Assembly (NCBI GenBank): GCA_964017045.1
Contig: OZ024808.1
Span: 13,935,284 to 13,999,283 of the forward strand
Source: Omphiscola glabra
Lineage: Eukaryota > Mollusca > Gastropoda > Lymnaeidae
Length of the DNA: 64,000 bases
Direction of reading: 5' to 3'
The first letter of the stretch is position 1; every line of letters starts with the position of its first letter. Positions 1 to 64,000 of the stretch are shown here, in pieces. The notes under the pieces were generated by a model. That model saw only the letters and a list, made by a program, of their open reading frames with translations. It ran no database searches and had not been told where the DNA came from. Position numbers and translations under genes: made by a program.

Positions 1-431
1 AACGTATGCCTTTAATGTCTTTGATCTGACACGAGTTACAGACCACCTCTGCGTGGCGAGTACCTATTGCAAAGAGATGCATAAAAATCCGATTATTTCT
101 TCATATAACGCATTACAAAGAGCGTTTATTAGGAAAATGTGTGCGTATCATCGTGAAACATTAGATGACAACTGACGTGCAAAGGAAAATAAATTAAGAT
201 AACCATCTAAATATTATGGAGTGTTGAAATCTCCTGGCAAAACTTTTAAAAAAATTATTAATAATATAATGTATCTTAATAAATGATGCCAAATATACAT
301 CAACATTCAAAATATGTCTACAAATAGAACACATACAGCCATCAGCATGAGATTATGACAGGAGCATTAGGATGAGAGAAATTAGATAGGATCATTAGGA
401 TGAGTATCGCAATATTTTTTATTTTAAATCT
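1..431. other. 3' flank of the MIB/HERC2 gene, no gene seen
   Basis: AT-rich sequence downstream of the minus-strand stop codon. On the minus strand an AATAAA-like A-rich stretch lies within about 15 bases of the stop and could be a polyadenylation signal. No coding potential was seen. Confidence 0.5.
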
Positions 432-3400
432 TCAAGTACCATCTGGGGCGTTGTCAAAGACAAGCAGGTCGTAGCAGCCATCCTGTCCAGCTCTGTAGGT
501 GTTCCTGGAGCCGCAGTCCCACTGAATGTTAACACACTTCGTGGGGGGTTTCAGTGCCCCTGGCCCACCAATGTCCACGACAGTGCCCACAAAGCCTTCT
601 GAGATGTCTTGGCTACCCCATTTCCAATCTGGTCCTCTGACCACACGGTAGCCAAGACCGATCTGTGAAATCTCCGCACAGGAAGCAGTTTCTTCTTTAG
701 TATTCTGGCAAAACATGTTAATTCATTTTCAGAATATTTTCACAAGTAAATCGTACAATAAACTGATACTATAACACCACAGAAGTCTATTTTAGAATAG
801 CCACACTAGTAAATTGCATGTCAAGCTGAAACAATACTAGAGGTTTTTTTTAAAACAACACTCTTAGTTTATTTGAGCTGCTTACCCCGTCTAGCAATAT
901 GGCACTGAGCGGTCTTGACTTTGGTCTGGTGTCTAGCTGATCTTTAAATCTATGTTTGATGCCACTGCGAGAAGGCACAGAGGACGACGCTTGGGCACCC
1001 TCCCCACCTTGCTCCCGTTCCATTTTACCTTTAATGTTGGGGTAGAGAGTAAGAAAAAATTTTAATTAATTCTTAGACATTTTAAGAATATTTTCTGTAC
1101 ACATTTCCCTTTTTGTTTTGTACATATTTATTACTTTTTTTTAAAAATGGATTATAATAATTTTAAATATGACTATATATATAAATATTTGATTAGAAAT
1201 ATAAAGTTACTGAGAGTCATAGACTTTATCATGTTCAATATTTTTTTTAAAACCATAAATTGTTTACAGTTAAGGCATCTTTTTCATTAACCTTAATCAA
1301 ATTTCTACCATCTACAAATTTGATTTGGGGGGGGGAGAGATTTGAAATCCAAAACTTAATAACTCTATCATATTTCTTTTACATAATTTCAATATCAATA
1401 ACCGTCACTAGAATACCTTCTCCATACAGTGTTTTCTCTGATATAGAAATTTTTAAACAATTGTATTAAACGTTTTTGTTTAGTGTTTTCCTACACTGTT
1501 AAGTACTTTATAGGCATTTTTCTCTACCATAAGAGAACAAATAAAAAAAACGGTAAATCATTTCTTTCAAAGACTCACCTACAACGGGGAGATGGTTCTT
1601 GTAGTAGGGACCACCATGAGCGGGGATGACACACTTAAGATCCACTTTACCCTCGGCCCCTAACCGATGCATGTAGATGGATCCCGATGACCATCTCACG
1701 GTGATCTCAGCCTTGAAATATTTGCCCCATTCCGAGATCCTGGTGACCTCTCCCTGGTTGCCTTCACCAACTACAAACATGACACGAGACGGAACATGAA
1801 ATCAACTTAACTTACACTAAAGCTAGAAGACAACATGAAGAAGCACAATAACAGAAAGTTAAGGTGTCGGCCAAAAAAGCCTTCGATGACAAAAACTGTT
1901 TAAGACAGAGTCAAAGGCTCTCAGCTTGCTGTATAGTTTGAAGTCCAGGAAACAGTAGCCATAAACAACTACCGAATCGCCCCATGAAATCTATACAACA
2001 AGCTAATCGTGTTTGCTTTGTCTTTGACTGTTATTGCCCTTAGTCAGGTTTTCCTCCACCCTGTGTATATTTCTTAATGCTTAAAACTGAATGCAGTCCT
2101 CCCCTTTTTTCTTTGAAAATTACATAATGTTAATAGTTTGAAATAGAGCCAGTTTTTCTTTACGTTTGGTACAAACTAGTGGCAAGCCTAGGGAACGCTG
2201 AGGGGGGTGAGTGGCGTCGACCTAACCACGTGGCACTTTTTAGTGTTATTTAAAATGATATAATTGAACAAACAATGAAACATACTGTCTTGGTCGTCCC
2301 ATCGCCAGTCTACGCCTGGACAAACCTTAGCCCCAGTGAAGATTCCACAAGCTTTTAATTTTTCCTTCCTGCTGTCACAACGCCTGGGTACCATCTCTCT
2401 GCAGGTTAAAATGATTTTAATAACAACACAAGTTAAGTAGAGAAAATTTTACACATACCGACTACTATTAAGCGTCCAGGTATAAAGATAAAGTTTGTAT
2501 AGAAATGTTCATGAAATACTAATTAACATTGTATGTGAAAACATGAAAACCTGTTGATGAATTCAATTTGCTGAGTGTAGTTTTGTCAAAATGACTTTTA
2601 TAACCACCCTTAGGTTGAAGAATAGAATCTAATTAATACACTAATTAATGTCAAAGGTCACCAGAGCATAAATCACATAACACAAAACAAAACCGGAATA
2701 AATTTATCATAAACTAAAACATATTTATCCAATGGATTTCACAGATGACATGAAAAAATATTAAAAGCCATTTTACTCATTCTTCTGATGTCAATTGTCA
2801 TGTCTGAGAAAGATGTGTGACAGACCGTGTCTTGCTCACCTGTCTGATGTCCGCTTGTCAATTCTAAGAAAGACGTGCGACAGGTCATCTGGCACTCACC
2901 CGTCTGATGTCCGCTTGTCAATTCTAAGAAAGAACCGTGACAGGTCATGTCTTACTCACCTGTCTGATGTCCAGTTGTCAATTCTAAGAAAGACGCGTGA
3001 CAGGTCATGTGGTACTCACCCATCTGATGTCGAATTGTCAATTCTAAGAAAGACGTGCGACAGGTCATGTGTTACTCACCCGTCTGATGTCGGATTGTCA
3101 ATTCTGAGAAAGACGTGTGACAGTTTGTGTTTATCTCCCATGTAACAGGCTGAGCACAGCTCCACATTCTCACATTCTAGACACTTCCACCGCAGACCCT
3201 CTATACCAAACTCCAGGCATTCAGTGCAGGTAATGGACGGGTGAAAGATACCTAAAGCCCAATTTAACTTTCACTATATTTTTTATTTTGATAATGTATC
3301 AACAATCATTCTTTTTATCAATATTTAGATATATCAAATATCATATACTAAATATAAATATATCTTCAATGTATCTATATTATCAATATTCACTACAGCT

Positions 3401-4001
3401 TTAGTAATCATTCAAATAAAAGCACAGTATTTGCTTAAAATAATTAAATAAAAGATGTTTTATATTCAAATAGAGATCCCACATTAAAACGAATAGAGAG
3501 TTTTTGGAAACATGTGCTTATAATTTTTTATAGAAAATATTATATTTCATTATGCTGTCTAAAGATTAAAAACTTGTGTAAGTTTATTTTAATGAATAAG
3601 GGTTTGACATCAAACACATTTTTACATGTATTTCCTTGTGTTGAGTTAGCACTAAATTGAACCGTGGCAAGTCTAAGTAGTTAGAATTACTGCTTATGGT
3701 GCAGACGAGATATGTGTAGCTCATGTCGACTTCCATAAACAGTCATGTCTTGTTAAATATAATAAAACTATTTACCGCACTGTGCATTGTCATAAGCACA
3801 GAGATCATAGGCGTCCTCGTGCCCTGCCCTGTATTGATGCCTCGTTCCTGAGTCCCAGACAACTGTCACGTGTTTCTCTGGAGTTTGAGACCCGCTGTGT
3901 CCGCCAATTTCTACGATGGTGCCAACATGACCTTCACCTCCATCCTGGTCGTTGCCATATGTCCAGTCTGGGCCACGGACCACGCGGAGTCCAGAGCTCA
4001 T
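432..4001 (-). CDS. MIB/HERC2-ZZ domain protein (mind bomb-like, no RING), 6 exons
   Basis: Six minus-strand exons join in phase: 4001-3776, 3251-3080, 2398-2286, 1770-1579, 1028-886 and 704-432, each bounded by AG acceptors and GT donors. The 1119 coding nt give 372 aa. Order: MIB/HERC2 domain 1 (VVRGPDW... in exon 1), ZZ zinc finger in exon 2 (CTEC, CLEC, CSAC then two His), MIB/HERC2 domain 2 over exons 3-4 (GVDWRWDDQD), a Ser/Lys-rich linker (exon 5), MIB/HERC2 domain 3 (exon 6), stop. Known: in Mind bomb E3 ligases the MIB-ZZ-MIB module binds Notch ligand tails; ankyrin repeats and RING fingers follow. Here neither is present, so it is inferred to bind a partner without being a ligase. 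The start is the first ATG after a likely 5'-UTR acceptor (about 4030). Function beyond domain content is unknown. Confidence 0.85.
2780..3136 (-). repeat. 60-bp minisatellite made of a duplicated exon-end and 5' splice donor
   Basis: Units of 60 bp start at 2796, 2856, 2916, 2976, 3036 and 3096. Read on the minus strand, each holds the end of the ZZ exon followed by a donor (GTGAGT in four units, GTGAGC in the lowest-coordinate unit). The first donor met in transcription (exon end 3080) is the one that keeps the reading frame; reading on into the next unit meets TGA at once. The array lies in the intron just after the ZZ exon and clearly arose by tandem duplication across that exon-intron boundary. 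Confidence 0.88.
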
Positions 4002-4040
4002 TATTGTCAACTAGCCTATATTTAAATATCTGAAATGATA

Positions 4041-5798
4041 TTTATTTATAGTGATAATCATTTCTCATTAAAAAACTATGTTTTTATTATTAACTGATTA
4101 TGTAAAAATAAAAAAAAGAACTGAAGATAAAGACATACAATTTAAGAAATTATTTCTATAGTTTTATCTTATTTTATTGTATCTTTAAAAATGGAGCTAC
4201 TTTTATTTCAAGTATTTTAATTTTATACTATATAAATATATTATATTTAAAATGCTCATTAAACTTTAAAACCTCGCCAAAACTCACAAATTAATTGATT
4301 TAAAACGAAAATTAAAAAGCAGCTGACATTGTTGGAGGAACAAAAGACTTATTTTTTTTTAAAAATTTAAAAACTATGCTTATGCAGGAAAAGTAAAATG
4401 CAAAAGTGATAAAACATTTTAACATTCAAAGATATACACTGATTTGAACAAATGTTTCCATTCTAATCAGACAAGTGAAGCATGAAAAGAAGTACAGTAT
4501 ATACTCAGAATAAGTTGCACCAATAATGGGTATATTGCCCCCTTAGTTTAGGGTTGTCAGATTGGGTACCTGGGGTTGTCCCGCGGATAGATCACATTAT
4601 TCACATCCTTTACTTTGGGTAGGAGCATGGGCATTTTTTAGGGAAATATAACTAATATTTGTTAAACATTCATCACAAAATAATTCCATAATAACTTGAA
4701 AGGTGAAAGCATTCAGCACAGACTATGTGTTTTTAACAAGCATTTTAAAAATGGGTTGCTTTCTGCTCGACAGCAAGCAAGAGCAAGGCAGAACAAGATC
4801 CTCCGTCATGTGCTATAAATGAATACTCGTTACTAAATAACAGTATGCGAAATTGATGCCGGAGTGATTAGGTCACACCACTGATATTTTCAGAAATTTT
4901 ATTTTAAAAAAGTGCCAACTAAAAGCAAGCATATATCATGGTATAGGTATACAAATATTAATTTGTGTTTACAGCAATATAAATATAAAATATAATATAA
5001 ATATATATTTATATACATATGTCTAAGTCTAAGCTTACAACTTTTTATATATTATAGATGATAACAGTTGCATTTTTATCGAGTTTAATTAAGTGTAGTT
5101 TTGCTTTTTATGAAAAGTATATTTTAAGAAATAAGAAACAATATATATTATTATATACATCCATAAATGATGTCTCATGTCTAGTGGGGGGAGGAGGGTC
5201 CCATTTTTGTTTATGGTGTGTGACAAGGGGGAGGGGGGCCATGTGACGTCACATGAAAAGCGGAATATTTTCTGGTCTTCTGCACCTCAGGGCTGGGGAG
5301 GTACTTTTACCCCTGATTAGGAATCTAAGAACCACTGTTCTAGTACTAGTGAAATGTTTCTGACACAAGTGCAGCAATTTGATATCGGAGTGGTTACCCG
5401 CACTGTTTTGGTCGTGAGGATAACGTCGAGCATTATCCGCACAGCTCCTCGGCGCATGCGCATTATAGCGGCTGGTCACGGGACATTGAAAAAAAGCACG
5501 CCTCTTAACATTTTTCTGAATGATTTCAAGCACGCCTGCACGATCGACAATATAAGCTGTGTTTTATTTTCAACTCTTACATGCAATTAATGAAAAATAA
5601 AACACACTATTGACATTTCATGCATTATTTCTAGATCTATATTTGAAGAAAAAAAAGTGTTGAGTACAGAATTTTTCCGAAATGTCATGAAATGTGTCGA
5701 TCGGCCGATCATAGTTTTGGAAATATTGCATAGACATGCAGAGGTTTTCTCGGAATGCTAAACACTGCCTTATTATGTCTAGTAGTAGACCTCTAGGC
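4041..5798. other. AT-rich spacer without recognisable gene
   Basis: Upstream flank of the MIB/HERC2 gene. It is strongly AT-rich, with G-rich runs near 5186-5240 and a sequence near 5330 ending in GAACCACTG that resembles one end of a hAT element without a partner. No conserved protein fragment was found. Confidence 0.4.
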
Positions 5799-6199
5799 CA
5801 GGAGTTGGGAACCTGTGGCTCTATTGATGGCTGCATCTGACTCGCAGACAAATGTTCGATTATAAAAAAAAAAATTCTTTAGACTCCTTTGATCTACATA
5901 TTAATTGCATATCAATATTTCATTCTACAAATGAGCTAAAGTACTGCAGCTCAGCATCAGAAGTGGTAAAGGAGATCAACTCCGCTGACCTAAAAGACAG
6001 AAAAATTACAACCCTGCATTCATTGTAATTAAAGGGAAATAAGAGACATAATTATTGCATTTTTAGTGTTGAAATTACACAAAATGCACACATTTACTTG
6101 AATTTTTAGTGTTAAACATAATGCATGGCTCTCACAGAATTACTTTTCAAAATATGTGGTGTCCATGGCTCTCTCAGACAAAAAGGTTCCAGACCCCTG
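5799..6199. mobile_element. Non-autonomous hAT element, 401 bp
   Basis: The element starts CAGGAGTTGGGAACCT and ends ...AGGTTCCAGACCCCTG, which are imperfect terminal inverted repeats. It is flanked by a perfect 8-bp target duplication CTCTAGGC (5791-5798 and 6200-6207). An 8-bp duplication with CAG...CTG ends is diagnostic of the hAT superfamily. There is no transposase, so it is a MITE-like derivative. Confidence 0.85.
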
Positions 6200-6516
6200 C
6201 TCTAGGCAATAGGTCCTAAATAAAATGCATCTTAATGCTACTAATCTACAAGATTATAGGCCTATACCTACATTATAGATATAGGCCTAGACCTAAGACA
6301 GGCTGGGTTTCACACATTTACGATTCATTCCACACTGTAATTTGCGTTCAATAAGCCTAAAAAAAAATGTCGCCTTAAACTAAGTTAAACTTACGCTACG
6401 TTTAATTAATTATCAGTTTTTAATTCCTGAAATGCAGGCTAAATTTAAAAAATGCATAATTTTAGTTAATATAAGTGTACATCACAAATTTCTGGTTTTG
6501 GGGAATAACGCTAGAA

Positions 6517-6548
6517 ATTATCCGCACGGCCACAATCGTGCGGATAAT
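6517..6548. repeat. Perfect 12-bp palindromic hairpin
   Basis: ATTATCCGCACG at 6517-6528 is repeated as its exact reverse complement at 6537-6548 with an 8-base loop. Similar half-sites (TTATCCGCAC) occur near 5430. It sits in gene-free DNA with no sign of an RNA gene around it. Confidence 0.6.
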
Positions 6549-6599
6549 GCTTGGCATTATTCTCACGTCCAAGGGAATTTTTATAGAGGTGGGAACGGG

Positions 6600-7216
6600 G
6601 CAGAGATTTGTGATGTTATATTTGAGGGGGGGGGGGGCTAACTTTTTGTGACAATGGGGGAAAGGGGGGGGGGGGAAATCTGCTAAATTTGCCTGACGTC
6701 ATTTATAAAAATGTCATTTATGGATGGTGCCTAGGGTAGCTCTGTTAAAATTGCATTAATTTATTAATGACAACATATTAAGGACGTTTAATGAATTAAA
6801 TAGTAATTGCTTGGAATTAGAATAAATTGACATCACGAGACCTGTCTCATCATTCATACAAATGTCAAATAGGCCTACCGGCGGGCAATTGCGGCAATGA
6901 TGAGCAACAGTCCTAGTCCTAACATCATACAAAATATCTTAATCGGTGTGTGCTCCTTAATTATATTTACAAAAGTAAGGATATTATGTATTTAAATGAC
7001 TCGTATCTAATTGTGAAAATCAAACCATAAGAAGACAGGTAGACCATTTTTTGATATGATAAGTGCAGTACCCTGATGATCCGACATCGTTTAAACTGGC
7101 CAATGCGGAAACGTTTACATTTTCTACTGCTATTTACTGCTCACCATATCATGCTCATCGGGGAAATCCGCAATAACATAATTAGGTGTTTGTTTGTTTT
7201 TAATATTATGCTGATA
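6600..7216. other. Gene-free spacer with G-homopolymer runs
   Basis: Contains two long G runs (about 6630 and 6668) and otherwise AT-rich DNA. Nothing coding was recognised. Confidence 0.4.
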
Positions 7217-7224
7217 CTTTAAAC

Positions 7225-7441
7225 CAGACCTGCACAACATACGGCCCGCGGGACACATGCGACCCGCCAGCACCCACAACGCAGCCCCCGAAGTAACGAA
7301 ATATTCTTTATTATTATTATTAATATTTTCTTAATAGCTTTCAACCCTGAGCTATTTTCTTTCGGCCCACATACGTTTTTCATAAAGTCACCGTCTATAA
7401 AGTATTACGGTCCGCCTTACATTTTAAGTTCTGCAGGCCTG
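7225..7441. mobile_element. Non-autonomous hAT element, 217 bp
   Basis: Begins CAGACCTGCACAAC and ends CTGCAGGCCTG, with a perfect 8-bp target duplication CTTTAAAC on both sides (7217-7224 and 7442-7449). The CGGCCCGCGGG-type start is common in short hAT derivatives. No coding capacity. Confidence 0.82.
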
Positions 7442-8039
7442 CTTTAAACAGTACAATCTCACCTCCAACTACCAACATTGTAAGAGGAAAATTCGTTCCT
7501 AGAAACTGCTATGTGAACTGCGATGCTCGTAACGCATATTAATTTTAACATTAAAAATTCATAAAGTCAAATATTGGTCCGTGTGTTATTTTTTTAAAGT
7601 AAACTTTATTAACATAAAACAATAAATTGACACAATGACCTACATCATAAAATGTAACAAATGAACGACTGTACGATGAAAAAAAATATATAATACATAC
7701 AATGCATAGGCCTACACGCAGTTTAACTAAGCACAGTTATGTGTGTCACAGTCTCCTCTCGAAATGGACACACTTTCAAATCTTGAGAGATACGTTCATT
7801 TAGGTTAATGTGTTTCTAGTTTTCTCTTATAAGGCTCGCCTAAGAGGGCGTTTCGCCGATGTTTGCTTTGTAAAGTCTTGTGGGACAGTTTTTTTAACCG
7901 CAGACATTGTCCTAATTATTTCCCTTTTAAAAGAACTTGAGTAGTTTGCTTGTTTGGGGTTTTTTTTTGTTTGTTTTTTAAGGAGATGATGATTCAGAAC
8001 TTTTATAGCGAGTGTGTCCATGCTATTTTAGCATCCTCA

Positions 8040-8425
8040 CAGCGCTCGTGTGTCCTAAAATGTATTTAAAGAAAAAAAAAGTCTTTAAATGTTTCTTAAA
8101 TGAATTTTTATCATTTTTTAAGTTCCCTCAAAGATTGAAACAAACTGCTGCATAATTTAGGCGCAGTAGCTTCAAAGGAGCGCAAACCGTATGATTTCTT
8201 TTTGTTTCCATCCAAAATGGGAACCCTCAGTAAAGACTGTGTTGAAGAGAGCAGTTTCTTAAGGATACGCATTTAGAATTCAGTTTTTGAAGATATTCAG
8301 GTGCAGAGCCTTCTATACAGCTGTGCGCCAGGGACGGAATTTTGCGGTCAGTGCGCTTACTCACAGGAAGCCAGTGGAGATCTTTAAGAACTGGGGTGAT
8401 GTGATCAGATGTATTTATGCGTGAT
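8040..8425 (-). mobile_element. LINE relic, reverse transcriptase C-terminal region
   Basis: Minus-strand translation from about 8425 reads DHITPVLKDLHWLPVSKR and on through GSAPEYLQKL, the conserved C-terminal signature of L2/CR1-like non-LTR retrotransposons (HWLPV...APEYL). It is broken by stop codons, and ends in a Lys-rich KHLKT-type segment. Dead, 5'-truncated copy. The flank 7450-8040 is AT-rich and may hold its 3' tail. Confidence 0.65.
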
Positions 8426-8654
8426 TATTCGTGACCCATTTTTATTAACATTTCGACAGTGACTACCCCAACGGGATTTAGAACCAGTTGACCGTGTACT
8501 AAGAGATCAACGGAAATAATTCATTTTAAAATAGAAGCGGTGTCACCACCCGTACGTGATTGGTTCCATTTATCAAATTCTTTTACAATTTCATACGTCG
8601 CACTCACACCAAATTATTAAACACAAGTCCTTTCCCCTTAGCAATGTAAACTTT

Positions 8655-9045
8655 AATGGACTACGATGAGTCGATTGTTTTGTCACGTGATAAGCGTAAG
8701 TACGAGCAAGACTTCCGGTAGGCTGTCGGCAACACACTAGTCCTCACAAATTTTTCTTCAAACAACTTTCTTCCTTTAATCATAACTGAATTATAATTAT
8801 TGTCACATTTAATGAATGTCATTTAAAGAAACGCGTGTATTCAAGAATATTTTGAAAAGTAAAATTTTTAATTAACACTGGGGAAGCGCTGATGGAGACA
8901 AACATTGTGCTTTAAAATTAATGATAATGGCAATGGCTGATCAGCTGTTATCTGTTGTTATGTGTTGTTAGGTGTAACAGAAAGCCTACCAATGGCTGGT
9001 ACGTATCACGTGACAAAACAAGGAAGTGACTCATCGTAGTCCATT
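8655..9045. mobile_element. Inverted-repeat MITE, about 390 bp
   Basis: The first about 42 bases (8655-8696, AATGGACTACGATGAGTC...TTTTGTCACGTGATA) return as the reverse complement at 9001-9045, and similarity continues inwards to a GGTAGGCT motif near 8720 and its complement near 8990. The core is AT-rich and non-coding. No clear target duplication could be fixed, so superfamily is not assigned. Confidence 0.7.
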
Positions 9046-9363
9046 GAGAAACATATCCATTAGGCTGTACAATGAATCGAACACGTGTATAACACACTTG
9101 GCTATATAAGTAGAAGAATAATATAGTACAACATTTCTCCAAAAAGTTCTCTCATCGACAAAATGCACGTACGCCAAAGACAGACTATAGACACTGCGTC
9201 ATAATTACAATAAATATACGTCAACTGGCGGGAAAAGCGTTTCTTAACTAAATTGATTCTCAAGGCACACCGCGCACAATATAACACGATATTCGGGGTG
9301 CGCAACAATAACTATTAAATAACCATGCTCGACAGTAGGTTGACTGCAAACGGAAATGTAAAG

Positions 9364-9575
9364 GCTGCACCTATTGGTACACGGGTACAAGAATTGAAAG
9401 GTTGGTATTAAAAAACGATTTAAAATATTATTGTTGGGTTTGTAAGACCAAATGAGGTATCAAATGAAAGATAATTGAATGTACTATACGTTTGTAAACT
9501 TAATTCTTCATTTTAACTAAAATATACTACCACAAATGACATCCGAATAGCATTGAGCTTAATGGTACCCGGGTG
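9364..9575 (+). repeat. Dispersed repeat family A, copy 1
   Basis: About 200 bp sharing long blocks with 25350-25545 and 53041-53145: a GGTACCCGGGTACC-like palindromic start, then TTTAAAATATTATTGTTGGG, then an ATGAGGTATCAA block, ending near ACATCCGAATAGCATTGAG. Copies 1 and 2 match over the full length; copy 3 covers the first half. No coding capacity. Identity unknown. Confidence 0.7.
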
Positions 9576-10323
9576 CGAATGGCAGCGCTGCGTGTCCAGA
9601 ACCATTTTGACTAGTGTGTTGTGATTGAGTAACGGTAGCAGTTGACAATGCAGTTTGGTTACTAAAGATACTTTATTCTAAGAATCAATGGTTTGCGTAG
9701 TTAATATAATAACCCCTAGACAAACGAAGCTAACGAACATTGGTAATATACAGGTTCGTAACAGATGGGAACTCATCTATAAAGAGGAGGCCAAATTCTG
9801 AAATTGAACCCGGAGTTGGAAGGCCCGTAGGCGCTATGCCATTTTTGTCAATGAAAGCACACGCCAAGAAACACTGTTGGTTTTCCACTTCATCCTGGTC
9901 TAGTTCTGGTCGCCTTGACCAAGTCTTGTCCCTAGCACAAATAGTCAAGGTCGAGAAAGTGAGACTGACGAATTGAGCAACCTCTTCCTCAAATTAAACA
10001 AAATACAGCTTAAAGGCTACCACTCATTTCGAAGCCTTGATCATCTTCACACGCGAAGTACGAACAATTTCGACTACTTTCTACGTTTTTTTTTTCATTC
10101 CTTATCCTTTTTGTTCTATTTCATCTACACTCCCTTTATATACATTAATTAATATGTTAAATAAATTCCCTTATATATAAATATATTTATATTAAGTAAT
10201 ATTCCACCTAAATTACCCTTACATATAATTGTCGTTCAGGATAAATTGGTCACCAAACTATAGGATTTCGTTGACCAATAAATGAAATAGTGCACAGTTT
10301 TCAAAAGTTTTCAATACTCCAAA
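9576..10323. other. Gene-free spacer
   Basis: A 73-codon minus-strand open frame (about 9730-9948) has no recognisable domain and could be part of an unidentified repeat. The remainder is AT-rich. No gene called. Confidence 0.35.
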
Positions 10324-12179
10324 CCCCCGATCAGTGTTTCTTTCAGGCATACCTCCGGGGGGGCACTGCCCCCCCGGAGCAAGTCAAGTGCCCCCCCCCC
10401 CGGGGGAAAATGTGTAAGAAAAAATAATAATAAAATAAAAAATTACTCTAAATTTAATTTTTATAAAATTTTTAAAAGTTATTGAAATGTGTGCCTTTAA
10501 TCGATTAAAATTATTGGAACAAATAAAATATCGCTTTGTTCGATATATATTGATGATCCATAGCGTTCAGGTTAATCTTGTTACAGGCTCGCAGAAATCG
10601 ATTATAAATATGGTATTGTTTTGAAAATTGACCGCTCCTGATCATAAGCTAAATCTTACTTTTTTCTGATTCGCAAATATCGGTATCTTTTATTTAATTA
10701 CATTTTGCAGCTGCAAAAGTTGAAAGACTTTTTAAATATAGTTCTTGCTAATAAATAAACATGTGCAATCTGTTTTCAAATTATATTGTATAATAGCATC
10801 ATGCTTTAAAAAATCATTTTTAGCAAACATTTTAATATAGTAGATTCCATAGATGTATGCTGACATAGATCAAATGAAAATTTAAAAATAATAATAATAA
10901 TAATTTTAAAACAAAAAATTAGGAATTTAGCGGTTACATACAAATAGTGGACATTTCATCATAATTATTAAATCGAGTGTTTCTAATTTTTTAACACAGT
11001 TTCGGGAACAGAGTAAAATGATTTTTTAAAAAAGTCTTTATTTATTAAATCCCCAATGACATTTCTCTGTTAATATAATAATAATAAACAATCTTCCCCA
11101 GCTGTTTGAACTATTACAAAAATATATTTTAAGATGATAATCCAGTAGAAAGAATATAATATATATTTAAACAACGAATAATTTTTTTTTGATTATTTTG
11201 ATTATCTTGTAAATGCCATTTTTGGTAGTAGTTAAAAAAAAATTATATGGAATTGGTAAAAAATTTGTTTTCAAGTATAATACCAAAGAGGCAAGTTGTA
11301 ATGATCTGAAGCAAATTATAGTAGTCTAAATTTCTTAATTAACATTTAAATCAACTGAATATTGAGAATTGAAACTTTAATAATTTTTGCGAAAAAAAAA
11401 ATCACACATTAATAAGTATATGAGTCTTTTGTAAACAATTCTTGACTTCTAAACAATTATATCGGTTACATATGATTTATAAATAAATACCAATTTTGAA
11501 AACCCGTAAAGATATATTCTATAGCCTTTTGTACAGAAAAGCTTTTTTTCTTTTTGACTTTGGTGAAACTTGGAAATATTTTGAAATAAACGTATGTTTT
11601 TGGTTTTTCTTTTTCGTTCAAAATGTAAAACTATTTTAGCATTTCTTTTTTGGGATGGATACCCTTTTTGGAAGGAAGTCTTTTTTCTTAATTTTACAAA
11701 TATTTTGTAGTAAATTCATTATTTTTATGTAGTTGATCCCAAAAATATTTTAAAATAATAACTTTAAAAATACATTACTTTTCAATTTTAAAAAAAATGT
11801 TTGCATATTACACTTAGTCAAGCAGAGACGTCGCTTGTACGATGGCTATCATGTCAAATGACACATAAAATCTTAACTAGCATCTCTCCCGTTGCTCTGC
11901 AGTTAAGTGTTTAATGATGCGAAACTAAATTTAACTACGGTATTTTAAAAAAAAAATGCATTCTTGCATTTTGAATTTATCAAAAAATTTCCGGGGCCTA
12001 TAAAGTTTTAAGGGGCGAGTCTAAGCTAAGGAGTATCTCTCGATAAAAAACATACCCTAAGGGATCCCAATTGGACTGAATTTATTTAATATTGTTCTGG
12101 TGGAAGAGTTAGTGATGTCCTGTTATTATCGTTATTTCTAGCGCTTCCCACCCAAATGTCTGAAATGTTTACATCAGTG

Positions 12180-13245
12180 GCGCTTCATCCCATTTAGGGC
12201 CCTGGCCTGCTCCACCCCATTCTTCCATTGGGATCGATCCATCGCTTTACACCTCCATGTGCGAACCCCAACCTTTGTAAGCCCTTCTCTACATCGTCAA
12301 TCCATCTCAGTCTTGGTCGACCGGTGAGCCGTCTGCCCCTAGGTTTCTGCCTGTAGATCGTTTTTGTTGCTCCAGAATCCGGCATCCTTTCAATGTGTCC
12401 TGCCTAGGGCAGTCTGCCTTTTTTTTTATATTGTTGTGACTATGGATGGGTATTTGTACAATTGATATAGCTCTTAGTTTGTACGGATTCCCAAAACAAA
12501 ATTGTCTATCATCGGGTCATATATTTAGCAGGTTCTCTGCTTTTCTGGTAGGAACCAAGTCTCACTACTGGTCTTGTGACAGTGGTGTATACTTCCTTCT
12601 TTGTTCCCTTATCGAGATTTTTGCTTTGAAGTAGCTTTTGTAAATTGAAATAAGAGCGGTTTCTTTCTTTCTTGTACATCCGATTTTATTTCCTCTTGCT
12701 TATTTATAGTCACCCCTAGATATTTGAAAGTAGCTACCCTCTCAAAGGCGTAGATGTTCATATTGATGAAATCATCAGTGCGTATTTCCTGACATTATCA
12801 TAACTATTGCCTTCGCTTTATTTACATCAAGACCAGCTTTGACCGTCACATCTTCAAGTTCCCTGAAAGTTTTAATTATATCATCAATGCTGTTTCTACC
12901 AAGTAGCGCTATATCGTCTGTGTAGGCCAGGTATTGCAGTGGCTGGCTTTATAAAGTTCCTTATGGTTGTTCTGTACCACCTCTCAGGTGCTCACACGTA
13001 TGTTTCTAATGCTTTTTTCTAAAGTGATGTTGAAAATGATACACGGATTTCCTTGTCTGAGGCAAAAGATTGATTGGGAACTCCCTCAAGTACTCCCACT
13101 GTACTTTGATTCTACTTTTGTAGTTATCCATCGTCATATTATGTATGAGTCGGGTAAGTTTGTTAAGGACTCCAAGTTCCAGCACAGCATCGTTCATGTA
13201 TTTCCTGTCTATGCTATCATAACCTGATTTATAGTCCACATATAG
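12180..13245 (-). mobile_element. Degenerate LINE (reverse transcriptase relic)
   Basis: On the minus strand, 13239-13100 gives DYKSGYDSIDR (RT motif with a conserved Asp), 12930-12880 gives QYLAYTDDIALLGRNSIDD (the catalytic YxDD block), and 12350-12250 gives GRPRLRWIDDVEKGLQRLG, the usual C-terminal block of molluscan APE-type LINEs. Frameshifts and stops separate them. It lies inside the 4-kb hAT-like element. Confidence 0.72.
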
Positions 13246-13379
13246 TTGGTGTATGTTGATGTATTCTTAACATTTTCTACGAGACATCTAACAGTAAATA
13301 TATGAACGTTTGAAATGCTCCTTCACACATTGTCTTAAAGATACGTTGAATACAGTGCATGATACCCTCACTAGGTAAC

Positions 13380-13490
13380 TCGTGTTACCAGTGAAATATC
13401 CGCATCAACACCAGGCACAGAAACATTGCAAATCCCATCTACATTCATAGGAGCCATAATGATCAATAAATTGATCGTGGGCCCTTAATA
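13380..13490 (+). mobile_element. LINE 3'-end fragment (same family as 44.4-45.3 kb)
   Basis: About 110 bp matching, in reverse orientation, 44371-44480 next to the CR1-like LINE. Shared core GGAGCCATAATGATCAAT...ATTGATCGTGGGCCC, followed in both by an AGAAGAAG-rich tail. The shared tail suggests this is the 3' terminus of that LINE family. Confidence 0.6.
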
Positions 13491-14399
13491 GACAGAAAAA
13501 GAAGAAGAAAAATTTGCACCACAGTGCATCACTGCATTTTGAATTTATTATTTTTAAATTAAGGTGACCCCTGCCCACACTTTTGCTCAAACTCTTCGGA
13601 TTCCTCAATTTCTGCTACCCCCCTCCCTTTTTTTTTCCTTGACGTCGATCAATGTGACTAACGGGTTGAATCTAATCTTGTGTCAAATGATTTTCTTCGG
13701 CACACCACAACCAAAAAAAATTTAGTTTGTGTCTGGTACCGGTCGCCATAATGCCTCCCCGATCGAATGAAAGTCTTATCAAAACATTCGAATCATGTTT
13801 ACTCCAAAATGCACCTTTTGATTGTTAAACAATCACACATTTTCTGCTGCCCTACTTCCCGATAAAAATTACTTGCCATGACAGCCAAATTTGGTGCTGA
13901 TATATACACTGCAAAGCGGCGTGCCTAGTGTTAGCGCCACCCTAGGTGGGTTAACTTTTTGCAACGCTACCTTTCTCGATAGAAACTCTGCAGATGTCCG
14001 AAAATCCCGCCGCTCTATCTAAAGAAAAAATGACACCTGGGAAGACCAAATGTTCGCCCCCCCCCCACTTCTACGTCACTGACGTGAGTCTTTGATGACA
14101 GGGGACAAGATTCATTTTTACACCCCCCACCCCCCGGCTAAACTCTGAAACCTATTATTTTCATCCATTAACACTATAGCCCATTAGATGCCCCCGCTAG
14201 TCTGGCGCCCGGGGACATATGTCCCATCTGCCACCCCTTAGCTACGCCTCTGGCCACTGAAAAACTGGCACTGCCCCCCCGAGCGTCAAAAGTGCCCCCT
14301 CGGGGAAAAATTTCTGAAAGAAACACTGCCCCCGATGCCTCTATATACTACAAAAACTCGATGCCCTTATTTGACTAGTCTCTATTATACTCCCTGTAA

Positions 14400-14756
14400 G
14401 GTTTTCAATAATTGGTGGATTCTGCTGCCACTAGTTCTCAATTGGTGGATTCTGCTGACACTAGATCTCAAAGTGTGGATTCTGCTGACCCTAGTTCTTA
14501 ATTTGTGGATTATGCTGATCCTAGTTCTCAATTGGTGGATTATTCTGACCCTAGTTCTCAATTGGTGTATTCTGCTGACCCTAGTTCTCGGTGGATTCTG
14601 CTGACCCTAGTTCTCAATTGGTGGATTATGATGACACTAGTTCTCAATTGGTGGCTTCTGCTGACCCTATCTCAATTTGTGGATTCTGCTGACTCTAGTT
14701 CTCAACTGATGGATTCTGATGACCCTAGTTCTCAATTGGTGGATTCTGCAAATATG
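14400..14756. repeat. About 30-bp minisatellite
   Basis: Roughly twelve imperfect copies of a unit like TCTCAATTGGTGGATTCTGC followed by TGACCCTAGT. Open frames inside it are repeat artefacts. Confidence 0.85.
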
Positions 14757-15706
14757 GTGATCATTCACTGAGTGGTATTTTGGCTTTTTTAAATATATAT
14801 ATATATATATAGATGACGGCTTTTCTTTCTTCACTTTAGAAATACACAAGAAGAATTGTGATTACATTGTTCTACTTTTCATATCTTCTCTTTGTAAGAA
14901 TATTTATCTATGTGCTGAAATTGAATATTTACAAGGTAATCAACCACATTTCCTTGACTTTGGATTAATATAAGATATGTATCTAAACTGAACTAACAGA
15001 CAAAGAACTCAATGTGCAAAAAGGGAATTTAATATTCTCACCCAATATATCGCTACATATAAAATAAGCACCACCCTTACCATTCAAAAATTACATTAAA
15101 CATCTTTAGTCTTAAGTAAAGAACACTAAAAAAAATATAGCGCTACAAAATAACACCAAATCACTCAGCTGATCATTCACTCATTCAATTTTTTTTATAC
15201 GTCAGGGGGCGTTTCTATGTGGTTATCCGTGTTTAGCCACCCTATAGGCAAGAATTTTTAAAATGCTGTCCCTCCCCCCCCCCCCCCGTTTTACTACCAC
15301 CACTCCCCTCCGCCATGACCTCTAGGCTACAAAAATTAATGCACTAGATATGAAAGAACGTGTATTCAACATTAAGCAATAATTTAATTGTTTTAATTGT
15401 TCCTCTATCTCAGTATATGTCCCCCCTAATTTGTTCAGTTTCTTTGCTCTTTGGTTACAAATTAAATATTCCGCCTTTTATGCCGCTCTTAAAATGTTGC
15501 CGTCCTAGTCTTGCCTAATGGTAGAAACGCCATGCTCGCTGTATTAGCAACTCAAATTCTTTTTAGATTTATAGAAAATAATCATCAATCATTATTTTAA
15601 AAAAAATTTAACATTAATACTTAATACATCACCAAATATTTCCATGTTTTTCAAAATACTTTTCAGTTTTGTTTGTCCTTCCAATTTTCCTGAAATTTCC
15701 ATAACA
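14757..15706. other. Gene-free spacer, possible MITE
   Basis: An (AT) tract lies near 14794. A possible terminal-inverted-repeat element spans about 15204-15533 (GGGCGTTTCTA at one end, TAGAAACGCCATG at the other), but no 8-bp target duplication was found. Otherwise AT-rich 3' flank of the minus-strand TLR. Confidence 0.35.
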
Positions 15707-18700
15707 TCAGTTTTGACTGATGACTTTTGAGAAATCATCCCAAAATTGTTGATCAATCTCTTCGGTGGCCCCCTCTCTGGGTGGGAACTCAATGACGTCA
15801 CCTCTGTTCATTACGTCGAGAAAATCTTTTGACAAATCTGTAACACATGTAGGTTCGTACATACACAGGTAAAGGGTCGACCGACGGGCGTGAATCTCTT
15901 CCATCAACGCCATCTTGACTCGATACTCGGAGAATTCGTCTTGGTAAAACTCAGGCGTTACTATGACGACAGTCTTGGAACTGTTCTGCACAGCGCTTAC
16001 GATGTTTTGAATCAAAAATGTGTCCGGTAGAAAATTAAACTCTTCGACACAAATTGTTTTGCCTCTGTTTCTTTCAAGTTCCATAACACAGTCGTTAAGC
16101 ACGAATCGTCGCGTCTCATCTGTGTGTAAAATGTAAGCATCGAATCTAAATGTGTCTCTAGTGTCTAGTTGGTTCCAGTTCAGCATTTTAGCCAGCGCGA
16201 TACTCCGTAAATACCGCAGCTTCCAACGGTAGCGATACGTTAGTGCTAAAGCCAAAACAATACAGAATGTAATCGACGAGAAGACGCTGATAAGGACGGT
16301 GGTGATCTTAGAAGTGCATTGTACGTTCAAGTGTTGGACCCTTTCAGCGAGATCTCCGATTTCTTGTAATTCATTCGTTTCAGTTTCACACACGAGAAAA
16401 TCTCGGTTCAGGAGAAAAACTTTTGTTTTAGCAAGCCATCGCATCAGATCGATACCTTCACACGAGCACGGCAAGGGATTGGAGGTCAGATCCAGGTAAA
16501 CGTTATGATCACTGGCGATATGGTCAAGGTCTTCGCGCGATTGTCTGCTTATCCACGTGATTGAGTTCTGGCTAAAGTCAATGATTCTCAAATTTTCATA
16601 TGGGAGAAGCTGCAATTTATAATCTGAAGTCTATTCTCCGACGCTATCAAAGTTTGTAGTCGGTCCAATCGACTAAAAAAACTTGGACCGTTGATGGCGT
16701 TTCTTGACACATCCAGGTATTTGAGCTGCTTGGCGTTTGCCAATGCTAAGCCTTCTGTATCAGTTCTAAAGAAAAGGCCCAGGAAATTATTCGATATCTT
16801 CAAGTGTTCCAGCGAGCTGTTTTCGGGAATAAAGGTCATACTTATGTTTTCACAGAAATTGTTGCTCAAGTCTGCCTTTTTTATGCTTGTGAGCAGATGC
16901 GAACTTCCCCAGAAATTCAGGAAACTACCGGAAAAATTAATTTCTATGAGCGATGAGTTATTTTCAAAATCCGGATTAAAGACTTGTATACCGAACTCAG
17001 GAAACTGAATTCCATTCCATACTTTCAAATATTTAGGGAAGTAAAACGTAGTTGAGTTTGTTCTAAGCCTTTGTTTATCCTGCAATACTCGTCTTCCGTC
17101 ATCCGCGTTCTCCGTGAACGTCGACTCGTTTGATGTGCATGTTCGTTTTGGCAACAAATGATCTGTTTCATTATTTTCATTATTTAAAAAGTCCTCATTT
17201 TCGGTTGTTGTGTTTCCGACAGATTTACGATACATTTCCGGACAACGGCTGATGAACTGATACGACTGGTAGCTTAGGTTAAGTTCTGCGAGCTCCTCAG
17301 AGAATATCAACGGTCTGTACATCAGACCAGCGGATAAATCATTACCGCTTAGGTCCAGCTTTTTTAACGTCTTTGGAAGCATGTCGACAAAGCCGGGCAA
17401 GATCGTTATGATGTTATTGTATGAGATGTCGAGCTCTACCAAGCTGAGGTTTCTCAAGTACTGTCCGTTCTTGGCATCAAGGTTTCTATCGACACAGTTA
17501 TAGACATTTATACCCGAAAGCGACAGATATTTAAGTGAAGAATTCTGTAAGCCCTGTAGATCGTCCAGTGCCTGTTTGATGTCGTAATATGGAGGTAGTG
17601 AATTTAGCGTTAAGTTCTCCAATTTCAAAAGCTTTGCATACGCATTCGGGTGTAATCGCAGCAACGGGCAGTTTTGGACAGTCAAAGAGAGCAAATTGGG
17701 CGTTTTGTCAAAAAAGTTCCATTTGATAAATTCTATTTTACAAAATGATTTCAGATCAATGACCAAGGCTTGCAGATGCAAAAGATCTGTATCACCAGGT
17801 CTAAATCCATCTTCGTGATGAACGTCCACACCAAGTTTCTTTAAACTTTTCAACTGATTTATTACCAATGTGGGAAATTGACACAGCGTTGATTGCTTTT
17901 TACAATTTCCTTGAATGTATATTTCTTCTAACTTTTTAATGTTCAGAAATGCACTTGGGGGTACAAGAAGCGGATCGTTAATCTGAAGGAGATTTGCACT
18001 GATATCGAGAATGCGCAGTGTCTTCAAAGCATCAAATGTCTGATTATCAATAAAGCGGATGTTATTTCCGGAGACGTCCAACTTGATCAGACTTTCAAGT
18101 CCGGTAAACATTCTGTTCGTTAAGTTATTGAGTCGGTTGCCGCTCAGAGTTAAGATTTGAAGACGTGCCATGTCCATGAAACTGTAGATGTCTATGTCTT
18201 CGATTCGATTGTTGCACATATTCAACGTGATAACAGACGAAGATTCTTTCAAACCAAAACCCCGTGTTATTCTGGCCAAGTGTATATTTTTGGATATATT
18301 AACAGTTTTCAGATTCTGATAAATCAAAAACCCCTTTGTGTCCAATTCTTTTATCGAGCATTCAGTCAAAGTTAGAATCTCCACCGCCAGTGTCAGATTT
18401 TGAGGGATGCCCGAAATATTCCGTTTCTCACATGCAGCCGCGTGGACGCCATCACTTTTGTTTGTACAGACACAGGGCAGACATTTGTAGTTGTTCTCAG
18501 GTCTAGTAAAATTTTTATTACCTTTACTTCCAACATAATCGTAAGGAATTTGTGTGTTCCGCTCTTCTTTAAGAGTTTTTCTCATTAAATTAATCCCATC
18601 TTCATTATTTTCCGCGTGTCTGCTCGTGCGTTGATTGGTGGAATGTTCACGTGTTAAATTTGGATGTTCAGTAGAAAGATTTAAAGGCGAGCCTGTTGGA

Positions 18701-18801
18701 TTGCTCGATGTCACCGTGTTGCCATCACCAATTGCTTTCTGGTGGACTGAAAGGATACACGGGATGCCAATGAGCAGCCATCGGAAGTGTGGAGACTGCA
18801 T
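15707..18801 (-). CDS. Toll-like receptor, single exon, one 1-base frameshift
   Basis: The minus-strand gene begins at 18801 with a signal peptide (MQSPHFRWLLIGIPCILS), then a Cys cluster (CLPCVCT) and many LRRs, and reads open to 16588. A second overlapping frame (about 16600-15707) continues with the last LRR, LRRCT (NPLPCSC), transmembrane helix (VLISVFSSITFCIVLALALTY) and a TIR domain (FDAYILHTDE, box 2-like FNFLPDT, box 3-like FW). Comparison with the intact paralogue at 26.9 kb shows one base missing in the T-run at 16593-16596; otherwise about 1030 aa would result. TIR domains signal through adaptors such as MyD88. In box 2 the usual Pro-Gly is Pro-Asp. Recent pseudogene or assembly error; the rest looks under constraint. 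Confidence 0.88.
16593..16596 (-). other. Frameshift site in minus-strand TLR
   Basis: After ...FSHMK the frame runs into TGA within two codons, whereas the neighbouring frame continues with NLRIIDFSQNSITW, matching DLKLIDFSRNSITW of the paralogue. The run of four T here (four A on the coding strand) is one base too short. Confidence 0.85.
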
Positions 18802-19499
18802 GTCTTTTATGTGGAGATAAACGAATCATGCAAGTCATTTTAGACGATAATGTATTGCCTTAGATTTTGTTTTAGAAAACTTAAATAGTATTACAATAAT
18901 TTTTTACATTGTATACAAAGTCAACAAATACAAGCAAAAGTGTTTGTTTTTGTAATGTGAACTTTATTGCTGCCAAACACACTTAAAACTTTCCATGTCC
19001 CCCTTCAAGGGTCAACAACCCATGAGTAGCTTTGAATCTAATTAAAGGGAGGTAATTTTATTTTTCATGTTTGTCTATTACGAGGGTCGCGTAGCCACTT
19101 ATGTCTGTATTGATATTTACAAAACGTATCTTGTCAATCACACGAATAAATGGCAAACATTTGATATATTGTTGAGAGCTGGCTTAACAATTATTTTCTG
19201 GCTTAAACCAATTATAATACCCATTTCCAAGCTTAAACCAATTATTTCTCTTTCCTGGTTTAAACTAGAAGGTTGGCGTTTCGGCACCGCTAATATCTTC
19301 CCATTTTTAAAAGCCGAGACTATCGACATTGCTATTCGGGTTGATGTTAAGCTAAAGCCCCATAGCGACATTTCAACGTTTTAATATTTACAGGACAATA
19401 CATTTGTAACAAAACTAGAAGCCATTTATTGTTTAAATTGGAACGAATATTAAAATAGTATTCCGCACGTGCTTAAAAAAAATAACACTGAACATGTAT
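18802..19499. other. Upstream flank of the minus-strand TLR
   Basis: AT-rich. Around 19200-19260 the words GCTTAAACCAATTAT recur two to three times. No promoter motif could be assigned and no gene was seen. Confidence 0.35.
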
Positions 19500-19765
19500 G
19501 TATACTGAAATAGCTAGCAGTCTATATACTGAACATGGATGGCTTTAGCTAGCAGTCTATATACTGAACATGGATGGCTTTAGCTAGCAGTCTATATACT
19601 GAACATGGATGTCTTTAGCTAGCAGTCTATATACTGAACATGGATGTATTTAGCTAGCAGTATGTATACTTAAATGGCTATCAGTATGTATACTGAACAT
19701 GGATGGCTTTAGCTGGCAGTATGTGTACTGAACATAAATGGCTTTAGTTAGCAGTATGTATAGTA
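19500..19765. repeat. About 37-bp minisatellite
   Basis: About seven copies of a unit combining TAGCTAGCAGTCTATATACT and GAACATGGATGGCTT; later copies diverge. Non-coding. Confidence 0.85.
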
Positions 19766-21458
19766 GGAACAAACAAAAAATGTAGAACACTTTAAATCAC
19801 CATAGCTAAAATTAATACTGATAATGACTGCATTGCTGCTCTCTATGAACCAATTTTCGCAAACATTAATTTTAAAAATGGCAGTGATTTAATTTTTATG
19901 TAATGAAACTACCAGCATTATAAATTGTTTTTTTTTTAAATTTTTTGAGTTAATTTACGACATGCAAATACAGCTGTATCCTATAAAACAAAACACAACA
20001 CGTGATAACTTTATGAAGTCTTACAACAGCTAACCTTCATGAAGTGAAATATTTTAAGCTGACTATGACAGTATTGGGATTACTGCACTGCCTTACCTTA
20101 CAACACCGTGGATAATGCAGTAGACAGCTCGTGTGTGTGTGGTAAGAGGACAGCACACGTTTATTATGATTATTGGGACACGGTAGACTGAACATGAATT
20201 CCCAAAATAACCTTGTAGAAAAAAAAGCAATTACCTTTGTGTCTGGGTAATGGTCTATACCACTTGTGTGAAGTTACTTCATCCACGTAGCTAGTGGGGG
20301 GGGGGGGGCAAGGGTCTGGTCGATATCCCAGCGATATATTTCTTTTTGGTTGTTTTGTTGTTGTTTTGTGTGTGTGAGGGGGGGGGGTTGTTGTAAAAAT
20401 TGGGGCCTTCAAGAATAAAATCATACCTCAATTATTAAAGTGCCAGTTCAAAAGTTGATTTTTTTTTGTTATTTACCCAAACCATTCGAAAAACATCCAA
20501 GGGTTCATTCCCCTTGCCTTGAAACTTCCATTTTAAGTCCTTTATTCTAACTTCGCTTTGATCGTCTCATTTACTGTGACAGGTTTTTTTTACTTACTTT
20601 AAATCAACATTTACCAGAATACTTAATATATACTTATATACAGTAGCGTTAAGCTGAGTCCGGGAAAACGTGATCCATATTTTCAGGAATCCCTCTAATA
20701 TTTTAATCGCATTACCAGTTAAAATCAGTTAAACTCTTCGAGTATTCAACATAACTTTTCCCAATAAATTGATATGTTTACAAAACGAGTAATCTAGTCT
20801 GAATTAAAATCCTTCTATGTCCGTCAACTCAATATTATTTAGTTATAATTCTTGTATCACTTTGTATCATTCATCGCATTTCTTTGAACGAACTAAAAGT
20901 CACCGACAAATTTCGAAATCAATTTAATAAAACATAGAATGAGCATTTTAAAAATCTCTTAACAGAATTTCTTGAGCAAATAAAGCTTTAAATTATATTG
21001 AAATGTATATACACCCCCCTCCCCCCCACACACACACTCCTTACTCAATGCGGTTTCGATTTAATGATTTCATGTCAAAGCGAATAGAGAAATCTTTAGG
21101 CGATCAATGGGAGCCGTGTAAGTGGCGTAGCTGTAAACCATTCTCCTGGCTCAAATCATAAACTGGTGCTACACATTCACGGTTTTCTCGTTTACATGGC
21201 ACACACCTTAAACAAGGGCGACCTTCTCACACACAGAAAGTATCATTTTGTCAACAATTTTAAAGGTAAGGTCAAAATTATACTTTTTTTTTTTTTAAGT
21301 TCTTAAAATTTGAATTGATTATTCTAAGAGTAAATTTTGAAGTAATACATACTTGACTTTCACCCACTCTGGCCAAGAGTTTCGTGCTCAGTGCCGCTTC
21401 TGCCGATTACTTGTATGGTCCTTGTAATTCGTCTTCGGCCTAGATAGGTAGTCCGACT
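19766..21458. other. Gene-free spacer between the two TLR genes
   Basis: AT-rich with a G run (20287-20298), a GT/G-rich tract near 20360-20390 and a C-rich stretch near 21015. No protein or RNA gene recognised. Confidence 0.4.
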
Positions 21459-22025
21459 CAGCGTTTCCCAAATGCTTGGTAACGGAACTAGTCCAAAAAA
21501 GCAAAATTGCGGGTCGCCGGAAGAAGAAAACAAAAAAAATCTTTGAAAATCTAGGTGAGATAATTTTTTGTGTGGTAAGTTTGATTTCTTAACCGTCTCT
21601 CACGAGTAAATGCTTTAATATGGCATAAGGAAACTGGGTAAGTGTGAAGAGGTGGGAGCGCGTTTTTTTACCATGGCTAAATCTATCCCTCACCCTAACC
21701 TGAACCCTAAATCTATCCCTCACCCTAACCTGAACCCTAAATCTATCCCTCACCCTAACCTGAACCCTAAATCTATCCCTCATCCTAACCTGAACCTTAA
21801 ATCTATCCCTCACCCTAACCTGAACCCTAAATCTATCCCTCACCCTAACCTGTCATGCAAATGACGCCATGGCCATATCTCTACACATTAGCCGGAAACT
21901 GTATTGACTTTCATATCTGTATGATATTACTATAGGCCAGTAAAGGCGATACAAAATGCTAACGCGTCACGAGGGAGAAGTATAAAAATAACTGGGTTAC
22001 GAAAATAAAAGGTTGGGAAACGATG
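21459..22025. mobile_element. Possible hAT element carrying a 30-bp minisatellite
   Basis: Left end CAGCGTTTCCCAA and right end TTGGGAAACGATG are near-perfect inverted repeats of a common hAT type, with GGTAAC/GTTACG following inside. The flanking 8-mers do not match, so the call is weak. Confidence 0.45.
21675..21850. repeat. 30-bp minisatellite
   Basis: Six near-identical copies of AAATCTATCCCTCACCCTAA plus CCTGAACCCT. The CCCTAA words look telomere-like but the period and sequence are not those of a telomere. Confidence 0.9.
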
Positions 22026-24789
22026 CATTAGCTTGTTGTTTTTCTTCCTTTTTTTTCTTCTTTTTTTTTTTTCTATTTTCATTTCCCCAAGATTTTAAAA
22101 CCCCTTAAGTACATATACGTTTATACAAATTTGTACAAAATGGCATAGATAACTTCTGATAACATTTATACGAGCCAAAGGGTACTTGAACACAGCGAGG
22201 CCTGCCAGTATTGTATTTGCCACCAGTTACACAATACATGTTACTTATCAACTAAAAACGCCTAATTTTACTTGGCGAAATACAAATTAACCCCGTCCAG
22301 AGGCGTGCCGAGAACTTATGGCACCGTGGCAGGCATCAATTTCAGAGGCGTGCCGAGAACTTATGGCACCATGGCAGGCATCAATTTCGCGCCCCTATCA
22401 AACTTGTAAAATCCAATTTATATAAGATGACAAAATTTTCAAATCAAGCAAACAAAGGTACCCATTGTGACGTAGAGACCATTTGCCTAACGATCCTACA
22501 GGATATAATATATTTAAATAGGCGTTATACACTTCCTTGATTCTATCGACCAGGAAGTGCATTATTTAAAAAAAAAATTATATTTATATGTCTTTGGTTA
22601 AGAGGTTATAAAATGACTCTGGATATAACTGTCTTATCTAATAGAAATATGTTGTTTTTCTCTTTAATTTGAATAGAGCATCTGTGTAGTTTGTGAACTT
22701 GAGGGCTGTAAAATGTATTAAAAAAATAATTTTTATTATAAATTTAACATTTGAATGAACCTATTCTTTTAAACTCTTTACCCCAAAATTCAAGTGACTA
22801 TAACTGTATTGTTGGGAGTAATCAATGTTCAAGAAACCGTTGTAACAACTGCCCTTATGCTCGGGAAACCAAAAAAACGTTAGATTCCTGCAGGTTAATT
22901 GTATCATCAAAGAGTGCTTCCCATGTGTGAGTCGCAATATGATCTCTGTGATTGTTTAGCCCTAGGTGCCGCACCTGGTATATAGGTTGAACGAGCAGGG
23001 GATTAAGAGACAGGTTCAGTGAACTTCTTCGTGATATCAAGCAGGGACAACTATCCTGCCGTCTCATCCCATTTCAATATAGGTAAACACAGTGGCACAT
23101 AGGATGTTTCCACCACGGCACCGACTGCCTGCACGAATACAACAAGAAGATTGGAGAATTAGAACAAATTAATTATTTCAGATTTTATACACCATATCAC
23201 TATCACCATATGGCTCAATCATATACTCTCTTACTATTGGTCCTTAATTAACCTGTATTTCTTTTCTCTTCGTATTTTTTTTTTATTTTATATATTTTGA
23301 TATATTTTTCTCGGTTAAAATATTATTTACAATTTAATAATACCATATTTCTTGTACCTATAATATTTTGGATACTACCAACCTCACTTCTGACAAGTTC
23401 CTCAAAAATGGAGACGCCCGCCAATTAAGTTGTTTAACTCATTTCTATTTCTTTGTTGTTGCTGTTGTTGTTTTGTTGTTGTTGTTTTGTTGTTGTTGTT
23501 GTTGTTTATTTTTTCGGTATGTCTGCCGAAACGTTGTTCTTTCATAGTCCCGTCTTTTCATTTCAAGCTTCAATGCATCTTGTTCTACTATTTTCTTTGC
23601 GTAAATATCTGGGAATAATTTTTGCATAGGACTAAGATATGGACAGCGAAGTAAATTCGAGGTCACATTAAGGCACTGATGACGGACCTACAGATGACGT
23701 CAAGATCAAATCGAGTCCTAAATACCCCCCCCCCCACCAACTCACAACTAAAAGCCGCTGAGGCTCTATCCATGTGCCTCTATCCATGTGCCTCTATCCA
23801 TGTGCCTCTTTGCATCAATGTTAAATCTGCTACTGCCCTGAATATCCAAAATATGAATATTTAGCAGTCCTCAAACCATTTCGGGTGATCAACAGCTGTA
23901 ACTCCCCGTGGCTCAATATCAGTAGAAGCTCATAGAAAGGAAGGTACTTTAAAAAAAAAAAAAAAAATTAATTTATATAAATATTTATTTCACTGTCACG
24001 ATATAATAAAAACATTATCTAAATGTAATGTATCATATAATAAAATCTAATAGCATTACTATAAAAGCAAAATAAAAACATTTCTCGGCGTAAACTATTC
24101 ATAATAAAGTGTTTGGATTTTAAGCACATTAAGGAGGGATATTGTGATGAAAGATGATTTGTGTACACAAATAAATACAGTCTTAATTTAATTCATGCGC
24201 TATCGTTGTTTAAGTGGTGACATACTATTATTTTCGGGACGTCCTTCTTCGCCTTTTTTTCAATACCCATTCTTTAATCGCCAATTCCCCCCGGTGCGTT
24301 ATGCTCGGACCGAGCCATTATGGTTATAATAGGGTAGCAGCTGTCAGTCTTTTTGAGGCTGTTCTGTTGGGCCCTTCCTGAACCTCATTTTGTCACCTTA
24401 TGACAAGTGAGAACTGATCCCAGTTATAGATTAATACATTTCCTATCGCTTAGTCCAGTGGTAAAAATCGATTTATAGATATTTTTTTTCATTACGGTCA
24501 TGAGATCGTCAGACAAATCTTCATGAAATGTAGGCTAACATATACAAACGTTAAGTAAAGTCTGCTTTGCAGAATGTTCGTCCTACAAGATATTCAGAAT
24601 AGTAACTAACTAATTGTACGCAACTAAATATACGAGACGTCAGGTAAAAAAAACACAAACAAATTATCTTCTCAATGCAAAGACAATGACCTCTTATTTT
24701 GTCCAGTCAGTTCTCTTACACTTACACTGTCATGATGTACAAACAACTGTGTCACATCAAAATAAAATAATCGAATTTAAACAGTAAAT
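22026..24789. other. Gene-free spacer with small repeats
   Basis: Holds a two-copy 45-bp duplication near 22300-22390 (AGAGGCGTGCCGAGAACTTA), a GTT-rich tract near 23455-23510, four copies of GCCTCTATCCATGT at about 23763-23812, and an A run near 23950. An unrecognised minus-strand frame at 22855-23067 has no known domain. Confidence 0.4.
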
Positions 24790-24794
24790 TTTTA

Positions 24795-25350
24795 CAGATC
24801 TTACAGCGCCCATATAAAGAGCACGGGGTGTGCTCGCAGATGCACCCCAGTTGGTACTGGCGAGCTTCTTGACAATGTATAACTTTCTAGAGGCTGCCTG
24901 GGCTGCTTTGGGTCGAGGGTAGTCCCAAGATATTTCGGGTTGTCACACTTCTGCAGGGCACAGCCCCGATAACTAAGGCGTATTGGTACCTCTTTGATAA
25001 TTCTGCCAAGGTAAACAGCGTGTATACGGTCTTTGCAGTGTTCACAGTCAGTTTCCATTTACTCGCATAGTGACTGATCGCATCGAGGTCTGTCTGTACG
25101 GACTCCTGTAGGTCCTAAGGCATTCTTTCCAGTTCTCCAAAGAGCACAATCGTCCGCGAACAGTGATTTTTCACTTCTCATGATCCCGGGGAGATCATTG
25201 ATATAAACTAGAAACAGTACGCAGCTGAGTGCTGAGCCTTGTGGTAGGCCCTGTTCCACAGGATGGTATCTGGACAGAGCAGTACCAAATCTGGTTCTAT
25301 TGACCCTGTTCGTCAGTAAGTCCTTGATCCACAAATACATGTTTCCAGTT
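24795..25350 (-). mobile_element. Jockey-like LINE relic
   Basis: The minus strand encodes RT motifs: WIKDLLTNRVNRTRFG, QGLPQGSALSCVLF followed by LVYINDLP, and the catalytic FADDCALWRTG, then after a frameshift near 25120 VQTDLDAISHYASKWKLTVN and finally KKLASTNWGASAS near 24850. Truncated at both ends and frameshifted. Family assignment rests on motif style only. Confidence 0.75.
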
Positions 25351-25545
25351 ATACCCGGGTACCAGAAGTGACAGGTTGGGATTAAAAAAGTATTTAAAAT
25401 ATTATTGTTGGGTTTGTAAGACAAAATGAGGTATCAATTGAAAGATGATTGAATGGACTATACTTTTGTAAACCTAATTCTTCAGTTTAACTAAAATAAA
25501 CTACTACAAATGACATCCGAATAGCATTGAGTCTAATTGGACCCA
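25350..25545 (+). repeat. Dispersed repeat family A, copy 2
   Basis: Matches 9364-9575 over its full length, beginning at ACCCGGGTACC and ending near CATCCGAATAGCATTGAG. It abuts the truncated LINE at 24795-25350. Confidence 0.7.
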
Positions 25546-26209
25546 ACGCGAATGAATTTGGAGAAGACAGATTTATGGTTGAATACAATGACTACACTAC
25601 GAACAAACACAGCGAGAGGGGGTGGGGACTAAGACCAAGCGTAACGTTAGCACAGATCTTTGTCTAAGATTTGGGGTGGCAATGCCTGACTGATCAGGAC
25701 GTCTACATTTTGAGAAACGTTTGTGTTTAGCCTTGTAAGTCTGTCATGAACGATAGCAGGCAGCATTTTATAGGGAGTTATAGTGTGTGTCTACGAACTC
25801 TCGGCCTAAATTGTGTGCGAATTATTGGATATTTAAACAAATTTAACGTAAAGCATGTCTAAAAAAATGTGTGCTATTAATTGAACAAATTGTTGTAAAT
25901 AATTAAATTTGGGGTAAGGGGGAGTATTGTGATAAAAAAACAATATAATCTGTTTTAGCTTATACATTTTTACTGGATTAGATAATAGAAAAACTTTCAT
26001 GAATGTAATATATTACTTTTCTAAATTTCAAGATACTATAATTTTTTTTTTTTAAATAATGTCACTTCGGTTGCAGGAGTATCATTCTAAGCTTGACTTT
26101 AAGTTTTGCTATGTGTTGAATCACGTGTAAGGTTTAGATGAGGGGAGACAAGAAGTTGCACACAGTATTCAAATTGGCGCGATTGCAATTTCGCCCTATG
26201 TTACCATGC
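25546..26209. other. Gene-free spacer
   Basis: AT-rich DNA with no gene, repeat or regulatory site that I can support. Confidence 0.4.
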
Positions 26210-26217
26210 CTTTCAAT

Positions 26218-26403
26218 CAGTGGTTCTCAGCCTTCCTAATGCCGCGGCAGTTTCTCGTATTGTGGCGACCGCCAACTACAAAATTATTTTCGTTGCTACT
26301 TCAGACCTTTTGAGCATATGGGTTTTCCACTGGTCTTAGTCGACCCTTGAGAAAGGGTCGTTCGACCCCCACGGGGTTGCGACCCATTGGTTGAGAACCG
26401 GTG
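26218..26403. mobile_element. SPIN-like hAT MITE, copy 1
   Basis: Starts CAGTGGTTCTCAGCCTTCCT and ends GGTTGAGAACCGGTG, with internal CGACC...GGGTCGTTCGACCCCC blocks as in the SPIN (Space Invader) hAT family. The flanking 8-mers CTTTCAAT and GTTTAAAT agree at 6 of 8 positions. Non-coding, 186 bp. Confidence 0.8.
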
Positions 26404-26880
26404 GTTTAAATCAACAAAAGTTCAGCTTCTGGCCATGTTGTTGAGATCGATGTCATTCAAGGAATAACATTTAAGAAGTCTTGTCTGACAATCACAAATT
26501 ATAAATATCTAGGTAGATAGGTATGTTGGTAGGTAGGTAGGTAGATAGGTGGGTGGGAAGGTAGGTAGGGGTGTAGGTATGGATGAATGGGTGGATGGCA
26601 TAACTCTCTGTTCAATAGCGCGATTTATATATATCTATCCATCCATCCAAAGTAGCATGGATACCAGGGCTATAGAAGTATCCTATCTATCTATCTATCT
26701 ATCCTCCATCCATCCGTTTATCTTTCTTTCTCCCCTTGTATTTATTCCTCTTCCACCACTTGCTCACACATTCCCGCACTCATGTCAATCAAGACGTATT
26801 AAATAACTGTTTTAGTTAAATCATTTCTACTTGACTTTACTGTGATCATCATTTCTCTCTATATCATCAGATTACCAGAA
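26404..26880. other. 5' flank of the plus-strand TLR with tetranucleotide repeats
   Basis: A (GGTA)-like tract at about 26520-26600 and a complementary (ATCT/ATCC) tract at about 26635-26720 could form a hairpin. A pyrimidine-rich CTCTCTATATCATCAG just before the start codon resembles a 3' splice site, so a 5'-UTR intron is possible. Confidence 0.45.
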
Positions 26881-29800
26881 ATGCCCTCCTTCCGTTTACA
26901 ATTGGTTTCCTTGGCCGTATTGATGGTTCTACTAGTGGATCGGGAAAGCACAGTTTTTGGAAATACAATTCCCAATCCATGGCCACCGAACGACGCCTCA
27001 ACATTAGAGCATTCCATCGATAATCCCGTGAGAGTTGAAGCTGCGTATGTCACACTACCATCCACATATAAGACGTCCTACCAAGATGTATTTGATAAGG
27101 AAAATAACACGCACGATAGCAATTACACCTTTGTGTACCCTGACAATAATTATAAATGTCCACCCTGTGTTTGTACCGACAGAAGTGATGGACTTTTAAC
27201 AGCTTCGTGTAAAAGGCTGAACATCTCTGAGGTTCCTCACAATCTAACCACTGGTACAGAAATACTAATAATTACTGAATGTTCTATTGGTGCTTTGGAT
27301 ATGAGCGAATTTAAGCTGTATAGATATCTAAATAGCGTGGTCATTTCTAATAACACAGTGTTGCATACAATACGAAGATCGTCGGGATCCAAATCCACTT
27401 TGGCTATTCTCACATTATTCGTCGGCAAAAATGGCATTGAAATGGTTGAAAGTTATAGTTTTATAGACATGGAGCGCCTTCAAACCCTGTCACTGAGTGA
27501 GAACCGCTTAAACAAACTGACGGAAAACATGTTTTCAGGACTTAAAAGTCTTAGGAAGTTAGATGTTTCCCGTAATAACATTCACTTCGTTGATAACAAG
27601 ACATTCGACGATTTAAAAAGTTTACTCATTCTCGATATCAGCGGCAATCTACTGCAGGTAAACAATCACCAACTTCTGCCTCCCGGTGCATTTCTGAACA
27701 TCAACCAATTAGAAGAACTTTATATTCAAGGCAATTGTGAGCACGATCTCTTGTTATGTAGCTTTCCACAGCTGGTGATACAACAGTTGAAAAGATTAAG
27801 AGTTCTTGCCATCGACGCACACAACGAAAACGGCATAGGACCAGAAAGTGCAGCACTTTTCAACCTACGCACGTTGATTATTGATTCAAATTCGTTTTGC
27901 ACCACCCGAATTATAAACGAGACGTTCTTTGACCAAACTCCCAACTTAGTATCTTTAACAATACAAAATTGTCCGTTGCTAAGTATTCACCCCAAAGCGT
28001 ATTCGAAGCTTTTACACTTAGAGAATCTAACGGTCGGTTCAGTGCCCCCCGATTACAATCTCTGCCTAGCTTTAAGCGACATCCAAGGTTTACAGAATGC
28101 TTCTCTTAAGTATGTCTCACTTTCGGGTGTAAATAAATATGATTGCGCCTGTAGAAAACTTAATGATGTGAGCGTTAAATATTTAATGAGCCTAGACTTG
28201 CTCGAACTTGATCTTTCGTGGAATAACATTATGTCCATTTATCCGGGTTTTGCGTGGAATTTGCCAAAGAGCTTAAGAAAGCTTGATCTGAGTGGAAATG
28301 ACTTATCTACTGGCGTGCTCTATAGACCATTAAAATTTCCAGATGAACTTACGGAGCTAAATCTAAGCTATGAAACATATCAGTACACGAGCCAATGTTC
28401 AGAAACGTATATAGAAGCAGATGACAACAGTCTAATCGATGTGAACAGCGTTTTCAATATGGTTGGTTCCTCTAAAAAGGAACATGTCTACAAACAGAGC
28501 TACTTATTAACTAACACTTCCAATGAAGCAAGGGAATTACAGAGAAATGACAAACAAGTGCAAATTGAAGGTTTTCAAATTGTTAATCCGGCTTATTTCC
28601 ACTTCCCAACTACTGTAAAAATTTGGCATGCCACACAATTCCCGCAATTTGGAATTTTAGTTCTAAGACGAATTTATGAACAAAATTCTTCGCTTATTGA
28701 AATTAATTTTTCCGGAGGTTTCTTTGAGACGTGGGGGACATCCCACATGCTGTCTAAAATAAAAATAGCAGATTTAAGCAATAATTTCTGTGGAGACATG
28801 AGTACGAAATTTCTGACTAAAAACAACAGTTTAGAACATTTGTCTGTATCTAACAATTACATGGGAAATGTCTTCTACAACGATTCACAGGGTTTGTTAT
28901 TTGCAAAAGCCAAGAGACTTAGGTACTTAGACATCTCAAAGAATCTCATCAATGAAATACCAAAGAAATTTTTCAAAGGTTTAGTCAAACTTCAAACGTT
29001 GAAAGCTACCGATAATAAGTTACAACAGATACATAGCAGTTTCTCTCATATGAAGGACCTGAAATTGATTGACTTCAGTAGAAACTCTATCACTTGGATG
29101 AGTAGGAACACACGTGACGACCTTGACCTTATTGCCATCGATCACGAAGTGTACTTGGATCTGACTTCCAACCCTCTGCCCTGCACGTGTAGTGGAATAG
29201 AGATGCTGCAGTGGCTTGCCACCACCAATGTTTTTCTTTTGAACAGAGATTTTCTTGTGTGCGTCAATGAAACGAATGCAATACAAGAAATTGGAGATGT
29301 CGCTGAGATGGTTCGAATTTTAAAACGACAGTGCACTTCTAAAAATGCCTTGATAGTAACCTGTGTATTTGCCATTAGTTCTTTCAGTATCGTGTTGACT
29401 GCTTCAATGATGTATCGATACCGCTGGTGGTTGAGATATTTACTGAATGTGGCTCTGGCTAAATTGTTTGGTAAAAAGTCTGCAGATAATACAAATACTT
29501 TCCAATTCGATGCTTATATTTTAAGCACAGATGAGACTCGATTTTTTGTACTTCGTGATTGTGTCCGCGAACTAGAAGAGCGAAGAGGTCACCGACTTTG
29601 CATTGAGGAGAGAGATTTTTTACCTGGTACTTACATGCCGACTGATATTTTGAGTGGCATACGGAACAGTGCCGCGACCGTTGCTATGGTAACGCCAGAG
29701 TTTTACGAAGATGGCTACTCCGAATACCGTATCAAGATGGCGTTGATGGAGGAATGTTCGGCAAAGCGGACTCTACTTTACGTGTGCATGTGCGAACCTA

Positions 29801-29946
29801 CACGTGATGAAGATTTATCCGACGATCTCATGACTTTGATGAAAAACAATCGCTACATCGAACGCCCGCCACTCGACGAAACTGTTGATAATGTAGGCAG
29901 AGCATACTGGGATCAGCTGTCTCTTTTCATAGGGCGATCTGTTTGA
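26881..29946 (+). CDS. Toll-like receptor, intact, single coding exon
   Basis: 1021 aa from the first ATG (MPSFRLQLVSLAVLMVLLV signal peptide). A Cys cluster at about residues 92-115 (CPPCVCT) is followed by about 20 LRRs, an LRRCT (NPLPCTC, about 762-820), one transmembrane helix (about 824-846) and a TIR domain from about 874 to the C-terminus (box 1 FDAYILSTDE, box 2 RDFLPG, box 3-like YW instead of FW). A single LRRCT cluster next to the membrane makes it a vertebrate-type single-cysteine-cluster TLR. Expected role: ligand sensing by the LRR ectodomain and TIR-adaptor signalling in innate immunity. It is the head-to-head paralogue of the gene at 15.7-18.8 kb. An upstream in-frame GTG (26842) is not used as a start here. 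Confidence 0.95.
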   Translation: MPSFRLQLVSLAVLMVLLVDRESTVFGNTIPNPWPPNDASTLEHSIDNPVRVEAAYVTLPSTYKTSYQDVFDKENNTHDSNYTFVYPDNNYKCPPCVCTDRSDGLLTASCKRLNISEVPHNLTTGTEILIITECSIGALDMSEFKLYRYLNSVVISNNTVLHTIRRSSGSKSTLAILTLFVGKNGIEMVESYSFIDMERLQTLSLSENRLNKLTENMFSGLKSLRKLDVSRNNIHFVDNKTFDDLKSLLILDISGNLLQVNNHQLLPPGAFLNINQLEELYIQGNCEHDLLLCSFPQLVIQQLKRLRVLAIDAHNENGIGPESAALFNLRTLIIDSNSFCTTRIINETFFDQTPNLVSLTIQNCPLLSIHPKAYSKLLHLENLTVGSVPPDYNLCLALSDIQGLQNASLKYVSLSGVNKYDCACRKLNDVSVKYLMSLDLLELDLSWNNIMSIYPGFAWNLPKSLRKLDLSGNDLSTGVLYRPLKFPDELTELNLSYETYQYTSQCSETYIEADDNSLIDVNSVFNMVGSSKKEHVYKQSYLLTNTSNEARELQRNDKQVQIEGFQIVNPAYFHFPTTVKIWHATQFPQFGILVLRRIYEQNSSLIEINFSGGFFETWGTSHMLSKIKIADLSNNFCGDMSTKFLTKNNSLEHLSVSNNYMGNVFYNDSQGLLFAKAKRLRYLDISKNLINEIPKKFFKGLVKLQTLKATDNKLQQIHSSFSHMKDLKLIDFSRNSITWMSRNTRDDLDLIAIDHEVYLDLTSNPLPCTCSGIEMLQWLATTNVFLLNRDFLVCVNETNAIQEIGDVAEMVRILKRQCTSKNALIVTCVFAISSFSIVLTASMMYRYRWWLRYLLNVALAKLFGKKSADNTNTFQFDAYILSTDETRFFVLRDCVRELEERRGHRLCIEERDFLPGTYMPTDILSGIRNSAATVAMVTPEFYEDGYSEYRIKMALMEECSAKRTLLYVCMCEPTRDEDLSDDLMTLMKNNRYIERPPLDETVDNVGRAYWDQLSLFIGRSV

Positions 29947-30233
29947 AAAGGTATGGTTAAGCAAACCTGACGCGTCACAGAAGATGACTATGAGAATGCA
30001 TTAATAGAATCGAAGACATGGCATTAAAGATAATGTATTTAGAATGTGCAAGTCGTACAGAAAGGTACTTTTACAGTGTTTGGACTACAAGCAATCATCG
30101 TTTAAGCAACAAAAGGGAATACATATATACTTAACATAATACAAAGTCTACATAATAAAGTCACATACGTACGTACATAACGAAGCAGATAAAAGCCATG
30201 AGCGGCAGGAATGTACTATTATATAGAAAAGTC

Positions 30234-30239
30234 AATAAA
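30234..30239 (+). promoter_or_regulatory. Polyadenylation signal of the plus-strand TLR
   Basis: AATAAA about 290 bases after the stop codon, followed by a GT-rich TGTGTATCTGTGTTTGTT stretch, the usual layout of a 3' end. Confidence 0.6.
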
Positions 30240-30342
30240 ACAAATTATGTGTATCTGTGTTTGTTAAAAAATCTGATTTCATATCTTTAAAGTGGAGTTA
30301 TAGCTATTTATTTTTTGTGGTGTGAAACATTTTTGAATGTGT

Positions 30343-30565
30343 TGTGTGACTTGTATAATGTGTTGTGTGACTTGTATAATGTGTTGTGTGACTTGTATAA
30401 TGTGTTGTGTGACTTGTATAATGTGTTGTGTGACTTGTATAATGTGTTGTGTGAGACTTTAATAATGTGTGACTTGTATAATGTGTGACATCTATAATGT
30501 GTGACTTGTATAATGTGTGACTTGTATTCTGTGTGACATATGTGTGACTTGCATAACGTGTTGTG
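30343..30565. repeat. About 20-bp minisatellite
   Basis: Copies of TGTGTTGTGTGACTTGTATA, degenerating on the right into GTGTGACTTGTATAAT. It lies just beyond the TLR 3' end. Confidence 0.85.
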
Positions 30566-31680
30566 TAACTTTTATTTTGCTGTTAACGCATTTTACGATT
30601 TAATCAAGGGCGTAGAAAATCACATACACATACACCCAACTTTTTTATGTTATGAAGACTACCATTAACATTTCTTGGATGTTGTCAACATGCTTGTGTG
30701 GGAAGAACTTTTACTCAGAAGGAGACATCCGCGACATTTGAAACATACACCCATGAAGTGAAGTTGACATTTATGGGCATCACTCTGGAATGACCTAGTT
30801 ACATGGACTACTTAAGACAATATTGTGGAAAGGTTAATTTTGGTAAACGACAATGGCTCGCATGTCTGAGACAGCTCGTCTTTCCTTATTACATCTATCT
30901 ACATTTTCTGTGTGTGTTGTATGTTGTGTGTGTGTGGGGGGGTGGTTGGGTGTGTTGTGTGGGTGGGTGTGAGGGGTAGGTGGGTGTGTGTGTGGTTTTT
31001 GTCATAACATGAATTTATTGTGTTAATGCTTGGCTTATAAAAAACGAACCTATAAGATAAGTGAATTGCTCGATATTGTATCGTGATTTGTGGTATAGAT
31101 TGATGTGAAGTTGTTACACATTGTTATTACCGGGCGATTGATAGAAAAATACTTGCAAGTGTAAGAATGAAACACATGCACACTTCCAATCATAGGATCA
31201 ATAAATCTATGAGATTTTATGCTTGACATCAGATTTCCATTGAGTTTTGTAACATTAGCCTACATAATTCGTTGGTTAGCTTACATAATTCGTTTTTTTT
31301 TTAAATTATGAAAACGTTGATAGTTAATTAATTTATTTTTAAACTGTTGTGTTTGTTTAAAAAAAAAATCTCCTCATTTTATGTTCGAAGTTTGAGCCAC
31401 AATGAAACCCATTTTGAGTACAGATGTCATGTTTTCATCAAGTTGATGTCATTAAGTATTGGTCACAAATTTAAAAAAAAAAATTTTTATCTATCAAAAT
31501 CTGACACGGGCATGTGAGATTCAAACTTTGATTGAATGTGTGATAAAAATATTGGAAACAAAGGTTGGTTTTTTTGTATCTATAAGAAACTGAAATCTAT
31601 TAATGTATCTAATAATATTTATTTGAACAAAATAACAAGTTAGTTGCATATTGTCGATTAGTTTTTTTTCAAGATGATAT
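30566..31680. other. Gene-free spacer
   Basis: Contains a GT/G-rich simple tract (about 30905-31000) and AT-rich DNA. No gene seen. Confidence 0.4.
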
Positions 31681-31689
31681 ACAGGTGTT

Positions 31690-34600
31690 ACACTATCGAG
31701 AGCAGCCTTGATGCCAAGAATAGGGAGATATGGAAGCTTCTTATCTGGATAGATTTGATATTTGATATGTATGGCATCTTTCCGTCTACGAGAGACGATA
31801 GATTATCTTGTCTGGTTGCAGCTCTTCGTGTGGCTAATGAGACCGATCCTTGAATGGCAGTCTCTTGTGCATGTCCCGCACACGAATGCGGTGGAGTAGT
31901 GTTTTCTTGCCTTTCTCCGCGCTCTCTTCACAGCTGCTTCCGCCCTGTAGAGCTCCTCGGCACGTAGTGATCCTTCCTTCACGATGCCCCGCCATGTAGA
32001 TCGATCCTCCGCCAGGTCCTCCCAATTTGAGATGTTGATGTTAGCCGCCTTCATATCTCTTTTGCAAATGTCTATGTATCTGAGACGAGGCCGTCCAACT
32101 GACCTTTTCCCTGTCGCCAGCTCGCTGTACAGCACGTCCTTAGGTATGCGACCAGGTTGCATTCGCTTGACGTGCCCAAGCCAGCGGAGGCGTCTTTGGA
32201 TTAAAAGGGCTGGGACGCTGCACATATTTGTTTGAGACAGGACATCCGTCTTGGGGACTTTTTCCTGCCATTTGATGTCAAGGATGCGGCGCAGGCATCT
32301 GAGGTGGAAGCCATTGAGCCTTTTTTCGTGCCTGTTGTATGTGGTCCAAGACTCACAACCATAGAGGAGTGTGCTCAGTACGCAGGCCTGGTATACCTGC
32401 AGCTTAGTTCTTGTTGTGAGCTTGGCATTGGACCAGACTCTTTTCTTCAGTCTCGCCATGACAGTTGCGGCCTTCCCTATTCTACCACTTATCTCATCCT
32501 CCATTGAGAGGGTGCTCGAAATGTTCGACCCTAGATATGTGAATCTGTCAACAGCATCCAAGTCGCAGTCGTCGATGGAGATAGTGGGGGGAGAGTCAGC
32601 GTCCTGGGCCATAATGTTGGTTTTCTTTAAGCTGATGATCATGCCAAACTCTTTGCAGGCAGCGGATAAACTGGATACAAGGCTCTGCAGGCCGTCTGCT
32701 GAGTGAGATACTAAAGCGGCGTCATCTGCAAATAAGAGCTCACGTAGCATGACCTTTCTTATTTTGGTCTTAGCTCTAAGGCGCGCAATGTTTAACAATC
32801 TCCCGTCTGCTATAGTGTGAATGTATACCCCATCGCTGTTGTTCTTGAAGGCATACTGGAGTAAGATGGAGAAGAAGATTGCAAATAAAGTAGGAGCTAG
32901 CACGCAGCCTTGCTTTACTCCACTACTTACTGGAAAAGCTTCTGAGGTGGCACCGTCATAGCATACTGTGCCCTGCATGTTATAGTGGAACTGCTCGATG
33001 ATGTTAAGCAGACGTGCAGGGCAGCCTATTTTTTTTAGGATCTGGAAGAGGCCGCTTCTGCTGACAAGATCAAAAGCTTTAGTGAGGTCGACAAACGCTA
33101 TGTATAGAGGCATATGTTGTTCCCTGCATTTCTCCTGCAACTGACGCAGAGAGAAGATCATGTCTATGGTTGACCTACCGGCTCGAAAGCCACATTTCGA
33201 TTATGGGAGTACACGCGATGCTAGGGTCTGCAAGCGTGTTAATGCAACTCGGGCGAAGGCCTTTCCAACTATGCTAAGAAGGAAGATTCCACGATAGTTG
33301 TTGCAGTCACTCTTGTCTCCTTTGTTCTTGTACAATGTAACAATGTTTGCATCTTTCAACTCTTGTGGTAGCTGTCTCTGTTCCCAGCACATAGTAAGGA
33401 GATCGTGCAAGGGCCGTAATAGAACTTCCTTTCCACATTTTAGAACCTCTGGTGGAATTCCATCATTGCCAGGGGCTTTCCCACAGGCGAGACAATCGAT
33501 GGCTCTACCTACCTCTTCTAGGGTGGGTAGGGTGTCAAGCTCATCCATGACCGGCAGGTCTGGGATATCGTCCAGGGCAGCGGTTGAGACATGGTTCATT
33601 GTTGCGTATAGTTCCAAGTAGTGCTCAATCCACCGTTTGAGTTGTTTATCCCGATCAGTAATAAGTTCCCCTGTTTTTGACATTAAGGGCGCAGTCTTGG
33701 AGGTCAGAGGCTTGTTTTATATTCTCGTACATAGCCTTTGCATCTCCTCTATCAGCAGCTGACTGTATGCTGGAGCTTAGATTGAGCCAATATGTGTTAG
33801 CGTAGTGGCGAGCTGCCTGCTGGGTGTTTTTCTTGGCACTTTTAAGAGTTTGTAGAGTGGCTGGGCAAGGCGTGTCTTTATAAGCCAAGAGAGCCTTTCT
33901 TTTAGCATCAGTGACATGCTTCATTTCCTGCCAGTGAGCCTCGAACCAATCTGCACTTTTGCGTTCTCTCTTGCCAAATGCCGTGATAGCCGAGTTATAG
34001 ATAGTGTCCCGCAGATGAGACCACTTGGACTCAATAGTGTCTTTTGGTGGCATTTGTTCAAGAGCTTCTTGTAGTCTATGGGTGTATTCTTCCGTTCTCT
34101 CTGGGTTATTGGTGGAGTAGGTGCTTATGCGAGGTTTGCCCTTGTTTTTGGTGTGATACAGTTTCTTTGGCAGTAACCTTATCTTGCTAGCCACTAAGGA
34201 ATGATCTGTGTCGCAGTCTGCGCTATGGTAGCTGCGTGTGAGGAGGACACTAGCCAGTTGTGTGCGTCTTGTGATTATGAGATCTAATTGGTGCCAGTGT
34301 TGCGAGCGGGGATGCCTCCATGACACTTGGTGAATAGCCTTACAGTTGAAGTAGGTATTTGTTACACATAGTCTATGTAAACTGCATAGTTCCAGTAGCC
34401 TCTGCCCATTTTCATTTAGCCTGCCTCTTCCGAAATGACCAAGGCATGTAGGTCAGGACATGTAATCACTTCCCACTCTCGCATTAAAGTCACCCAAGAG
34501 GTAAATTGCTTCTGAGCTGGAGGAAAGTGTTGGAGCATAAGCACTGGTGATGTTGGCAAATCCAGAAGACGTTGACAGACGTATAGTAAGTATTCTATTT

Positions 34601-35270
34601 GTGCCCTTTGTTGGGGGTTCTATGGATGAGCAGAATACGTTTTTTATAGCAAAACCAATCCCATGTTGTCTTGGTGCGTCCATTGGTCCACCCTGCCAGA
34701 AGAAAGTGTAGTTGTGTTCTTTTATGGTACCACATTCCGGGAGCCTGGTCTCCTGGAGGCACGCAATATCAATGTTTAGTCTGCTAAGCTCTCTATCAAT
34801 GATAGCTGTTTTCCTTGCGTCGTCAATGAGCTGCAGGTCGGCAGTAATGCCCGGACACATAGTCCTTACGTTCCAGCTTGCTAGTCGAAGAGCTGATGTC
34901 TTCTTTTCTTTTGTTTTCTTATTTCTAGATGCATGTTTCTGTGGCCTACTTGTTGAGATGACCCTCTGATCTCCACGCACCCAATGAAGATAAAGCCTGG
35001 GCGAAGTAGTATGGAGAACCAGCTGCTGCCCAACCAGCAGATTCCCCCTCTCCACGCCCTTGGTGGATCCAAGGGATCGAGTAGTGTCGATACGGCTTGG
35101 CACCATTGGCGTCGCAGGAGCTGCCGGAATGCTAATGACTTTAAAAACAGACCGCCTAAGGAGCTCCAATTCCTGATTTTCTGTCGGGGTTTACTCCCTT
35201 AGCCTTTCCCATCTGGGTATATCCACAAGGCAGCGGAGGTTTGGAGTCAGAGTTTCCCTCTCCTAGATGA
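31690..35270 (-). mobile_element. Nearly full-length APE-type LINE, inactivated
   Basis: One minus-strand frame is spread over four pieces. Near the start is an APE endonuclease (LASWNVRTMC, ACLQETRLPE, LLGDFNARVGSD); then a linker; then the RT (CGFRAGRSTIDMIFSLRQL, AFVDLTKAFD, SSGVKQGCVLAPTLF, LLFADDAALV) and a C-terminal block (LRWLGHVKRM, VGRPRLRYID) with a Cys-His knuckle (CGTCTRDCHSRIGLISH). Defects: an in-frame TGA after GSDYMS (near 34453), a frameshift near 33700, and TAA just before SKCGFRAG (33201). The rest is well preserved, so the insertion is fairly young. Clade not assigned. Confidence 0.9.
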
Positions 35271-37413
35271 GCTACCGGCCATGGTTTACGGGTCTCATCT
35301 ACCCGAAGCTAATGGTTTTGAGCTTTTTTTATGTGTTGTTATTTTGTCGAGATATTGTGTCGCGGCATAAATACGCAATTTCCGTTTTTTTGTCTCTCAA
35401 GAAGCAAATGTTCCCACCTTCGTTAGTCGATCTCTTATACCCTTTCTGCTGTCTTCCGATTAGTTGTATCCATTTCTTCTCCTTTGAATTATTAATACGT
35501 TTTATGAACACTGTCCGCTTTCTAGGTATGTTGCAGTTTGAGTTTTCATTTGGGGACTACACCAATTTTTGATTTCAGCCATCTTGTTGTTAACCGGAAG
35601 TTAAATAATAACATCATAAATATAGATATTGCACACCAAACGCCCTTGCAATGTTTTTTTTGTTTTTTTGTTAAAGAATCTAATTTAGCGCAGCTATCGG
35701 GAATTTTAGTTCGTGAAAAGTGTCATCACATTTCCTTCGTCTTCCTTCGGGGAAAAAAAACTGATTTTGAGGGTTGGAGCTGGGGGTGACATTGTGAAAG
35801 GATGTGTCGTCATCGGCAATGAGTTAATGCGCCAAGTTTCAGCCTGATAGGTGTACGGGAAGTTGGTCAATTAGCCTCAATAAATTAAGGATTGGGTGTA
35901 GATAATAAAGCGGGGGGGGGGAGGGGGGTTATGACTCTAAATGAATTTTTCACAAATGTTTGTGTACACAATTATAAAATCTGACAGTATTAGATACAGT
36001 AACTATTTAAACATTCATTTAACAATAAATTTAACATAGCTGTTGAAGCAGGCCATTCGAAAAGTGTCTTATATTTCTAAGCGACCCAGAAATAATTCAA
36101 GGTATATCATTTATTTGACCTTAATTTATAAATATACCCGGATGTAATGGGTACAAAATAGTCTATGAAGTAAACTATTTTACAAAGGATAATCTGGAAT
36201 TCAATTATTTGTATGTCTACAATAACTGAATGTGTATCACATATGCAAATGGAAATGTCTTTTACATAGCGTTACATCTTGATTTATTTTATTTAAAATC
36301 TTACCCTTACTGAATATATTGTTCAAAATATTATATCGTGTATTTAAGACGAGTCTTTGCACTACCTTGCACCGTAGAGCATTATTGAATAGATCTGAGC
36401 TTCCGCTGTATAGTTATATAATCCTAGAAACTCGAATTAAAAGTAAATAAAAACTGTATTGATGTCAATGAAAAGATTCAAGGCTTCTTCAATAAAACCG
36501 ATTGTCTCTGTTATATAAAAAATTGTACAGTCTCTAAGTTGTGCTAGTTTATGTGTTTGATATGTGCTCAGACGATCAGTAATGACGTGAACTTATTGTC
36601 TATTCTATACTTTATGCTAATTGATAGGTTTGATATGTGCTCGGACGATCAGTATTCATTCATAAATACGTACGTTATTTGCGGTTAAAGCTACGATATG
36701 TATGTTACATGTTTCTTTTCTTATTTCAGGGCCATTTTATTGTTTGTTGTCAAGTTGTTTTCGAGAATCATCACTATAATTAGGAGTCAACTCCGTGCTA
36801 AACAACCCCCCCCCCCCACAAAAAATAAATAAATAATTAAATAACTTTGCTCAAGACATTGTGTATCATTCAGATCCTTTCTTGTTTTAAGTTGCTTTTT
36901 TTTTTAAAACTATATTTATTTCTATAGGACGTTGTGTGAAGCGCAATCATGGGACAACACACTGTATAGCATGTGTCAAGACTGACCGCTTCGATCAAGG
37001 TTCAAAGAATCAAGACTAGAGATTTCTTTGCGTAAAACAGACCTACTAGTCCATGTGTTAGCATCAGCCTAGACTAGTCTCGGTGCTGCCGGTAAAAACA
37101 TGGTAACTGAATTTGAATGAGGGTGGGACGAAATATATGGTTTTCTCAAAACACTATTAGGAATAGGTAATGAGTGAGACAGAGTAAGGTTAAACCTGAA
37201 AAAAAAGTAACGCAACAAAACAACGAAAGTGTCGACAGGAAGCCTTCGTCCGCGAACAAACAACAGACAAAAAAATAGTAAAAATAAATAAATTTTAATA
37301 TACATAAAAATATAGCTGTGAATGTATGAAGTATTTAAAGAATGCATTAGTTTAGTCTACAGTCGTTGGTGTTTTCGTGGTGTTAAAATTGATCTATTTT
37401 AATGTATAGCCAG
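35271..37413. other. Gene-free spacer
   Basis: AT-rich, with a G run near 35912, a C run near 36810 and a copy of dispersed repeat B at 35618-35712 (see 49867). GATATGTGCTC.GACGATCAGTA occurs twice near 36565 and 36636. No gene recognised. Confidence 0.4.
35618..35712 (+). repeat. Dispersed repeat B, copy 1
   Basis: Shares ATTGC.CACCA.ACGC.CTTG and then TTAGCGCAG.TATCGGGAATTTT with 49867-49930. Nature unknown. Confidence 0.5.
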
Positions 37414-37427
37414 AGAAATGCTTACTG

Positions 37428-38157
37428 AAATGTCTCATTAGGAAATGGCGTCAGCGGGCCGTCGAGCTTGCGCTCCTTATGCCCTCCCTGGCGCCCACCC
37501 ACACCTGCCAGTCGCCGAGTTTTCCCGACGTCAGGCCGTGCGGAGGAACGTCAGAGACCTCCCCGGGCGTGAAGCGTCCCCACCAGCAACCGCTCGATCG
37601 GGTTTGCCGATGGAGACCCTCCCCGCCCGGAGACATCTGGTCGACCGAAGACGCTGTGTTTCAAGCGTCCGCAGTCCACTTTCCTAGGGGCCGGGACGGT
37701 AAATTAACGTCCTAATATCTCCCCCCACCCGTCCCGGGGAAGCATCGGACGCCATCTAAGAGGGATTCTACAGTGGGTTTCCACCTCGCAACTAATTCGC
37801 GAAGTAGCTGGGACGAAACGGTTGCCTAGGAGCAGCTTTCTCAGGGCTGCGTATTTAGAATCATCGGCCATAGACTTCCACCACAGCCTATCGCCTCATA
37901 TCCCTTAACGGCAACTTGTAATCATGATCCCAACCCTGTGTTTGCCTTTTCTTCCACCTGTGAAGTATCACAGGTGGCAGCCCTGTGGGAGCCGTTTTTT
38001 CCAGCAACTACCATGCATGCCCTTGTCTGCCACGCGGGACACGCAATGGTGGTAATGTGCCCCGGGTTAACGCCGAGGGGGTCGGTGGCCAGCGCTTCCA
38101 AATCGGCAAGCCACTACAGACTTGTCGACCGGAATCCCGGGGGGGGGGGGGGGGGGG
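37428..38157. mobile_element. GC-rich retroposed element, copy 1 (about 730 bp)
   Basis: About 95% like 61922-62633 by eye, and much more GC-rich than its surroundings. It runs from TCTCATTAGGAAATGGCGTC to a CCCGGGGG... run of G. The flanks share a 14-bp direct repeat AGAAATGCTTACTG (37414-37427 and 38158-38171). The long target duplication indicates LINE-type target-primed insertion. On the minus strand a conserved open frame starts MPSRPLGKWTADALN in copy 2. Likely a fragment of an autonomous retroelement or a SINE. Confidence 0.75.
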
Positions 38158-38256
38158 AGAAATGCTTACTGGTCACTTCTTTCACGCTTCCTTAAACTTT
38201 TTTTTCATTTATTCGCTAGAAATAATTCCAATCAAATGTCATATATTTCTTTCAGA

Positions 38257-41200
38257 ATGGACGATCCAGTCATCAGGTCAATGTTTCTACTCTTGTTCAG
38301 CCTTGGACTCCGTATCTTGCCAGTGTTTACCGAGAATAAAATATCTCGTAAGTCACCTGAAATTAGAAAAATAGTTCTCACTTAAAGTTTGACCATTACA
38401 CAGAAGTCGTGTCTGGTTTTAAAATCTGGGATACAACTTTAAATATTTAAATAACACTGTAAAACAGTGGTTCTCAACCTGTGGGTCGCGACCCCTCTGG
38501 CGGTCGAATGACCCTTACACAAGGGTCACCTAAGACTCTCAGAAAACACATTCTCAAAAGTTATGAAGTAGAAACGAAAAACAATTTATGTTTGGGGGTC
38601 GCCACAACACGAGGAAGTGTATTAAAGTGTTGCGACACTAGGAAGGCTGAGAACCACTGCAGTAAAACATGTGAACTGCTGGCCGCGGTCCATGGCTTGA
38701 CATGTAAAAGTTCTGGGGTGAGTAGCGTGAATATACATTTGATTTTGTTTTGTTGTTATACAGCTGTTCTTTATGACATAAATATATTTTATTTTAATGT
38801 CACGATTATGTCTCTTTTGCTAATAAAGTATTTTATGTACCGCGCTATACAAGACCTCTAATAATAATAATATAAAAAAACTGCGAAACATTTAATAGGG
38901 CTGATATTCTTACCACACAAAAAAAAACCTTCAAATAGCATACATGTTGCCAAACGTGAAATGCGTGAGGATTTGTTGTTTCTTTGCCTCCTTTGCACGA
39001 ATGATTTAATTAAAAGGGTGTGACGTAGATTTTTCGATTAGCTAATCAGTCTGCTACTGTGCTGTGTCTTCTAATAATGGAACATCGTGTTGTCAGAATA
39101 TTTGCATCAGCCGCCGTTTCAAATATTGCCAAACCTTCATTTTATTTTTCAACTGAAACACATCAAGATCATTAAATTTGTAAATGTTTTTTTCCGTATC
39201 ATACAGAGTGACAATCTTGTAACGCCGTGGAAGACACTCAAGTAACGACATCGTTTTTTCTTGAAAATGTATCCCGATCCTTTACCTATCTATCACTAAG
39301 CGTCTATTTTTCCCCTATTGCTATCTCAACTATGCTGGTGGTTAAATTATGAATTCACTTGGTGTTTTCAAATGAATTTATCGCACAAAGTCTGATCCCT
39401 CATTACCAGCAGCTGAAACAGAAACGGTGTTATTCAAAAATATGTTTTTTTTTTTTTTTACAAACATCGACTGACCTCAAGGTGACGGCGAAGAGTGTTA
39501 AAATACATCAGCTAAATTTAGCTCAGCCAGGATCCATCTTCAAAGATGCGTAGGGACTTTTCTTTTGTGATACGGCGACCGAAGCGAATCAAACAAGCAT
39601 CTAAATGCGTACTTTTGTCTCTTTGATATTTGTCAAAGTCACTGTTATAGAATTACAACAATGTTTACTAAGACTTGGTGAACACAAGATTAAAGTTCAT
39701 GATTGTTTCTCATGATTGTTTCTCATGATTATTCCCCGTGATTATTTCTCATGATTGTTTCTCATGATTGTTTCACATGATTTATTCACATGATTGTTTC
39801 TCATGATTGTTTCTCATGATTATTTCTCATGATTATTTCTCATGGTTGTTGCTCATGATTGTTTCTCATGATTCTTTCTCATGATTGTTTCTCATAATTG
39901 TTTCCCATGATCGTTTCTCATGATTATTTCTCATGACTGTTTCACATGAGAAATACTTTAACGTGTATTTCTCACAACATGTAATATATATCCTTCCAGC
40001 TTGTATGTTACGCTGCGCGGGAAATGAGACCTGTGACGACAAAACCGGAGAGTGCACCCACGGTTGCCAGGATGGCTGGACAGGACACAACTGTACAACA
40101 CGTGAGTAAATGCAATGGATCCATGGCTAGCTGATGTGAAGCATGGTCAACATTTACAGGCAAGGACATATTTGTGTAAAGCCGTCACTTCTGCTTGTTG
40201 CAAGTTCTGCGCTCTAAACTAGTTGTGTTGTCATTTCAATCGCCTATTGTGATGTTAGTGCGACCCACCATTGTGTTCTTAATGCACCCCACGATTGTGA
40301 TGTTAGTGCACCCCACGATTGTGATGTTAGTGCACCCCACGATTGTGATGTTAGTGCACCCCACGATTGTGATGTTAATGCACCCCACCATGTAATGTTA
40401 GTGCACCACATCATTGTGATGTTAGTGCACCCCATCATTGTGCATCTTCAAAGTAATTTTTTGTTGTAGGCTTGTTGTTGGTTTTTTTTTGTGCTATATT
40501 ACCTATCAGTAACAATAGATTTTAATTGTTAAACACTATTACTGCCACGCAAAGTAACAACAACTTAGAACGCGAAATTTAAAAAAAAAGCGAATAAATA
40601 AAGAAATCGTGTTGTTATTCTCTAAGTTGCCTCATTAAATTAATTAAAATGTATATTTAAACGTATCCGGAAATTTGATCGAAAGAAATTTCGTCGACGG
40701 AAAATTGACCGACGGAAATTTGATCGAACGGAAATTTGGTCGAATCTTTTTTTTCAGTTCACACGTTAAAATTTTGCATCAACTTTCTTTTGGACCGCAT
40801 TATTTTGTTTTACTGTATAGTATAGCGCTGATGAAACCAAATGTGTATATATAAATTCTTGACAATGTTTTGAGTCGATTAGTAGACAGGCACGTCAATA
40901 AAATAACACTGACAATAAAATGGCACAGACAATAAAATATCTCAGACAATAAAAGAACATGAGAATGAAAATATCTCAGACAATAAAATGGCACAGACAA
41001 TAAAATGGCACAGACAATAAAATATCACAGACAATAAAATGGCACAGACAATAAAATGGCACAGACAATAAAATGGCACAGACAATAAAATATCACAGAC
41101 AATAAAATGGCACAGACAATAAAATGGCACAGACAATAAAATGGCACAGACAATAAAATATCACAGACAATAAAATGGCACAGACAATAAAATGGCACAG

Positions 41201-44200
41201 ACAATAAAATGGCACAGACAATAAAATGGCACAGACAATAAAATATCACAGACAATAAAATGGCACAGACAATAAAATGGCACAGACAATAAAATATCAC
41301 AGACAATAAAATGGCACAGACAATAAAATGGCACAGACAATAAAAGAACATGAGAATGAAAATATATCAGACAATAAAATATCTCAGACAATAAAATATC
41401 TCAGACAATAAAATAACACAAGAAATAAAATAACACAGACAATAAATAACACATTTTAAAATTTAGTGTCTAATTTGAATAGAACAAAAACGTGTTTTTG
41501 TGTGTGGGTGGAGAAGAATATTGTATAATGTTGTTGTTTTTTAATTGATCTTTAGTGTTAGTATGTAACTGTCTCATTATTTCAGTATTTGTATGTACCT
41601 GTCTTTTATGTTTGTATTTGTATGTAACTGTTTTACTATGTTAGTAATTATAAGTGACTGTTTCACGATGTTAGTATTTGTATGTAAATTTCTCACCATG
41701 TCCATGTCGCAAAGCTCGTTAGTCTGTGGTTACTATGATTTAATGAACATGCAAACATGCATATTAAAATATGCAAATGAATAACTCAACCGACTCACCC
41801 ATTATCAACGAGACCATTTACTTAACTAGGCTCCCAAATGCTTGAGTTACAACTACTTCGTAATTTACTAACACGCCTCCCCAAGGCTTACAACACAGGT
41901 CGCCTAACAAACACATTCCTTTAAAATAATTCTTGGTTGAATCGTAAAGTTTTTGTTTTTGTTATCTAACAGCTTCTGAAACTCAAGTTTCAGCCAGTGG
42001 TATTCCTAAGCTTGCAGAATTCAGCCAGTGGTATTCCTAAGCTTGCAGAATTCAGCCCGTGGTATTCCTAGGCTTGCAGAATTCAGCCAGTGGTATTCCT
42101 AAGCTTGCAGAATTCAGCCAATGGTGTTCCTAAGCTTGCAGGATTCAGCCAATGGTATTCCTAAGCTTGCAGGATTCAGCCAATGGTATTCCTAAGCTTG
42201 CAGAATTTAGCCAATGTTATTCCTAAGCTTGCAGAATTCAGCCAATGTTATTCCTAAGCTTGCAGAATTCAGCCAATGGTATTCCTAAGCTTGCAGGATT
42301 CAGCCAATGGTATTCCTAAGCTTGTAGGATTCAGCCAATGGTATTCCTAAGCTTGCAGAATTTAGCCAATGTTATTCCTAAGCTTGCAGAATTCAGCCAA
42401 TGTTATTCCTAAGCTTGCAGAATTCAGCCAATGGTATTCCTAAGCTTGCAGGATTCAGCCAATGGTATTCCTAAGCTTGTAGGATTCAGCCAATGGTATT
42501 CCTAAGCTTGTAGGATTCAGCCAATGGTATTCTTAAGCTTGCAGAATTCAGCCAATGGTATTCCTAAGCTTGTAGGATTCAGCCAATGGTATTCTTAAGC
42601 TTGCAGAATTCAGCCAATGTTATTCCTAAGCTTGCACGATTCAGACCTGACGTTTCTTATTTTTTAATGGGGTTATCAAAAAAGGAAATACACACTACCT
42701 CAATGGCTCTATAATACCATGACAGTTAAGCCCGGATTATCTATTTTCGACATAAACTAAAATTCGTTAATTGATTTTATAATTTATACGTTTATATTGG
42801 TAACTTTTTTTAGATTATTTGATATTGATGACACATAAAGTATAATCATTTGAAATTGGTGTCACTGACAACAAGATATTCAGTCGATTCGAATAGCTGA
42901 ACACGGTATCAAACATATATCCAAACACATCGTGGGCCTTGGTAAATTCTACACAACTTGAGGACCCAATTGTATCATTTTGTTTATTATATTTATTTTA
43001 TTTATTCATTTTTTTTTTCAAAATTAATTTTTGCTGTCGTTTCACATTTGCAGTAGTACTTCATCATGTTCTAGTCGTTCTTGCAACGTGATTTTGTACT
43101 AGACATTCTGAAAACATGGTCTTGTTCTAGTCATTCTGACAAATTTTGATATTTAACTATACTTGTTCGTGATCCACCACATAGCACCACGTTTACTATG
43201 CAAATTATCAACCACAACAGATTGTTCTGTCAACTGCCGGGTGGCAAATGTGACAATGTCACTGGCGCGTGCTTCAAGGGATGTAAACCGACATTCTCAG
43301 GACCGATGTGTGACATAAGTGAGTGGTCCTTTTCTGTGTTGTGGTATTGTATCTCTTAATGAGGCAGATGTGTGACATCAGTGAGTGGTTCATTTCTCTG
43401 CTGTGGTCGTGTATCTCTTAATCCTGGAGGGGGTACGTGCTGCAAAGGGAAAAAAATATTTTTTGATTGTTATTAAAGTAAATTCAATTATTTTTAAATA
43501 AGGTTAGGCAGAGTTACGAACATTTTAGACAAGGGTACACATAAGTCAAAAGTTAGGGAAACACTGGTTTAGAGGAAGATATGAAAGGGAAGCAACCTTC
43601 TCTTATATATATTACGCTTCTGGTGTGACTCGTGGACTACTTCCTAACAACATGACTGCTTTCTAATCAGCGACTTTGGAATTGAGAGTAATTACAAATA
43701 ATTCTAAATGTTTGAAAGAAAGTATGGTTTAATAATGAGTTCAATATCGCGCAAAATATAATTATAACTACGCTAAATGATATATTTTTTATATAACGCA
43801 ACTGCGTTTGGCGCGTAATATTGTCTTTTCGGAAAATAAATCGTCTCAATTTAAGTATGTGTAAAAAATATTCAGTTTAAAAGTGGTTGAGACATCAAAA
43901 TATTTAATATAGATCATGGGCGTGAAATAAAAAATGTGCAGTGACGTATCATTGGGAAATGGGTGTAACAAAAATTTGGATTCTTAAATGTGTGTTACTT
44001 GAGTTCATGTTTTGTCAAGTAACTTTAGGAGATGGAAAGTTCACACATTGCTGACGCCAATGTTTGGAAGGCTATATCTAGTTTTAAATATTCAATTAGT
44101 TTTTCAGCTTTCTCCCCTTTAAAAATATTTTTTTTAAATTCTTCTTTTTTTTTACTTACAGAATGCAGCAACTGTGCGGGTGCTGGATCATGTGATCACC

Positions 44201-46382
44201 AGCGGCGTTGTACGTACGGTTGCGTAGAAGGTTTTGAAGGAGATACTTGCTCAAACGGTGCGTTAACCCGACCTTAATCGATCAGGGTGTAGTTCCCTTT
44301 AAACTTCAGTTCATTAATGATTATTCCTTAATTCTGTTTTTTTTTTAATCTTCTTCTTTCTCTATGCTTTCAGGGCCCACGATCAATGCATTGATCATTA
44401 TGGCTCCTATGGTTCTGAGGGGTTCGCGATGTTAATGTGCTTGATTTTCAAGAGGATAATTCACTGGTTGCAAGGCAGGAGGCAAGAGCCGCAAATGTGT
44501 CAGGTGTAGTCGCCGCAACTGTTGCTTTTGGAAGCTTGTTCCATTCCTTTATTGTCTTTGGAAGGAATGAGGAGCTCATTGTACTGAGTTCTTGTTTTTA
44601 AAAGTCGAAACCGTTTGTCGTGACCTCTTCGCTGTCTTGGGGGGAGATTGACGAGTTTCTGTTTGATACTGGAGCAGTGGACCAGCCCATTATTGATCTT
44701 GTACAACATGGAGAGCCTAGATAGTCGTCGTCGTTCTTCTAACGGTGACCACCCTAAAGTTTCCAGCATGCTGCCAACACTAGAGGTGTTTCTGTAGCGG
44801 TTCATGACAAAGCGTGCTGCCCGTCGTCGGAGCGCCTCCAACCTATCGATGCTCTTCTGGGAAAATGGGTCCCAGACTGAGGATGCGTACTCTAACAGCG
44901 GCCGGACAAAGGCTTTATAGGCTTTTTCTTTCACGCTTGAGTTGCAAATCTTCAGATTTCGTCTTACGAACCCCAGGGTCTTGTTTGCCCGATTGCACAC
45001 ATTGCAAATGTGCTCGTCCCAGTGGACTTCTCTTTGGACGGTAACACCTAGGTACTTTACGGAGGAAACTGGCTCTAGAATATGGCCATGCAATTCGTAA
45101 GGGTGGTGTAGAGGGGATCTGCTTCTGGAGACTGACAGTGTCTGGCACTTGACGGGATGAAATTCCATGTCCCAGGTCATCTCCCACTCGGCTAACCGAT
45201 TGAGGTCCTGTTGCAGCTGGTCCTGGTCAGAACTGTTGGTGATCGTTCTATAAACCGCCGTGTCATCTGCGAAATCATTGGGCAAAATGAGGCGGGTGAA
45301 AAAGTTTAATGAATCTTGTTTCTTTTTTGTATTCCGTTTCTACAAAAATGAGGATTTCCAAACCTTTGGGGTGTGGCACCGGGATAGCTTCGATGATACT
45401 CATTCTTGTGCAATAACTGGGGATACAGGTATAAGGATATGTTCTCCCCGGCTTGTAGTGCATGTTATTAACCCGTCGGAGTGAGAAACTAAACGCAGGA
45501 TTAATCGATCAACGATACCAACAATGAGACGGGCGCAGAGCTGCGCTAATTCTATTGTGTTTTACGAGGCATAAAGATGAGGAAGCTGAAGAAATGCGCT
45601 CATTTCTAATTCCATCAAGCAAATTATCAGATAAATATATGCAAATTTGTAAATGTCATGAAAAATGTTGGAAAATGTCATGAAAAATGTTGGTGTTTTT
45701 TAACATGTAAAATGCAGCTTCATACACTGTTGTACGGCAGGGGTTCTTTAAGTCTCGGCATGGACACCAAAATTTGGGTTTGGACATGCCCATAACGCCG
45801 GAATTTGAGTTCCCCTGCCCGACAAGCTGTTGTATGAAACTCTCACGTCTTAGAAACCGCATTGATTTATTAGACACCGTACAGCATTGGTGATACAGAC
45901 GGCTCTTGCTCACCCTTCTTTTGTCCCTTCCGTTTATTCAGTTATGCAACTTACAACTTATTGCTGTCTTGAGGCCCATACCGTTCATATTACAAGCCCG
46001 ATTAATTGAATACAAATTTACAATATTTTTGAAAAAATAATAATTAGCTGATTCTTAAGTTAATTAATCATTTTTTAAAAAAAACAAACACGCAAACCGT
46101 TGATTATATTATAGTTGAATTTACAATACTGATATTTTGGATGCAAACTCAAAAAAAAAAAAAGATGTATTACCTGTGATTGTATTATAATATTTTGCTT
46201 TCGGTACTAGATAATTACTTTTTTTTCTACTGTTCTTTCTTCTAGCACCTAAAATGCCAGGATGGTTTTTCTGGCAAATGTTTAGCTTTTTCATCCTGAC
46301 CCTGGCGATTGTTGCGGTTGTGCTGTTTGTTAAGAAATCTCTGGAGCAGCCTGTTAAAGAAGGAATCCATCAATACGGATAG
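38257..46382 (+). CDS. Small EGF-module membrane protein, 5 exons, one 1-base frameshift
   Basis: Exons: 38257-38347 (signal peptide MDDPVIRSMFLLLFSLG...), 40000-40101, 43221-43318, 44162-44257 and 46246-46382. All junctions are GT-AG and phase 1. Exons 2-4 each code one Cys-rich module of about 33 residues (e.g. CTHGCQDGWTGHNC, CTYGCVEGFEGDTC), as in MEGF/scavenger-receptor-F type EGF repeats. The last exon gives a transmembrane helix (FSFFILTLAIVAVVLFV) and a tail ending HQYG. About 174 aa. Exon 3 is 98 nt where the symmetric pattern needs 99: one base is missing near 43238 (NC-GGKCDNVTG), so as given the frame breaks; pseudogene or assembly error. Likely a cell-surface adhesion or recognition protein. 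A missed exon in the long introns is possible. Confidence 0.75.
38465..38659. mobile_element. SPIN-like hAT MITE, copy 2
   Basis: Begins CAGTGGTTCTCAACCTGTGG followed by GTCGCGACCCC and ends GGCTGAGAACCACTG; these terminal and subterminal blocks agree closely with SPIN hAT elements. Flanking 8-mers CTGTAAAA and CAGTAAAA agree at 7 of 8. It lies in intron 1 of the EGF-module gene. 195 bp, no coding capacity. Confidence 0.85.
39700..39950. repeat. 13-bp minisatellite
   Basis: About 19 imperfect copies of TTTCTCATGATTG in intron 1 of the EGF-module gene, ending shortly before the exon 2 acceptor. Confidence 0.85.
40233..40445. repeat. 24-bp minisatellite
   Basis: About eight copies of GTGATGTTAGTGCACCCCAC plus GATT in intron 2 of the EGF-module gene. 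Confidence 0.88.
40900..41450. repeat. 17-bp minisatellite
   Basis: About 30 copies of ACAATAAAATGGCACAG with a TATCACAG variant, in intron 2 of the EGF-module gene. Open minus-strand frames here are repeat artefacts. Confidence 0.92.
41550..41705. repeat. About 31-bp short tandem repeat
   Basis: Four to five imperfect copies around TTAGTATTTGTATGTAACTG in the same intron. Confidence 0.7.
41990..42645. repeat. 30-bp minisatellite
   Basis: About 21 copies of TTCAGCCAATGGTATTCCTA plus AGCTTGCAGA in intron 2 of the EGF-module gene. Variants (AATGTTATT, GCAGGATT, GTAGGATT) recur in blocks, which points to duplication of multi-unit segments. Confidence 0.92.
43312..43435 (+). repeat. Two-copy duplication of exon 3 end and its 5' splice donor
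   Basis: GATGTGTGACATAA|GTGAGTGG at the end of exon 3 (donor 43319) is repeated 62 bases on as GATGTGTGACATCA|GTGAGTGG (donor 43381), and similarity continues through GTATCTCTTAAT. Using the second donor would read an in-frame TAA. Confidence 0.85.
44340..45290 (-). mobile_element. CR1-like LINE, 5'-truncated, in intron 4 of the EGF-module gene
   Basis: The minus strand holds one uninterrupted frame (about 260 codons, 45285-44500) from the catalytic FADDTAVYRTI through SSVKYLGVTVQ, RPLLEYASSVWDP and ALRRRAARFV to SMLETLGWSPLEERR, the C-terminal half of a CR1/jockey-type RT. The 3' UTR continues to about 44371 and ends in the same GGGCCC and AGAAGAAG tail seen at 13490. The long open frame implies a recent insertion. 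Confidence 0.85.
45291..46245. other. Rest of intron 4
   Basis: AT-rich. A short CAGGGGTTCTTTAA...GAGTTCCCCTG segment near 45737-45814 looks like hAT ends but has no matching target duplication. Confidence 0.35.
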
Positions 46383-47050
46383 TTTAAAATACAATTATTT
46401 TTGTAGAGACACGTGACTCACGGTTAGGAGATATAAGACCGAAGTCAGAAATGTAAACAATGATCCTTATGCGTGTGCCCTGTGGGAGCTTACATAGATG
46501 TGTTGTGTGGGTGTTGTGAGTGGGGTGTGGGGGGGGGGGTTGGGAATGGTTTATGACGGGGGTTGTGATCGGAAAATGGTATGTCTTTAGGTTTGAAGAG
46601 ATGTTTGAATGTGTAAAAATGAAGTATTCAATCGTTACGCTATTAGCTTGAGGCGTAGTCTCTTCAAACTAAGATTGTTTCAGCCAACAATTACCTGGCA
46701 CTCTGTGTTAAATTTATTTATATCTATTAGTGGCCGCTTTAGTTACTTACTCGCCACTTTACTGACTTACTGAAACCATTACTGACTTACTGACCGGTTA
46801 ACTGACTTACTGACCACTTTACTCGCGATCTATTGAAAAATATCAATCATTCTGATTGTGTAACTGTTTTATGAAAGGACCGGGCTAAATTACAAAATTC
46901 TAGACCCTTATTTTGCTATGTAGGTGGACATTCTAGTTTTAACTTTTAAATGTATACTATTTTATGTATTATTTATTTTCGGGAATATATATGGAATAGT
47001 AGGCCTGCTACATTTGATGACTTTGCGATGTTGGTTTTTTATATTTTTTT
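46383..47050. other. 3' flank of the EGF-module gene
   Basis: AT-rich with a G run near 46535 and short TGACTTACTGACC repeats near 46750-46820. No gene seen. Confidence 0.4.
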
Positions 47051-47340
47051 ATTTTGCTGGCATCCGTCCGTCACAAGGTGACGATGGTATGGAATTCGCA
47101 GGACGAAATCCACAAGGCCTGGGATTATTCTTATAGGATTATTAGCTGGTTCCCAACAGCAAATCGCCTCTCTCCACGCCGCTGGATGACCCCAAGGGAA
47201 CATCATGTGGGTGATACAGCTTGGCACCAGTGGCGTCGCAGAAGTTGCCGGAATGTTTCATTGTATCAATGTTATCCTCCTACTGGACTCAATCTCCGAG
47301 ATTGAATTCAGAGTAGCCTTCTGTTAGATTCTCTTTTAGA
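47050..47340 (-). mobile_element. LINE 5'-end fragment
   Basis: Matches 34990-35250, the 5' end of the large LINE, in the same orientation: CTCTCCACGCC, then GCTTGGCACCA.TGGCGTCGC and AG.A..TGCCGGAATG. A solitary 5' piece is unusual for a LINE and may mean a SINE-like derivative or a related family. Confidence 0.6.
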
Positions 47341-47649
47341 AACACAAATATAAGTAATGTCGTTGTACCTGCAGCCTATAAAAATACTTTTTAAAATTGT
47401 GTACACCTCAGCCATTAAAATATTTATTTTAAACTACACACTAAAATAAAATCTTCCAAATAAACTTGATTTTGGCTAAAAAGGGGAATTTAAAGTTCCC
47501 CGAACACCTTAGCATTTTTTTTTATTTCTTATAAGACATATGGACATTTGATGACAAAATAAACATGTATCATATTTTGAATTTTTTTTTAATAAAAAAT
47601 TCTGCTTTGGTTCTATTGTCATTCAGTAACTATAAATGATCCATCTGTA

Positions 47650-48430
47650 ACTGTGGTGCTACAGCCTATGCAGGGCTTTGGCCCGCCTCACCACACCCTG
47701 CCACTCAGACCATCCATCCATCCCTGTGGCGCTAAAGCCTATGCAGGGCTTTGGCCCGCCTCACCACACCCTGCCACTCAGACCATCCATCCATCCCTGT
47801 GGCGCTAAAGCCTATGCAGGGCTTTGGCCTGCCTCACCACTTCCTTCCACGAAGACTTAACTGATGCTTTTCTTTTCCATGCTCGGATTCCCAGCTGCAG
47901 TTTTCTACATCATGCAACCATCTAAGCCAGAGGTTCCCAAACTTTTTGTGTCGTAGACCCCTTGCCATGTTTTTTTGGTTTTGGGTAGATATTGCAAATT
48001 CATTAATACTTTACAAATACTTTAAATGTATTTTTGACAGCCGGTACAGTGCTACTCACTGTGAAAGATTTAAATTTATAACGGTAGTGAAGTGCAGTGT
48101 GAATAAATTTTTTTAAAACATGTTAAGTTTTATACATTTATTATTTAAATTTAAATTAAAAAATGCCAAAATAGAAGTCTTGACCTGCTTACATGAGATC
48201 CACTATCGTCGACCCCAATATTCATTTCATGGACCCCTATTTTCATTTCATGGACCCCAAATTTTTTTCCCGCTGCCATAGACCCCTTGCAAGTTGTCGT
48301 AGACCCCTGGGGGTCGATATAGACCACTTTGGGAATCACTGATCTAAGCCTACGTCCGCCTTTGAGACGTGTTTTTTTATTAGGCTGGCTAAGGCTCCTG
48401 CTCTAAACAGGCTTAGTACATTCCAGATCA
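47650..48430 (-). mobile_element. LINE C-terminal/3' fragment, tail triplicated, split by a hAT element
   Basis: The minus strand reads VKSSWKEVVRQAKALHRL-stop, the usual C-terminus of a snail LINE. The last about 82 bp (AGCCTATGCAGGGCTTTGGC and CCATCCATCC) occur three times in tandem at 47658-47845. The element at 47928-48341 interrupts it, and LINE-like sequence resumes at 48342 (CCTACGTCCGCCTTTGAGACG). Confidence 0.6.
47928..48341. mobile_element. Non-autonomous hAT element, 414 bp
   Basis: Starts CAGAGGTTCCCAAACTTTTT and ends AAAGTGG-like/GGGAATCACTG with GTCGTAGACCCCTTGC blocks inverted at both ends. Perfect 8-bp target duplication ATCTAAGC (47920-47927 and 48342-48349). It sits inside a LINE fragment, so it is the younger of the two. 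Confidence 0.88.
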
Positions 48431-49189
48431 CATTTTTTAACAAACTATTCCCATATCCGTAGCCTTAAAACGCACAAATAACTATTGATGAAATAGAAGA
48501 AATAAAATATTATTGTAGGCGTCCATGTTAAAATGACAGCCGTGGACTTTAATAATAGTTGGCGTATGTTTTCAAAATAGAACGTGTTAAAAACATATAA
48601 TGATTTTGGTTGCATGTTCGTGCTTTACAAATGTCACTGGAAATTTTTCAAGTTTAAGAAAAAATTTTTTTTTATAAATGTTAAAATCTTTGTACATTTT
48701 TCACTAGATGAAACATTTCGAGACCCTTTTAATATTACAGTTGAGTTTACAGTTGGCATTACACTAAAGCTAACAGGTTCCTGCTTAAATACATATCATT
48801 CAATGCCTGTGTAACATCATGTCGTATAACATCTGAAATATGATTTTTACTACTGTGTACGAGATGTTTCACTATATGGCGATTTGGATTCATTAATAAT
48901 AAATAAAATTTAAATGGATGAATGCGTTGATATTTTTTTTTTTTACTTTAAAAATTTTTTTTAAAATTTGTTCAAAAGAATTTTTTTTTTTGTGTCAGGC
49001 GCTGGGACCTGATATTAACATTGATTGATTTTTATTATATCTATAGTTCGTAATTGACACGAACATTCATGAAATGGGGTGAAAATTAAAACAAACCCTA
49101 AAAACAAAGTTTTTCGTGGAGATAGTTTATAAAATGTAATTTCGAGCGATGGGAGTGCTGCTAACAATACGACAAAACATGCATACAAG
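48431..49189. other. Gene-free spacer
   Basis: AT-rich; long T runs near 48940-48990. No gene or repeat supported. Confidence 0.4.
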
Positions 49190-49700
49190 TTACACTTGAC
49201 AAGTAACATTTGACAAGTAACACTTGACAAGTAACATTTGACAAGTAACACTTGACAAATAACATTTGACAAGTAACACTTGACAAGTAACATTTGGCAA
49301 GTAACATTTGACAAGTAACATTTGACAAGTAACATTTGACAAGTAACACTTGACAAGTAACATTTGACAAGTAACACTTGACAAGTAGCACTTGACAAGT
49401 AACATTTGACAAATAACACTTGACAAGTAACATTTGACAAATAACACTTGACAAGTAACATTTGACAAGTAACACTTGACAAGTAGCACTTGACAAGTAA
49501 CATTTGACAAATAACACTTGACAAGTAACATTTGACAAATAACACTTGACAAGTAACATTTGACAAATAACACTTGACAAGTAACATTTGACAAGTAACA
49601 CTTGACAAGTAACACTTGACAAGTAACACTTGACAAGTAACACTTGACAAGTAACACTTGAAAAGAAACAATTGACAAGTAACACTTGACAAGTAACGTA
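49190..49700. repeat. 14-bp minisatellite
   Basis: About 36 copies of GACAAGTAACACTT and GACAAGTAACATTT in mixed order. All three minus-strand frames are open only because 14 bp is not a multiple of three and the unit has no stop; they are not genes. Confidence 0.93.
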
Positions 49701-50027
49701 CTTTTTAAGAATTCCAGTTAGTTCTCATCTTCTTCCAAGTTCGCAAGCAGACATTTTTTTTTCACGTCCCTGAATTCGATTTATATTATTCTGATGCCCC
49801 ACCCTCTTTTAAACAGCAGATTCATAATTCACATTAAGACTTTGTCATAGAAACAAAATAAATTATTGCGCACCACACGCACTTGTGGTATTTTCTAAGT
49901 ATGTCGATTAGCGCAGTTATCGGGAATTTTTTTTTTTTTAATCTTCATCGAATTTTTAAAAAATACAAATTAAAATGTAATCTATGTCAAAAGATTTACC
50001 CCACAGCTGTTGTCCGAGGTTAACTAG
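49701..50027. other. Gene-free spacer with dispersed repeat B, copy 2
   Basis: 49867-49930 matches 35618-35712 (TTAGCGCAGTTATCGGGAAT). Otherwise nothing is seen. Confidence 0.45.
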
Positions 50028-50570
50028 GCAAGAAACTACAAGCCCCTAGTGGACAGTGGATGATGGTTGCCTGGGGCTTGGAAGTGTTGTTTTTTAAATT
50101 CCATGTGTCTACTAGCTGGACTTACCTCCAATAATCAGTGGTTATTGTTTGGGGGCCACAACTCTTGTAGACGATAAAAGAAAACACAAGCCCCGAGGGG
50201 ACAATTTATCAAAACTGCCGGGGGCCTGGAAGTGTGTTTTAAATGCCATATGGTCAATGGTGGACTTACCTCCAATAATCAGTGGCTATTGTTGGGAGGC
50301 CACAACTCTTGTTGACGATAAAAGAAAACACGAGCCCTGAGTGGACAATAGGCGAATCGCTTATCGTGATCATCATCCTCTTTTAATCTGTGTTTACGTT
50401 ACGGCTCTGCTTCCGATAATCCGGTGTTGGCCAACGTTTGACAGACCGTGACGAGAAAAGAAAACACAAGCCTCGAGTAAGCAATGATGCAATGGCCGAC
50501 GGGGAGCGTCTTCCGTTTGATCCATGGACGTATCGCCGATCATCAGTGACCATTGTCGGGTGACGACGAT
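50028..50570. repeat. Four diverging tandem units of about 115-155 bp upstream of the kinase gene
   Basis: Units start near 50028, 50169, 50323 and 50456, each with AGAAAACACAAGCC.CGAG or a variant. The first two share CTTACCTCCAATAATCAGTG, whose complement contains GGAG|GTAAGTCC, a strong 5' splice-site sequence on the minus strand. Similarity falls towards the kinase promoter. No exon could be supported on either strand. Confidence 0.65.
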
Positions 50571-50674
50571 GTGTGACACCTATAGAGATGGTATCCGTCG
50601 CACGCGTTGCGTTCAATTCGAAGTAGGCTCTATAGTGTGATGACGAAAGATTAAGTCACGCCCTCTTACTTTAT

Positions 50675-50738
50675 GATTGGCTAATGGTCTTCGTGGAGAC
50701 ATCTTTGATTTCGTCCCTTTAGAGCGGGTGTATATAAA
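50675..50738 (+). promoter_or_regulatory. Kinase promoter: inverted CCAAT box and TATA box
   Basis: GATTGG (50675-50680) is an inverted CCAAT box; TATATAAA (50731-50738) is a consensus TATA box. Transcription would start near 50760, about 105 bases before the ATG. Confidence 0.65.
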
Positions 50739-50864
50739 CGCAACATTCACTCCTCATAATTTGGCTTGAAACTTCTGAACGTGTACTCAAGTGGAAGTGT
50801 TCTAAGCTACTTACTGTGGTTGAACCGTTTACCGAATCTCGTTCATAGTAATCTATATTTAACC

Positions 50865-52324
50865 ATGGGATCTTTCAATATCAACATTGTATGCTCTGAC
50901 AAGTTCATGGTAGATTTAGAGAACGATGTATTCCGTTTTTTCAAGGTGCATCGAGGCAAACTCCTGGCTAAGACCAGGTGCTCGGTCTACCTGACGCAGC
51001 TAAAATCTGACGAATCTGTTCAAAAAGTTGTCAAGATGTTTCCCCGCGATGAAGACTCGACAGCGCGGTTTGTCAATGAGGTGAACCTGATGACGTCTCT
51101 ACAGCACCCAAATGTCATGGTCTTCGAGATGGCCGCATCTTTCACCATGCACAATGCCATCGTGATGCCTTACTGCGAGGTCGGCGCACTCTACCATCTG
51201 ATTGGGAAGATGACCCAAGCGGACATTGAGCACTACTTCCTGCAGATGTGTTCGGCTGTGAAGTACTTACATTCACAGGGTGTAGTGCACAGAGACATCA
51301 AACTGGATAATTTACTCGTGGATAAAAATAAAAATCTTTTCATCACGGACTTTGATTTGTCCTGCACAGTGGAGCTCAACTTACCGACTGTTAGTGGCAG
51401 GATAGGAACATTGCAGTATATGGCCCCTGAGATGGATACGGATCCATGTGGATCTTACGACGGATTCAAAGTAAAAAAAATTTTCAGTAATTTTTTTTAT
51501 TAAATACTTACAGATAACATATTAATAGTTCTTTTTAATTCTTATTTTATCAATTAGGCTATTTATTCTTTTAGCCATATGATGTTAAATGTTATTTTGA
51601 AAGCTAAACTAAATAAGACGAAGTTCGCTAATTGTGTACAAATTGTATAATACACTTACATTGGCATATATTTTTATTTCCTTATAAATATAAAGTACTT
51701 CATACTTAACAAATCTTTTTTTTAAAGTAGTCGACGTCTTATAAACATTCCTGTGTGGCCTCTCTACTATAATAAAATGTTCAAACTCAAAATCTTTATT
51801 TAAAAGTATAATGTACATCTTCTTGTAGTCAAAGATTGTTTTTTTTCTTTGGAGGCAATCTCCATGTGATAATCTAAAATCATAACCAAAAAAAAAAAAA
51901 AAAATTTTTAATTGTCAAAATATTTTTTTTCTTACGTCTGAGACAGCATTATATATATTATAACATAAAAAATTAATCTATGCTTTACTGTAGCCAAATC
52001 ATATTCATGTTTTTTTTTATTCTTTATACAAAATATCCAGTTGCTCATTTAAAACAATTTAACACTACTTTATGAAACCCACAGCTGGACACGTACGCTC
52101 TTGGGGTCGTACTTTGGTGCATGCTCTTCAGGAAGGACATCCAGGACCCCGAGGACTTCCTGTCCATCACCAGGACCAGCGTTTGGGTGTTTCCGCTCCA
52201 TTTTTACCGAGGGGTTTTGGAAAACCTGCTGAACCCGGACCCCTTTCACAGGTGGGATATTCACAGGTTGATAAGTGCTTTGAGGGATGCGCATTGGTTG
52301 GCTGAGAGGATGAGTAAGTTGTAG
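50865..52324 (+). CDS. Compact divergent protein kinase, 2 exons
   Basis: Exons 50865-51470 and 52085-52324 join in phase 0 (AAA|GTAAAA donor, CCCACAG acceptor) to give 281 aa. Start AACCATGGG has a good Kozak context. Kinase landmarks: Lys57 (VVKMF), Glu72, HRDIKLDN (142-149), metal-binding DFD at 162-164 in place of DFG, GTLQYMAPE (APE 187-189), then LDTYALGVVLW in exon 2 (subdomain IX) and RWDIHRL near the end. The Gly-rich loop is not recognisable (HRGKLLAKTRCSV), and nothing follows the C-lobe. Probably a Ser/Thr-type kinase-like protein; the DFG Gly-to-Asp change and weak P-loop leave activity uncertain. Exon 2 is more GC-rich than its surroundings. Confidence 0.88.
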
Positions 52325-53040
52325 ATCTAATGTCTGATATTAGAAGATCGGATGTTGGAGTCAATAGCTCAGTAAGACAATAGTCAATATTTCAAGCGTA
52401 TTTTTTTTTTTAGATTATCATAGGTATCTGCACATGTTTTTAAACATATAGATTTTAGAGTATTCCATGAATAGCATACATCAGTTCCAATAGATTCAAT
52501 TTGTTCTAACTTTATCTTTTAATCTTATTTTCGTTTCAAATAATTTTTTTAAATTATTTTTTTTTTAATAATTAATGTAAAATTCCCTAAAGTCAAAATT
52601 TATTTTTCATTTAACCGTTTATATTTATTTTATTTAAGTTTTCATATTTTTTTTCTTTTGTTGTTGTTGCATTTTTACTAATAACATTGCGTGTAATATT
52701 AACAAAATTAATTTATGATAATTTTTTTCCCTCAAAACGTAATTGCGTCACATATAAACTAGCCTATGATTTCATAATTTCTTGTATTGGGGTATATAAA
52801 CAAAAGTAACTGATTTATTTTTATTTTTTTTAAAATTTATTCGTTTTAATAAATTCAAATATTGATTAAACCACTTAACCATATTTCACTAATAGCTTGG
52901 TAAATCTACAACCGCTGGTAGTACGGTTTAGGGTCCTCAAAGAAGAATTTTGATACAAATTTATGGTAATAAAAGTAGTTTATCTTCAACACTAGGAATT
53001 AAGAAATTTCTTTAGTAAACAGAAAAGAGTTAAATGAATG
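52325..53040. other. 3' flank of the kinase gene
   Basis: AT-rich with many T runs. No gene recognised. Confidence 0.4.
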
Positions 53041-53145
53041 TCTGCACCTATTGGTACCCGGGTACCAGAATTGAGAGATTGGGATTAAAAAAAAAACGAT
53101 TTAAAATATTACTAAAATTGTAAGACAAAATGAGGCCTCAAATGA
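53041..53145 (+). repeat. Dispersed repeat family A, copy 3 (first half)
   Basis: Shares CTGCACCTATTGGTAC and the GGTACCCGGGTACC palindrome with copies 1 and 2; it ends at an (AT) microsatellite (about 53146-53182). Confidence 0.65.
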
Positions 53146-53146
53146 A

Positions 53147-53182
<36 letters not shown>

Positions 53183-53369
53183 TGATACTATTTTAACTAC
53201 TTAAATAGATTTCATTCATTAACAGCTTAACAAATTAACACCAAGTAGTAAGACGGGTCTTACTTTTTAATCAGGCCACAACTATCTGTGACGGTCCCAA
53301 GCCCGTGTAAACTGAGAGGGAAGAGTGACGTAGCTTACGTGTATTGATTGCTGTTAATATGTGTTAAGG

Positions 53370-53687
53370 CAGTGGTTCTCAACATTCTTAATGACGCAAC
53401 CCTTTAATGCAGTTCCTCATGGTGGGGCGACTCCCACCCACAAAATTATTTGCATAGCTACTTCAAAACTATAGAGTGTTTTCCGATGGTCTTAAGCATC
53501 ATCATCATCGCCTGTCGTCCCGTCTGGGGCATAGGCCACAAACAAAGGCATCCCGGTCTTGGGCAAGTCTCTCCAGCTGCCCCCAGTTGTGTCCACTCTT
53601 TTTGGTCTTAAGCGCCCCCTGTAAAAATGGTCGTTTGAACCCCCCCCCCCCCCCCAGAAGTGGCGACCTACAGTTTCAGAACCGCTG
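53370..53687. mobile_element. SPIN-like hAT MITE, copy 3, with nested LINE fragment
   Basis: Starts CAGTGGTTCTCAACATTCTT and ends TTCAGAACCGCTG; internal CGATGGTCTTAAGC is typical of SPIN. Flanking 8-mers TGTTAAGG and TATTAAGG agree at 7 of 8. Interrupted by an insertion at 53498-53603. Confidence 0.8.
53498..53603 (-). mobile_element. 5'-truncated LINE 3' end nested in the SPIN-like element
   Basis: Minus strand reads NWGQLERLAQDRDAFVCGLC and ends RRDDRR-stop followed by an (ATG) tail, the usual C-terminus and tail of an RTE-like LINE. It is flanked by a 10-bp duplication GGTCTTAAGC (53488-53497 and 53604-53613). Confidence 0.82.
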
Positions 53688-53939
53688 TATTAAGGGATTG
53701 TTTCATGCAGGAAGTTTGTTTTTTCTTTGTCCTATCGAAGCTTAAATTAAAATTTCCATTAAATGACCACATTTTTTTTCTTTAAGAGGGGACTCATTGG
53801 TCATGTGCATCTATGCGATTGTCACATTGTCAGCTATATCTCTATTTAAAGGCCTATTATCATACTATGCAGTAGTCAGTCCTTCTGGGAGCGTTGCGGA
53901 AAGCAAAAGCAGACAAATGCTCAAGCCTCTATCGCGAGA

Positions 53940-54235
53940 AGTTCAGCCGAGACTTCCTCAGCACTGGCCGAGACTTCTTCAGCACTGGCCGAGACTTCTT
54001 CAGCACTGGCCGAGACTTCCTCAGCACTGGCTGAGACTTCCTCAGCACTGGCCAACATACGCTGCTTGAGACACTGCGAACAACAACAACGCCGCTTGAG
54101 ACACTGCGAACAACAACGCTGCTTGAGACACTGCGAACAACAACGCTGCTTGAGACACTGCGAACAACAACAACTATGATTGAGACACTGCGAACAACAA
54201 CGCTGCTTGAGACACTGCGAACAACAACACACTTG
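53940..54235. repeat. Two adjacent minisatellites (21 bp and about 24-27 bp)
   Basis: 53940-54050 is a 21-bp unit (GCACTGGCCGAGACTTCCTC with a TTC variant); 54060-54235 is a unit of GCTTGAGACACTGCGAACAA plus CAACGCT. Confidence 0.88.
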
Positions 54236-55881
54236 TCACACGTAACGCTCTGTTTTATAATCTACGAAATTAACATATTTTCATCATCTGTTCCTATAAC
54301 GCATCTAAAAATAGCACGCGTTTTTTTGTTTCCTTAAAACGTGCTTTAGGGCAAGATCTTTGAAAATTCCATTGTTATATAATATGATAAATTTGAAAAA
54401 TTAACTCGATTGTTTATATGATGTTATAATGCCCTCATCTTAAGGATCACTTGAGGACCCCATTTTTTTTTTGAATCATATTTTAATTTAATTGATTAAC
54501 GACCATAGCAATTGATGAATACCTTTTCTTTTTTAAAGCCATCTTTTCAAAGTTAGACTTGTCTTTAAATCATGTTTCTTGTCTGTGTACAGCTTTAAGA
54601 TCAACTAAAATCGCATTATAAATTTGTCTTTGTTATTGGAGAATGTTTTAGAAATTTAACTGGTACTTATGGGAATAAATAACTTTTGACTGGGCGCTAA
54701 ATTTACGTCTATAAGATTGCGCAGTAAATCAATTTTTTTGTTTCTAATACAAATCCAAGTAACCCGGGTATATCGCCTAGTGTTAACATAAAAATTAAGA
54801 ATATCGTAAACAAACAAAAAATCCTCAAAAATAAAAGCTGTCTTGTTGCTTTTCACTGTTACATTCATTAAACGTTACTTATAAACATTTTTTTTTACAG
54901 AAAATCTGTTAAACTCAAACAGTAACCTCAAAAGTTGTTGTAGAGAACTCGTGGTCAGGCAGAGACGACTGCAGTCATTAATTTTATTCAGGAATATGAA
55001 TGTAGCATATATATCTATTAACGAGTGATGTCGCTGTTTCTCGATGCATTGTGGAGACTATCACAGCTCAGCATAATTCAAATTGACATTGATTCTTCTT
55101 TTTCCCATGTCAGTTTTGTCATTGCCAGTGACGCTTATCTAAATAAAGACCTCGTACTTGGGCTGTTTTAAATGTGTGGGAAAAAGTCAGCTGACTGTTA
55201 CGTAATGTTGTGAAATTATTTGGAACTACACACTAATCAAGTTTTAGGATACCTTTTTTTCTTTTTGAAAACTTTTAGTGTGATACTCTTTTGGTAAGCT
55301 CATTGTAACAGAACTATGTATAAATTAGATTAATTTTATTGATTTAAAACATATCCTTTGGTAAATTAAGCGATTTAGATTGCAAAGTTGCTGTGTTTTT
55401 GTGTGTGTTTCTTGTTGTTTGTGTAGTCCCTTTAATTATTTCGTGATCTTTTTTAATATTCTTTAAGAGTCTTATCTATAATCTATAGAGTTGTACCCCC
55501 AGCTCCCCTACGCTTCGCCTCTGCATTTTTATGAGAATAACAATTTATACGATATGACAAGCGTTAAAAAAATTTGATAAGTACACATTTTTTTAAAACT
55601 AAGAATATGTTTTTTGTACCACTTTCCGAAAACACAGTTAAATCAGCATGCATCATTTTCACGAGGTTGCCATCATCTTGAAATATGATCACGTTTTAGA
55701 CACGAAAATCGGGATGTTATTTTATAACGCAGAGGAAGAAAGCACGTTAAATCAATGAAATATGAGAACGCATGGCTTGATAAAAAGGACAGTAACACCT
55801 TACTAGGAATATACAAAGTTAAAGTGCTTTCGTTTCTTTCCAGACCCCCGCCCCGCGGGAAACCACGGAGACACGACAACG
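54236..55881. other. 5' flank of the secreted LRR gene
   Basis: AT-rich. No convincing TATA box or upstream exon was found; TCTTTCCAG near 55844 could be the acceptor of a 5'-UTR intron. Confidence 0.35.
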
Positions 55882-58800
55882 ATGAGAGGACTGTATTCTA
55901 TACGTGTGTACGTTTTAAATGGTCTGTTGGCGATGATTGCCTCACAGAGCTGCCTACCAAAAGTAAGTGATCAAACCAAAGTAAGTGATCAAACCAAAGT
56001 AAGTGATCAAACCAAAGTAGGTGATCAAACCAAAGTAAGTGATCAAACCAAAGTAAGTGATCAAACCAAAGTAAGTGATCAAACCAAAGTAGGTGATCAA
56101 ACCAAAGTAAGTGATCAAACCAAAGTAAGTGATCAAACCAAAGTAAGTGATCAAACCAAAGTAAGTGATCAAACCAAAGTAGGTGATCAAACCAAAGTAA
56201 GTGATCAAACCAAAGTAAGTGATCAAACCAAAGTAAGTGATCAAACCAAAGTAAGTGATCAAACCAAAGTAGGTGATCAAACCAAAGTAGGTGATCAAAC
56301 CAAAGTAAGTGATCAAACCAAAGTAAGTGATCAAACCAAAGTAAGTGATCAAACCAAAGTAGGTGATCAAACCAAAGTAGGTGATCAAACCAAAGTAAGT
56401 GATCAAACCAAAGTAAGTGATCAAACCAAAGTAAGTGATCAAACCAAAGTAAGTGATCAAACCAAAGTAAGTGATCAAACCAATGTAGGTGATCAAACCA
56501 AAGTAGGTGATCAAACCAAAGTAAGTGATCAAACCAAAGTAAGTGATCAAACCAAAGTAGGTGATCAAACCAAAGTAAGTGATCAAACCAAAGTAAGTGA
56601 TCAAACCAAAGTAAGTGATCAAACCAAAGTAAGTGATCAAACCAAAGTAGGTGATCAAACCAAAGTAGGTGATCAAACCAAAGTAGGTGATCAAACCAAA
56701 GTAGGTGATCAAACCAAAGTAGGTGATCAAACCAAAGTAAGTGATCAAACCAAAGTAAGTGATCAAACCAAAGTAAGTGATCAAACCAAAGTAAGTGATC
56801 AAACCAAAGTAAGTGATCAAACCAAAGTAGGTGATCAAACCAAAGTAAGTGATCAAACCAAAGTAAGTGATCAAACCAAAGTAAGTGATCAAACCAAAGT
56901 AAGTGATCAAACCAAAGTAAGTGATCAAACCAAAGTAGGTGATCAAACCAAAGTAAGTGATCAAACCAAAGTAAGTGATCAAACCAAAGTAAGTGATCAA
57001 ACCAAAGTAAGTGATCAAACCAAAGTAAGTGATCAAACCAAAGTAGGTGATCAAACCAAAGTAAGTGATCAAACCAAAGTAAGTGATCAAACCAAAGTAA
57101 GTGATCAAACCAAAGTAAGTGATCAAACCAAAGTAAGTGATCAAACCGATGGGCGTTACGGTCGAGCTGTTATTTTATTTTGTTAAAGAAATGTTTTAGT
57201 TCTTTGATAAAGTGGTACAAGACTCATTCTTCAGCGTAAAGCTATCGCAACCGACTCCCCCGCTATCAAAGGTGAGGGAAGGCCGTACGCTAATTTGACC
57301 TGTTATCCATATTTTTGCTAAGGAATTCTTTCTTGTTAAGGCAGACAAGTGCTCTGAAATATCAAATACAGATGTAGGTCTAAATATCAGTTAAGTTTTG
57401 TCCAAACATCCCTTCTACACTTTCCCTCTGAACCTCACCCCCCCCCCCCATTTTTTCATTATAAAACCTCCTCTACCTGCTCTCTATCCATCCACTAAAG
57501 TTATATATACTCTCACTTTGATCTCCAAAAACTCAATTCATCAAAATTTTCTCAGTTATTCTTCACTGCCTACTTCACTGCCTACTTCACTGCCTACTTC
57601 ACTGCCTACTTCACTGCCTACTTCACTGCCTACTTCACTGCCTACTTCACTGCCTACTTCACTGCCTACTTCACTGCCTACTTCACTGCCTACTTCACTG
57701 CCTACTTCACTGCCTACTTCACTGCCTACTTCACTGCCTACTTCACTGCCTACTTCACTGCCTACTTCACTGCCTACTTCACTGCCTACTTCACTGCCTA
57801 CTTCACTGCCTACTTCACTGCCTACTTCACTGCCTACTTCACTGCCTACTTCACTGCCTATAACTTCTTTCAAGAAAAGTGATCGCTTTTGATACGTAAT
57901 ATAAATTGCGCTCTTTCATTAATTTTTTATAAATTGAATCAAGATTTGGCTTTGCTTATATAACTTATAATAATAATAATGGATATTTGTAATATATATA
58001 TATATAATTTTATATATCATTGATTAATCTTCAAATATTTTACAGGAGTGTGGTTTCGATGTGATGAACGGACAGTCTATACATTGTACGGGTGGAAACT
58101 TTTCAACATTTCCGGACCTATCTAAGTGCAGCGGCCCAATCTATTGGATCACTCTTACCGTAAGAGTCTTACTGCACAATGTATCAACTACCACTTTGCT
58201 ACAAACTGACTTCAAAAGACCAAAGACTCAGTCAGAGACTTTCCATTAATTCCACACTCAAATGACTATGTGGAATGTAATCAAAAACAATAAATGTTCA
58301 TTAATTGTGATTTATCATCTCATCTTATCTCATCCTGTCTCATCTTATCTCATCTTACCTCATCGTATCTCATCTTATTTCACCCTTTTTATATAAAACT
58401 ACATGTTACATTTCTTCACACGAATCAACAAGAAATTTAATGTATGTATCTTTCATAGCATACATTCAATTTCTATCCTCTAGACAGTGAACAAATTAAG
58501 GCATAAATGGTACTGTTTTGTTTTTTTTAAACAACAAAAACTATGTTCGCTGTTTGGTTTGGTTTATACAAAATGAATCGTTATTGTTAAAAAGTACATT
58601 ACAATTTTGTCATTAATCAAACAAAGGGATTTTTTCCATTAATAATTTTTTTTTTTATTTCAGAGAACCTCCATCTCTAACCTGACCGACAATAGCGTAC
58701 CACACCGACTGCTCTATCTCAGCTTCAACGACAACCCACTGACTTCCGTTGCCGACGGCGCTTTCGACAACTGCGGGAGCACACTGACCGCCTTGACCTT

Positions 58801-59605
58801 AGACGGCTCCCTCAACGGCACGATCCCGAATGCACTTGAAAGGCTGACGGCACTGACCATTCTCAAGATCTCCAATCAAGACATCAATGATTGGAACGTT
58901 CCGGTGCTACGAAAACTCGGAACGCACGTTCAAGACCTTACGCTGTCGAGCGTGTCCCTATCTGCATGGCCGGGCTGGCTGAAGCATTTCACCGAGCTGA
59001 ACGCTCTAGAAATAAACAATATGACATCCCCGACTATCCCGGACGATGGTCTGCTGCAGGTCACTAGCAAACTTATCACACTGACCATTTCACAGCATAA
59101 CTTTACGGAAATCCCCAAAGCCGTCACGGATCTGTTGGCCGTGAAATTTCTTAATTTACCCGATGGAAAAATAAAGGAAATAAAAGGATTACCGCCCCAG
59201 GTCGAAGGTCTGAGTTTGGAGAACAACCTGATCGAAAAAGTAGATGACGGTGCCTTTAGATCACTTGGCGACCTGGAGTCGCTTCACTTGGACTATAATC
59301 CTCTTGTAAGCATCTCCGAAAACGCGTTCGTCAACTCGTCGGTGATTTCATACTTGACCTTACAGGCAACGAACTTAACACGTGTCCCGTTGGCATTTTT
59401 GCACATGCCCCACATGATGTTCCTCAGGATGGAGGACAACGCTGATCTCGTGTGCACGTGCGACGAGTCTGCTCTCGCGGCATGGTTTGAGAACCTGCCG
59501 TACATGTCCTTCATCGGAGACTGCGGCGTCATAGGAATACGGACTTTTTTTACAGCGCTAGCGAAAGATTGTCCAAAAAAAAAAAAACTTTTTTTGACAA
59601 TTTGA
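55882..59605 (+). CDS. Secreted leucine-rich repeat protein, 3 exons
   Basis: Exon 1 55882-55962 (signal peptide [20 protein letters not shown]..., ends ...CLPK), exon 2 58046-58159 (Cys pair and PDLSKC segment), exon 3 58664-59605. All junctions are phase 0 with TTTTACAG and TTTATTTCAG acceptors. The shortest splice form is 378 aa: signal, Cys-rich cap, about 8 LRRs (e.g. [20 protein letters not shown]) and a C-terminal cap with [12 protein letters not shown]. No transmembrane helix, so secreted. The style (C...[15 protein letters not shown]) recalls the LRR non-catalytic subunit of oplophorus luciferase as annotated in invertebrates; role unknown. Intron 1 starts with 66 tandem donors (see repeat). 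The 13-A run at 59575-59587 makes the last few residues uncertain. Confidence 0.85.
55963..57148 (+). repeat. 18-bp minisatellite of 66 tandem 5' splice donors in frame
   Basis: 66 units of GTAAGTGATCAAACCAAA; 48 units have GTAAGT and 18 have GTAGGT. The first unit starts exactly at the exon 1 donor. Each unit reads as one hexapeptide V(S/G)DQTK in the exon 1 frame, with no stop until 57186. Because 18 is a multiple of 3 and each GT falls on a codon boundary, every donor is phase 0 and compatible with the phase 0 acceptor at 58045. The last part is three identical 108-bp higher-order units (five GTAAGT, one GTAGGT) at 56737-57060. Confidence 0.93.
57561..57860. repeat. 12-bp minisatellite, 25 copies
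   Basis: Perfect copies of CTTCACTGCCTA, pyrimidine-rich on the plus strand, within intron 1 of the secreted LRR gene, 185 bases before its acceptor. Open frames (SLPT repeats and the complement) are artefacts. Confidence 0.95.
58316..58385. repeat. Short TCTCATCTTA repeat
   Basis: About seven copies of ATCTCATCTT variants in intron 2 of the LRR gene. Confidence 0.75.
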
Positions 59606-60300
59606 ATTTGATGAATGCGTCGAACGTGGAGCAGAAACAGATTTAGTTGAACTGAATTTTATTGTTTATTACTCACTCAAGTCAATGCGCGTGTATTGTT
59701 TTAATTTGAGTGTGTCTTGATTTTTTAGTAAGGAGCCTCCGTGCTTTCTCATAAAACAATAGCCCTTTTGTTTTGATGGTTTTTATTTTATTCTTGATTT
59801 AATTATATAGTCTAATAACGCAATGGTGTATAGCTATTTTTTTTATAAACCTCTGAGTGAGTCTGTACGTTATTGTAAGTTGTTAAAATTGGGTATTTAC
59901 TTTTTTTTAAAATTAAATTATCCTAGAATAAACGCAACAAGATTTTGGGCTTCTTTGGAAATGTGAATCCAGCTATAAATTGTTTCCTTTAAATAAATGT
60001 TTAAAACGTTGGATCATCTTGTTTTGCTGTGTAACGCTCTAATTTTGCTGCTGGATCGCGTATTTTGTTTTCCCCAATTTATGAAGACAAATTTGTTGAA
60101 ATAAGATTCACGTTTGCATCGCTTAATGGCACACAGAACTAAGTTGTTTAGGCGTTTTTTTTTGTTCTTTTTTTCTTTGTTTTTTTTTTTTTGGTATACT
60201 TATATTTTTTTTTCGAAGATCCCATATTAATGAAACTATTTAGTCAAAATTTGTTTGGCCAGTTATAACTATCCAATATTTGAGTATTTTTTATATTAGT
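59606..60300. other. 3' flank of the LRR gene
   Basis: AATAAA motifs near 59926 and 59991 are candidate polyadenylation signals. Long T runs near 60150-60215. No further gene seen. Confidence 0.45.
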
Positions 60301-60329
60301 GCTCCTTCTACGTTAAAATTTCTTAACGT

Positions 60330-61435
60330 ATGATGACGACAGCTTAAGTCAACGGCGAGTACTTAGGTGCACTGGGAAAAATTCCCCGCAATGTGTTTTG
60401 GCTTCATTGATTGGAGTTGATACTGCTTTCTTTGGGTCTGAGCGGTGTGTTTGGATTGTGCTCCAAAAATGAGTTCGCCTCTCCAGCTTGTATGAACCAT
60501 TGCAAGTGTTTTCTACAAACTTATGTCGATATCCATGGATTTGAGTGAAGATTTAAGACTATCTTTTATATAGTTTTTTTTCTGCCCACCAGCTTAGCGT
60601 TTCCTTATGGAAAGTTGACCAAATGTTATTTGTTAAGAAAGTCTGGTTTCTAGTATTCTCGCAACATCCCCTGCCCATCTGGCTTCTCCTTTTTGTAAAA
60701 ACGTATGGTACCTGATAAATTCAGCATGATGTAGGACTTTTTTTTCAGGGATTTTACTGCTACCCTATGCCAAAAAGAAATATTGCTTAAACAGCCAGGT
60801 AGCTTCGTTTTATGTGTCTGCTGTACTCTGCCCGCGTCTCGTTACAGGATAGGTGAGTTGTTAATACGATTGACCTATAAAATTTCAGCTTAGGGACAAG
60901 ACTGAGAACCCATGGCGCCCAGCCACTCTTGTGGAATTTTCAAATGCGACATTGGCTTTTGAAATTTGGTATTTGATCGCATCATCTATTGTTACTGAAG
61001 GAGGCTGGGTGCCGCCCATGCAAATATGTGAATTTTTCCACTGCTTGGAAATTCTCTTTACAATATTAATGTTACAATCCCATTCACTATCTAAAAATGT
61101 TCATGTACGTGGCTTGTAAGTTATTACAGTGTAAAACTCCTTTCATTCCTTTTAATGTTGCTCGCCTATGTCATTCAGTTAAAGGCTTCTCGCCGTCATC
61201 GGCGTGTCGGAGTGTAACCAGTAACCGTCTGACTGTCTACAAAGTAACAGACATACTTTGCGGGCTTCAATACTAATCAGATTAGGAAGTTCATTTATGT
61301 AAACCAGCACGGTAGTAAACATCGGCGCTGACACCTGTGGTGGACGCTCTTTAAGTGCTATCTTCCTCGGTATTTTAATTTTATTCCCAAACCCTTTAGA
61401 AAAAAAAAAATGAATCCCAAATATATCCATCTGTG
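60330..61435 (-). mobile_element. Degenerate LINE relic
   Basis: On the minus strand, degenerate RT motifs appear near 61350-61290 (LVYINELPNL) and, near 60680-60540, RWAGDVARI, RKR-AGGQKK and LKSMDIDIS, the C-terminal signature of APE-type LINEs (WAGHV...GKRS.GGQKKR). Broken by many stops and frameshifts. Confidence 0.65.
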
Positions 61436-61485
61436 AAACCTTTATTAATACAAGTTAGTGTTGACCCCTGTCCAATATAGTTTCA

Positions 61486-61920
61486 AGCGTAACCCAGACC
61501 GTCGTACTCGTTGTGGGCCAGTCGGAGGTCCACTGTGTGGAGTTTATCCAGACCGTCGTACTCGTTGTGGGCCAGTCGGAGGTCCACTGTGTGGAGCTTA
61601 TCCATGGGCCGTTGGTTATGGCTTGCAGAAGATAGTCCCATATGATCTAATGGTTACTACCGTGACCTGGAACTCCGTACTCGTTGTCGGCCAGTCGGAG
61701 GTCCACTGTGTGGAGTTATCACAAACCGTCGTACTCGTTGTGGGTCAGTCGGAGGTCCACTGTGTGGAGCTTATCCATGGGCATTTGGTTATGGCTTGCA
61801 GAAGATAGTCCCATATGATCTAATGGTTACTACCGTGACCTGGACCTCCGTACTCGTTGTGTGCTAGTCGGGGGTCCACTGTGTGGAGCTAGTCCATGGG
61901 CCGTTGGTTATAGCTTGCAT
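61486..61920. repeat. Complex tandem repeat with two periods
   Basis: The block GTACTCGTTGTGGGCCAGTC plus GGAGGTCCACTGTGTGGAG occurs five times at spacing about 53-120 bp, alternating with a TTATCCATGGGC...GCTTGCAGAAGATAGTCCCA block. It continues after the retroposed insertion at 62644. Confidence 0.8.
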
Positions 61921-61921
61921 A

Positions 61922-62633
61922 TCTCATTAGGAAATGGCGTCAGCGGGCCGTCGAGCTCGCGCTCCTTATGCCCTCCCTGGCGCCCACCCACACCTGCCAG
62001 GCGCCGGGTTTCCCCGACGTCGGGCCGTGCGGGGGAACGTCAGAGACCTCCCCGGGCGTGAAACGTCCCCACCAGCAACTGCTCGATCGGGTTTGCCGGC
62101 GGGGACCCTCCCCGCCCGGAGACATCTGGTCGACCGAAGACACTGCGTTTAAAGCGTCCGCAGTCCACTTTCCTAGGGGCCGGGACGGCAAATTAACGTC
62201 CTAATATCTCCCCCCACCCGTCCCGGGGAAGCATCGGACGCCCTCTAAGAGGGACTCTACAGTGGGTTTCCACCTCGCAACTAATTCGCGAAGTAGCTGG
62301 GACGAAACGGTTGCCTAGGAGCAGCTTTCTCAGGGCTGCATATTTAGAATCACCGGCCAGAGGCTTCCACCACAGCCTCTCGCCTCATATCCCTTAACGT
62401 AACTTGTAATCATGATCCCTACCCCGTGTTTGCCTTTTCTTGCCCCTGTGATGTATCACGGGTGGCAGCCCTGTAGGAGCCGTTTATTCCAGCAACTACC
62501 ATGCATGTCCCAGTCTGCCACGCGGAACACGCAATGGTTGTTATGTTCCCCGGGTTAACGCCGAGGGGGTCGGTGGCCAGCGCTTCCAAATCGGCAAGCC
62601 ACTACAGACTTGTCGACCGGAATCCCGGGGGAC
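61922..62633. mobile_element. GC-rich retroposed element, copy 2 (about 712 bp)
   Basis: About 95% like 37428-38157 by eye. Target duplication AGCTTGCATA (61912-61921 and 62634-62643). The target is known: the flanks reconstitute one unit of the surrounding tandem repeat (GCTTGCA then GA/AAGA.AG.CCCATATGATC), so both ends of the insertion are fixed. Confidence 0.82.
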
Positions 62634-62649
62634 AGCTTGCATAAGACAG

Positions 62650-63635
62650 CCCCATATGATCAAATTGTTACATCCGTGACAACCAGACCAAGAACTCATG
62701 TTACGGTATTTCACTATGTACACAAAGTAAATACACATGCCATTAACCAAGCTCACAAAGTATAAAATATAAAAAGAAACAAATTTAATGTTTTTCTTCA
62801 CAAAAATCACATTATGTATACATAGAGAAGAACTGCTGTAGCGGCCAATGCCCGGAAAAAAATGTAAGTTCTTTTTCTCTCTAGAGTCTCTAGTTGTAAG
62901 AAAATCTTAATTCCTAACAAATTCCATACAGTAACATTCTTAAATTGCATATATTTTACTATAGCTACATTGCTGGACTGACGATTTAGAGGTCCGACGC
63001 AAACAACGAACAATTCTTCTCTTTATTTTTTAATAGACCTTACCGGTAAAAAAAAAAAAACAAGGAAAAAACTATTATTGTCACTTAAGGGATTATATTA
63101 TTTGAGTTTGGAATGACTTCTATTGCATTGTTAATAGCTCTTGTTTAACAACCATGGATGCAAAGTTTTTCAATCCTCGTTTTAAAGTAAGGAAGGGATT
63201 GATGATGCCTTGTAAGCCAAAATTTCTTTTTTCAAGATTTCTTACGCGATTTTGAAAGGATTAAAATTGTTAATCCGTCCCTGTGAACCACACACACTTT
63301 TTTCCCACACACACAGATGATTTCGTCCATTTTAAATTGACTCAACCATCTTTCTCCTCAGTTACCCATCATATCAATTTACGCTTTGTAATTTGTGGAA
63401 TGTAAGACGCAGAGGCGTAACTGGTTCTTTGACGCCATTGGCTAATTTATTTTTGGCGCCCTTGATATTCAAATAAAAGTTTTAAAATGAGAGATGTAGC
63501 GGTGCCCTTTTGAACTGGCGCAGGCCGGCGCCCTTGGCAACTGCCCCAATGCCAAGCCGTTGATACGTTACACCCCAACCGCCATTATTACTCTTTTTAT
63601 TTCCTATATGTTTTAGGTTTACAAAAAACAACAAC
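62650..63635. other. Gene-free spacer
   Basis: AT-rich; a repeat-like stretch at 63412-63590 starts CAGAGGCGTAACTGG and resembles one end of a hAT element, without a confirmed second end. No gene seen. Confidence 0.35.
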
Positions 63636-63639
63636 GCCA

Positions 63640-63745
63640 TCTATATGACGACATTTTTATGAGTCACCTGCAGCCAATGACTAAGACGACATTTTTATGA
63701 GCCACCTGCAGCCAATGACTAAGACGACATTTAAAAAGTCGACGG
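63640..63745. repeat. 37-bp short tandem repeat
   Basis: Nearly three copies of GACGACATTTTTATGAGTCA plus CCTGCAGCCAATGACTAA. Nothing is recognised from 63745 to the window end. Confidence 0.8.
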
Positions 63746-64000
63746 AGCACGTTGCCAGCAGACTGGATACTTTTCTCTAACGGTAATCTCTATTAGTTAT
63801 CGGTTCCGGCGTACCGTCCGTCTCCCGTATAACGAGTGCCGGTTATTAGCATTGTTATAAAGCTCATCCAGCCGCTGAAGCTTAGGCGATACAGTTATCA
63901 ACTAAAATTTCTTCGGTATTTACTCGAGGCAATAAACAAAAAACTACAGCCACTCCTTGCTGTTTCAAATATTCTTAATTAAGTAACTTTTTTTTTTCTT

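What the first reader, a model, noticed from the sequence alone, without database searches (positions are those of the whole stretch)
55882..58159. 66 in-frame 5' splice donors: a splicing ladder that could set protein length
Seen: intron 1 of the secreted LRR gene opens with 66 units of 18 bp, each with a donor (48 GTAAGT, 18 GTAGGT) preceded by AAA. All donors fall on codon boundaries in the exon 1 frame, the array has no stop, and the next exon begins in phase 0. Established: U1 snRNA pairs best with AG|GTAAGT; competing donors are chosen by strength and position. Inference: any donor can be used without breaking the protein, giving 0-65 V(S/G)DQTK hexapeptides between the signal peptide and the LRR domain. 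That would be a single-gene generator of length-variant secreted proteins, with alleles differing further by repeat number. I know of no described system of this form.
Basis: partly seen in the sequence, partly recalled or inferred. Interest (0 to 1): 0.92.

Follow-up and report, generated by a model that had tools for sequence, protein, structure and literature searches.

The report
Snail intron starting with 66 donors
In a pond-snail relative, the start of one gene's intron has been copied 66 times in a row, so every copy carries a usable-looking splice signal in the right reading frame; this is probably a repeat-expansion accident that leaves the normal protein intact, but it could let one gene make proteins of many lengths and would be an unusually clean natural test of how cells choose splice sites.

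Summary
An 18-bp minisatellite (55960-57147, 66 units) sits on the exon 1/intron 1 junction of a leucine-rich-repeat gene: 48 GTAAGT and 18 GTAGGT, all in phase 0, no stop (65 units begin AAA, one AAT). All 66 donor choices give an open 378-768 aa protein. The closest relative found, a Lymnaea stagnalis protein (91% identical), joins exon 1 to exon 2 with no hexapeptide: the first-donor product. The window is very probably lymnaeid and the short form is the conserved one. "In frame" is one coincidence, not 66: given an array on a phase-0 donor, an open ladder is expected 27-38% of the time, and tandem arrays cover 11% of this window. My weak tests found no sign of coding selection. Donor usage is unknown: no RNA data were reachable. 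"No described system" is too strong: the human CBS 31-bp VNTR also spans an exon-intron junction. Best reading: a junction minisatellite with mainly early-donor splicing. A real ladder is not excluded (about 25%).

The parts
55882..55962 (+). Exon 1 (coding part): ATG, likely signal peptide and the first N-cap cysteine, ...SQSCLPK
   Evidence: Aligns to residues 1-27 of L. stagnalis P0001, 81% identical over 27 residues; low-confidence model helix 4-22
55844..55962 (+). Possible full exon 1 after an acceptor-like TTTCTTTCCAG ending at 55843: 119 nt if the first donor is used, 1289 nt if the last
   Evidence: 81% pyrimidine tract, as for the exon 3 acceptor; inferred, no RNA support
55960..57147 (+). 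66-copy 18-bp minisatellite; each unit holds the last exon codon AAA plus the first 15 nt of the intron, with a 5' splice donor
55963..58045 (+). Intron 1 (2083 nt) if the first donor is used
57561..57860 (+). Second minisatellite in intron 1: CTTCACTGCCTA x 25, 100% matches
58046..58159 (+). Exon 2, 114 nt, phase 0-0 (skippable in frame), N-cap of the LRR domain
58664..59605 (+). Exon 3: LRR domain and C-cap, stop
   Evidence: Pfam LRR_8 E 7.4e-19; P0001 match 92% over 58664-59578

Best explanation
This is a young minisatellite that expanded from the exon 1/intron 1 junction of a secreted LRR gene in a lymnaeid snail. The duplicated unit is the last codon of exon 1 (AAA) plus the first 15 nt of the intron, so each copy carries the donor with it. 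Splicing mainly uses the first donor or donors, giving the conserved 378-aa protein. Later donors are chosen at a lower, still unknown rate. Products that keep repeats are open reading frames, so they would escape nonsense decay, but they lengthen the exon and keep intact donor motifs in the mRNA, which may hold them in the nucleus. Shown: anatomy, frame, near-equal donor strength, a zero-repeat product in a relative. Inferred: origin by tandem duplication, early-donor bias, filtering.
For: Zero-hexapeptide junction in the L. stagnalis relative, with its match blocks meeting these exon borders to within one residue. Minisatellite-rich DNA: 36 non-overlapping arrays, 11.4% of the window. The array is homogenised: two variant sites in 66 units. 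No sign of coding constraint, though the tests are weak: 5 of 7 arrays with at least 10 copies (4 of the 6 others) have 0% indels; 16 of 34 minisatellites have a period divisible by 3; the unit's Ser and Val codons are uncommon in this gene (AGT 1 of 32, GTA 3 of 20), while GAT 8 of 23, ACC 9 of 30 and AAA 13 of 17 are ordinary and CAA is 2 of 8. With the upstream acceptor-like site the exon is 119 nt for the first donor and 1289 nt for the last. Retained 5' splice motifs inhibit export and promote decay (abstract of PMC4380460), and retention needs m6A (abstracts of PMC11629677); each unit has one DRACH site, AAACC.
Against: The first donor is no stronger and no more accessible (0.102 against an array mean of 0.100) than the others. 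Under classic 5' splice site competition (recalled, not read) high U1 occupancy favours the intron-proximal, that is the last, site; SRSF1 favours intron-proximal sites in DOK7. Whether L. stagnalis carries the array is unknown, so its gene model may say nothing about this allele. The export work is in human cells and its abstract names motifs in the 3' terminal exon or in unspliced mRNA, whereas here they would lie in an upstream exon of a spliced mRNA.
Confidence: 0.6

Rival explanations
1. A true splicing ladder: many donors are used at comparable rates, so one gene makes a length series of secreted proteins with 0-65 V(S/G)DQTK hexapeptides near the mature N-terminus, further varied by allele copy number.
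For: 66 of 66 isoforms open. All donors nearly equal in U1 pairing (-6.4 or -6.1) and on average more accessible than 400 random GT sites (0.100 against 0.063) or 24 other GTRAGT sites (0.049). The insert point lies outside the folded core, just before the first cap strand at residue 29 (model of P0001, mean pLDDT 89.3).
Against: No RNA or peptide evidence. The one close relative has zero repeats. The insert separates the first two cysteines of the N-cap (CLPK|EC). The in-frame property alone has a 27-38% chance.
Confidence: 0.25
2. The repeat is coding and the last donors dominate, giving a long form with about 65 hexapeptides, as expected if U1 fills all donors and the intron-proximal one wins.
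For: Frame open through the whole array; the last unit's donor is as strong as the first; intron-proximal preference under high U1 occupancy (recalled).
Against: No related repeat protein found; AGT and GTA uncommon in this gene; a 1289-nt exon if it is internal; 65 donor motifs retained in the mRNA.
Confidence: 0.07
3. The array acts at the RNA level, as a cluster of U1 sites that retains or degrades the transcript (or long isoforms) and so tunes output by repeat number.
For: 66 donors and 66 DRACH sites in the array; 5' splice motifs and m6A cause nuclear retention in human cells (abstracts).
Against: No AATAAA, ATTAAA or AGTAAA in intron 1 for U1 to suppress, only three TATAAA, all downstream of the array. 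When the first donor is used the array leaves with the intron. One DRACH per unit is not very surprising: 0.36 per 18 nt elsewhere in the window.
Confidence: 0.08

Closest known systems
Human CBS 31-bp VNTR, c.1444_1467+7(16_21)
   Same: Tandem repeat whose unit spans an exon-intron junction (its notation runs from exonic c.1444 to intronic +7), so each copy should carry the donor (my inference); copy number varies, 16 to 21 (PMC2630376 passages).
   Different: 31 bp is not a multiple of 3 and there are 16-21 copies; here 18 bp, in frame, stop-free, 66 copies. The passages seen do not discuss splicing of this VNTR, and the paper on it (Lievers 2001) was not held.
MIR137HG VNTR
   Same: A VNTR that its authors link to alternative splicing with novel 5' splice donors (PMC6692358: title, start of abstract, two passages).
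   Different: Non-coding host RNA with two novel donors reported; not a donor per repeat in a reading frame.
DOK7 intron 4 competing 5' splice sites
   Same: Two donors 11 nt apart competing for U1, chosen by strength, position and SRSF1 (PMC5585400: start of abstract and passages).
   Different: Two sites, the intron-distal one frame-shifting; not a repeat array.

Membership tests
Exon-junction VNTR (CBS type) | Tandem unit spans the exon-intron boundary | tested here: met
   Array starts at 55960, exon 1 ends at 55962; unit = AAA + 15 intron nt
Exon-junction VNTR (CBS type) | Each unit carries a donor | tested here: met
   66 of 66 with GTA(A/G)GT
Exon-junction VNTR (CBS type) | Copy number varies between individuals | not testable with these tools
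   One sequence only; the genome search gave no answer in ten tries
Exon-junction VNTR (CBS type) | More than one of the repeated donors is used in RNA | not testable with these tools
   No RNA data reachable
Secreted LRR protein | LRR domain | tested here: met
   LRR_8 67.7 bits, cut-off 27; model pLDDT 89.3; Foldseek in PDB lists Netrin-G ligand-3, Nogo receptor, LGR4, chondroadherin and Lingo-1
Secreted LRR protein | Signal peptide | tested here: inconclusive
   No predictor was run; hydrophobic N-terminus and a low-confidence helix 4-22 only
Fibromodulin / SLRP class II (database name of P0001) | N-terminal cysteine cluster C-x3-C-x-C-x6-C (recalled) | tested here: not met
   Cysteines 24, 29, 41, 55, i.e. 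C-x4-C-x11-C-x13-C

The most novel reading that the evidence does not exclude
A natural in-frame splice-donor ladder: 66 near-identical donors give a graded series of secreted LRR proteins whose N-terminal hexapeptide number is set by where U1 wins, with nuclear retention of donor-rich mRNAs trimming the long end, so that allele length and U1 level together set protein length.
Probability: 0.22. Interest if true: 0.8.

Novelty: new variant of a known kind. Interest (0 to 1): 0.5.

Why it matters
With donors of near-equal sequence (two main classes) at fixed 18-nt spacing and no frame penalty, the position of use would be read out directly from RNA. That makes an open question testable at one natural locus: does splice-donor choice follow order of synthesis, nearness to the acceptor, exon size or random competition? 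It also suggests a genome-wide test: in minisatellite-rich genomes, junction-spanning arrays should recur, and those that survive should favour in-frame periods if downstream donors are really used.

Tried and rejected
Coding repeat: the search with the 434-aa frame scored only the 7995 candidates sharing most words and listed 27 proteins with E up to 1. 24 of the 27 carry PF00132 (a bacterial hexapeptide-transferase domain, as I recall it). I read the other three: P0009, a Sec14-type protein with five KVSD-led hexapeptides; P0008 (Tanacetum), with repeats holding VDQTKVSD; P0013, an LRR protein. I treat all as composition matches. Copies of the array elsewhere: none in viral contigs or genome contigs, but these are viral and prokaryote collections, so this says nothing. 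Poly(A) suppression by U1: no AATAAA, ATTAAA or AGTAAA in intron 1, three TATAAA. Donors hidden by RNA structure: a 210-nt piece with the first units folds more stably than shuffles (z -4.39), but array donors are on average not less accessible than random GT sites; the fourth donor, a GTAGGT, is at 0.010. A paralogue in the window: with this protein and P0001, tblastn at E up to 1 found only its own exons; weak LRR matches to the two TLR-like regions came from the queries P0002 and P0003. The first structure model, from one sequence, was poor (pLDDT 48.6) and was replaced. Passages of PMC8724738 were read but carry no claim here. Literature searches: (open-licence PMC only); no in-frame donor ladder was seen in their listings, which does not show that none exists.

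Its first-to-third cysteine spacing is the same 16 residues as here, so there is no net insert; I dropped it as evidence for the ladder. Codon counts, the 16 of 34 share and the terminal-exon limit of the export paper are now given in full. These changes cut both ways and I left the odds as they were.

Full report
What is there. The array at 55960-57147 has 66 units of AAAGTAAGTGATCAAACC, with 48 GTAAGT, 18 GTAGGT, and one unit starting AAT. It starts with the last codon of exon 1, so the repeated unit is the exon-intron junction itself: 3 exonic and 15 intronic bases. The frame from ATG 55882 runs through the array to a TAA ending at 57186. Intron 1 is 2083 nt from the first donor and ends TTTTACAG; exon 2 (58046-58159) and exon 3 (58664-59605) follow.

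What gene and organism. Exons 2 and 3 encode an LRR protein (LRR_8 E 7.4e-19). The only close relative found is P0001 from Lymnaea stagnalis, 373 aa and 91-92% identical. One search listed 3 proteins from 3265 scored candidates. A profile search (201 hits, 120 listed, 7993 candidates scored) added, next among snails, a second L. stagnalis protein at 40%. The window is therefore very probably from a lymnaeid snail. I could not rule out a paralogue within L. stagnalis, since only one gene was compared. tblastn of P0001 gives three blocks: 55882-55962, 58043-58159 and 58664-59578. They meet the proposed junctions exactly, except that the second starts one codon inside the intron. P0001 reads ...SCLPK-ECSFD..., exon 1 joined to exon 2 with no hexapeptide. 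That is the first-donor product. It is a database gene model whose RNA support I did not see, and whether L. stagnalis has the array is unknown.

How surprising is the frame. Because the period is 18 and the first donor is in phase 0, all later donors are in phase 0 automatically. Taking 1/3 for a period divisible by 3 and 0.81 for no stop in the three free codons gives about 0.27. With the window's own share, 16 of 34 minisatellites, it is about 0.38. The surrounding DNA is rich in such arrays: 54 TRF rows, 36 non-overlapping arrays, 7315 bp or 11.4% of the window. Of seven arrays with at least 10 copies, five (this one included) have 0% indels, so an indel-free array is no mark of coding selection. 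Only two kinds of substitution occur in the array, both changing the amino acid (AGT to GGT, AAA to AAT), too few for a test. In this gene AGT is 1 of 32 Ser codons, GTA 3 of 20 Val and CAA 2 of 8 Gln, while GAT (8 of 23), ACC (9 of 30) and AAA (13 of 17) are ordinary. This hints at an intronic origin but no more.

Can any donor be used. By sequence, yes: all 66 choices keep one open frame, 378 to 768 aa, and skipping exon 2 also keeps the frame in 66 of 66. U1 duplex energy is -6.4 for 48 units and -6.1 for 18, against -4.6 for the gene's intron 2 donor and -14.0 for a full match; of 3675 other plus-strand GT sites, 3.5% are as strong as -6.4. Mean accessibility is 0.100 for the array, 0.063 for 400 random GT sites and 0.049 for 24 other GTRAGT sites; the first donor is not special at 0.102. 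Values within the array range from 0.007 to 0.176. Sequence alone does not single out a donor.

Which donor is likely. Three considerations favour the early donors, none shown here. First, an acceptor-like TTTCTTTCCAG ends at 55843; if real, the exon is 119 nt with the first donor and 1289 nt with the last, and exon definition favours short exons (general knowledge). Second, intact 5' splice motifs left in mRNA inhibit export and promote decay in human cells (abstract of PMC4380460), and this retention depends on m6A (abstracts of PMC11629677). An mRNA using donor k+1 keeps k donors (checked for six values of k), and each unit has one DRACH site, AAACC; DRACH occurs 0.36 times per 18 nt elsewhere, so this is not remarkable in itself. 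The abstract speaks of motifs in the 3' terminal exon or in unspliced mRNA, so the carry-over to an upstream exon is a guess. Third, the zero-repeat product is conserved. Against: competition between equal donors can favour the intron-proximal site when U1 is abundant (recalled; the papers I wanted were not held), and SRSF1 favours the intron-proximal donor in DOK7 (passages of PMC5585400).

Where the insert would sit. A model of P0001 from an 11-row alignment has mean pLDDT 89.3, a low-confidence helix at 4-22, no structure at 23-28 and the first cap strand at 29-31. The L. stagnalis paralogue P0033 reads CIPKVSTEC there. Its second cysteine is displaced by three residues, but the spacing from first to third cysteine is the same 16 residues, so this is not evidence for an insert.

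Comparison. The closest known case is the human CBS VNTR, named c.1444_1467+7(16_21), a 31-bp repeat spanning an exon-intron junction with 16-21 copies (passages of PMC2630376). The present array is the same kind of object with an in-frame, stop-free unit and many more copies; hence a new variant of a known kind.

Noticed in passing
P0033 (L. stagnalis paralogue protein), residues about 25-33: Reads CIPKVSTEC where P0001 and the window read CLPKEC; VS is what a retained GTAAGT would encode, but the overall cysteine spacing is unchanged, so this may be nothing. DNA not available.
   Followed up: partly
46727-46823, minus strand: A 20-bp array of about 5 copies carries GTAAGT four times on the minus strand; no exon identified there.
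   Followed up: partly
41989-42644: A 31-bp array (21 copies) carries TTGCAG 16 times and TTCAG 20 times, acceptor-like motifs; no exon identified there.
   Followed up: partly
57561-57860: Second array in the same intron, CTTCACTGCCTA x 25, 100% matches; the unit holds no AG.
   Followed up: no
window, 34 minisatellites with period of at least 10: 16 of 34 periods are divisible by 3, somewhat above one third; not tested further.
   Followed up: no
61494-61888: 54-bp repeats that on the minus strand, by my own reading and not by a call, look like LRR units; possible LRR gene fragment.
   Followed up: no
26803-29943 (+); 15710-16630 and 16591-18825 (-): Long ORFs with LRR sequence, the minus pair ending in a TIR-like stretch: they look like Toll-like receptor genes (from reading the start of the translations; no family search).
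   Followed up: no
31806-35190 (-), 44503-45339 (-) and 25062-25433 (-): Open stretches resembling endonuclease and reverse transcriptase of non-LTR retrotransposons (from reading the translations).
   Followed up: no
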